Positions 1-36,276 of a stretch of 36,276 nucleotides of DNA are shown here, piece after piece. The stretch is from contig JAJFJB010000471.1 of the NCBI GenBank assembly GCA_021774435.1, positions 1 to 36,276 of the forward strand, read 5' to 3'. Position numbers and translations under genes: made by a program. The number at the start of each line of letters is the position of its first letter. The first letter of the stretch is position 1. The stretch is from Alphaproteobacteria bacterium. Its GTDB lineage: Bacteria; Pseudomonadota; Alphaproteobacteria; UBA8366; GCA-2717185. Under the pieces are notes generated by a model. That model made no database searches, had not been told where the DNA came from, and worked only from the letters and a program-made list of their open reading frames with translations.

Positions 1-1
1 G

Positions 2-529
2 GGCTTTGGCGGTATTACCCGCAACCTACAGATAGACAAGCCGATTGTCGCCGCAGTCAATGGCTATGCCGTCGGCGGCGGACTCGAATTGGCACTTGCC
101 TGCGATATCCGGTTCTGCACCCCGCATGCGATGTTTGGCGATCAGGATGTGAATTGGGGCTTTCATGCCTGCGATGGCGGGCTTATTCGCCTGCCGCAGA
201 TTGTCGGGATGGGCAACGCCATGGAAATGATCCTCGGCGGAGAGTTGATCAACGCAGAACACGCCTTCCGTATCGGCCTCGTTAACCGGATCTATCCACA
301 GACCGACTTGCTATCCGAGACCATGGCCTATGCCGAAAAGCTCGCGACCCGGGGGCCGCTGGCACAACGTTTCGCCAAAAACGTCATGATGAAAGCCGCC
401 GACATGCCGATGGATGAAGCGTTGCTCTTGGAGAGCCGTTCCTTCCGGGATCTGGGCGACACGGAGGATTTGCAAGAAGGCACCGCGGCGTTCCGGGAGA
501 AACGGCAGGCCGTCTTCAAGGGGCGGTGA
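2..529 (+). CDS. Enoyl-CoA hydratase/isomerase family protein, 5' end cut by window
   Basis: This is the C-terminal part of a crotonase-fold enzyme; the reading frame is open from base 2 and the start lies outside the window. The visible 175 residues begin inside the oxyanion-hole half of the fold. The stretch AAVNGYAVGGGLELALACD is the classic crotonase segment that precedes the DIRFCTPHAMFG strand. Crotonases hydrate or isomerise acyl-CoA thioesters in the cytosol. Where many enoyl-CoA hydratases carry the second catalytic glutamate, this protein reads HACDGG, so simple hydratase chemistry is not assured. The C-terminus (AAFREKRQAVFKG) is typical of the family. A CaiB-type CoA transferase follows about 100 to 140 bases downstream on the same strand, so the two may act on the same acyl-CoA. 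The fold is certain and the substrate is unknown. Confidence 0.9.
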   Translation, partial: GFGGITRNLQIDKPIVAAVNGYAVGGGLELALACDIRFCTPHAMFGDQDVNWGFHACDGGLIRLPQIVGMGNAMEMILGGELINAEHAFRIGLVNRIYPQTDLLSETMAYAEKLATRGPLAQRFAKNVMMKAADMPMDEALLLESRSFRDLGDTEDLQEGTAAFREKRQAVFKGR

Positions 530-669
530 AGTTCACTCGTGGCGGCGCCCTTCAATTGCCGGGTGACGTTCGCTAGGCTTGCTGGAAATGCAATACCAAC
601 AAATCAGGCGCGTGCGCCGGAAAGAGAGTTCCCATTTCTGAACAACTTCCCCTGACCGGGATCCGGGTC

Positions 670-1845
670 ATGGATATTGGTCAACTGATTGCGGGGCCAT
701 TCGGGGCCACGATGTTGGGCGATTTCGGCGCCGAGGTGATCAAGGTCGAGCAGCCGGGCATCGGCGACGCGTTGCGCGGAACCCCGGCCGACGGCAAGGC
801 CAACCGTTCGGGAAATTGGCTGGTCGAGGCCCGTAACAAGAAATCGATTACGTTGAATATGCGCGTCGAGGCCGGGCAAAATATAGTCAAGGAACTCGTA
901 AAACAGACTGATGTCCTTTTCGAAAATTTCACCCCCGGTACGCTGGAGCGCTGGAATTTGGGTTGGGAGGATCTGCATGCCGTCAATCCGCGTCTAATTA
1001 TGGTCCGGGTTTCGGGTTACGGACAGGAAGGACCGTACTCCAAGCGATCCGGATATGACCGTATCGCTCTCGGCTTTTCCGGTTACATGTACCCGACCGG
1101 TTTCCCCGATCGCTTTCCGGTCCGGCCGGCCTTTCCGACTGCCGATTACAATACGGGCACCTTTGGTGCGTTGGCTGCGATGTTTGCGCTTTATCAGCGC
1201 GACATGCAGGGCGGGCCCGATGCAGAAGGGCAGCTAATCGACCTCGCGCTGTATGAAGCCCCGTTCCGCATTACGGCTGATATGATGCACAAGCACGCAC
1301 TGACCGGGGTTAACCGCGAGCGGATCGGCAACCGAAATCCCACCTTTGCCCCCGCGGGTACGTTCGAGACAAAAGATGGACGCTATGTCCAAATCGCGGC
1401 GGGCGGCGACGGCACTTTCCTTCGCCTTGCCGAGGCGATGGGCATGCCGGAATTGGCGCAAGATCCACGCTATGCCAAAAGCAAGGACCGGATCGAACAC
1501 CCGGACGAACTCGAAAAGATTCTCGCCGACTGGATCGCTGAGCGAGACTTTCACGATATCGAAGAGCGACTAATTGGCAACAATGTACCTTTCGGTGGCA
1601 TCTACACCGCCAGCGATATCGCGGAGGACCCGCATTACGCTGCGCGGGAGAACATCGTCGATATCCCGGACGACGAAATTGGTTCCGTTCGCATGCCCGC
1701 CGCCTTGCCGAAATTGAAGGGCACCCCTGGCCGCATCAGCCATGCCGGTCCGCCCCTCGGACAGCATAATGCGGAGATCTATGGTGGGATGTTGGGTATG
1801 TCGGACGCCGAGCTCGAAGCGCTCAAGTCCGAAGGAGTCGTCTAG
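670..1845 (+). CDS. CaiB/BaiF family (class III) CoA transferase
   Basis: The product is a class III CoA transferase, which moves CoA between carboxylic acids through enzyme-bound anhydrides. The N-terminus (VMDIGQLIAGPFGATMLGDFGAEVIKVEQPG) and the segments RNKKSITLNM, ENFTPGTLERW and VSGYGQEGPYSKRSGYDRIA are family hallmarks. At the catalytic position (formyl-CoA transferase Asp169) it reads LALYEAPFR, so Glu196 replaces Asp; this variant occurs in other CaiB homologues. ATG 670 is the first conventional start, but it falls inside the conserved first strand. In-frame codons upstream (ISEQLPLTGIRV) match the usual family N-terminus, and a purine-rich AAAGAGAG lies at 621-628, so initiation at ATT 634 is possible. 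The gene ends in a CTAG shared with the convergent gene. The family call is very strong; the substrate is unknown. Confidence 0.93.
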   Translation: MDIGQLIAGPFGATMLGDFGAEVIKVEQPGIGDALRGTPADGKANRSGNWLVEARNKKSITLNMRVEAGQNIVKELVKQTDVLFENFTPGTLERWNLGWEDLHAVNPRLIMVRVSGYGQEGPYSKRSGYDRIALGFSGYMYPTGFPDRFPVRPAFPTADYNTGTFGALAAMFALYQRDMQGGPDAEGQLIDLALYEAPFRITADMMHKHALTGVNRERIGNRNPTFAPAGTFETKDGRYVQIAAGGDGTFLRLAEAMGMPELAQDPRYAKSKDRIEHPDELEKILADWIAERDFHDIEERLIGNNVPFGGIYTASDIAEDPHYAARENIVDIPDDEIGSVRMPAALPKLKGTPGRISHAGPPLGQHNAEIYGGMLGMSDAELEALKSEGVV

Positions 1846-2666
1846 GCAGCGCCGCCATATTTACGAAGGGATTTTGGCAACACCTGGATGTCTTCCTGAG
1901 CGATGGTCACATTCGACCATAAAAGATGCTTGCATCCGGTCAGGATGAGTGAGCCGTCGTAGCATTGAAAAAGGCGGCTTTCGAAATGTGCCGGGTCGTG
2001 CATCGAGTCGATGTGGTTATCCGCAATCTCGAAGACGGCGAAGAGATCCTTGCGGACAAAGAAGCCGTTCCATTCGGTCGTCGCAATCAGTTCGTAGCCC
2101 TTCGACTTGCCGAGTTCGATGAGGGCGAGGAGCGAGCAACCCTGGTTGACGGCAGGGTCGTCGTCCTGAACGAAGATCACATCGTTTGGTACGCTGGGAT
2201 TGAACTCGATGACGACCAGGCGGGGCGAGAAGTCTGTCAGTGAATTCCAGATGTGCCAATCGAGCCCGTCGACATCGATGCAAAGCAGATCGAGATCCTG
2301 CGGCGCGCCTGACTGGGAGAGAATTGCGTCGAGCCTGTTTTCGCCGTTGGTTTCCACAAGGCTATTGATCGTTGTAACGCTTTCTTTGCCGGCATATTCC
2401 GCTTGCAACTCTTGGAACTTATCCGGGCTCGCCTCGATTTGCAGGCCCGCCCAACCGGCATTGTTCAGCAAGTTCCAAGTGTTGCTGTAGAGCTTGCCGT
2501 CCCAGGCACCGAATTCGACACAATACTGATTGGCCGTCCCGGCAGTCTCGAAAACTTTCTCGATGATGCCATCTTCACCGCGCTGCGATGTGACCTTCTT
2601 CGTGAACTTCCGCAAATAGGCTGATTCCGGTTTGACACGGGACGTTCTCTTGAATTGCAATTGCAT
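1842..2666 (-). CDS. FkbM-like / class I SAM-dependent methyltransferase-like protein
   Basis: A 274-residue soluble protein. Its core motif SQRGEDGIIEKVF, followed by YCVEFGAWDGKLYSNTWNL, resembles a SAM-binding motif I region (VEFGAWDG) as in FkbM-type methyltransferases. LQIEASPDKFQEL would supply the acidic motif II residue, and LDLLCIDVDGLDWHIW and PRLVVIEFNPS resemble later strands of a Rossmann-type methyltransferase. The start at ATG 2664-2666 is preceded by AAGGGAAG; the frame stays open further upstream, but those residues look non-coding. The gene is convergent with the CoA transferase and the two share the stop tetranucleotide CTAG. It has no polysaccharide or glycosyltransferase neighbours, so the acceptor cannot be guessed. 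The fold assignment is by motif only, and a non-methyltransferase role is possible. Confidence 0.7.
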   Translation of the reverse strand: MQLQFKRTSRVKPESAYLRKFTKKVTSQRGEDGIIEKVFETAGTANQYCVEFGAWDGKLYSNTWNLLNNAGWAGLQIEASPDKFQELQAEYAGKESVTTINSLVETNGENRLDAILSQSGAPQDLDLLCIDVDGLDWHIWNSLTDFSPRLVVIEFNPSVPNDVIFVQDDDPAVNQGCSLLALIELGKSKGYELIATTEWNGFFVRKDLFAVFEIADNHIDSMHDPAHFESRLFQCYDGSLILTGCKHLLWSNVTIAQEDIQVLPKSLRKYGGAA

Positions 2667-2961
2667 GGCACTTCCCTTGATTGCTCTTGCGCAATATAGC
2701 CGAGGCGCGCTGGGAAATGGGCTAATTCTATGAAAGAGGGTTCGAATTTCCGGTCGCACTCGAACCTCAGATCCCCGAGAAAAGAGGCAAGGCCATCGCA
2801 CGCATGCCAGATGCCCGATTTTCATTAAAGTTTCGGCGTAGGTTGGCACTACGCGACGGATTTAACAGGGGAACACGGTGCAGCTTATTGTATCATATCT
2901 TGCAAGCAATGCTTCGCAATGAAGCCGCGTCTGACACAATTGACCAGTTAGGGACAGCATT
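2667..2961. other. Divergent intergenic region
   Basis: This 295-base region separates the minus-strand methyltransferase-like gene from the plus-strand lipoprotein gene, so it should hold promoters for both. It is AT-richer than the flanking genes, especially around 2880-2960. I see a weak imperfect dyad near 2901-2918 and no convincing sigma-70 promoter, terminator or RNA gene. Confidence 0.4.
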
Positions 2962-3918
2962 TTGATACGTAAAAATAGTTTCGCGCTTGTTTTGATACTA
3001 TCCGCATTGGGCCTCTTGTTGAGCGCTTGCGTTGGCAACCTGAAGCAATTGGCGGGGACAAGCAGCAGCGCGTATCAACCCAGTCAGATTTCATCAACCA
3101 CCGTGCCTGAAGCGATTACGGCGGGTGACGTCCAAGCACTTGAACCTGGAGTTTCATACCAGGTGTTTACGGTCCTCGGTCCCAGCGGAAAGGCGCAACG
3201 AGTATGGCTTTATTTTCCCGAACCGATGCCCAAAACGAAGCTGCCGTTAGTTATCGTTCCTCCGGCAGGGGGGAGAGTCTTTACCGCGCCTATTTTGACG
3301 CACCGGGATCAACCTGAACATTTACCCTATGTCAGGGCCGGATATGCGGTCGTGTCCTTCAGTATCTTAGGTGAACTAGGACGCAGCGCGCGCACGAAGC
3401 AGATACTGGCGGCAGCGCGGCTTTATCGCGATGGTGAAGCGGGGACGAACAGTGGGCGTGCCGCGCTGAATTTGGCAATGAGCCGCTTACCGATTGACCC
3501 AGATCGCATTTACGCCGCGGGCCATAGCTCGGCGGGAAGGCTGGTGCTGTTAATGACAGCAACGGATCCAAGGATACGTGCGGTCGCGGCCTATTCGCCC
3601 GTCGCCGACGTTATGGCGTATCTCGACTCAAAACTGGTCAATGCGCTGGACCGAGATCAACCGGGATACAGAAATTTCTTGGAATGGAGTTCACCGACGT
3701 CGCAAATTGACCAACTGACGGTACCGGTTTTCCTGTTCCATGCGATGGATGATGCGGCAACGATCTATTTCCAAACGCGAGATCTTTACGAAACGCTCAA
3801 AGAAACCAACACGAATGTGAAGTTTCTCGACGTCGAGACGGGCGGTCACTACAAGCCGATGACCGATGTGGGCATCCCAGCCGGCATTGCCTGGTTCAAT
3901 TCGTTGCCGAAACGCTAA
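2962..3918 (+). CDS. Lipoprotein alpha/beta-hydrolase (dienelactone hydrolase / S9-like fold)
   Basis: A 318-residue protein starting at TTG 2962 behind AGGGAC (2949-2954). Residues 1-23 form a lipoprotein signal peptide: basic MIRKNS, a hydrophobic core, and lipobox LLSAC with Cys23. It should therefore be lipid-anchored, probably facing the periplasm. The catalytic domain (about 70-318) is an alpha/beta-hydrolase. PLVIVPPAGGR forms the oxyanion strand, YAAGHSSAGR carries the probable nucleophile Ser189, AMDDAA supplies Asp263 or Asp264, and GGHYKP supplies His296. The nucleophile elbow reads G-H-S-S-A rather than the usual G-x-S-x-G. The enzyme could be an esterase or a peptidase-like hydrolase; the substrate is unknown. 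It is followed by the beta-propeller gene after 113 bases. Confidence 0.82.
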   Translation: MIRKNSFALVLILSALGLLLSACVGNLKQLAGTSSSAYQPSQISSTTVPEAITAGDVQALEPGVSYQVFTVLGPSGKAQRVWLYFPEPMPKTKLPLVIVPPAGGRVFTAPILTHRDQPEHLPYVRAGYAVVSFSILGELGRSARTKQILAAARLYRDGEAGTNSGRAALNLAMSRLPIDPDRIYAAGHSSAGRLVLLMTATDPRIRAVAAYSPVADVMAYLDSKLVNALDRDQPGYRNFLEWSSPTSQIDQLTVPVFLFHAMDDAATIYFQTRDLYETLKETNTNVKFLDVETGGHYKPMTDVGIPAGIAWFNSLPKR

Positions 3919-4031
3919 TCCACGCCACTCTGAAGCGGGCTTCGTGGACAGGCTCCGGTCCCGTATGCTGTGATAGCGAATTCTAATGGTTGGAGCAATC
4001 ACGGCTCCGCTATGCAATGGGAGAATCGATC

Positions 4032-5087
4032 ATGGGCGCTACGGTATTCGCGGGAGCGGCATTTTGGGATAAGGCGGCAAGCGGAACGCGGACGCAGGGC
4101 TTGTTCAGCCTCGATGCGGGGTCGGCGGAATGGCGCGCGGTGACGGGCGGCTTGCCTGACCCGGTTGAAGTCCGTTGTATCGCCCGGCGCGGCACAGACA
4201 CGGTCTATGTCGGTACCCAGGCCGGGCCGTATCGCAGCACGGATGGCGGTGCGACTTTTTCGCCGATGGAACTACCGGGATCGCCGGGTCCGGATACGGT
4301 CGTCTGGTCGATCCTGCCGCTCGACGATGGCGGGTTGCTGGTCGGCACCCAGGGCACGCTGATCTATCGCAGCGATGATGAGGGCGCGAACTGGCGCTTG
4401 CTCTCCGTACCGCAACCGGCGGGCGCGGTGCAGATGGGATTTCCGCTTCGCGTGATCCGCATGATCGCAGACCCGAGCAATGCCAAGGAAATCTATGCCG
4501 GCTTGGAAGTCGGTGGTGTGGTACGCAGCCTCGATGGCGGCGAGAGCTGGACCGATATCAGCGGTGGCTTGATGGAATATGTCAAACAGGATGCCTTCAA
4601 GAGCCGGATCGGCAGCGACCAGGACCAGGAAGGCATGATGGACAGTCACGCTTTGGCAATTAGCCCGGCCAAGCCCGGTACGGTCTTTCTCGCCAATCGC
4701 ATGGGGCTGTTCCGCAGCGATGACAAAGGCGATAGCTGGAATTTCATGGATGTCGGCCGGTTCTCGCCGCTGACCTATGCCCGGGACGTGATCGTCAGTC
4801 CGCATGATCCGAACACACTCTTCGCTGCGCTGAGTATAGCGGCTCTGAGCGACGAAGGCTCGCTCTACCGCAGCACCGATCTCGGTGAGACTTGGAACCG
4901 TTTCGACAATGGGGTGTCGATGGAAAGCACGCTCATGAATATCGGGCCCAGCCTGTCGAGCGCGGACCGCGTCTATTGCGCGGCACGGCAGGGACAGGTG
5001 TTCGGTACCGAGGATGGCGGCGCGACCTGGCGTACATTGCCGCTTCCGGCGGGCGTGTCGGGCGTCTACGCGGTGGACAGCGCCTAA
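4032..5087 (+). CDS. BNR/Asp-box repeat beta-propeller protein
   Basis: A 351-residue protein made almost wholly of Asp-box (BNR) repeats. At least six copies of the S-x-D-x-G-x-[TS]-[WF] signature are visible: YRSTDGGATF, YRSDDEGANW, VRSLDGGESW, FRSDDKGDSW, YRSTDLGETW and FGTEDGGATW. This predicts a beta-propeller like those of sialidases and sortilin-type domains. The ATG at 4032 is preceded by GGGAG (4019-4023) and fits better than an upstream in-frame ATG at 3990. There is no signal peptide, so the protein is probably cytosolic. The sialidase catalytic residues (Arg triad, Tyr/Glu pair) are not evident, so a glycosidase name is not justified. Such proteins often sit beside sugar-acid or aromatic catabolic genes, and here a sugar-acid dehydratase follows. 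Confidence 0.85.
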   Translation: MGATVFAGAAFWDKAASGTRTQGLFSLDAGSAEWRAVTGGLPDPVEVRCIARRGTDTVYVGTQAGPYRSTDGGATFSPMELPGSPGPDTVVWSILPLDDGGLLVGTQGTLIYRSDDEGANWRLLSVPQPAGAVQMGFPLRVIRMIADPSNAKEIYAGLEVGGVVRSLDGGESWTDISGGLMEYVKQDAFKSRIGSDQDQEGMMDSHALAISPAKPGTVFLANRMGLFRSDDKGDSWNFMDVGRFSPLTYARDVIVSPHDPNTLFAALSIAALSDEGSLYRSTDLGETWNRFDNGVSMESTLMNIGPSLSSADRVYCAARQGQVFGTEDGGATWRTLPLPAGVSGVYAVDSA

Positions 5088-5128
5088 TTTCGTCACTGAA
5101 AATTTTACTGGTTTAATTGAAGTGTCGG

Positions 5129-5140
5129 CGTGCCGGCACG
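5129..5140. promoter_or_regulatory. Perfect 12-bp palindrome upstream of the dehydratase gene
   Basis: CGTGCCGGCACG is an uninterrupted palindrome lying about 69 bases before the preferred start of the IlvD/Edd gene and 41 bases after the propeller gene stop. It could be an operator for a dimeric regulator. It lacks a T tract, so a terminator is less likely. No cognate regulator is encoded next to it. Confidence 0.35.
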
Positions 5141-5208
5141 GTTTGTCATGTATGCTCAAACCGTCTAGGTGATGACACGTAACACACATGTATGGAATGG
5201 GGCGCGAG

Positions 5209-6948
5209 ATGAGCGGTAAGAAAAAGGACTACAAGGATTTCCGCAGCTACAAATGGTTTGGGGTCGACGATCTCCGCGCCTTCGGCCATCGCTCGCGCGC
5301 CATGCAAATGGGGTACGACGCAGCCGATTGGAACGGCAAGCCCGTTATCGGCATCGTCAATACCTGGTCCGACATCAACCAGTGCCATGCGCATTTCAAG
5401 GAACGTATCGAGCCGGTGAAGCGCGGCATCCTGCAGGCAGGCGGTTTTCCCATCGAACTGCCGGCGATCTCGCTGTCGGAGCCGGTCGTGAAGCCTTCGA
5501 CGATGCTGTACCGGAATTTCCTCGCCATGGAGACGGAGGAGTTGCTGCGCTCGCACCCCATCGACGCCTGCGTATTGATGGGCGGCTGCGACAAGACCAC
5601 GCCGGGTCTCATCATGGGGGCGTTGTCGATGGATGTGCCGACGATCTACTTCCCGGCCGGGCCGATGCTGAACGGCAACTGGAAGGGCAAGACCCTGGGC
5701 AGCGGTTCGGATTCCTGGAAATACTGGGACGATCTGCGCGAAGGCAAGATCACCCAGGACGACTGGACTGAGGTAGAGGAGGGGATCGCCCGCTCCTTCG
5801 GACACTGCATGACCATGGGCACGGCCAGCACGATGACGTCGATCGCCGAGACCTTGGGCTTTATTCTGCCCGGCGGTGCGTCGATCCCGGCGCCGGACGC
5901 CAATCATATCCGCCTGGCGACGCATAGTGGCCGGCGCATCGTCGAAATGGCTTGGGAAGATTTGAAGCCGAGCGATATGCTGACGCGCAAATCCTTCGAG
6001 AATGCGATCGCCGCGGCGATGGCGATGGGCTGTTCGACCAATGCCATCATTCACGTCGTCGCCATGGGGCGGCGCGCCGGCTTCGATATCAGTCTCGACG
6101 ATTTCGACGCGATCGGCCGCAAGGTACCGGTCATCGCCAATATACGTCCGAATGGCGATACCTATCTGATGGAAGATTTCTATTATGCGGGCGGCCTGAA
6201 GGGCATGCTGAAGCGGATCGAGGCGCATCTCCACACCGAGGCGTTGACCGTTACGGGGAAATCGATTGGCGAGAATCTCGCGACGGCGGAAGTCTATAAC
6301 GACGACATCATCCGGACGCTCGACAATCCGATTTACGAGTCCGGCGCTCTTGTTGTGCTCAAGGGCAATTTGGCACCCGACGGCTGCGTGATGAAGGTCT
6401 CGGCAATGGACAGAAAATTTCTAAACCATTCCGGGCCGGCAATGGTGTTCGACGATTACCCGGCGATGAAGGCTGCCATCAATGATGAGAATATCGACGC
6501 GACGGAGGACACGGTGCTGATCCTCCGCAACGCAGGGCCGATGGGCGGTCCGGGTATGCCGGAATGGGGCATGTTGCCGGTGCCAACAAAGCTCGTGAAG
6601 CAGGGCGTGCGCGACATGATGCGGATTTCCGACGCCCGTATGAGCGGCACCAGCTATGGTGCCTGTGTGCTGCATGTCGCGCCGGAATCCTATGTCGGCG
6701 GTCCGCTAGGATTGGTTCAAAGCGGCGACATGATCACCGTGGATGTAGAGAAACGGTTGATCCAGATGGAAGTAGACGATGCGGAACTGGAACGCCGCAA
6801 GGCGGCTTGGAAACCGCTGCCGCCGCGCTATGAACGGGGTTATGGTTATGTCTTCTCGAAACATATCGAGCAGGCACCGGATGGCTGCGACTTCGACTTT
6901 TTGAAGACGGAATTCGGCGCTCCGGTCGCCGAGCCGGACATTTTTTAG
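5209..6948 (+). CDS. IlvD/Edd family dehydratase, L-arabinonate dehydratase type
   Basis: A 579-residue iron-sulfur dehydratase that removes water from a 2,3-dihydroxy acid to give a 2-keto-3-deoxy acid. Three conserved cysteines are visible in SDINQCHAHF, LMGGCDKTTPG and SFGHCMTMGTAS. Counted from ATG 5209 they fall at 59, 127 and 200, with the metal-binding Lys of CDKTTPG at 129. As I recall, these are the [2Fe-2S] ligand and carbamylated-lysine positions of the Rhizobium L-arabinonate dehydratase, which supports this start over ATG 5188; a GGGG at 5199-5202 is the likely ribosome site. The active-site serine lies in SDARMSGTSYG. The AMQMGYDAADWNGKPVIGIVNTW opening is typical of sugar-acid dehydratases rather than of biosynthetic IlvD. 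An RraA-like aldolase gene follows, which suggests aldonate breakdown. The exact sugar acid is not known. Confidence 0.9.
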   Translation: MSGKKKDYKDFRSYKWFGVDDLRAFGHRSRAMQMGYDAADWNGKPVIGIVNTWSDINQCHAHFKERIEPVKRGILQAGGFPIELPAISLSEPVVKPSTMLYRNFLAMETEELLRSHPIDACVLMGGCDKTTPGLIMGALSMDVPTIYFPAGPMLNGNWKGKTLGSGSDSWKYWDDLREGKITQDDWTEVEEGIARSFGHCMTMGTASTMTSIAETLGFILPGGASIPAPDANHIRLATHSGRRIVEMAWEDLKPSDMLTRKSFENAIAAAMAMGCSTNAIIHVVAMGRRAGFDISLDDFDAIGRKVPVIANIRPNGDTYLMEDFYYAGGLKGMLKRIEAHLHTEALTVTGKSIGENLATAEVYNDDIIRTLDNPIYESGALVVLKGNLAPDGCVMKVSAMDRKFLNHSGPAMVFDDYPAMKAAINDENIDATEDTVLILRNAGPMGGPGMPEWGMLPVPTKLVKQGVRDMMRISDARMSGTSYGACVLHVAPESYVGGPLGLVQSGDMITVDVEKRLIQMEVDDAELERRKAAWKPLPPRYERGYGYVFSKHIEQAPDGCDFDFLKTEFGAPVAEPDIF

Positions 6949-6971
6949 AGTTTATGTATCGCGCGGACCTT

Positions 6972-7063
6972 CCCCTCACCTAACCTCTCCCCAGGGAGAG
7001 GGATTGGGCTCTAGAGCTGTATCGACTTTTTTCTTCTCCCTGGGGAGAGGGCGGGATGAGGGG
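6972..7063. repeat. REP-like intergenic inverted repeat
   Basis: A perfect 16-base inverted repeat, CCTCTCCCCAGGGAGA at 6984-6999 and its complement at 7035-7050, is extended outward by imperfect CCCCTCA/TGAGGGG arms (6972-6978 and 7057-7063). The loop is about 35 bases. The CCCTCACC-CCTCTCCC style matches REP-like elements scattered between genes in many proteobacterial genomes. It sits between the dehydratase and aldolase genes and may form a stable RNA hairpin that separates their expression. Only one copy is present in this window. Confidence 0.75.
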
Positions 7064-7116
7064 ATTAACCGCGCAGGAACTGAATGCCAAATACTAGACG
7101 CAGGAGGCCATATCTC

Positions 7117-7839
7117 ATGAGCCAACCCCTCACCGCTGAAAACCGCGAACGCCTCAAAGGCGTGAGCACCGCGACTCTGACCACGGCACTGTTCAAGCGC
7201 GGGCTGCGCAACACTTTTATTCAGGATGTTCATCGCATCGATCCGAGCGGCGGCAGCATGGTTGGTGAGGCGTATACCTTGCGCTACATCCCGGCGCGCG
7301 AGGATCTTGATACACTCGAAGGGTTTAAGGACCCGGAGCATCCGCAGCGCAAGGCGGTCGAGGCGTGTCCGCCCGGCCATGTCTTTGTCATCGACAGCCG
7401 CAAGGATGCGCGCGCGGCCTCCGCCGGCAACATCCTGGTGACGCGGCTCATGAAGCGCGGTGTCGCCGGCGTTGTGACGGATGGCGGGTTTCGCGATGCG
7501 CCGGAGATTGCTGAGTTGGATATTCCCGCCTATCACCACCGGCCTTCCGCGCCGACCAATCTGACCCTGCATCGCGCCGTTGATATCGATGTGCCGATCG
7601 GCTGCGGCGATGTGCCCGTTTTTCCCAAAGACATCATCGTCGGCGACCGGGAAGGCGTGGTTGTCATTCCCGCCTCGATGGCGAATGGGGTCGCGGAAGA
7701 GGCGTTCGAAATGACGGCCTTCGAGGACTTTGTCGCGGAGGAAGTGATGAACGGCGCGACGATTGTGGGCCTCTACCCCGCGACGAAGGAAGAGACGCAC
7801 GCGAAATTCAAGGCTTGGCGCGCGGCGAACGGGCGATGA
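7117..7839 (+). CDS. RraA-like class II aldolase (HMG/CHA aldolase family)
   Basis: A 240-residue member of the RraA/4-hydroxy-4-methyl-2-oxoglutarate aldolase family. These enzymes use a divalent metal to cleave 4-hydroxy-2-oxo acids, releasing pyruvate. The start at ATG 7117 has an ideal AGGAGG at 7102-7107. The hallmark segments are VSTATLTTALFKRGL at the N-terminus, ASAGNILVTRLMKRGVAGVVTDGGFRDAPEI (Arg126 and Asp127 of the metal/substrate site) and the C-terminal IIVGDREGVVVIP. RraA proper inhibits RNase E, but it is shorter and lacks this catabolic context. The upstream dehydratase would make 2-keto-3-deoxy acids, which are 4-hydroxy-2-oxo acids and therefore fitting substrates. A gallate or protocatechuate pathway role is an alternative. 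Confidence 0.87.
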   Translation: MSQPLTAENRERLKGVSTATLTTALFKRGLRNTFIQDVHRIDPSGGSMVGEAYTLRYIPAREDLDTLEGFKDPEHPQRKAVEACPPGHVFVIDSRKDARAASAGNILVTRLMKRGVAGVVTDGGFRDAPEIAELDIPAYHHRPSAPTNLTLHRAVDIDVPIGCGDVPVFPKDIIVGDREGVVVIPASMANGVAEEAFEMTAFEDFVAEEVMNGATIVGLYPATKEETHAKFKAWRAANGR

Positions 7840-7843
7840 GCCG

Positions 7844-8992
7844 TTACGTTACCTCGATCCGCAAACCTGCTTGATGTAGCAACGGCAGAACTCGCTTACC
7901 GAAGAAATCTAGGTCGGGCAGGAAGTCGTAAAAATTGATCTGCATGCCGTCGCAGCCGGCGCGCTTGAGCTTGATGAACCAGTCGACAATTTGCTCCGGC
8001 GTGCCGACGAGATGCACATTGCCGCCAACGGCCCAGTTGGCCTTGGAATGGCCGCGCCAGGATGACTGATCGCCGCCCATGAAGGTCGCGACGAAGTTAT
8101 CGGTGGCGACCTCGTCCCGTTGGTCGAGGATGCGGTGATATTGCTTCCAGGCCTCTTCTTCCGTCTCACGGCAGATGACGTGGGGATTGATCATAATTTT
8201 GATTTTGCGTTTCTTCGCACGCGCCGCAGCGCGGATTTTCTTCGTGTGCGCCGGTAGCGTTTTGCAGGCCGCTTTTGGGTCCGCGCCGCCCGGGCTCGTC
8301 ACGAAGATGATGTCGGAATGGGTGGTAGCGTATTCGATGCCGGCAGGAGAGGAACCCGCATTCACCATGACGATGGATTTATTGACTGGTTTCGGGGCAA
8401 CGAAGGCTCCGTTTGTCTGCCACCACTTCCCCTTATAGGTCAGCTCTTCGTCTTCCGACCAAAGGCGCTGCATGATCGTCGTGAATTCGGCTGCCATGGC
8501 ATAGCGTTTTTCATGTTCGATGGGTTTCAGTCCGAACATCCGGAACTCGCTCTCTTTATATCCGGTTACGACATTCAGGCCCCAGCGGCCGTCGCTCATA
8601 TGATCGATGACCGCGCCGTACTTGGCGAGGTGCAGGGGATGCCAGCCATAGAGAACGTGTACGGTGGCGATCAACAACACGTTCTTGGTTATGGGCGCAA
8701 GGCCTGCCGAGGTGATGAAGGGGTCGAGACTGTTTTCGCGGAAATTAATGTCGCCGCCATAGCCGCCTTTGCCGAGCCATTGCGCCAAAGCGAAGACGAT
8801 ATCGAAGCCGAGCCGGTCGGCCTTGCGCGCGCATTTGGCGTTGTATTCGAAATCCCATGACGTCTTGCGCGGCGCCTTCGACGGGCTCCATGCGCCTTCC
8901 TGATGCGGCATGAACAGGCCCAGCATGAGCGGCTGCTTGCTCGCTCGCTCCAGCGCGGTCGGTTCGTTTTTTTTGCGCTTCGAAGCGGCCAT
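7844..8992 (-). CDS. LLM class flavin-dependent oxidoreductase (RutA-like monooxygenase)
   Basis: A 382-residue bacterial-luciferase-like protein, probably an FMNH2-dependent monooxygenase. After a lysine-rich leader (MAASKRKKNEPT), the TIM barrel begins at LMLGLFMPHQEGAWS. Further motifs include DFEYNAKCARKADRLGFDIVFALAQW, a VHVLYGWHPLHLAKYGAVIDHMSDGRWGLNVVTG strand pair and PKPVNKSIVMVNAGSSPAGIEYA. The NVVTGYKESEFRMFG region resembles pyrimidine monooxygenase RutA and dimethylsulfone-type enzymes. The start at ATG 8990-8992 follows AGGGAG; a longer open frame to 9097 overlaps the preceding gene and is unlikely. Ten bases separate it from the enoyl-CoA hydratase stop, so the two form an operon. 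It converges with the aldolase gene 4 bases away. The substrate is unknown. Confidence 0.9.
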   Translation of the reverse strand: MAASKRKKNEPTALERASKQPLMLGLFMPHQEGAWSPSKAPRKTSWDFEYNAKCARKADRLGFDIVFALAQWLGKGGYGGDINFRENSLDPFITSAGLAPITKNVLLIATVHVLYGWHPLHLAKYGAVIDHMSDGRWGLNVVTGYKESEFRMFGLKPIEHEKRYAMAAEFTTIMQRLWSEDEELTYKGKWWQTNGAFVAPKPVNKSIVMVNAGSSPAGIEYATTHSDIIFVTSPGGADPKAACKTLPAHTKKIRAAARAKKRKIKIMINPHVICRETEEEAWKQYHRILDQRDEVATDNFVATFMGGDQSSWRGHSKANWAVGGNVHLVGTPEQIVDWFIKLKRAGCDGMQINFYDFLPDLDFFGKRVLPLLHQAGLRIEVT

Positions 8993-9002
8993 CTTGCGCT
9001 CC

Positions 9003-9794
9003 CTATTCGCCAGTGAAGTTCGGCGCACGTTTCTCGACGAATGCGTTGACGGCTTCTTGCCGGTCGCTTGTGCTGTTCGAATTGATTTCATAGGCAATCG
9101 CGGCGTCCATGACCCGGTTGGCGATATCGCGCAGGGGGAGATTGACCGCTGTCTTCGTCCAGCGCACCGCCCAGCGTGGGTTACCGAGAATTTTCCCTAC
9201 AAGTTCGTCGACCTTGGCATCCAGTTCTGAAGCCGGTACCGCATGGTTGATCAATCCGATGGCTGCCGCTTCCGAGGCCGGTAACATGTCGCCGGTCAGA
9301 AGCATTTCCTTGGCTCGAGCGTAGCCGATCAATTGCGGCCAGATCACCGCACCGCCATCGCCGGCGACAAGGCCAACCTTGACGTGAGGATCGCCGATCT
9401 TGGCATTTTCGTCCGCGATGATGACGTCGCATAGGAGGGCAACCGATGCGCCGAGGCCCGCTGCCGCACCATTCAAGCGGCATATGATTGGCTTTTCGAG
9501 CTCGAGCAGACCGTTGACGATGCGCTTGGCGTCGTTGGCGATACCACGAAACAGTGCGGGATCGTCGATCATAGCCTGAAACCATGCCATATCGCCGCCG
9601 GCACAGAAGGCTCGGCCCGCGCCGGTCAATACGATCAGGTCGCTGTCGGGATCACGCTGTAGTTCGGGAAAAATTTGCGCCAACTCTTCATGCATTTCGA
9701 AATCGACGGCATTCATTCGGCCGGCCTCGATCGTGACCCACGCAACGCGTCCCCGGTGTTTGATCTTGAGGCGCTGATATTCCGAAAACTTCAT
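9003..9794 (-). CDS. Enoyl-CoA hydratase/isomerase family protein
   Basis: A complete 263-residue crotonase-fold protein. GAGRAFCAGGDMAWF forms the first oxyanion loop and NGAAAGLGASVALLCDVIIADENAKIGDPHVKVGLVAGDGGA forms the second half. At the position of the second hydratase glutamate it reads AGDGG, a variant seen in several uncharacterised acyl-CoA hydratase subfamilies, so the reaction may differ from simple hydration. GGGGAG lies nine bases before ATG 9794. It is the first gene of a minus-strand pair with the LLM monooxygenase, and its promoter must lie in the divergent region shared with the aldehyde dehydrogenase gene. An acyl-CoA product linked to the monooxygenase step is inferred from this pairing only. 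Confidence 0.9.
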   Translation of the reverse strand: MKFSEYQRLKIKHRGRVAWVTIEAGRMNAVDFEMHEELAQIFPELQRDPDSDLIVLTGAGRAFCAGGDMAWFQAMIDDPALFRGIANDAKRIVNGLLELEKPIICRLNGAAAGLGASVALLCDVIIADENAKIGDPHVKVGLVAGDGGAVIWPQLIGYARAKEMLLTGDMLPASEAAAIGLINHAVPASELDAKVDELVGKILGNPRWAVRWTKTAVNLPLRDIANRVMDAAIAYEINSNSTSDRQEAVNAFVEKRAPNFTGE

Positions 9795-10154
9795 AATGGA
9801 TTCTCCCCTTGTGTTGCTTGAAGCGCTATTGCGAATTTCTCAAGGACACTTGATAAGTATGACCGGGGATGCCGATTCTCGCCATGAAACAAATGAAACT
9901 TACGATATGTCAAAAGTACTCTTTAAAAAATTATGCCGGACCGGTACATCGCGCTAAATAAGCCCGGATGTGGCCGAGACAATTTGTCACCGCAGAAGAA
10001 ACGAGCCGTCTAGTTTAGTGTAGAATCGCTTTCCCTGACGGGGTCCGGAGAAATTCGAAAGTATAGGCTGCGCGACGGGTATTTGGCTGGCGCGTTCGAG
10101 CCGGTAATGTCTTAGCAAACTGATTGGGCGGAAGCCTAGGATTAAAGGAGTGAC
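9795..10154. promoter_or_regulatory. Divergent promoter region with an 11-bp dyad
   Basis: This 360-base gap lies between the minus-strand hydratase and the plus-strand aldehyde dehydrogenase. It is AT-rich around 9890-9960 and should contain both promoters. The clearest structured element is the palindrome GACAA-T-TTGTC at 9978-9988, a size and shape suited to a dimeric repressor. I do not see a convincing -35/-10 pair, an RNA gene or an unlisted ORF. Confidence 0.45.
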
Positions 10155-11597
10155 GTGGTGTTAGAGAAACGCGAATTCTATATCAACGGTGGTTGGGTGT
10201 CGCCCGTGCAGGGTCGGGACCTCGATGTGATCGATCCTTCGAACGAAGAACCTTGTGCCGTCATTTCACTTGGTGGTCAGCAAGATACAGATGCTGCCGT
10301 TGCGGCGGCCCGGGCGGCATTTGATGCCTGGAGCCAGACATCGAAGGAGGAGCGGCTGGGTCTGCTTGAGAAATTGGCAGAAATTTATGCCGCGCGGTCC
10401 GAGGAGATGGGGGCGGCGATTTCGCAGGAAATGGGCGCGCCTATTGCCATGGCGAAGGCGGCACAGGCCGGGTCGGGTATCGGTCACATCAAGAGCTTCA
10501 TTCGCGCGTTCAAGGCGTTCGAACTCGACCGGGAATTGGGCGCGCACGCGCCGAATGACCGCATCCTGCTGGAGCCGGTTGGCGTTTGCGGGCTGATCAC
10601 GCCCTGGAACTGGCCGATGAACCAGGTGACCTTGAAAGTTATTCCAGCGCTGGCGGCCGGCTGCACGATGGTCCTCAAACCTTCGGAAATCGCACCACTA
10701 TCGTCGCTGCTGTTTGCCGAGTTTGTCGACGAGGCCGGCTTCCCTGCGGGTGTCTTTAATCTGGTCAATGGCGACGGGGTTGGGGTCGGTACGCAACTTT
10801 CCGGTCATCCCGATGTCGATATGATTTCCTTTACCGGCTCGACACGCGCAGGTACCGCGATCTCCAAGAACGCGGCGGATACGGTGAAACGCGTGAGTCT
10901 CGAACTGGGTGGCAAGGGTGCGAATTTGGTTTTCGCCGACGCGGACGACAAGGCGGTGACGAGGAGTGTGCGGCATTGCTTCAACAATTCGGGTCAATCC
11001 TGCAACGCGCCGACACGGATGCTGGTGGAACGTCCGATTTACGATCAGGCAGTTGAAACCGCGGCGCAGGCGGCCGAGCAAACGGCGGTCGATATTGCCG
11101 CCAAGGATGGCCGCCACATCGGTCCCGTGGTTTCCGAGGTACAATTCGACAAGATCCAGGCTCTGATCGAAAAAGGTATGGCAGAGGGGGCACGGCTCGT
11201 GGCCGGTGGGCCAGGTCGGCCGGAAGGCATGAACCGCGGCTATTTCGTACGCCCGACGGTTTTCGCCGACGTGAACAACGATATGACGATCGCGCGTGAG
11301 GAAATCTTCGGCCCGGTTCTGTCGATGATCCCCTTCGACAGCGAAGAAGAGGCGATCGAAATCGCGAACGATACGCCGTACGGCCTGACCAACTACGTCC
11401 AGACCCAGGACGGGGCCAGGGCAAACCGCGTCGCCCGTCGCCTGCGGTCCGGCATGGTTGAGATGAATGGGCAGTCGCGTGGCGCCGGCGCGCCGTTTGG
11501 CGGCTACAAGCAATCCGGCAATGGGCGCGAGGGCGGTGTCTGGGGCCTGGAAGACTTCCTCGAGGTGAAGTCGGTGAGCGGCTGGGCCGCCGAGTAG
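10155..11597 (+). CDS. NAD(P)-dependent aldehyde dehydrogenase family protein
   Basis: A 480-residue aldehyde dehydrogenase that oxidises an aldehyde to the acid with NAD(P)+. The catalytic residues are all present: Asn152 in PWNWP, Lys175 in KPSEIAP, Glu250 in LELGGKG and nucleophile Cys283 in NNSGQSCNAPTRM. FTGSTRAG at 226-233 is the cofactor-binding loop. Two adjacent in-frame GTG codons (10155 and 10158) follow AAAGGAG at 10144-10150; the second has the better spacing, so the true protein may be one residue shorter. It opens a plus-strand cluster with a VOC protein and an enoyl-CoA hydratase, with 27 bases to the next gene. The aldehyde is unknown. It could come from the RraA-like aldolase upstream or from a reaction within its own cluster. 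Confidence 0.95.
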   Translation: MVLEKREFYINGGWVSPVQGRDLDVIDPSNEEPCAVISLGGQQDTDAAVAAARAAFDAWSQTSKEERLGLLEKLAEIYAARSEEMGAAISQEMGAPIAMAKAAQAGSGIGHIKSFIRAFKAFELDRELGAHAPNDRILLEPVGVCGLITPWNWPMNQVTLKVIPALAAGCTMVLKPSEIAPLSSLLFAEFVDEAGFPAGVFNLVNGDGVGVGTQLSGHPDVDMISFTGSTRAGTAISKNAADTVKRVSLELGGKGANLVFADADDKAVTRSVRHCFNNSGQSCNAPTRMLVERPIYDQAVETAAQAAEQTAVDIAAKDGRHIGPVVSEVQFDKIQALIEKGMAEGARLVAGGPGRPEGMNRGYFVRPTVFADVNNDMTIAREEIFGPVLSMIPFDSEEEAIEIANDTPYGLTNYVQTQDGARANRVARRLRSGMVEMNGQSRGAGAPFGGYKQSGNGREGGVWGLEDFLEVKSVSGWAAE

Positions 11598-11624
11598 AAA
11601 GCGGATGAAAGTGGGAGGAATGAC

Positions 11625-12080
11625 ATGATCGACGTCAATGGGATGGCGCATGTCATCCTCACCGTGAGCCAGTTCGAGAAGGCGAAAGCCTTCTATTCGC
11701 GGTTGATGCCGGCCCTCGGGCTGGAGAATGTCTTCGACGGCAGCGGTTTGTGCTACTTCGTCGGTGGCCGGACCGCCGTCGGTATCCAGCCTTGCGATCC
11801 AGCCTATGCGGGGGAGCGTTTCGTTCAGGGCCGCGTGGGGTTGCATCATATCTGCCTGCGTGCCCGTTCCCGGGAAGATGTCGACGACGTTGGCAAGCTC
11901 CTTGTGGAAATGGACGCCACTATCGTCAAGACCCCGCAGAAGGGGACCTGGGCGCCGGGTTATTATTATGTTTTGTTCGAGGATCCGGATGGTATCCGCG
12001 TCGAAGTAAATTTCGTACCGGGCCAAGGCGTGCTGGCGGAAGATCAGGGCTTCAATCCGTCGGGTGATTACAATAAATGA
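11625..12080 (+). CDS. VOC (vicinal oxygen chelate) family protein
   Basis: A 151-residue protein with two beta-alpha-beta-beta-beta modules as in glyoxalases and extradiol dioxygenases. Probable metal ligands are His9 (AHVILTV), His74 or His75 (VGLHHICLRA) and Glu127 (EDPDGIRVEV). The strand-helix pattern FEKAKAFYSRLMPALGLE is typical of the family. GGGAGG precedes ATG 11625. It lies 27 bases after the aldehyde dehydrogenase and 34 bases before the next hydratase gene, so the three are probably co-transcribed. VOC proteins include lyases, epimerases and dioxygenases, so the reaction is not predictable. Confidence 0.88.
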   Translation: MIDVNGMAHVILTVSQFEKAKAFYSRLMPALGLENVFDGSGLCYFVGGRTAVGIQPCDPAYAGERFVQGRVGLHHICLRARSREDVDDVGKLLVEMDATIVKTPQKGTWAPGYYYVLFEDPDGIRVEVNFVPGQGVLAEDQGFNPSGDYNK

Positions 12081-12114
12081 GCGAAGCGTCGCTGCACGCG
12101 CAAGGAGGAAAGTT

Positions 12115-12873
12115 ATGGAATTAACGGTCGTCGAATATGAGAAGCGGGACAAGATCGCCTATGTGACGCTTAACCGGCCGGACAAGCTCAACGCCATGAA
12201 TGCAGCCATGCATCGGGAGTTGGGTGAGATCTGGCAGGATTTTCAGCAGGACCCCAGTTTGCGCGTGGCGATCTTGTCCGGGAATGGTCGCTGCTTTAGC
12301 GCAGGCGCCGATCTCTCCGGAGGTGCACCAAGCAACTATCAATATACGGGCGATTTTCCGGATATTTCCCGCACGCGCGGTGTCTATAAGCCTATCGTCG
12401 CGGCGTTGCATAATCATTGCGTTGGCTACGGGATGTGGATCGCGATGGATGCCGATATTCGGGTCGCGACAGCGGATACCTCTTTCTGGCTGCCGGAACC
12501 GCAATGGGGTATTGCGACGATCCCAGCGGCCTGGTTCCCGAAGATGATGCCCTGGGCGATCGCATCGGAGTTGCTGCTGCTTGCAGACCGGGTCGATGCG
12601 GAACGCGCACGCGAAGTTGGACTGATTAATAAGGTCGTTCCTGACGATCAACTGATGGCCGAGGCCGAAAAAACTGCAAACCGTCTGGCGGAGCTTAGCC
12701 CTCAGGCGGTGCAGGGGATGAAGGAGCTAATGGTCCGTGGCAGCAACTTGGATTATACGGCCGTCGATCAGCTGACGGAATTTGTACAGAACCGAGTCAT
12801 GAACTCCGAAGACCGCAAAGAGGGCGCGCGTGCCTTCGGCGAGAAGCGAAAGGTTGAGTGGCCGGATTCGTAA
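12115..12873 (+). CDS. Enoyl-CoA hydratase/isomerase family protein
   Basis: A 252-residue crotonase-fold enzyme starting at ATG 12115 behind AGGAGG (12103-12108); a longer in-frame ATG at 12064 overlaps the VOC gene and lacks a site. IAYVTLNRPDKLNAMN is the standard N-terminal strand, GNGRCFSAGADLSGG the first oxyanion loop and AALHNHCVGYGMWIAMDADIRVA the second segment. The usual catalytic glutamates are not evident: it reads PQWGIATIPAAWFPK in place of the EVxxG/PExG region. It may therefore act as an isomerase, decarboxylase or hydrolase. It is the third gene of the aldehyde dehydrogenase cluster. Confidence 0.9.
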   Translation: MELTVVEYEKRDKIAYVTLNRPDKLNAMNAAMHRELGEIWQDFQQDPSLRVAILSGNGRCFSAGADLSGGAPSNYQYTGDFPDISRTRGVYKPIVAALHNHCVGYGMWIAMDADIRVATADTSFWLPEPQWGIATIPAAWFPKMMPWAIASELLLLADRVDAERAREVGLINKVVPDDQLMAEAEKTANRLAELSPQAVQGMKELMVRGSNLDYTAVDQLTEFVQNRVMNSEDRKEGARAFGEKRKVEWPDS

Positions 12874-12949
12874 GCCGCTAATTTTGATTTGAACCGGTCC
12901 GCCGGAAATTGCACCATTCTGGAGTTCCCAGGCGGCCAATGCTTGTTCG

Positions 12950-12963
12950 CCTTTTCGAAAAGG
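12950..12963. promoter_or_regulatory. Perfect palindrome overlapping the TauD-type gene's ribosome site
   Basis: CCTTTTCGAAAAGG is a perfect 14-base palindrome ending seven bases before the GTG start at 12971. The AAGGG used as ribosome site (12960-12964) lies in its right arm. With one bulged base the pairing extends to CGCC/GGGCG. It could be an operator or an RNA hairpin masking the ribosome site. Confidence 0.45.
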
Positions 12964-12970
12964 GCGCGTC

Positions 12971-13807
12971 GTGACGTACGCACAAATCAACGTGTCTCCG
13001 ATTACTCCCGGTGTGGGGGCCGAGGTTTCAGGTGTTGAACTTGGATCGCTTCGATCAGGGCAGGCAGAAGAACTCAGTGCCGCACTAGTCGATCGAAAGG
13101 CGCTTGTGTTTCGCGACCAAAATATTACGACTGCGCAGTTTGCGGCATTCATGCAAACCTTCGGCGAAACGGTGAAGGAAGATTTGAACCCGGAGGAAGG
13201 CAATCCACCGGAAGTCGGCACCATTCATATTCGGCCCAAGGAACGCCAGCGTATCAATTTCTGGCATATGGACCATTCCTTCCGTGAGCTTCCCTCGCCG
13301 GTGCTCGCTTTGCATGCCCAAATGCTGCCGCCTTGCGGGGGCGATACGCTTTTCGCCAGCCTCGAAGCGGCCTATGACGGTTTGTCGGACGAGATGAAGT
13401 CGCGGATCGAAGGTCTGCATACGCTGCATAAGGTCACGCAGACCCAGAACTCTAAACGTCGCCATACCAAGGAAGAGATTGCCGCCATGGCGAATGCGCC
13501 GACGGTGCGCCATCCCTTGGTTGGGCTCAATCCCGACAACGGCCGCAAATTCCTCTTCGTGAATATCCCGATCTATTGCCGCAGCATTGCCGAGATGCGA
13601 AACGATGAAGGCGATGCGCTTTTGGCGAGTCTTTACCGTCATGTGCAGCGGCCGGAGTTTCATTTTCGGCTGTGCTGGCGTCCCAACACGTTGATCGTTT
13701 GGGAAAATGTGCATTGTCTGCACTATCCCGTCGCCGATTACTATCCGCACGAACGGAAACTATGGCGGGTCGTCGTCAAGGCGACCGAACGCCCAGTCTT
13801 GGCCTGA
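12971..13807 (+). CDS. TauD/TfdA family Fe(II)/2-oxoglutarate-dependent dioxygenase
   Basis: A 278-residue non-heme iron dioxygenase. It couples oxidative decarboxylation of 2-oxoglutarate to hydroxylation of a substrate, often releasing sulfite, an amine or an alcohol. The facial triad is visible as His99-x-Asp101 in FWHMDHSF and His251 in CLHYPVADYYPHERKLW; Arg266 (LWRVVV), 15 residues after His251, is the 2-oxoglutarate-binding arginine as in TauD. VFRDQNITTAQFAAF and PPCGGDTLFASL are further family segments. The start is GTG 12971 with AAGGG seven bases upstream, inside a palindrome. It follows the hydratase gene by 97 bases and converges with the AraC-type gene 9 bases away. The substrate could be a sulfonate, a quaternary amine or an aryloxy acid. 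Confidence 0.92.
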   Translation: MTYAQINVSPITPGVGAEVSGVELGSLRSGQAEELSAALVDRKALVFRDQNITTAQFAAFMQTFGETVKEDLNPEEGNPPEVGTIHIRPKERQRINFWHMDHSFRELPSPVLALHAQMLPPCGGDTLFASLEAAYDGLSDEMKSRIEGLHTLHKVTQTQNSKRRHTKEEIAAMANAPTVRHPLVGLNPDNGRKFLFVNIPIYCRSIAEMRNDEGDALLASLYRHVQRPEFHFRLCWRPNTLIVWENVHCLHYPVADYYPHERKLWRVVVKATERPVLA

Positions 13808-13816
13808 CAAACAGGA

Positions 13817-14230
13817 TCAGGGGCATTTAGGCCCAAATCGTTTCCGATATTCACCGGGGGTGACGCCGACCAGCCGACTGAACAGCCGCCTGAAGGAAGA
13901 AGGATCGACGTAACCCACGTCACCCGCGATCTGTTCGATCGAAACCGATTGTGTTTCCAGAATTTCCTTGGCTAGTTCGACCCGCAACCGCTGAACAAAT
14001 TTTACGCCCGCGATGCCTGTCGCAGCCTTGAAGCGGCGCTCGAATGTCCGCGCGAGCAAACCAGACCGGCCCCGCGCCTGCTCCAAAACATTCTTTTCTG
14101 TCAGGTGGTCGACAATCCACTCCTGCGCGTCGCGTATCAATTGGTCGTGATGCTGGCGCGCCGGTGCGAGGCACGCAAGCCGTCGATCTTTGCCTTTGTT
14201 TGACGTTAAGGGCGAGGTCTCTTGCGTCAT
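13817..14230 (-). CDS. AraC-type helix-turn-helix protein lacking its sensor domain
   Basis: A protein of about 137 residues consisting almost only of an AraC C-terminal DNA-binding domain. The first helix-turn-helix covers the ARGRSGLLARTFERRFKAATG region and the second VSIEQIAGDVGYVDPSSFRRLF, followed by GVTPGEYRKRF. The preceding ARQHHDQLIRDAQEWIVDHL is the linker typical of GlxA-like regulators, which normally carry a DJ-1/ThiJ-type domain of about 190 residues in front. Here that domain is missing: the frame upstream is closed by TAA at 14303-14305, leaving at most about 25 unrelated residues. ATG 14230 and TTG 14254 are the possible starts, neither with a strong ribosome site. It may be a remnant of a larger regulator or a small functional DNA-binding protein. 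Confidence 0.8.
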   Translation of the reverse strand: MTQETSPLTSNKGKDRRLACLAPARQHHDQLIRDAQEWIVDHLTEKNVLEQARGRSGLLARTFERRFKAATGIAGVKFVQRLRVELAKEILETQSVSIEQIAGDVGYVDPSSFRRLFSRLVGVTPGEYRKRFGPKCP

Positions 14231-14294
14231 TGTCGGTTTACCTGTTCCTGCCAATTCTGCGACCTGTTGGCCATTTCTCCGCAGGTCTAGAACG

Positions 14295-14338
14295 TCCCAA
14301 CATTAATCACTGGAATATGGAATTTAATAATGTTGGGA
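14295..14338. promoter_or_regulatory. 11-bp inverted repeat in front of the AraC-type gene
   Basis: TCCCAACATTA at 14295-14305 is repeated in exact inverse at 14328-14338, with a 22-base AT-rich spacer. It lies 41-65 bases before the possible starts of the AraC-type gene, in an otherwise gene-free stretch (14255-14492). The arms are too AT-rich for a classic terminator; an operator is more likely. Confidence 0.45.
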
Positions 14339-14476
14339 AGAATCGCAATGCTTGGTTATACGGCCGACGCTCATTTGGCGGCGATCGGTATACAACCTTC
14401 CGGAACCGCGGACGGTGCACGGATTACCGGCGCCGCGTGTGGGCCTTCGTTCCGGTGCCGCGCAAGCGTGATCGCA

Positions 14477-14490
14477 CACCGCATGCGGTG
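14477..14490. other. Perfect 14-bp palindrome just after leuD
   Basis: CACCGCATGCGGTG ends two bases from the leuD stop (14493) on the downstream side. As RNA it can form a five-pair stem with a CAUG loop. No T tract follows on the minus strand, so it is a weak terminator candidate at best. Confidence 0.35.
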
Positions 14491-14492
14491 GA

Positions 14493-15119
14493 TCAGGAGG
14501 CCCAGCGGTGCCGCGCCTTGTACTGTTCGGTGAAGCGCGTGATGTCGGCATCGAATTCCAACGTCAGTCCGATATCGTCGAGGCCATTCAATAGACGATG
14601 TTTGTCGAACGCGTCGATTTCGAACTGGTAGACCGTCTGGTCGGGCCCGGTCAGACTTTGAGTGTCGAGATCGATGGCGATTTCCGCGCCGGGGCTTTCG
14701 CGCAGCTGTTGCCGGAGGGTTTCACAATCTTCCGAGGGTAAACGGATGGGCAGCACACCATTCTTGATGCAGTTGCTGTAGTGGATATCGCCAAAGCTGG
14801 GCGCGATGACGGAGCGGACGTTATTGGCCCGCAGTGCCGTTACCGCGTTCTCTCGCGAAGAACCGCAACCCCAATTGAGATCGGCAACGAAAATCCGGCC
14901 ATTCCGATACGGTTCCCGGTTATAGATGAAATCCTTCTCCGACCCGTCGGGGTTAAATCGGAGATCATGGAGTAGAAATGTTCCGAATTCCGGGTCGTTC
15001 CCCGGCCGCCGGAGAAAGCGGGCCGGAATGATCTGATCGGTGTCGCAGTTGGCAATGTCGATCGGCACGGCGATCGAAGCAAAAGTTTTGAAGGGCTCCA
15101 ACCCATTTGACGCGGCCAT
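14493..15119 (-). CDS. leuD: 3-isopropylmalate dehydratase small subunit (or related hydro-lyase small subunit)
   Basis: A 208-residue swivel-domain protein of the aconitase superfamily. Typical LeuD segments are GLEPFKTFASIAVPIDIANCDTDQIIPARFL, LNWGCGSSRENAVTALRANNVRSVIAPSFGDIHYSNCIKNGVLPI and the C-terminal LTLEFDADITRFTEQYKA. The start ATG 15117-15119 follows GAGGAG, two bases after the leuC stop, so translation is coupled. It pairs with LeuC to form the heterodimer that isomerises 2- and 3-isopropylmalate, or in paralogues a related methyl- or dimethyl-malate. No other leucine gene lies in the window, so the substrate is uncertain. Longer frames running upstream into leuC are artefacts. 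Confidence 0.9.
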   Translation of the reverse strand: MAASNGLEPFKTFASIAVPIDIANCDTDQIIPARFLRRPGNDPEFGTFLLHDLRFNPDGSEKDFIYNREPYRNGRIFVADLNWGCGSSRENAVTALRANNVRSVIAPSFGDIHYSNCIKNGVLPIRLPSEDCETLRQQLRESPGAEIAIDLDTQSLTGPDQTVYQFEIDAFDKHRLLNGLDDIGLTLEFDADITRFTEQYKARHRWAS

Positions 15120-15121
15120 CT

Positions 15122-16525
15122 CTATTTCTCCTCGGCGAGTTTGCGGACATCTGTGAACCGGCCGGTAACGGAAGCTGCGGCGGCCATGGCGGGACTGACA
15201 AGGTGGGTCCGGCTGTCGAGACCTTGGCGACCACGGAAATTGCGGTTGCTTGTTGATGCGGAACGCTCGCCGGGCGCGAGCATGTCGCCGTTCATGGCGG
15301 CGCACATGGAGCAACCGGGCTCGCGCCACTCCATGCCTGCGTCGATGAAAATCCGGTCGAGGCCTTCCGCCTCCGCTTGTTTCTTCACCAGACCGGAGCC
15401 TGGTACGACAAGGGTGCGCACTTGAGCACGGCGGCCCTTGGCGACCGATGCGGCGGCACGCATATCCTCGATCCGGCTGTTGGTGCAGGCACCGATGAAG
15501 ACGGTATCGACGGTGATGTCGGACAGCGGCATGCCTGGCTTCAAATCCATATAGTCGAGGGTCGCTTCCATATCCGCGCGAACCAGCGAGTCGGATTCGG
15601 TAGCGGGATCGGGCACAGTTTCGGTGACGGGCAGCGCCCATTGCGGGCTATTGCCCCAGGTGACCATCGGGGCGAGGGCGTCACCGTCGAGCGTAACTTC
15701 CTTGTCGTAATACGCATCGTCATCGGACGAGAGAGTGCGCCAGTACGCGACGGCCTCATCCCATCGTTTTTCCTTTGGTGCGTATGGACGTCCGGCGCAA
15801 TAGTCGATCGTCTTGTCGTCCGGCGCAATGATACCGGAACGCGCGCCCGCTTCGATACTCATGTTGCAGACGGTCATGCGTCCTTCCATCGACATTGCCT
15901 CGATCGCCGATCCCGCATATTCGATTGAGTATCCCGTGCCGCCGGCGGCACTGATTTCGCGGATGATCGCGAGGATGACATCCTTGCCGCTCACGCCGAA
16001 ACCAAGCCGACCGGTGATATTGATGCGCATCGTTTTCGGTTTCCGTAACCACAGCGACTGAGTCGCCAGGGTATGTTGCACTTCCGTCGAACCGATGCCG
16101 AAAGAAATGCAACCCAAGGCGCCATGCGTTGAGGTATGGGAGTCCCCGCATACGAGGGTAAGTCCCGGCAGCGTGATGCCTTGCTCAGGTCCGACCACGT
16201 GGACGATGCCGTGCCGGTCATCGGTCATTGGGAAATGCGTGAAACCGAATTCTTCGGCCGACTTTTCTAGAACCTCGACCGTTTCCCGCATTTCGCCTTC
16301 CGGAATGTCCTGCAGAACTTTGGCCGTGGTCGGTATGCTGTGGTCGGGTGTGCCGAACAGTTTGTCGGGTTCGCGGATTTCTAATCCCTTGGCCTTCAGC
16401 ATCCCAAAGGCACGGAAATGGAGGTCGTGGATCAAATGCCGGTCGATATAGAGGAGGACGTCGCCATCCTCTCGCGTCGTGATGACGTGCTCGTCCCAGA
16501 TTTTTTCGAATAATGTCTTGGCCAT
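15122..16525 (-). CDS. leuC: 3-isopropylmalate dehydratase large subunit (or related hydro-lyase large subunit)
   Basis: A 467-residue aconitase-family subunit. The [4Fe-4S] cluster ligands are Cys347 (GACTNSR), Cys405 and Cys408 ([10 protein letters not shown]). [34 protein letters not shown] and [29 protein letters not shown] are conserved active-site regions. The N-terminal segment [36 protein letters not shown] departs from the usual LeuC form (HEVTSPQAF ... DHNVST) in a way often seen in secondary paralogues. With no leuA or leuB nearby and a setting of catabolic genes, a role on a leucine-like substrate such as dimethylmalate is possible. It is the first gene of the leuC-leuD pair; its promoter must lie in 16526-16643. 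Confidence 0.9.
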
Positions 16526-16643
16526 CGGTGCTTCCTTGCCGAAATCTCATCCAGGCAAGTGTAACCACCGGCGCGCTCACTTTGAAGGGCAGAGGATGTT
16601 GGCGTGGAATCGACCTTTAGGGCGGTCCACAACGCAGTTGAAT

Positions 16644-19600
16644 TCAGTCGTCCAACGTTTTGCGGAGTGTCTTTGCCAAATCCATGTTACGGAACGGTTT
16701 GAGGAGGAGAGTGGCATCTCCGTCCCGTTGGACCGAGGGATTCAGCTTATTCGCTGTATAACCCGACATAAAGATTACCTTTATATTCGGCCGCCGTTCT
16801 TTTACCGATTCCGCCAGTGCCGGGCCACTGATACCCCCGGGCATTACAACGTCGGTGAGAAGAAGGTCGATGGTACCAACCTGTTCGAGAATTTCGAGGG
16901 CGGCTTTGCCGGATTCCGCCGCCGAAACGATATATCCAAGATTGCCTAGGTAATTCGTCACAAGTTCCAGCATCCCAGGATCGTCTTCAACTACTAGGAT
17001 GCTTTCTCCCTTTGCTTTTGGTGTGCTGGGCTCTTCCAAGGGATCGTCCTGTTCGGATTTTTCGACTTGGGGAAGAAAAACCTTAACCATTGTTCCTTTA
17101 CCGACATCGCTTTTGATTTCAACGTGGCCGCCGGACTGTTTAGTGAATCCGAATACCATGCTCAGGCCGAGGCCGGATCCCTCGCCGACTCTCTTTGTGG
17201 TGAAAAACGGATCGAACGCCTGCACTTGGATTTCGGGTGACATACCGGTGCCGGTGTCGGTTACCGCAAGCACGACATAGTCGCCAGGGGATACCTCTGG
17301 CCGCATCGCCACGTAATCTTCATCAAGATGAACCTTATCGGTTTCGATACTGAGCGTTCCGCCGTCCGGCATCGCGTCGCGCGCGTTGACGGCAAGATTG
17401 AGCAGTACGCTCTCGAGCTGCGCTGGGTCGACTTTCGTTGTCGGCATAGAAGAATCAAGATTGGCCCTAATTTCGACCGTCTCACCAAGGGTGCGATGCA
17501 GCATGTCCAGAACGCCCGCAATATGCTGGTTCAAATCGACCACTTTGGGCGACAAGGCTTGTTTGCGCGAGAAGGCGAGAAGTTGCTTATTCAATGTGGC
17601 ACCGCTCAAGGCAGCTTTCATTGCCGGTTCCAACAATGCGGTCAGCTCTTCGTTTTCACGTAACTCTTCGGATAGAAAGTCGAGATTCCCGATAATGACA
17701 CCCAACAAATTATTGAAATCGTGCGCCACGCCGCCTGTTAATTGGCCCACAGCTTCCATCTTTTGAGCTTGAACAAGTTGGCTTTGCAAGTCGTATTGAT
17801 CGGTAACGTCCATATTGACAGTGCCGATCGCGATGCACTCTCCGCCGGGGCCCAATATCGGAAATTTGTGATTTAGGGTTCTACGCGTTACGCCATCGGG
17901 GAAGATCAATTCTCGTTCTTCAACGACCGGTTCTCTTTGTGCAACGACCTGTTGATCATGGGTCTTACTGATCCGAATTTTGTCGGACGGAAAGAAATCA
18001 TCGATGGTTTTGCCGAGCCAATCTTCATCGCTATCGACATTCAGCCATTCACGGAATGTTTTGTTCGCAATTAGATAATGGCCTTCGATATCCTTCAGGT
18101 AGATAGCGGCGGGAGAGTTGTCGACGACCGCTCGGAACCGCGCCTCGCTTTCCTTGACCAAGCGCTCGGCGTGTTTGCGCTCGGAAACGTCATGGGTCAT
18201 GCCGAAGAATCCGCGCACGGCACCATCTTCCGCAATGTCCGGAACATTGGTTATCTCGACATCTCGAGTCGTGCCATCTGGAAACGAGACGTTGGCCTCA
18301 AAGGTGACCTTATTTCCCTTTAATGTTTCTTTGATTTGCGCACGGTACTTTTCATAGCTGTCTCCCTGGAGTTCCATGGGTGACTTGCCGACAAAGGCTT
18401 CCGGTGTCGTGGCATACCATTCGGCGCCCGTCTTGTTGGCCAGGACGTACTGCTCGTTGGCGTTGACATAGGTGATGAGTACAGGCAGCGAGTCTATCAC
18501 GAGGCGCAGCTGTTGCTCGCTTTCGCGCAGTGCCGCTTCCATTTTCTTGCGGTTCGCAATGTCGGTCATGATTGTGCCGACCAGCGAAATGGCGCCCCCG
18601 GTGTTCCTGACAGGGAACTTCGTAACGATGCATTGAATTTGAGTGCCGTCTGGTAGAGATGCAATTCGTTCTTCCGAAATCGTCCTGCCCTCGGTGACGA
18701 CGCGTCTTTCCATTTCCCGGGTCGCCTGGGCGTGCTCCGGCGCCATGTATTCGACCGCGGATTTCCCGACAAGCGTTGCTGCTGGCTGTCCGTGCATTTT
18801 TTCATAGGCACGGTTGACGACCAGGAGTTTGTGATCCAGACCTTTGAGAGAAATTGGTGTTGGGCTGCTGTCGATTACTGAGCGCAGCAGCGCTTCGCTT
18901 TCGCGCAGGGCATCTTCCATTCGTTTCCGTTCGGATATGTCGGTGCTAATTGACCCGATGCCCATTAGCCTCCCGTCGGTGTCATAGGCTGGAAACTTGG
19001 TGACTTCTCGCGGGTGAAAGGTGCCGTCCTTTGCCTTCCAATCTCGTTGGTGGGTAACTACACCGCCATGTTCCATAGCATCTTTGTCATGGTCTTTGAC
19101 GACGGCTGCCTGGTGTGCTGATTCGATATCATCAGGCATTTTTCCGATTAAATCCCGAACGGATAAGTTGCGGGATTTTGCGAACGCCTCGTTGACAAGA
19201 AGGTAGCGTCCGTCGGTGTCTTTCAGGGTTATCCGAGAGTGGTAATTGTCGACAATCGCCCGCAGTTGCGCTTCGCTATTACGCTTTGCCTCTTCAGCCT
19301 TCCTGAGGTTGCTAATGTCCGTCATGATCGTGCCGATCAGCGTAATTTCTCCGTCCGCGTTAACGATTGGGAACTTCGTTGCAACGCTTTGTACTTGTGT
19401 TCCATTCCGGAGGGTCGCAACACGTTCCTTTGAACTCGTCTTGCCGGTTTCGATGACACGGTTTTCTTGCAATTCCGCCACTTTCGTCAGCTTTGGGGTC
19501 ATATAGACAGACGAAGTTCGACCGATGACTTGGTCGGCGGGAACGCCGGTAATTTTTTCGAACGCCTTATTTACGACGACAAAATTGTGATCCAAATCTT

Positions 19601-21998
19601 TGAGTGTAATAGGCGATGGGCTGCTGTCGATGATGGAACGTAGCAACGACTCGCTTTCTCGCAAGGCGTCTTCCGCTTTCTTGCGGTCACTGATATCGGT
19701 AACAATCGTGCCAAGAAGTGTCACTTTCCCCTGCTCATTGGCGATGGGGAATCGCGTGACGATGCTTTCCATAATGTTTCCGTTTGGCAATGTAAGCGAG
19801 CGTTCCTCGGATTGCTTCTTTCCGGTTTCGATTACCTGCCGATCCAAGGCGTGAACACGTTCGGCATGCTCATTATGCAAAAATTCAGTGACGACGTGGC
19901 CGATCAACTGGCCGGAGGTCAGTTGGAATACTTCTTCGAATGCTTGGTTAACGACCAATAGTTTGTGATCCAGGCCCTTGAGCGAAATCGGAGTAGGGCT
20001 GCTGTCAATGACCGAGCGCAGCAAAGCCTCGCTCTCCCGCAACGCATCTTGGGCTCGTTTTCGCTCGGTTATGTCGATGCCGATCGTCCCGATGCCCATC
20101 AACTTGCCATCGGCATCGTAAGTTGGAAACTTGGTGATCGCGACCGGGTAACTTTCGCCGAATTTGTTGACCCAAACGCGCTCATAGGTGATCGGTGCGC
20201 CACCTTCCAGTGCTGCCAGGTCATGCTCCTTGACGACGGCGGCATGCTCTGGTGTTTCTAATTGTTCCGGGGTGACACCAATGCACTCTTCGACCGAAAC
20301 TCGACGCAGTTTCGCGAAGGCGTCGTTGACGAGAAGGAACCGGCCTTCGAGATCCTTTAGGGAAATCAGCGAAGGATAATTGTCGATGATGGCGCGCAAA
20401 TGGGCCTCAGTTTCGCGCTTCGCGTTTTCGGCTACTTTGCGCTCCGTAATATCGACGACGGTTGCTTGAATGGTTTCCTTGTTATCCCACATAATCGTGC
20501 GCGCGGTATTGTCGAGCCAAATCCGCGAACCGTCTTTGCGAATGCCTTGAAACTCATGGCGGTTCGGCGCTTCACCACCTTCAGTGTGCGCTGTTTGGTG
20601 CATTGTTAGTCGCGCAACTTCACCGGTCGCGAACAATGGCGCAATCGATTCCATCGCAAGAATTTCGTCCGGACTGTCATAGCCGAACATGACCGCCCAA
20701 GCTTGATTTACATATATCGGTTTAAAATCTCGGTGGAGGAGGATGCCTTGAACCGATCCTTCGGTCAGGTCTCTGTAGCGGGCTTCGGAGGCTCGTAGAG
20801 CTTCCTCTGTGCGCACTTGTTCGCTTTCGTCAGAGCCGATGGAGCCAATACCGATTAGCGTGCCGTCGGCATCCAAGACGGGAAACTTGGTATAGCGCCG
20901 ATACCAAGATGTGCCGTTCTCGTACTCTACATATCCTTCTCCATGCACAACTTCACCGGTATCAATGACACGGCGATCGGCGGCGAGAATTTTAGCGACA
21001 TCTGCTGTGCTCTCACTTTGCTGATAAGTCTTTCCGATGTAGTCACCATCGCCGCGCTTTTTCTTGAACGCTTCGTTGACCAAAAGATAGCGGCCGTTGA
21101 GATCCTTGAGATTCATGGTCGCGTTGCTGTTATCGATGAAGTTCCGTAGCAGCGTTTCGCTTTCCGCCAGCTTGCGCTCGGCGCGTTTTTGTTCCGTGAT
21201 ATCGATTGCAACAGTCCCTATCGCGGATATCGTGCCCTCGTCCGACTTGACAGGGAATTTAATAAGGATCCTGTCGTGGGTACTGCCATCTTCCTTCCGG
21301 ACTCGAATTTCTTCCTGAATCGAGTCACCGCTCTCGATGACCGACTGTTCCATGGCGGCCATCGCATGGAACCTGTTTTGGTCCTGAAGTAGTTCTGCAG
21401 TGTATTTCCCGACGACATTGTCGACGCTCTTTCCCAACCAATCGGCATGGGATTCATTCACCATCAGATGGCGTCCGTCCGTGTCCTTCAAACTCATGTT
21501 GACCGGTGTGTTTTCAAAGAAAGCCCGGAACCGTTCTTCGCTCTCCCGCAAGGCCCGTTCCGCGGCATCTTTTTCCGCTTCAAGACGGAGACGGTCGAAA
21601 CACCGGTTCAGCACGGCGTCGAGCATGTTTATTTCGACCGGTTTGTAGAGGTACTCCGAGGCTCCATTGCGTAGGGCACGAACGGCGGAGCTTGTGTCAG
21701 CGTGGCCCGTGACCAAAATGCATTGAATGTTCGGCCGCACCTTACGTAACTCGGCAATGAGGTCGACTCCATCCTCCATTCCGAGCCTTAGATCGATGAC
21801 TGCAACGTCGGCAGCGAATTGGCCGGCGCGTTCAATTGCGCTATCGCCGTCGTCTGCAGTTGTCGCGGCATATCCGATATCTCGCAGCGCATCAGCCGTT
21901 GCATCGGCAAGATCACAGTCGTCATCGACAATTACAACACGCCGTAAATTCAGCTGTTCGATGGGGGTTGGAAATGCGTCTAAAGATGCAGTCCTCAT
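16644..21998 (-). CDS. Hybrid histidine kinase with N-terminal receiver, ten PAS/PAC units and C-terminal receiver
   Basis: A soluble 1784-residue signalling protein. Residues 20-135 form a receiver (VVIVDDDCDL, phospho-Asp69 in VIDLRLG, Thr97, Lys119). Residues about 150-1400 hold ten PAS/PAC units, each opening with a variant of LRESExxLRxxID and closing with GTIxxDIxxRKxAE. The kinase core follows: His1426 in GGVAHDFNN, the N-box NLAVNARDAMPDGG, and DTGTGMS with GEGSGLGLSM. A second receiver runs from about 1665 to 1780 (ILVVEDD, Asp1716 in LLTDVVMP). The start at ATG 21996-21998 has AAGGAG nine bases upstream and overlaps the stop of the membrane kinase gene as ATGA. No histidine phosphotransfer domain or output domain is present, so phosphate must pass to a separate protein. 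The signals sensed are unknown. Confidence 0.95.
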   Translation of the reverse strand: MRTASLDAFPTPIEQLNLRRVVIVDDDCDLADATADALRDIGYAATTADDGDSAIERAGQFAADVAVIDLRLGMEDGVDLIAELRKVRPNIQCILVTGHADTSSAVRALRNGASEYLYKPVEINMLDAVLNRCFDRLRLEAEKDAAERALRESEERFRAFFENTPVNMSLKDTDGRHLMVNESHADWLGKSVDNVVGKYTAELLQDQNRFHAMAAMEQSVIESGDSIQEEIRVRKEDGSTHDRILIKFPVKSDEGTISAIGTVAIDITEQKRAERKLAESETLLRNFIDNSNATMNLKDLNGRYLLVNEAFKKKRGDGDYIGKTYQQSESTADVAKILAADRRVIDTGEVVHGEGYVEYENGTSWYRRYTKFPVLDADGTLIGIGSIGSDESEQVRTEEALRASEARYRDLTEGSVQGILLHRDFKPIYVNQAWAVMFGYDSPDEILAMESIAPLFATGEVARLTMHQTAHTEGGEAPNRHEFQGIRKDGSRIWLDNTARTIMWDNKETIQATVVDITERKVAENAKRETEAHLRAIIDNYPSLISLKDLEGRFLLVNDAFAKLRRVSVEECIGVTPEQLETPEHAAVVKEHDLAALEGGAPITYERVWVNKFGESYPVAITKFPTYDADGKLMGIGTIGIDITERKRAQDALRESEALLRSVIDSSPTPISLKGLDHKLLVVNQAFEEVFQLTSGQLIGHVVTEFLHNEHAERVHALDRQVIETGKKQSEERSLTLPNGNIMESIVTRFPIANEQGKVTLLGTIVTDISDRKKAEDALRESESLLRSIIDSSPSPITLKDLDHNFVVVNKAFEKITGVPADQVIGRTSSVYMTPKLTKVAELQENRVIETGKTSSKERVATLRNGTQVQSVATKFPIVNADGEITLIGTIMTDISNLRKAEEAKRNSEAQLRAIVDNYHSRITLKDTDGRYLLVNEAFAKSRNLSVRDLIGKMPDDIESAHQAAVVKDHDKDAMEHGGVVTHQRDWKAKDGTFHPREVTKFPAYDTDGRLMGIGSISTDISERKRMEDALRESEALLRSVIDSSPTPISLKGLDHKLLVVNRAYEKMHGQPAATLVGKSAVEYMAPEHAQATREMERRVVTEGRTISEERIASLPDGTQIQCIVTKFPVRNTGGAISLVGTIMTDIANRKKMEAALRESEQQLRLVIDSLPVLITYVNANEQYVLANKTGAEWYATTPEAFVGKSPMELQGDSYEKYRAQIKETLKGNKVTFEANVSFPDGTTRDVEITNVPDIAEDGAVRGFFGMTHDVSERKHAERLVKESEARFRAVVDNSPAAIYLKDIEGHYLIANKTFREWLNVDSDEDWLGKTIDDFFPSDKIRISKTHDQQVVAQREPVVEERELIFPDGVTRRTLNHKFPILGPGGECIAIGTVNMDVTDQYDLQSQLVQAQKMEAVGQLTGGVAHDFNNLLGVIIGNLDFLSEELRENEELTALLEPAMKAALSGATLNKQLLAFSRKQALSPKVVDLNQHIAGVLDMLHRTLGETVEIRANLDSSMPTTKVDPAQLESVLLNLAVNARDAMPDGGTLSIETDKVHLDEDYVAMRPEVSPGDYVVLAVTDTGTGMSPEIQVQAFDPFFTTKRVGEGSGLGLSMVFGFTKQSGGHVEIKSDVGKGTMVKVFLPQVEKSEQDDPLEEPSTPKAKGESILVVEDDPGMLELVTNYLGNLGYIVSAAESGKAALEILEQVGTIDLLLTDVVMPGGISGPALAESVKERRPNIKVIFMSGYTANKLNPSVQRDGDATLLLKPFRNMDLAKTLRKTLDD
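17800..21550 (-). repeat. Tandem array of ten PAS/PAC-coding units with a three-unit super-period
   Basis: Each unit is about 125 codons. Two unit types can be told apart: one with LRAI(I/V)DNY (units 4 and 7) and one with LRS(V/I)IDSSP (units 5, 6 and 8). Units 5 and 8 share an identical run of about 31 residues, spaced exactly 1134 bases (378 codons) apart. Their DNA differs at roughly one base in five, mostly at silent positions. Confidence 0.85.
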
Positions 21999-24667
21999 TC
22001 GGCTGCACTCCTTGAATTCGAGGGGTATTGCAGGGGAAGGCAAAGAACTGCCTCCGTTCCTAGGTCCGGGTCGCTTTTGATCTTCAAAGTTCCGGCATGG
22101 GCCTCGACAATCTGTTTGACGATTGAAAGCCCGAGTCCAACTCCAAAACTCTTGGTGCTATAGAGCGGCTCAAAAATATGGTCGAGTATGTCGCTCGACA
22201 TACCTGGACCGGTATCGCTGATCGTGATCTCAAGGTCGGTGTGCGTCAGCCGTGAAGCAAGGATTATCGACTTATCCCTATTGCTTGACGTGTCGACCTC
22301 AAGTACCGCGTGACGCGCATTATCGATCAGGTTGGTTATGGCGCGGCGCATTCGTTCCGCATCCAGTGCAAGGACTTGGTTCGGCGCGTTCAGGTCGGTC
22401 GATAGATTTATGCCTGCCGGGACTTCATACTCCGATAGAACGGACTTCAGCCAATCGTCGACCTTGACCAGCGCGAGTTCCGGGGGTCTTGACCGGGCAT
22501 AGTCCAGCATTTCATCGATTATCAAACTGCAGCGTTCGATATTCCGCTCAATGCGGCCGAGGGGCCGTTCGATGTCTATTCCTCTATCACGCACTTTCTT
22601 GGCAAGTGAGAAGACCGATGCGCTTATCGTGCCGAGTGGATTCCTAAGTTCATGGCTCACCGTGGCGCTGAGTTTGCCTAATGTCGCAAGCCGTTCGTTT
22701 CGGACCAGTTCTGCTTGCGCTTCCTCCAGCGCTTTCGTGCGTTCTTCGACACGGCGTTCAAGACTTTCGTTGAGTTGCTCTATTTTCCTTTCGGCTTCGT
22801 GGCGCCCGGTGACGTCTTGAACGGTGCCGAAAGACAAAAGCGGACTACCATCTTTGCCGAAAACGGTTCTGCAGCGTTCCTGGACCCATTTGATGCGCCC
22901 ATCCGGCATTAACAGCCGATGGTCGATGTTGTAGGGCGAGCGGTGGGTCAAAGAATCGCTGTACGCCTTGTTTACGGCTTCCTTGTCTTCAGGATGAATG
23001 GCATTCAAAAACGCTTCATAGGATGCGCCGAATTGTTCCGGGTCGATTGCAAACATGCGATAAATTTCGTCCGACCAAGTCAGCATACCTGTAACGTGGT
23101 TGAGTTCCCAGGAGCCGAGTTTCGCCATCCGCTGCGCCTCGAGGAGAAGATCCTGACTTTTGCGCAGTTCCTCTTCTGCATTCCGCCGTTCCGTAACGTC
23201 GAAATGCCAAAGCATCGTGCAGGTTTGTCCGTTGAAGCGGACCGGGCGCGAATTTATCGAGACCCACCATTCACTGCCATCCGACCGATAGCGCACGCCC
23301 TCGAAGTCGATGAGATCGCGACCGCTGCCGATGATCGCTCTGGCTTCCTCAAGCTTCCTGGGATCGACCCAGCTTTTGTGGATATCCATCTCGTAGAGGG
23401 CGTCCAGCGTGGAATAGCCAAACATTCTGGCCAACGCGTTGTTTGCGAACAGGCGTTTCGTTCTATTGCCGCTCGCTTCCGGAAAATGATCGACAACAGC
23501 GATCCCAATTGGGCTCTTATCCAATATTTCTCGGTTTTGTTCCTCGCTTTCCCGTAGAGCCTCCTCGGCGCGTTTTCGATCGTTGATGTCTTCTATTTGG
23601 GCGACGGCGACAGGGTTCCCGTCTTCATCGGTGGTGCCGACGGATACAGTGACCTGGGCCCAGGAAATAGCACCAGTTCTTGTAAGATATCGTTTTTCAT
23701 GCTGGATAAATGTGCGTTGGAGGCTTGACCATTGGCTCAGAGCGTTGCTCACCTTTTCAAGGTCATCCGGGTGGGTTACATCGCATGGGCCCATCTCAAG
23801 GAGCGTCTTCTCCGGATAACCAATAAATTCTGTGAACGCTTTGTTGACCCGGAGATATTTTCCCTGACTGCTGACCATGGCCATGCCGACGCCGGCATTT
23901 TCGAACAGGCTCCTGTAACTCTGTTCGCTTCGATTAAGCGAACTTGTTGCTTCCTGGACGGCCTCGGAGAGAGTCTCTTTCTCCAGCACGTCGAAGATGG
24001 CGAGCGTTTTATAAATCGTCGCGGTTATGAATATTGCCGAGGTGGTACGGGCAATTTGCACGGGAAAGCCGAAGGCCGCTGCGAAGTCACTTTGGTCGAA
24101 AACAAAAGAGGGCAACCCAACTGCGGTGCTGGTGATCGACGTAAGAAGGCAATAGGAAAGAAAACCGGTCGCTGCTAGTTTTGGCCATATTGTGTTCAAA
24201 CGATCCGATGCGAGTCGGTTGCGGTTTTGGTAAAGCACCAAAGCAGCGCCGAATGATCCTGGTATGCCGATTACATACCGAATAGCAAAGTCTCTTTGCG
24301 GCTGCTCATTTAGGAATATCAGTAAAATTATAAGCAAGCCGACAATGAGCGGCAGTGCAAGCTGGTTCAGAAAGTGGTTTGACGCGGTCCGTTGGTGCAG
24401 CTTGAACGCAAACTTTATGAGTGCACAGTACGAAACCCCTGCAAGAAATGCCGCAGGATATGGGCTCCCCATGAAAACCAGATCTCGGACCGCGGGCAGA
24501 TAACTCCATTCTGTGAGGCCATGCAAAACTCCGAAGAGACCGAGCCAGCGAAAACTTTGTGAAATTTCCTGGTGCCGGATGGGGGTTTGACGCACGAGGA
24601 CGGCGACCCCCATGGCTAGAAAGGCTGATCCATAAATCAAATAGATGAGATCAAGCTCTGTGTTCAT
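21995..24667 (-). CDS. Membrane PAS-domain sensor histidine kinase
   Basis: An 890-residue kinase. The first 220 residues form a multi-helix membrane region of about six or seven segments, including IYGSAFLAMGVAVLV, LALPLIVGLLIILLIFL, IPGSFGAALVLY and LAATGFLSYCLL. Three PAS units follow, opening at SYRSLFENAGVGMAMV, REILDKSPIGIAVV and MAKLGSWELN. A coiled linker (LNESLERRVEERTKALEEAQAEL) leads to the HisKA site, His672 in SATVSHELRNPLG, and then to the ATPase: NLIDNARHAV, DTGPGM and GVGLGLSIVK. ATG 24667 has an AGG six bases upstream. The last four bases overlap the start of the giant hybrid kinase, so the two are translationally coupled. It may phosphorylate the receiver at the N-terminus of that partner. 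Confidence 0.94.
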   Translation of the reverse strand: MNTELDLIYLIYGSAFLAMGVAVLVRQTPIRHQEISQSFRWLGLFGVLHGLTEWSYLPAVRDLVFMGSPYPAAFLAGVSYCALIKFAFKLHQRTASNHFLNQLALPLIVGLLIILLIFLNEQPQRDFAIRYVIGIPGSFGAALVLYQNRNRLASDRLNTIWPKLAATGFLSYCLLTSITSTAVGLPSFVFDQSDFAAAFGFPVQIARTTSAIFITATIYKTLAIFDVLEKETLSEAVQEATSSLNRSEQSYRSLFENAGVGMAMVSSQGKYLRVNKAFTEFIGYPEKTLLEMGPCDVTHPDDLEKVSNALSQWSSLQRTFIQHEKRYLTRTGAISWAQVTVSVGTTDEDGNPVAVAQIEDINDRKRAEEALRESEEQNREILDKSPIGIAVVDHFPEASGNRTKRLFANNALARMFGYSTLDALYEMDIHKSWVDPRKLEEARAIIGSGRDLIDFEGVRYRSDGSEWWVSINSRPVRFNGQTCTMLWHFDVTERRNAEEELRKSQDLLLEAQRMAKLGSWELNHVTGMLTWSDEIYRMFAIDPEQFGASYEAFLNAIHPEDKEAVNKAYSDSLTHRSPYNIDHRLLMPDGRIKWVQERCRTVFGKDGSPLLSFGTVQDVTGRHEAERKIEQLNESLERRVEERTKALEEAQAELVRNERLATLGKLSATVSHELRNPLGTISASVFSLAKKVRDRGIDIERPLGRIERNIERCSLIIDEMLDYARSRPPELALVKVDDWLKSVLSEYEVPAGINLSTDLNAPNQVLALDAERMRRAITNLIDNARHAVLEVDTSSNRDKSIILASRLTHTDLEITISDTGPGMSSDILDHIFEPLYSTKSFGVGLGLSIVKQIVEAHAGTLKIKSDPDLGTEAVLCLPLQYPSNSRSAAE

Positions 24668-25024
24668 TCGTTACCTGGCCAATCTCCGCGTCGAAAGGCC
24701 GTCCCTCTGCCTTGTTTATTGGTGCCCGGATTTGCAGGGGCTGCGAAAAGACAAATTTTCGCTTTATTGGTTAACGAACCGCTAAACTCTTTGAATTTCT
24801 GGTGTTTAGCTCAAATTTTATGGGAAATTTGCAATTTTAAATTGCAAATCCTGCCGTTAAAATATGCCACCCGTGCAGATTGGCTTTTCGCTTCTGATCA
24901 TGCGGGTTTCCCGCTCAATCATTGGTATTTATTGGCGGCGTTACCAAAGGTGCGATTGATGAGAGGTTCAGCCCGCTTCAGGGGCGCGAAATCACAAACG
25001 TACTCTATCGACGCCGTCGCTTGA
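24668..25024. promoter_or_regulatory. AT-rich promoter region with several dyads
   Basis: This 357-base gap lies between the gamma-glutamyltransferase 3' end and the membrane kinase start, so it should hold the promoter of the kinase pair. It contains a 23-base perfect dyad (24827-24849; arms ATTTGCAATTT and AAATTGCAAAT around one T), a second dyad GCTAAAC/GTTTAGC (24781-24787 and 24804-24810), and a near CtrA-type site, TTAA-N7-CTAA, at 24771-24785 with one mismatch. No gene or RNA is recognised in it. Confidence 0.5.
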
Positions 25025-26896
25025 TCAGCGTCCGAACGCGTATCCCTGAGTTGAGCGTGCCGTTGCAGATGCCTTGAGCAAATTGCCGTCTTGTGCCACT
25101 GCACACATCCGTCCCTGCGCCCAGTTGTCTCCCACGGATACCTCGTGGCCAAGAGTTTTGAGTTCGTCGACCGTTTCATCGGAGAAGCGGCCCTCGACCG
25201 TCAGAGAACGTAGCGCCGCGCGTTTTGGATAGAACGATGCGGGGAAATGCGATGTGTTGAAGGTGGGGGCGTCAGCTGCTTCCTGTAGGTTCTGGCCGTG
25301 ATGAACATGACGCAGGAAAAATTGGAGCGCCCATTGGTCCTGACGATCCGCGCCAGGGGTGCCGAACGCCATGTAAGGTTTGCCGCCACGGTTCGCGAAT
25401 CCGGGGCTCAAGGTCGTGCGTGGCCTTTTCCCAGGGGCGATGCTGCCTGGGGTGCCTTCTTCCAGCGTAAAGATTTGGCCTCGGTTCGACAGGGCAAATC
25501 CGAGTTCTGGGATCGTCGGGGAACTACGCATCCAACCGCCACTGGGCGTGATCGACACCATGTTGCCCTTTCGGTCCGCGACATCGAGATGCACGGTGTC
25601 GCCGGTCGCGATTGATGCGGCAGGGGCTATATCTATGGCCGGTAAGAGCGAGCCATCCTCCTGGACTGACAGGCGTTGGCCATCAGCAAGACCATAGACG
25701 ACGGGGCCGCCGAACCCTTCAATGCTGCCCGGTCGGATTGCATCCGAAGCATTTTCGCTAATTAGGGCGCGGCGCTTTGCGCTGTAATCTTCCGATAGTA
25801 GGGTCTCCATCGGTACATCGACGAAATCCGGATCACCGTAAAATTTTTCGCGGTCGGCGAAAGCGAGCTTGGTGCTCTCGACCACGTGGTGGACGAAATC
25901 CGCGCCGTTGGGGTCCATCGAGGCGAGATCGAAACCGCGAAGCAGTGCTAGTTGCTGCAGGAAGACCGGGCCCTGGCTCCAAGGGCCGCATTTGAAGACG
26001 GTGTAGTCGCCGTAGTCGAGCGAGAGCGGCGCTTCCACGCTGGCAGACCAGCGTGCCAGATCGTCGCCGGACAGGAAGCCGCTGTGGCGCCGGCCGGACG
26101 TGTCGAGAAATTCATTGCCGCGGCAGAAGCTGTCGATGATGTCGGCTACGAATCCGCGATAGAAAGCGTCGCGTGCCGCTTCGATCTGTTTCTCTCGGTC
26201 GCTCCCCGCAGCTTCCGCCTCGCTCAGAATGCGTTCGAACGTGTCTGCAAGCACCGGGTTGGAAAAGAGTTGGTTTGGCTTGGGGACATTGCCGTTCGGA
26301 CAATAGACAGCGGCGGAACTTGGCCAGTGTTCGACGAAGAGATTCTTTAGCGCGTCAATTGTCGCCACAACGCGGGCCGCGATGGGGTACCCGTTGCGGG
26401 CGTGGCCGATAGCGGGCTCAAGGACGTCGCGCACCCGCATCGTGCCCCAGTCGCGCAACAGCAGCATGAAGGCGTCGAACGCGCCCGGCACGACCAAGGG
26501 CAGCAAACCCGCGCCCGGTACGATATCGAGGTCGAGATTGCGGTAGGCTCCGACGGTTGCTTTGCCCGGCGCAACGCCTTGGCCGCAGATGACCGACACC
26601 TTTCGCGTCTTGCCGTCGCACAGGATAATCGGCGCGTCCCCGGCAGGGCCCGCCATGGAGGGCTCGACGACTTGCAGCGTGAAGGCTGTGGCGATAGCGG
26701 CGTCGAAAGCGTTGCCGCCCTTTTCGAGAAGGGACATGCCAGCGGCGGTGCCGAACCAATGGGTCGAGGCCACCATACCAAACGTTCCCGTAAGCTCAGG
26801 TCGCGTCGTAAAGGGCGGTTCTCCCGGCAGGCGCTTAGCGGGCGGCGTAGCGCTGCCGCGAAAGAGGTGTTCGATTTCCTGAGCGGTTAGAGTCAT
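25025..26896 (-). CDS. ggt: Gamma-glutamyltransferase family protein
   Basis: A 623-residue Ntn-hydrolase of the gamma-glutamyltransferase family, which hydrolyses or transfers gamma-glutamyl groups of amides such as glutathione. The precursor should cut itself before Thr434 in TGDTVHLDVADRKGNMVS, giving large and small subunits. The segment matches the E. coli TTHYSVVD nucleophile site, except that the second Thr is Val435. GGNAFDAAIATAFTLQVVEPSMAG and PSGGWMRSSPTIPELGF are other conserved blocks. There is no signal peptide, so it is probably cytosolic, unlike classic periplasmic forms. ATG 26896 has TAGGA upstream. A remnant glutamine-synthetase-type tail ends 49 bases before it, and the gmaS-mgs genes lie further upstream on the same strand, so gamma-glutamyl amides made by such ligases are plausible substrates. 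Confidence 0.93.
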   Translation of the reverse strand: MTLTAQEIEHLFRGSATPPAKRLPGEPPFTTRPELTGTFGMVASTHWFGTAAGMSLLEKGGNAFDAAIATAFTLQVVEPSMAGPAGDAPIILCDGKTRKVSVICGQGVAPGKATVGAYRNLDLDIVPGAGLLPLVVPGAFDAFMLLLRDWGTMRVRDVLEPAIGHARNGYPIAARVVATIDALKNLFVEHWPSSAAVYCPNGNVPKPNQLFSNPVLADTFERILSEAEAAGSDREKQIEAARDAFYRGFVADIIDSFCRGNEFLDTSGRRHSGFLSGDDLARWSASVEAPLSLDYGDYTVFKCGPWSQGPVFLQQLALLRGFDLASMDPNGADFVHHVVESTKLAFADREKFYGDPDFVDVPMETLLSEDYSAKRRALISENASDAIRPGSIEGFGGPVVYGLADGQRLSVQEDGSLLPAIDIAPAASIATGDTVHLDVADRKGNMVSITPSGGWMRSSPTIPELGFALSNRGQIFTLEEGTPGSIAPGKRPRTTLSPGFANRGGKPYMAFGTPGADRQDQWALQFFLRHVHHGQNLQEAADAPTFNTSHFPASFYPKRAALRSLTVEGRFSDETVDELKTLGHEVSVGDNWAQGRMCAVAQDGNLLKASATARSTQGYAFGR

Positions 26897-26945
26897 ATCG
26901 TCCTACCGTGTTGGGCGCGAGCGCGTTAGTTTCGCGAGCCTTGCC

Positions 26946-27056
26946 TCAGCTGTCCAGTGTGTTAGTGCGCTTCCAGCCACCGTGTTGGCGCGAATAGTCG
27001 TTCCCTTCGCCGCTCATGATTCCCGCATAGGACGAGACGAATTTGTCGCCAAAATC
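26946..27056 (-). pseudogene. Remnant C-terminal tail of a glutamine-synthetase-family gene
   Basis: Read on the minus strand, 27056 to 26946 encodes about 36 residues ending GNDYSRQHGGWKRTNTLDS and a TGA stop. This aligns without gaps to the tail of the intact gmaS-like protein nearby (WNDYSRHQSNWELTHTLDT), with 16 of 34 residues identical by my count. The 19 bases TGGCGCGAATAGTCGTTCC occur in both copies. The frame is closed upstream by TAA at 27057-27059, and no start codon gives a useful gene. It is therefore the 3' stump of a lost second ligase gene that once stood just before the gamma-glutamyltransferase gene. The level of divergence argues against a recent copy of gmaS. Confidence 0.75.
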
Positions 27057-27064
27057 TTATTGCC

Positions 27065-27082
27065 ATCGGCGTTTGCGCCGAT
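27065..27082 (-). terminator. Candidate terminator hairpin after the LytS-type kinase gene
   Basis: ATCGGCG and CGCCGAT pair perfectly around a TTTG/CAAA loop, eight bases past the kinase stop. The downstream side has only a short interrupted T run, so intrinsic termination is possible but weak. Confidence 0.4.
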
Positions 27083-27089
27083 ATCCGTT

Positions 27090-28793
27090 TTATTCAACGT
27101 GAATTGTCCGCTCCGGTGGGAAGTGAAGGGTAACCTTGGTCCCCTGGCCGATTTCGCTTTCGATATTCAAGCAGCCGCCATGCAACTCCATAAGCGAATT
27201 GCAAATCGACAGTCCGAGACCGGTTCCATCATGGTTGCGTATGTGGCTGTCAGCGACCTGTCCGAATGGCTTCATCACCTTGGGAATTTCCTCGGCGGCA
27301 ATACCAATGCCTGTGTCGGTGACACTGATTTCCTGGCCGCCGGATTCATCCAACCGTGTGTTGACGGACACGCGGCCACCCGGCGACGTGAATTTCAGTG
27401 CATTGGAAAGCAAGTTCAGCATGATCTGCTTGAACTGGCGCTCGTCGGCGCGAAGAAATGAACATTTTTCCGCCCCGAAAAACCGCACATCAATGCGTTT
27501 GGCCTCTATACGCAATCTTGCCATCGAAATGGTGTCGTTTATCGCCTTGCTGAGATCTACCTTGCTATCTTCCACCGTCGCCTCGCCGGCTTCGATTTTG
27601 GAGATGTCGAGTATGTAGGTGATAAGTCCGAGTAGGTGTTTGCCGGACGCTTGAATCGCCGCCGCGTATTCCGAATAACGTGGATTGTTGTGCGGGCCGA
27701 AGACCTCATCCTTGATCGCTTCGGAATACCCGAGGATTGAATTGAGCGGCGTCCGCAATTCGTGGCTCATGTTGGCCAGGAACTCTGATTTTGCCCGGTT
27801 GGCAAGTTCCGCATGCTCCTTGGCGACAAGCAAACTCGCCTTGGTCTCGGCCTCTGCCGTGACGTCGGACCCCGTACCCCGGTAGCCTTGAAAAGAACCG
27901 TCGGGGGCGTACACGGGCTTGCCGCTAATACGAAAATGTCCGATGCCGCCGTCGGGCGCGACCAGGGTGTAGTAGAAATCCCGGAAGGGGAGGCGCTTCG
28001 TCAAGACCTCGATGTGCGTGTGCCATGTTTCGTCTTTGGGCCCTACGTGTGCAAACTCGTCCCGAGTCTTGCCAATGACGTCGTCGACCTCGAACGGAAA
28101 CAGCTGGAAGAAGCGGGGCGAAAGAAAGGTAAAGCGCAGCTTGGAATCCGTTTCCCAAATCCAGTCGCCCGACACCTCTGCCACGTCGCGAAAACGCGCC
28201 TCACTTTCAGTGAGTGACTTGCCTGTCTGGATTTGTAGTTCGATTGCGTGCAGCAGAGACCCAAGAAGGGCAGTGGCGGGCGTAAACGTCACGACGAGGG
28301 GTAGTGCAATGTTGTCCATGACCGTCCCCACCACGGTGTCTGGCAAGAAAGTGAACAGAAGAATTTCGACCAAATGAACCAGGAGCCCGAACGCCAGTAG
28401 CTGCCATACGCCAATTCTCAGCCAGCCGCGTTGGTAAGCATGACGATAGACAAGCCCGAGAAGCACGCAAGAGATGACGACGGAAACGCCGACCGGCGCG
28501 CCGCCTCCGCCAAGCCAAACGCGGTAGCCGCCCGCGATAACAGCGGCGATGCCGCCAACAATCGGACCGCCAAACAGCCCGGCCATGCTCAATACAACGG
28601 AGCGGGCGTCGAAGATCACGCCGGGTGCCGCTTCTATCGGCGTCTCCATGCCGATGACGCATATTCCACCAAACAGAACGCCCGATAAAATTCGGCCGAC
28701 AAGCTCTCCGCTTGACCACCGCCTCGCAATGAAGCCTTGAACCAAGCACAACGCCAATAAAAGGGCGACAGCCTTGGTAAATTCAATGACCAT
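27090..28793 (-). CDS. Sensor histidine kinase with 5TM-LYT membrane domain and PAS domain
   Basis: A 567-residue membrane kinase. Residues 1-190 form a LytS-type 5TMR domain; FDARSVVLSMAGLFGGPIVGGIAAVIAGGYRVWLGG is its signature, usually linked to sensing small molecules or envelope state. A PAS/PAC unit covers about 195-315, then His344 in FLANMSHELRTPLNSILGYSEAI, an N-box in MLNLLSNALKFTSPGG, and DTGIGI with GTGLGLSICNSLMELHGG. The C-terminus lacks a receiver. ATG 28793 has no clear ribosome site. The 114 bases in front of it are strikingly AT-rich and probably hold its own promoter. It lies directly downstream of the gmaS-mgs genes on the same strand, so control of or response to methylated amines is an inference from position. 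No response regulator gene is adjacent. Confidence 0.92.
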   Translation of the reverse strand: MVIEFTKAVALLLALCLVQGFIARRWSSGELVGRILSGVLFGGICVIGMETPIEAAPGVIFDARSVVLSMAGLFGGPIVGGIAAVIAGGYRVWLGGGGAPVGVSVVISCVLLGLVYRHAYQRGWLRIGVWQLLAFGLLVHLVEILLFTFLPDTVVGTVMDNIALPLVVTFTPATALLGSLLHAIELQIQTGKSLTESEARFRDVAEVSGDWIWETDSKLRFTFLSPRFFQLFPFEVDDVIGKTRDEFAHVGPKDETWHTHIEVLTKRLPFRDFYYTLVAPDGGIGHFRISGKPVYAPDGSFQGYRGTGSDVTAEAETKASLLVAKEHAELANRAKSEFLANMSHELRTPLNSILGYSEAIKDEVFGPHNNPRYSEYAAAIQASGKHLLGLITYILDISKIEAGEATVEDSKVDLSKAINDTISMARLRIEAKRIDVRFFGAEKCSFLRADERQFKQIMLNLLSNALKFTSPGGRVSVNTRLDESGGQEISVTDTGIGIAAEEIPKVMKPFGQVADSHIRNHDGTGLGLSICNSLMELHGGCLNIESEIGQGTKVTLHFPPERTIHVE

Positions 28794-28907
28794 TCAATAA
28801 TTCTAAAGTATGGTTATTATCGTGGTATTAAAATAAATACTGAAATTATTACCTTGTCTTTAATATTTTGTACCAGACGTTACTTTGACGTGTCTAATAT
28901 ATTGCTA

Positions 28908-30212
28908 TCACGTGTCCAGCGTGTGGGTCAGTTCCCAGTTACTCTGGTGGCGCGAATAGTCGTTCCACTCATCGGTTTTGATCTTTACATAGGCTGAGGT
29001 GAATTCCGCGCCCAACGCTTGTTTAAACACTCTGCTACGGCCGAGCGCGCGGATCGCGTCGATCAGGTAAAGCGGTAGTAACCTGGCCCGGGCCTTATGG
29101 CCGTCCGCGTACATGTCCAAATCCGAACGTTTGCCGGGATCGCGTTTGTTCTCAATGCCGTCCAATCCGGCCGCGAGATAAGCCGCTTGCATGATGTAGG
29201 GGTTGGCGGCGCCGTCGGCGAGGCGAAACTCGAACCGGCCGTCGTCGGGGGTGCGCACCATGTGCGTGCGGTTGTTGCCGGACCATGTCACCGCATTTGG
29301 CGACCAGGTCGCGCCGGAATTCGTGACCGGAGCATTGATCCGCTTATAGCTATTTACCGTTGGATTCGTCATGGCGCAGAGCGCTTCGGCATGATGCAGC
29401 ACACCGCCGAGAAACAGATGCGCTAGCGCGGAAAGGCCGAGTTCGTCTTTCTTGTCGTGGAAGAGGTTCTTCTTCCCGGTTTTGTCCCAGACCGAAATAT
29501 GGATATGACAGCCATTGCCGGTCAGATGGAGAAACGGTTTCGGCATGAAGGTCGCGCGCAGGCCGTGGTTCTCGGCAATCGACTTCACCATGAATTTGAA
29601 GAAGGCGTGCCTGTCGGCGGTTACCAAGGCGTCGTCATAATCCCAGTTCATTTCAAATTGGCCGTTGGCGTCTTCGTGATCATTTTGGTAAGGGCCCCAG
29701 CCGAGCGTCTGCATGGCATCGCAGATTTCCGCGATGACTTCGTAGCGGCGCATTAAGGCGGACTGGTCGTAACAAGGTTTGGGATCGATATCGCGCGGAT
29801 CGGAGATGTCGGTGCCTTCGGGATCGATGAGATGATATTCGGCCTCGACCCCTGTTTTCATCCGGTAACCTTGCTTGGCGGCGGCGGCGATCATGCGCTT
29901 GAGGACGACACGCGGCGCCTGCTCGACGCTGGCGCCGTTCATCACGAGGTCGCCAGCGACCCAAGCCACTTCGGGCTTCCAGGGCAGTTGCATGACGCTC
30001 GTCGTGTCCGGTACGGCAAACATATCGGGGTGGGCGGGGGTCATATCGAGATAGGCGGCAAAGCCGGCGAAACCGGCACCGTCCTTTTCCATGCCGGCAG
30101 CGGCGGATGCAGGCACGAGCTTGGACCGCTGCACACCTTTCAGATCGGTAAAGTTGAACAGAAAATATTTAACGCTGTTCTTCTTGGCAAAGGCTTCCAG
30201 CTTGCTGGCCAT
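28908..30212 (-). CDS. gmaS: Type III glutamine synthetase family ligase, gamma-glutamylmethylamide synthetase-like
   Basis: A 434-residue ligase of the GlnT/GmaS branch, which joins glutamate to ammonia or methylamine with ATP. The active-site blocks are KTGVEAEYHLIDPEG (ExE metal site), QNDHEDANGQFEMNWDYDDAL, GNGCHIHISVW and the arginine-rich NNRTHMVRTPDDGRFEFRLAD. The N-terminal FNFTDLKGVQRSKLVP and the run FAAYLDMTPAHPDMFAVPDTTSVMQLPWKPEVAW match GmaS/GlnT proteins rather than biosynthetic GlnA. GGGGAG precedes ATG 30212. It follows mgsC by 20 bases, and the full mgsA-mgsB-mgsC-gmaS order matches the indirect methylamine oxidation gene set. Rhizobial glnT-glxBCD clusters are close relatives, so ammonia as substrate cannot be excluded. 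Confidence 0.88.
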   Translation of the reverse strand: MASKLEAFAKKNSVKYFLFNFTDLKGVQRSKLVPASAAAGMEKDGAGFAGFAAYLDMTPAHPDMFAVPDTTSVMQLPWKPEVAWVAGDLVMNGASVEQAPRVVLKRMIAAAAKQGYRMKTGVEAEYHLIDPEGTDISDPRDIDPKPCYDQSALMRRYEVIAEICDAMQTLGWGPYQNDHEDANGQFEMNWDYDDALVTADRHAFFKFMVKSIAENHGLRATFMPKPFLHLTGNGCHIHISVWDKTGKKNLFHDKKDELGLSALAHLFLGGVLHHAEALCAMTNPTVNSYKRINAPVTNSGATWSPNAVTWSGNNRTHMVRTPDDGRFEFRLADGAANPYIMQAAYLAAGLDGIENKRDPGKRSDLDMYADGHKARARLLPLYLIDAIRALGRSRVFKQALGAEFTSAYVKIKTDEWNDYSRHQSNWELTHTLDT

Positions 30213-30232
30213 AACGCGTCTCCCCGTGTTTG

Positions 30233-31540
30233 TCAGTTTTTGCCTGGAATCCAGTCAGTGCCCGCGAGCGGTACCTGTGCCATGGCGGCGGCTTCAACGG
30301 TCAATGCAACCATGTCCTCAGGCTCGAGATTGTGCACATGCGATTTGCCGCAGGCTCGTGCCAGGGTCTGGCACTCCATCGTCAATGTCGAGAGGTAGTT
30401 CTGCAACCGGCGTGCGCCTGCTTCGGGATCGAGCCGTTTCTCTAGTTCCGGATCTTGCGTGGTGATGCCGACCGGGCAGCGCCCCGTATGACACATATGA
30501 CAGGACCCCGGTGCGGTACCGAGTGCGGCGTAATCTTCTTTGTAAATCGGCGCGTTGCAGTTCAGGGCCATAAGGGAAGCCATACCGATCGACACGGCAT
30601 CGGCACCCAGCGCCAACGCTTTGGCGACATCGGCACCAGTGCGGATACCGCCGGAAACGATGAGCTGTACCTTGCGATGCATATCCATTTCGCGCAACGC
30701 GTCGACCGCGAGCCGGACTGCCGGCAGGGTTGGGATGCCGACATCTTCGATGAACACGTCCTGGGTCGCCGCGGTGCCGCCCTGCATGCCGTCGACAACG
30801 ACTGCATCCGCGCCGGCCTTGACCGATAGCATGACGTCATATCGCGTGCGGGTCGCGCCGACCTTCACATAGATCGGCTTTTCCCAATTGGTAATCTCGC
30901 GCAGTTCGCGGATCTTGATTTCCAGATCGTCCGGTCCGGTCCAGTCGGGGTGGCGGCAGGCACTGCGCTGATCGATTCCGGTTGGCAGCGTGCGCATGCC
31001 GGCGACACGGTCGGTGATTTTTTGGCCCAGCAGCATGCCGCCACCGCCGGGTTTCGCGCCTTGTCCCACGACGACTTCAATCGCATCGGCCTGACGCAGT
31101 TGATCGGGCGTCATGCCGTATCGCGACGGCAAATTTTGATAGACCATGGTCTTTGAACTTTCCCGTTCCTCCGGCGTCATGCCACCATCGCCCGTGGTCG
31201 TGCTGGTGCCCATGGCCGTTGCGGCGAGACCGATGGCCTTTTTGGCATTCGCGCCGAGCGCGCCGAAACTCATCCCAGCAATCGTGATGGGGATATCGAG
31301 CTCGATCGGCTTGGACGCATGGCGCGCGCCGATCGTGACGTTGGTGTCGCAGCGCTCGCGGTAGCCTTCCAACGGATAGCGTGACATGGAAGCGCCAAGA
31401 AAGACGAGGTCGTCGAAGTTCGGTACGTGGCGCTTCGCGCCGCCGCCGCGAATTTCGTAGATACCTTCCCGGGCCGCACGGTGGATTTCCGAGATCACGC
31501 GCGGCGGGTAGGTGGCGGAGGTTTGATATTTGTCGCTCAT
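30233..31540 (-). CDS. mgsC: Glutamate synthase-like FMN subunit of N-methylglutamate synthase
   Basis: A 435-residue TIM-barrel protein homologous to the FMN domain of glutamate synthase. SFGALGANAKKAIGLAATAMGTSTTTGDGGM and PIYVKVGATRTRYDVMLSVKAGADAVVVDGMQGGTAATQ form the flavin and 2-oxoglutarate site. GGIRTGADVAKALALGADAVSIGM is the phosphate-binding end. CHMCHTGRCPVG carries the three cysteines of a [3Fe-4S] cluster as in GltB. The start ATG 31538-31540 follows AAGGAA and lies 13 bases after the mgsB stop; a longer frame to 31639 overlaps mgsB and is rejected. With MgsA and MgsB it should make N-methylglutamate from methylamine and glutamate. The equivalent Rhizobium protein is GlxD. Confidence 0.88.
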   Translation of the reverse strand: MSDKYQTSATYPPRVISEIHRAAREGIYEIRGGGAKRHVPNFDDLVFLGASMSRYPLEGYRERCDTNVTIGARHASKPIELDIPITIAGMSFGALGANAKKAIGLAATAMGTSTTTGDGGMTPEERESSKTMVYQNLPSRYGMTPDQLRQADAIEVVVGQGAKPGGGGMLLGQKITDRVAGMRTLPTGIDQRSACRHPDWTGPDDLEIKIRELREITNWEKPIYVKVGATRTRYDVMLSVKAGADAVVVDGMQGGTAATQDVFIEDVGIPTLPAVRLAVDALREMDMHRKVQLIVSGGIRTGADVAKALALGADAVSIGMASLMALNCNAPIYKEDYAALGTAPGSCHMCHTGRCPVGITTQDPELEKRLDPEAGARRLQNYLSTLTMECQTLARACGKSHVHNLEPEDMVALTVEAAAMAQVPLAGTDWIPGKN

Positions 31541-31553
31541 GCCATTCCTTCGC

Positions 31554-32237
31554 CTAATAGCTGCCGGCGTTGTCAATTTTGAAATTATAGAGCTGCCGCG
31601 CGGATCCGTAGCGACGGAAGTCACCGGCATTGGCGTCAACGCCTGCCTGTTTCAGAAGTGATTCCACATCGGACCGGTGCTCGGACCGCATATCTTTTTC
31701 TACGCAATCCGCGCCCAAGCTCGCGACCGTGCCGCGGACGTAGATCTGCGCTTCGTATAGAGAATCGCCGAGATCGGCGCCGACGTCACCGAGGACGACG
31801 AGCCGGCCCGCCTGCGCCATGAAAGCGGCCATATGGCCAACCGACCCTTGCACGACGATATCCGCACCCTTGAGCGAGATCGCGCAGCGCGCGCTGGCGT
31901 CGCCTTCGACAACCAGCAAACCGCCATGCGCGGTCGCGCCGGCCGACTGGCTGACATCGCCCCGGACACGCACCAAGCCGGACATCATGTTCTCCGCGAC
32001 ACCGGTCCCGGCGTTGCCATTTATCGTGACCTTGGCTTCCTGATTCATGCCGGCGCAGTAATAGCCCGCATGGCCTTCAATCGTCACTTCGATGGGATGC
32101 ATCAGCCCGGCAGCCAGGGCGTGCGCGCCGCCTGGATGGAGGACGCGGAATTCGGACTCCCCGTCATCGCCATCGCGCCTTTGGAGGCGCCGATTGAGGT
32201 CGCGTACCGCGACGCTGCTCAAGTCGATTGTCTGCAT
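31554..32237 (-). CDS. mgsB: GXGXG-domain subunit of N-methylglutamate synthase
   Basis: A 227-residue protein corresponding to the C-terminal beta-helix (GXGXG) domain of glutamate synthase. Repeating turns such as VTIEGHAGYYCAGMN, VTINGNAGTGVAENMMSG, VRVRGDVSQSAGATAHGG, IVVQGSVGHMAAFMAQAG and LVVLGDVGADLGDSLY are visible. In glutamate synthase this domain plays a structural, channel-holding role. ATG 32235-32237 begins four bases after the mgsA stop; GGGGA lies a little far upstream, so coupling to mgsA translation is likely. The open frame upstream to 32348 overlaps mgsA and is not real. It corresponds to rhizobial GlxC. Confidence 0.87.
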   Translation of the reverse strand: MQTIDLSSVAVRDLNRRLQRRDGDDGESEFRVLHPGGAHALAAGLMHPIEVTIEGHAGYYCAGMNQEAKVTINGNAGTGVAENMMSGLVRVRGDVSQSAGATAHGGLLVVEGDASARCAISLKGADIVVQGSVGHMAAFMAQAGRLVVLGDVGADLGDSLYEAQIYVRGTVASLGADCVEKDMRSEHRSDVESLLKQAGVDANAGDFRRYGSARQLYNFKIDNAGSY

Positions 32238-32241
32238 GGTT

Positions 32242-33141
32242 TTACGCTTGTCCCCAACTGTAGACGGTTGCCGGTTCCGGTTCCCATACCGTCGCACCGT
32301 CCACGCCAGGAAGCTGCGCGAGGGCGCGGAATTCGGACGCCATCGCAACCCAATCGTCGGTTTCAGCCATCACGGCGGGTTTGCAGGCAATTGGATCGCG
32401 CAGGACCGAAAAGCCTTCCCGTGTGCCAACGGCGAAAGTATAGAATCCATCCAGGTCGGCAATCGCAGCCTCCAGCGCCTCGGCAATCGTCGCGCCTTGC
32501 CCCAAGCGCCACGTCAGGTAACCGGCGGCGACTTCGCTGTCATTATCGGTTTGAAATGTGATGTTGGCATGATCGCGCAGCCAGTCGCGCAGGCGGTGGT
32601 GATTGGAGAGCGATCCGTTGTGGACCAGGCACAAATCGTCGCCGGTGTTGAAGGGATGCGCGCCCTCCGTTGTGACGGCGCTTTCCGTTGCCATGCGGGT
32701 GTGCCCGATGGCGTGGCTACCGGTGATCTGTGGTACGCCGAACCGCGAAAGAACGTCGGCCGGGAGGCCGACCTCCTTGTATATCTCGAGGCTGTTGCCG
32801 GAACTCATGATCCGCAGCCCTGGCCGGTTCGTTTCGATCCAGCGCCGCAACGTGGCCGCATCGGCGACAGCGCGCAAAATGGCATGGCTCGAAATCCGCT
32901 CGGCGGTGACCGGTATCTTAAGATCGCTTGCAGCGTCCGAGGCGACAGCATCCCAGTCAAATTCGGGGACGGGATCATAGAGCGTTACCTTGGCGCCCGG
33001 GGGCTCCCCGTCGCGGTAGATCGCGACACCGGCACTATCAGGGCCACGATCGGTCATTTGTTCGAGCATCGGTGAAAAATAAGCGCCCAACTGGACGCGA
33101 AATTCAGGGTTCTTGAGATAGAGGCCGACAATGCCACACAT
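32242..33141 (-). CDS. mgsA: Class II glutamine amidotransferase subunit of N-methylglutamate synthase
   Basis: A 299-residue Ntn-type glutaminase domain. The protein begins MCGIVGLYL, so Cys2 becomes the N-terminal nucleophile after Met removal. AIGHTRMATESAVTTEGAHPFNTGDDLCLVHNGSLSNHHRLR contains the glutamine-binding and oxyanion residues of class II amidotransferases. It corresponds to the amidotransferase part of GltB and to rhizobial GlxB. It is the first gene of the mgsA-mgsB-mgsC-gmaS set, so the operon promoter should lie in 33142-33328. ATG 33141 has only a weak GGA upstream. It lacks the flavin domain, which is supplied by MgsC. Confidence 0.88.
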   Translation of the reverse strand: MCGIVGLYLKNPEFRVQLGAYFSPMLEQMTDRGPDSAGVAIYRDGEPPGAKVTLYDPVPEFDWDAVASDAASDLKIPVTAERISSHAILRAVADAATLRRWIETNRPGLRIMSSGNSLEIYKEVGLPADVLSRFGVPQITGSHAIGHTRMATESAVTTEGAHPFNTGDDLCLVHNGSLSNHHRLRDWLRDHANITFQTDNDSEVAAGYLTWRLGQGATIAEALEAAIADLDGFYTFAVGTREGFSVLRDPIACKPAVMAETDDWVAMASEFRALAQLPGVDGATVWEPEPATVYSWGQA

Positions 33142-33328
33142 TTAGGGGTCCAAAATACGTCGTTGCAACGAAGTGCGCATTATGACCGGGAATACGGTTT
33201 CAGAAAAAAGAAAACCGTCTCATTGGGAAATCAAAGCACGATAAGGGGTGAATCTAAGAGCGGTCTCTGGGATTTGATCGCACGTGGGCGATAGTCTAGC
33301 GTTTCGCGGCACGAAAGATGAGGTCAAA
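33142..33328. promoter_or_regulatory. Divergent promoter region with two dyads
   Basis: This 187-base gap separates the minus-strand mgs operon from the plus-strand PrpF-type gene. It contains the palindrome CGTTGCAACG (33161-33170), about 20 bases before the mgsA start, and the hairpin ACGGTTT/AAACCGT (33194-33200 and 33212-33218) with an A-rich 11-base loop. Either could bind a regulator of the methylamine genes. I see no confident -10/-35 pair. Confidence 0.45.
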
Positions 33329-34483
33329 ATGTCGGAAGCAATTCGCTGCGCGATCCTTCGGGGCGGCACGAGCAAGGGGATATATCTGCGCGAAGCGGAC
33401 CTTCCAGCGGACCCCACGGCACGGGAACGGACGATTCTCTCGATCTTCGGATCTCCCGACAAGCGTCAAATCGACGGACTCGGCGGCGCGGACCCTCTGA
33501 CCAGCAAGGTCTGTATCATCGGGCCGCCGCCGACGGACAATCCGCGCGCGGCAAGTGCCCACATCAGCTATACGTTCGGCCAGGTCGAGATCGACGAGCC
33601 ATCGGTCGATTATCATTCGCTTTGCGGCAATCTCACCTCGGGTGTCGGGGTCTTCGCGGTCTGGGAAAATATGGTCCGGCTGGAAGAGCCGGTGACGTCG
33701 GTGCGGATCTACAACACCAATCTGGACCGCATGCTGATTTGCGAAGTCCCCGTTAAGAATGGCCGTCCGCTGGAGAAAGGGGACTTTGCGATCCCCGGCG
33801 TGCCCGGCACGGGGGCAAAGATCCAGGTCGATTTCGCCGATACGGCGGGCGGGAGCACCGCAGGACTGTTGCCAACGGGGAACGCCATGGACCGGTTGGA
33901 TGTGCCGGGAGTCGGCATCCTTGAAGTCTCGATGGTCGATATTGGCAACGCGCATGTTTTTGTTCGGGCAAAGGATCTCGGCATGACAGGGACGGAGACG
34001 GCGGCGGCAATCGATGCCAATGGCGACCTCCTCGAGACATTGGAACGAATTCGAGCCCATGCCGGTGTCGCCATGGGCATGATCGATGATCCGAATCGGG
34101 CGCGCGAATCCAGCCCCGCGACGCCGATGGTGGCCATGATTGCGCCACCGCAGGATTACGAAAACGTCATCGGCCAGCGAACCGTCAAGGCGGAAGAGTG
34201 CGATTTTCTATCGCGCGCGTTGTTCATGCAGCAGATGCACAAGACCTACGCCGGCACCAGCACCGCCTGCACGGGCGTGGCGAGCCGCATTCCGGGTACG
34301 ATCGTTCATGAAGCATGCCGTTCCGAAACGCGTGAGGGGATCGAGGTGCGCTTCGGTCATCCGGCGGGCGTCATCGAAACCGAGGCGCAGGTGACGCTTG
34401 AAGGCAACGGATACGTCGTCAACCGGGCAACGCTGGGCCGCACGGCGCGCCGGATCATGGAAGGGCAAGTCTACGTTCCGTAG
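33329..34483 (+). CDS. PrpF family isomerase (4-oxalomesaconate tautomerase-like)
   Basis: A 384-residue protein with the double hot-dog-like diaminopimelate-epimerase fold. AILRGGTSKGIYL at the N-terminus and GGADPLTSKVCII carry the conserved lysines (Lys16 and Lys60). YHSLCGNLTSGVG carries the probable catalytic Cys99, and SMVDIGNAHVFVRAKDLG is another family block. PrpF proteins move double bonds in tricarboxylic acids, for example cis/trans-2-methylaconitate, and GalD-type members tautomerise 4-oxalomesaconate in gallate breakdown. ATG 33329 follows TGAGGT; an upstream in-frame ATG at 33284 has no ribosome site. The next gene is 26 bases on, so they are co-transcribed. No prpC, prpD or ligJ-type neighbour helps to fix the substrate. 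Confidence 0.88.
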   Translation: MSEAIRCAILRGGTSKGIYLREADLPADPTARERTILSIFGSPDKRQIDGLGGADPLTSKVCIIGPPPTDNPRAASAHISYTFGQVEIDEPSVDYHSLCGNLTSGVGVFAVWENMVRLEEPVTSVRIYNTNLDRMLICEVPVKNGRPLEKGDFAIPGVPGTGAKIQVDFADTAGGSTAGLLPTGNAMDRLDVPGVGILEVSMVDIGNAHVFVRAKDLGMTGTETAAAIDANGDLLETLERIRAHAGVAMGMIDDPNRARESSPATPMVAMIAPPQDYENVIGQRTVKAEECDFLSRALFMQQMHKTYAGTSTACTGVASRIPGTIVHEACRSETREGIEVRFGHPAGVIETEAQVTLEGNGYVVNRATLGRTARRIMEGQVYVP

Positions 34484-34509
34484 GATATCTGCGATCAAGG
34501 AAGCAACAC

Positions 34510-35430
34510 ATGAAACTCGCCGTCGAATTCCCCGCCGTATCGCATCGCGAAGGTCCCAAGATGATCGCGCGGATGGCGAAAGGGATCGAAGAAATCGGAT
34601 ACGACCATATCGAAATCTTCGATCATGTGGTCATGGGCTATAACATCGATGGGCGGGAGAAATCTTACTATTCACCGAAGATGCCGGTTCTTGAGGCCGT
34701 CGCGACGCTGTCTTTTGCCGCCGCCGTAACGGAGCGGGTCGGCTTGGGAACGGAAGTATTGGTGTTGCCGCAACGGCAGCCAGCGTTGGTTGCAAAGCAG
34801 TTTAGCACGCTCGATATGCTTTCGGGCGGCCGGGCCCGGCTTGGTATTGGTGTGGGCTGGCAAGAGTCGGAATTTGAGGCGCTCGGTGAAAGCTTCGATG
34901 ACCGCGGCAAACGCACAGACGAAGCCATTGATTTGTTGCGGACCTATTGGCGGGACGAACAGGTCGATTTTGAAGGTGAGTTCTACCGCGCCGAGGCCAT
35001 GGTGATGGCACCGAAATCGCCGCAGGGCGGCGACCTGCCGATTTGGATCGGCGGCAATACACCGCCGGCGTTTCGGCGCTGTGGAAAATATGGCGATGGC
35101 TGGCTGGCGAGCCGCGTCACCGATGCCGACTTCGCGAAACGCGGCATGGATGCGATCCGGGAGGCTGCGGTCTCCGCCGGACGGGATCCGGAGGCTATCG
35201 GGTGGCAGAGCATGATCGCGCCACCACCACGGCCGGGCGACGATGCCGGCAAACGCTTCTACGCCGAGCCGGATCAGGTCGCGGCGCGTGCGGTCGACCT
35301 TAAATCCATGGGGTTCGAGATGATTGCGCTGAATGCAACAGCCATTTTTCAGTCCGGCGCGCGGGGCGTCGAACCGATGCTGGACTCCTTGCAGACTTTG
35401 CACGACAGGCTTCGGTCGGAGTTGGGTTAG
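34510..35430 (+). CDS. LLM class oxidoreductase, F420-dependent type
   Basis: A 306-residue luciferase-like TIM barrel. The segments VGLGTEVLVLPQRQPALVAKQFSTLDMLSGGRARLGIGVGWQESEFEALG and LPIWIGGNTPPAFRRCGKYGDGWL are characteristic of F420-dependent LLM oxidoreductases, common in actinobacteria and found in some alphaproteobacteria. F420 use is inferred from the pattern; FMN is an alternative. AAGGAAG lies six bases before ATG 34510. The gene is 26 bases after the PrpF-type gene and 149 bases before a Rieske oxygenase gene. It belongs to a different branch from the LLM protein at 7844-8992. Confidence 0.88.
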   Translation: MKLAVEFPAVSHREGPKMIARMAKGIEEIGYDHIEIFDHVVMGYNIDGREKSYYSPKMPVLEAVATLSFAAAVTERVGLGTEVLVLPQRQPALVAKQFSTLDMLSGGRARLGIGVGWQESEFEALGESFDDRGKRTDEAIDLLRTYWRDEQVDFEGEFYRAEAMVMAPKSPQGGDLPIWIGGNTPPAFRRCGKYGDGWLASRVTDADFAKRGMDAIREAAVSAGRDPEAIGWQSMIAPPPRPGDDAGKRFYAEPDQVAARAVDLKSMGFEMIALNATAIFQSGARGVEPMLDSLQTLHDRLRSELG

Positions 35431-35579
35431 GGGCAGCCTGAAGGGGCCGCAGTTGCGTGCCGCTGGCGCGGGAGTTTTTGCCTGGTTTTGACGTTGCCGC
35501 CAACTGCGGATTAATTTCGGTTCAAAGCTGGTCGATAAGCTAGGTTATCCCTGAACTTGCTCTCTTGATGCGAGGCGGA

Positions 35580-36276
35580 ATGGAAGCTCCTACCGATAGC
35601 GAACATGGCGTGGACGCCAGTGTGAACTATACGCAATTGATCGAAGCCGACCGCGTTCATGGCAGTCTCTATACAGACGAGAGGGTGTTCGCCGACGAAA
35701 TGGAGCGGGTATTCCTGCGCGGTTGGGTATTCGTCGGCCATGAATCGGAAGTGCCTAATGTCGGCGATTGGGTGACCCGGCGGTTGGGCCTGGAGCCTGT
35801 AATTATGGTTCGCGATGAAGACCGACAGGTTCAGGTATTGGCGAACCGCTGTGCGCACCGGGGCACCATGCTCTGCTGGCAGGCGAACGGCGGAGGACGC
35901 CGGTCATTCCAATGCACCTATCACGGCTGGGTTTACTCTCTCACAGGTAAATTGAGGAGCATGCCGGGCCGCAGCGGTTTCGATGGTGAGACCGAGCGGC
36001 TCAATCTAGACCGACCTGGCCAGGTCGATAGCTATCAAGGTTTTGTTTTCGCCAACCAAAGCGGTGACGCGGGGCCGTTGCGCGATCACCTCGGAACCGG
36101 CGGCATGGCGCTGATCGATCGTGCCGTAGAGCTATCACCGACCGGTAAGTTGAAAATCGGCGGCGGCTGGATTGGCCAACGAATTGATTCGAACTGGAAG
36201 ATGTGGCCGGAGAGTGACAATGACGGCTACCACCTGGCGGTCGTGCATGCCTCCCTTCAGAAGGCGGTTCCAGGAA
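35580..36276 (+). CDS. Rieske non-heme iron oxygenase alpha subunit, 3' end cut by window
   Basis: 232 codons of a ring-hydroxylating or demethylating oxygenase alpha subunit are visible with no stop before the window ends. The Rieske cluster ligands are Cys91 and His93 (NRCAHRG) and Cys112 and His115 (CTYHGWVYS). The start of the catalytic domain shows Asp215, His218 and His223 in NWKMWPESDNDGYHLAVVHAS, with the D-x2-H-x4-H spacing of naphthalene dioxygenase. ATG 35580 follows GAGGCGGA. An in-frame ATG at 35568 lies in front of that ribosome site and is less likely. Substrates of this family include aromatic acids and N-methylated compounds. The position next to LLM and PrpF genes suggests an oxidative breakdown cluster that continues past the window. 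Confidence 0.92.
   Translation, partial: MEAPTDSEHGVDASVNYTQLIEADRVHGSLYTDERVFADEMERVFLRGWVFVGHESEVPNVGDWVTRRLGLEPVIMVRDEDRQVQVLANRCAHRGTMLCWQANGGGRRSFQCTYHGWVYSLTGKLRSMPGRSGFDGETERLNLDRPGQVDSYQGFVFANQSGDAGPLRDHLGTGGMALIDRAVELSPTGKLKIGGGWIGQRIDSNWKMWPESDNDGYHLAVVHASLQKAVPG

Follow-up and report, generated by a model that had tools for sequence, protein, structure and literature searches.

The locus and the layout of the giant kinase

The window, that is, the whole stretch of 36,276 nucleotides that was analysed (contig JAJFJB010000471.1 of an alphaproteobacterial draft genome), contains a gene for a giant hybrid histidine kinase and, overlapping its start, a gene for a second sensor kinase. 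The features discussed below are the following, with residues (aa) counted in the giant kinase and its PAS units called U1 to U10:

21995..24667, minus strand: upstream sensor kinase, 890 aa, PAS3-HisKA-HATPase without REC; its stop overlaps the giant kinase start (ATGA)
16644..21998, minus strand: giant hybrid kinase, REC-PAS10-HisKA-HATPase-REC, 1784 aa (Pfam and NCBIfam)
21612..21938, minus strand: REC1, aa 21-129, with VDDD at 24, IDLRLG at 68 and YKPVE at 118
21174..21554, minus strand: PAS unit U1, aa 149-275
20802..21173, minus strand: PAS unit U2, aa 276-399
20424..20801, minus strand: PAS unit U3, aa 400-525
20046..20423, minus strand: PAS unit U4, type A, aa 526-651, sister of U7 in the unit tree
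19668..20045, minus strand: PAS unit U5, type B, aa 652-777
19947..20048, minus strand: first copy of an identical 34-residue run, aa 651-684
19290..19667, minus strand: PAS unit U6, type B, aa 778-903
18912..19289, minus strand: PAS unit U7, type A, aa 904-1029
18534..18911, minus strand: PAS unit U8, type B, aa 1030-1155 (AlphaFold2 model with pLDDT 90.5)
18813..18914, minus strand: second copy of the run (linker helix, strands A and B), aa 1029-1062
18162..18533, minus strand: PAS unit U9, aa 1156-1279, best match (41%) of the first PAS unit of the two-PAS paralogue L093
17781..18161, minus strand: PAS unit U10, aa 1280-1406, closest (52%) to the fifth unit of kinase L059
17067..17747, minus strand: kinase core HisKA and HATPase, aa 1418-1644, with the His in GGVAHDFNN (starting at 1422) and N, G1, F and G2 boxes
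16656..17003, minus strand: C-terminal REC2, aa 1666-1781, with LLTDVVMPG at 1713

Pfam and NCBIfam matches in the giant kinase comprised two REC stretches, ten TIGR00229 PAS stretches, HisKA and HATPase, which bears out the REC-(PAS)10-HisKA-HATPase-REC layout given in a first-pass annotation of this DNA; the coordinates given there are also correct. The protein has what defines a hybrid histidine kinase: a HisKA domain with the phospho-acceptor His, an HATPase domain with N, G1, F and G2 boxes, and a fused REC with its Asp. The PAS units start at aa 149, 276, 400, 526, 652, 778, 904, 1030, 1156 and 1280; U3 to U8 each have a length of 126 residues, so that from U3 as far as U9 successive unit starts are exactly 126 codons apart. 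The ATG at 21998 overlaps the stop of the upstream gene as ATGA, with AAGGAG a short way 5' of it. A TTG at 22043 is a possible alternative start, less likely because of this overlap, and the frame is open across 1837 codons. By hydropathy, the giant kinase has no membrane segment and the upstream kinase has a hydrophobic, membrane N-terminal region. The motif NC[RK]F[LI]Q, the flavin-binding cysteine motif of LOV photoreceptors, does not occur in the 1784 residues of the giant kinase. Promoter and terminator scans between 16300 and 25300 gave no excess over shuffled sequence (4 versus 5.4 and 13 versus 12.2, respectively).

On the far side of the giant kinase gene, 118 bp past it, lies leuC (15122-16525, minus strand), followed by leuD (within 14493-15641, minus strand), neither with an obvious signalling link. 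On the upstream side, a gamma-glutamyltransferase and a 5TM-5TMR_LYT sensor kinase with one PAS (25025-26896 and 27090-28793, minus strand) sit between the kinase pair and four genes at 28908-33141 (minus strand), which code for a class II glutamine amidotransferase (299 aa), a GXGXG protein (264 aa), a protein with the glutamate-synthase FMN domain (468 aa) and a type III glutamine synthetase (434 aa). This set resembles the mgsABC-gmaS methylamine (N-methylglutamate) cluster. The regulated pathway is possibly gamma-glutamyl metabolism.

The internal repeat and the identical front of U5 and U8

The best ungapped match of the giant kinase to itself was found at offset 378, where 156 of 276 residues agree (aa 523-798); offsets 252 and 126 came next. 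Between units, identities were 56% for U4/U7, 55% for U5/U8, 53% for U6/U8, 50% for U5/U6 and 26% for U6/U9. To place the units, a FastTree phylogeny was built from 154 PAS units, ten of them from the giant kinase and the rest from further kinases encoded in the window, in the own genome or in relatives; units scoring less than 40 bits were excluded. At full length, U4 grouped with U7 (0.95), and U5, U6 and U8 formed a clade (0.90) within which U5 joined U8 (0.82). These groupings confirm the order A-B-B-A-B that had been assigned to units 4-8 and indicate that this order arose via internal duplication. The duplication of a multi-PAS segment, also put forward earlier, is thus borne out by the tree as well as by the self-match at offset 378. 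A super-repeat of three units and 378 codons, as had been claimed, did not hold, with U6 and U9 sharing only 26% of their residues and the self-match spanning about two units. On these alignments the strong super-repeat is one of two units (U4-U5 = U7-U8), with U6 as an extra B unit.

About 31 identical residues had been noted in U5 and U8, exactly 378 codons apart. The distance is correct, and the run is of 34 consecutive residues. At the DNA level, 19 of its 102 nucleotides differ; 16 of these changes fall on third and 3 on first codon positions, and every one is silent, in agreement with the earlier remark that the protein has been held while silent sites drifted at about one base in five. 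Shuffling the columns of the U5/U8 alignment 100,000 times produced runs of at most 22 residues. Across 11,628 unit pairs the front was on average better conserved than the rest (27.5% versus 20.1%); the U5/U8 pair showed the largest excess of front over rest identity (z 5.4) and a run of 32 residues after domain trimming, versus 20 for the next longest. When only units of one protein were compared, in 49 kinases with at least three PAS, the giant included, the next longest exact run was 16.

The grouping of U5 with U8 depended on this front. Within the first 33 columns, U5 matches U8 throughout and U6 departs from the two at one shared set of 8 sites (25/33 identical to either), so that the constraint does not extend to type B units in general. 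Over the back 93 columns, identities were 42 for U6/U8, 38 for U5/U6 and 36 for U5/U8, with a bootstrap of 0.85 for U6/U8 over U5/U8. When the first 33 residues were removed, the tree retained U4 with U7 (0.93) and the clade of U5, U6 and U8 (0.87), inside which U6 with U8 was now favoured (0.60). U5 and U8 thus group, as had been expected of them, at full length but not without the front. The grouping comes only from the identical front, the remainder slightly, and not significantly, favouring U6/U8.

Concerning the age of the copies, 19 of the 34 codons in the run differ, versus 22.8 expected for independent draws from the codon usage of the giant gene, and in the rest of U5/U8 21 of 36 differ, versus 22.3 expected. 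A simple likelihood estimate gave t 2.15 for the run, with a lower limit of 1.0 and no upper limit, and 2.2 for U4/U7, 2.45 for U5/U6 and 1.8 for U6/U8, all with limits that overlap. Since silent sites are near saturation, the duplication is old; judged from these counts the unit copies are all old, and their order in time cannot be set. Recent gene conversion of the 34-residue run was rejected, as its silent sites are near saturation, and active recoding against recombination is unsupported, the silent divergence being no greater than expected. An identical front across near-saturated silent sites most likely means that it was long held by selection, while 57 of the 93 residues behind it came to differ. 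This identity is the sole feature of the gene that is out of the ordinary.

AlphaFold2 models, based on 13 window sequences for U8 (pLDDT 90.5, pTM 0.80) and 11 for U7-U8 (pLDDT 90.0, pTM 0.58), show a PAS fold. In the U8 model, where the identical run corresponds to residues 4-37, a helix (2-19) precedes strands at 24-28 and 33-36. The U7-U8 model has an unbroken helix between the units (123-145), the relative placement of the domains being unreliable at pTM 0.58. By structural element, U5 and U8 are identical at 15/15 positions of the helix, 18/18 of strands A-B, 11/43 of helices C-F, and 5/10, 8/17 and 8/15 of the later strands. A fold search with the U8 model returned LOV, NifL, BvgS, DosP and other PAS domains among the 50 matches listed (TM about 0.65-0.78), and no ligand was singled out among them; sequence matches to solved chains, looked at for the cofactor question, were weak (best E 6e-05). 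In PpsR (PMC3949515), PAS N-cap helices are central to dimer contacts and fuse to long inter-domain helices. By this analogy, dimer contact and signal passing would be the likeliest cause of the frozen front. The pockets of the units, we infer, diversified while the front was kept.

Relatives of the giant kinase and of its upstream partner

Among 74 related PAS kinases, with duplicates removed, the number of PAS units ranged from 1 to 10, with the giant kinase at the top and two others having nine; because the sampling favours matches and contig or locus ends truncate many of the proteins, the counts are lower bounds. Outside this count are the REC-first hybrids L085 and L087, presumably merged with L088. 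One nine-PAS kinase (L123, G021:C404) is cut by contig ends and has a frame of 1454 codons; another (L158, G121:C53), from a different family of the class, is a PAS9-HisKA-HATPase-REC protein with a full open frame of 1779 codons. Up to 19 PAS in one histidine kinase (Aulosira tenue A0A1Z4MZL8) are reported in PMC10468136. The earlier description of the layout as extreme in length thus applies locally, at the top of the 74, but not generally, given the nine-PAS relatives and the 19 reported. Ten PAS units are a high number and not a record; multi-sensor kinases are already known, and the finding is in this respect largely ordinary. The phrase 'ten PAS domains' is used in another sense in PMC10468136, and PMC10578306 is about ArcB. 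Our literature search brought up no report of kinases with internally duplicated PAS units; in view of how it was worded, this counts as weak evidence.

In the neighbourhoods of related kinases we found a three-gene cassette consisting of a sensor kinase, a REC-REC protein and a REC-PAS2-HisKA-HATPase-REC hybrid. It occurs at five places, one on contig C123 of the own genome (L093) and four in the genomes G024, G018, G015 and G027 (L085-L088); in the hybrid of L085, one of the two PAS units was below threshold in one scan and detected in another. At a sixth place (G007:C102) a sensor kinase and a REC-REC protein are accompanied by a REC-HisKA-HATPase protein. In a tree of 67 kinase cores, the kinase upstream of the giant fell into a clade with the kinases heading these cassettes (0.999), of 11 leaves and 9 distinct genes. 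Two of the genes come from L063, which has no cassette. A search with the upstream kinase core (E <= 1e-38) gave 26 matches in 8 of 43 genomes of the order, one being the window's own; the other 25 comprised 6 in cassettes, 2 in L063 and 17 in 14 further regions. None of these 14 regions, several of which end at contig ends, contained a REC-REC gene paired with a REC-first one. The kinase family is therefore wider than the cassette, and the idea of a cassette-specific clade was dropped.

At the giant locus itself, an upstream kinase belonging to this clade and a downstream REC-first hybrid kinase are both present. The REC-REC gene is absent between them, the two genes overlapping by ATGA, and a local REC model found no receiver outside the giant kinase in window ORFs of at least 90 codons. 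Two further relatives of the upstream kinase may be mentioned. In L063 (G027:C50), two sensor kinases of the clade, with two and seven PAS units, stand in tandem and are followed by a single-REC protein. By identity, the top match of the upstream kinase core is L122 (G025:C205), with 78% over 120 aa; this six-PAS protein of another family of the order is cut by the contig end at which its HisKA lies, and has 44% identity over 515 aa of the protein.

Parts of the giant kinase resemble different proteins. The L093 hybrid is 45% identical to it across aa 1154-1782 and 34% identical across aa 5-313; its first PAS unit matches U9 best, and its second corresponds to U10 by position only. A paralogue on contig C153 (L084) is 47.5% identical to aa 12-291 (REC1-U1) and breaks off in its second PAS unit, where the contig ends. 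This REC-PAS-PAS protein (G000:C153:1-1131) has VADRS in place of the REC acidic patch, and its receiver, to judge from these residues, may not accept phosphate. In its kinase core, the giant lies closest to L059, a kinase with TM segments and five PAS (62% over aa 1268-1644, support 0.93 in the 67-core tree). The giant gene thus has a mosaic make-up, in which REC1 and an expanded array are joined to a common kinase core, and it likely grew from a REC-first hybrid with few PAS by insertion and duplication between REC and U9.

Searches with the whole protein in 38 relatives and the own genome, with up to 12 candidates scored per genome, found no orthologue with four or seven units among the matches listed, of which the best outside the own genome by E-value had 43% identity over aa 1089-1782. 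With U4-U8 as the query, the ten other genomes of the family gave at best 31% over 8-640 of that query (G007:C325, a frame with one stop). For the 43 genomes of the order, the own included, in each of which at most 29 candidates were scored, the matches listed at E <= 1e-60 were only those in the own genome and the one in G007. A pattern scan of genome contigs found one relative, of 28%, among 38 candidate stretches. U8 alone, searched in 385 genomes of the class (up to 11 candidates scored per genome), reached E <= 1e-18 in at least five genomes, the own included, with identities of 37-39% outside it. With no ten-unit orthologue among the matches listed for the 43 genomes of the order, own included, the array does not look there like the ancient fixed form that, by the first-pass annotation, would have spoken against its reading.

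A proposed relay, its alternatives and known systems

On balance, we favour a reading in which the giant protein is a hybrid kinase that takes the second step in a relay of two kinases, its PAS array having come about by an old duplication of an A-B pair plus an extra B unit. As the upstream membrane kinase has no receiver, it would probably phosphorylate REC1 of the giant. The ten PAS units, lying in the cytoplasm and linked through unbroken helices, could form a long parallel dimer that adds further inputs, and their signals would travel down the helices to the kinase core and tune it. The core would then pass phosphate to its own REC2 and from there to a separate phosphotransfer protein, for which the genome holds a ChpT-like candidate: PF10090, the ChpT family, matched with 69 bits at C462, and a second match had 23 bits. 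Hpt matches in the genome numbered six at E <= 0.001, five of them above the family cut-off. For CheA3/CheS3, PMC3868531 describes phosphorylation of the receiver of one hybrid kinase by another kinase. We counted the intact catalytic and phospho-site motifs, the ATGA overlap and the cassette-clade upstream kinase for the relay, and the missing REC-REC gene and a core nearest to L059, not to the cassette hybrids, against it.

Another history of U8 would make it a recombinant with a U5-like front and a U6-like back, formed by old unequal exchange or gene conversion, the front being frozen later. The trees, which join U5 and U8 by their identical front and U6 and U8 by the back (0.60), would fit this, as would the informative sites of the back (18 for U6U8, 14 for U5U6 and 12 for U5U8) and the fact that all 8 variable front sites set U6 apart. 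We nevertheless regard it as rather unlikely: the run is silently about as diverged as the rest (19/34 versus 22.8 and 21/36 versus 22.3), leaving no recent exchange, the back signal is not significant (bootstrap 0.85), and constraint on the front would still be required afterwards. Less likely again is that the array is mainly a spacer or scaffold in which most PAS bind nothing and unit number drifts near-neutrally by duplication and loss. A range of 1 to 10 units among the 74 kinases, many cut by contig or locus ends, is what such drift might produce, but the PAS signature is kept in all ten TIGR00229 stretches, and duplicates that retain 50-56% of their residues with silent sites near saturation argue for units under selection.

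It is also conceivable, though we give this little credence, that the fronts are tags matching PAS partners across the dimer, so that U5 and U8, able to pair with one another besides pairing with themselves, would create two registers 378 residues apart and a mechanical switch; it would explain why the U5 and U8 fronts stayed identical while silent sites nearly saturated and the rest diverged. Hardest of all to believe is an assembly artefact, a chimeric or collapsed repeat. The source is indeed a draft of 527 contigs with 6.3% contamination, in which PAS kinase frames run off several contig ends, but identical DNA would then be expected instead of 19 silent differences in 102 nt, and the frame is open over 1837 codons. 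The gene suggests a way in which very long sensor arrays expand, by in-gene duplication of unit pairs in which the front is kept and the part with the pocket can vary. As REC-first hybrids of one genome, each behind a related sensor kinase, the two-PAS and the ten-PAS forms are a natural pair for studying what a relay gains from additional PAS units.

Among known systems, CckA is close in the catalytic part. The solved kinase cores nearest to the giant by sequence are 5idj, annotated as a histidine kinase (aa 1409-1646, E 2e-47), and 5idm, annotated as CckA (aa 1485-1646, E 2e-29), and the NCBIfam CckA models also cover its C-terminal receiver. However, its scores of 463.8 (NF046020) and 296.8 (NF046026) bits lie far below the equivalog cut-off of 1000, and it differs from CckA by an N-terminal REC and ten PAS units. 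With the cassette hybrids (L093, L085-L088) it shares the REC-first layout and an upstream sensor kinase of the same clade, whereas these have two PAS instead of ten and a REC-REC gene between the kinases, which is absent in the window. CheS3 of Rhodospirillum centenum likewise carries N-terminal receivers on a kinase, and a second kinase phosphorylates one of these (PMC3868531), but it has two RECs, one PAS and an HWE-type kinase in a che cluster; the core of the giant is HisKA/HATPase_c by Pfam, and no che gene was found among the scanned subset of its window neighbours. Compared by description, the cyanobacterial A0A1Z4MZL8 of Aulosira tenue resembles the giant in bearing a long PAS array on a histidine kinase (PMC10468136).

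Follow-up and report, generated by a model that had tools for sequence, protein, structure and literature searches.

The segment at positions 26946 to 27056 on the minus strand of the window (the whole 36,276-nucleotide stretch analysed here) is, by its reading frame and homology matches, a decayed copy of the final 35 codons and the stop codon of gmaS. It very probably derives from the 3' end of gmaS itself, as a partial duplicate or the displaced native end, left behind as a sensor kinase gene came between gmaS and the gamma-glutamyltransferase gene ggt. On this reading, the stump is an ordinary insertion scar rather than what is left of a second, lost enzyme. Its minus-strand translation comprises 36 residues (DFGDKFVSSYAGIMSGEGNDYSRQHGGWKRTNTLDS) and ends in TGA; an in-frame TAA lies directly before it and no gene leads into it. 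An earlier note on this DNA gave the coordinates and strand correctly, and its description of a 36-residue tail that matches the end of a gmaS-like protein and has no gene in front of it is borne out.

In its own genome, the stump had a sole significant non-self match, to the intact ligase, whose tail aligned at 28911-29012 (16 of 34 residues identical, 47%, E 3.9e-5), and no other match was better than E 0.4. The longest exact run common to both tails is 19 bases, GGAACGACTATTCGCGCCA. In a search against 11 genomes of the family, all matches at E<=0.01 were gmaS tails of the same genus, which agrees with the earlier reading of the segment as a glutamine-synthetase-type tail. The best protein match was found in G003 (57% identity, E 4.0e-8). 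At the DNA level, the gmaS end of G003 matched the stump at 74% over 105 nt (E 2.9e-12), the best match in any genome searched, compared with about 68% for the gmaS end of the window. The closest relative of the stump is a gmaS end of the same genus, and the stump lies where relatives have the end of gmaS. The similarity to the gmaS tail, as far as these comparisons of sequence go, is not due to chance. The earlier note had proposed a translated or profile search; the family genomes returned gmaS tails, and a Pfam search with the 36-mer alone returned no match, an uninformative result for a tail this short.

The intact ligase (28908..30212, minus strand), the predicted source of the stump, is a gmaS-type gene for a predicted gamma-glutamylmethylamide synthetase. 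It scored 657.7 bits against TIGR03105, the type III/GmaS family model (cut-off 469.6), and its closest solved structure is 7CQL, GmaS of Rhodovulum sp. 12E13 (PMC7948447). The catalytic residues of GmaS are Asp177, Glu186, Arg312 and Trp300, of which Trp300 stands where the Glu flap otherwise has its glutamate (PMC7948447). The intact ligase keeps all four when aligned to 7CQL, whose chain numbering is offset by 20. Directly upstream, on the same strand, domains and operon order identify an mgsC-like gene with a Glu_synthase domain (30233..31639), an mgsB-like gene with a GXGXG domain (31554..32348), whose listed start is probably too far upstream, and an mgsA-like gene for a class II glutamine amidotransferase (32242..33141). 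The mgsABC-gmaS order is common to relatives, including other families of the order, and has been described for Methylobacterium extorquens DM4 (PMC6237917). The window resembles the mgsABC-gmaS operons known from the N-methylglutamate pathway (PMC6237917, PMC7948447) in its intact gene, catalytic residues and operon order, whereas the stump differs from known gmaS genes in holding only the last 35 codons, decayed and without a start. By family model, nearest structure, catalytic residues and operon, the intact ligase is a GmaS, with methylamine as its predicted substrate. A soxB-type gene, of the family that includes an N-methylglutamate dehydrogenase subunit, lies elsewhere in the same genome (contig C225).

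Comparison of gene order, also proposed in the earlier note, placed an intact ligase directly before ggt in two related loci, L035 (the same contig as G003:C22) and L036; this ligase is gmaS itself. Both loci have the order mgsA-mgsB-mgsC-gmaS-ggt, with leuC and leuD farther on and no kinase gene between gmaS and ggt, and their gmaS and ggt are respectively 89% and 88% identical to those of the window. The claim that a ligase once preceded ggt is therefore upheld, but not its loss, since gmaS is still intact in the window and merely separated from ggt (25025..26896, minus strand). The latter encodes a gamma-glutamyltranspeptidase family protein and, judging from the relatives, was formerly the immediate downstream neighbour of gmaS. 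A single base separates the gmaS stop from the ggt ATG in L035 (TGA-T-ATG) and L036 (TGA-A-ATG), which suggests translational coupling of the maker of gamma-glutamylmethylamide to a gamma-glutamyl hydrolase or transferase. The pair occupies L035:4695-7869 and L036:2501-5678, and none of the relatives outside the group formed by the window, L035 and L036 showed this adjacency; in placing ggt directly after gmaS, this small group differs from known mgsABC-gmaS operons. In G001, ggt is near leuCD without gmaS before it, and gmaS is at a contig end; in G002, gmaS is followed by another gene; and in more distant relatives, mgsABC-gmaS is followed by various genes.

Two further observations concern the other side of ggt. 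The genes leuC and leuD (14493-16525) are found near it in an order that L035, L036 and G001 also have, whether or not gmaS is adjacent. Between ggt and leuC (16644-24667), the window encodes two large PAS-rich sensor kinases, one of 1799 aa, which has two receiver domains besides many PAS domains, and one of 890 aa, whereas L036 has one related 904-aa gene and L035 none. This differing kinase content indicates that the spot between ggt and leuC gains and loses signalling genes.

The sensor kinase gene between gmaS and the stump (27090..28793, minus strand) is, from this comparison of gene order, a newcomer at the site in the lineage of the window, since it is absent between gmaS and ggt in L035 and L036; the earlier note had likewise assumed a later arrival. 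No ortholog was found in the genomes of the genus. The encoded protein combines 5TM-5TMR_LYT, PAS, HisKA and HATPase_c domains. Its receiver is LytS-like (5TMR_LYT, PF07694, E 5e-29). LytS-class kinases carry a kinase domain of the His_kinase family; the catalytic part here is HisKA and HATPase_c with PAS, and the newcomer resembles LytS in the receiver alone. Its nearest relative, from another genome of the family (G007), is 69% identical over the first 313 residues and 37% thereafter. From this drop, the sensor and kinase halves appear to have different histories, in what looks like a domain swap.

Upstream of the kinase gene, a 114-bp AT-rich leader (28794..28907), part of the newcomer stretch, has 25% G+C against 57% for the window, and no significant match to it was found elsewhere in the genus. 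A perfect 7-bp hairpin (27065..27082), terminator-like on the plus strand, follows the kinase stop. A structured RNA in the intergenic stretch was considered and rejected (fold z-score -0.85, no Rfam match). A mobile element was also rejected, as the search for terminal repeats yielded nothing but the gmaS end and the AT-rich leader is not repeated in the genus. Neither an integrase nor a transposase was seen between gmaS and ggt, nor any target-site repeat besides the gmaS end.

The relatives, in which gmaS and ggt almost overlap, display the ancestral order mgsA-mgsB-mgsC-gmaS-ggt, and comparison with them shows that the sensor kinase gene and its AT-rich leader came between gmaS and ggt in the lineage of the window. 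The event would have produced two gmaS ends, one completing the intact gene and the other, truncated at its 5' side, lying beside ggt and decaying since. One of several possible routes to this layout, in which an insert separates the intact gene from a copy of its end that lacks the 5' part, would be a single crossover that joined gmaS to a circular or duplicated molecule with a gmaS end on it; partial tandem duplication with a later insertion would give the same layout. The same three elements, with the truncated end copy at the far side, are found in the 3'-fragment scars of DNA entry at a gene end. The window differs from these in having no integrase, transposase or terminal repeats, and the route is read from the layout alone. 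If the gmaS of the window had an imported end, divergence should jump near its 3' terminus, and no clear jump was seen. The stump has no start, and no function need be supposed for it.

Counting against a relic of gmaS is the 49-nt spacer from the stump stop to the ggt start (26897..26945, minus strand; 1 nt in relatives), which requires an extra event. Its similarity to other sequences is weak and ambiguous in a shuffle test (42/2000 for the L035 tail and 3/2000 for the stump). Given this weak likeness to the gmaS end or to the middle of the stump, the spacer may have arisen by one more small duplication or may still hold part of the native gmaS end. Around the ggt start, a piece of 45 nt aligns with G003 at 82%. 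The AGGA motif a few bases before the ggt ATG may be a ribosome site of its own, and ggt has probably lost its former tight coupling to gmaS and now uses its own leader.

The decay of the stump was examined by comparing its bases with five intact gmaS copies of the genus, in which 63 bases are invariant in all five. The stump has changed at 15 of these, namely 6/26 first, 6/27 second and 3/10 third codon positions, and 11 of the 15 changes are transitions. Over the whole gene, the intact copies differ among themselves by 5 to 9% at first and second positions and by 45 to 49% at fourfold sites. Because its changes fall evenly on the three codon positions at these invariant bases, the stump is, on this small sample, best described as evolving at an unconstrained rate at all codon positions, free of purifying selection. 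A low protein identity is what would be expected of an old gmaS copy under such decay, and the earlier argument that low identity speaks against a copy of gmaS does not hold. The stump has accumulated about 30 substitutions with no indel and no stop, and simulated random decay gives a stop in about 64% of cases; this is a mild sign that a spell under selection is possible.

The branching of the stump was approached through individual sites and tree placement. Seven sites are private to the gmaS of the window, the four other intact copies of the genus agreeing against it; here the stump keeps the ancestral base five times and shares the base of the window twice. Of three changes private to L035, the stump carries two. 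Maximum-likelihood topology tests, based on 35 codons only, favoured placements with the window, L035 and L036, several of which remained, and placements outside this group, and with them a deeper origin, cost about 8 log units without being formally rejected (AU 0.07 and 0.11). The 35-codon tree is compatible with the stump branching before or after the split of the window, L035 and L036.

The earlier note had proposed a second ligase, lost before ggt. A full tandem in-paralog (gmaS1-gmaS2-ggt), of which all but the end disappeared upon arrival of the kinase, would account for the stump at its native position before ggt and for its slightly greater likeness to the L035 tail (20/35 residues identical) than to the gmaS of the window (16/35). 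However, the ligase before ggt in the relatives is the single gmaS of the same mgsABC-gmaS operon, none of the genus genomes carries a second gmaS-type gene close to the first, and a partial copy is already sufficient for the data, so we consider a full second gene improbable. An origin from the end of an unrelated glutamine synthetase or ligase type, which the 47% identity to the intact gene might suggest, is still far harder to sustain. All significant matches in the family were gmaS orthologs of the genus, the own genome offered nothing better than E 0.4, the stump retains genus-specific bases, and another type of glutamine synthetase was rejected as the source for want of a match in the own genome or the family.

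The fragmented assembly of this genome, with 6.3% estimated contamination, also raises the question of an artefact or of a chance resemblance. This explanation is highly unlikely. An assembly duplicate would be near-identical rather than about 68% similar at the DNA level, the flanking sequence on either side is collinear with that of two relatives, and a chance resemblance is countered by the genome-wide E of 2.9e-12 with a relative.

As a relic of the gmaS end, the stump by itself carries little weight as a scar; it records the separation of gmaS and ggt and illustrates that the low identity of a short relic, the product of mere unconstrained decay, can be misread as a different gene. It is conceivable, if rather doubtful, that gmaS and ggt in the single tight operon of this small clade formed a make-and-break pair for gamma-glutamylmethylamide, which the kinase insertion uncoupled so that ggt came to answer to its own signals. 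A literature search retrieved no paper that connects gmaS to a gamma-glutamyltransferase gene in the use of methylamine. The tight gmaS-ggt arrangement in close relatives points to a possible hydrolysis of gamma-glutamylmethylamide that is worth testing.
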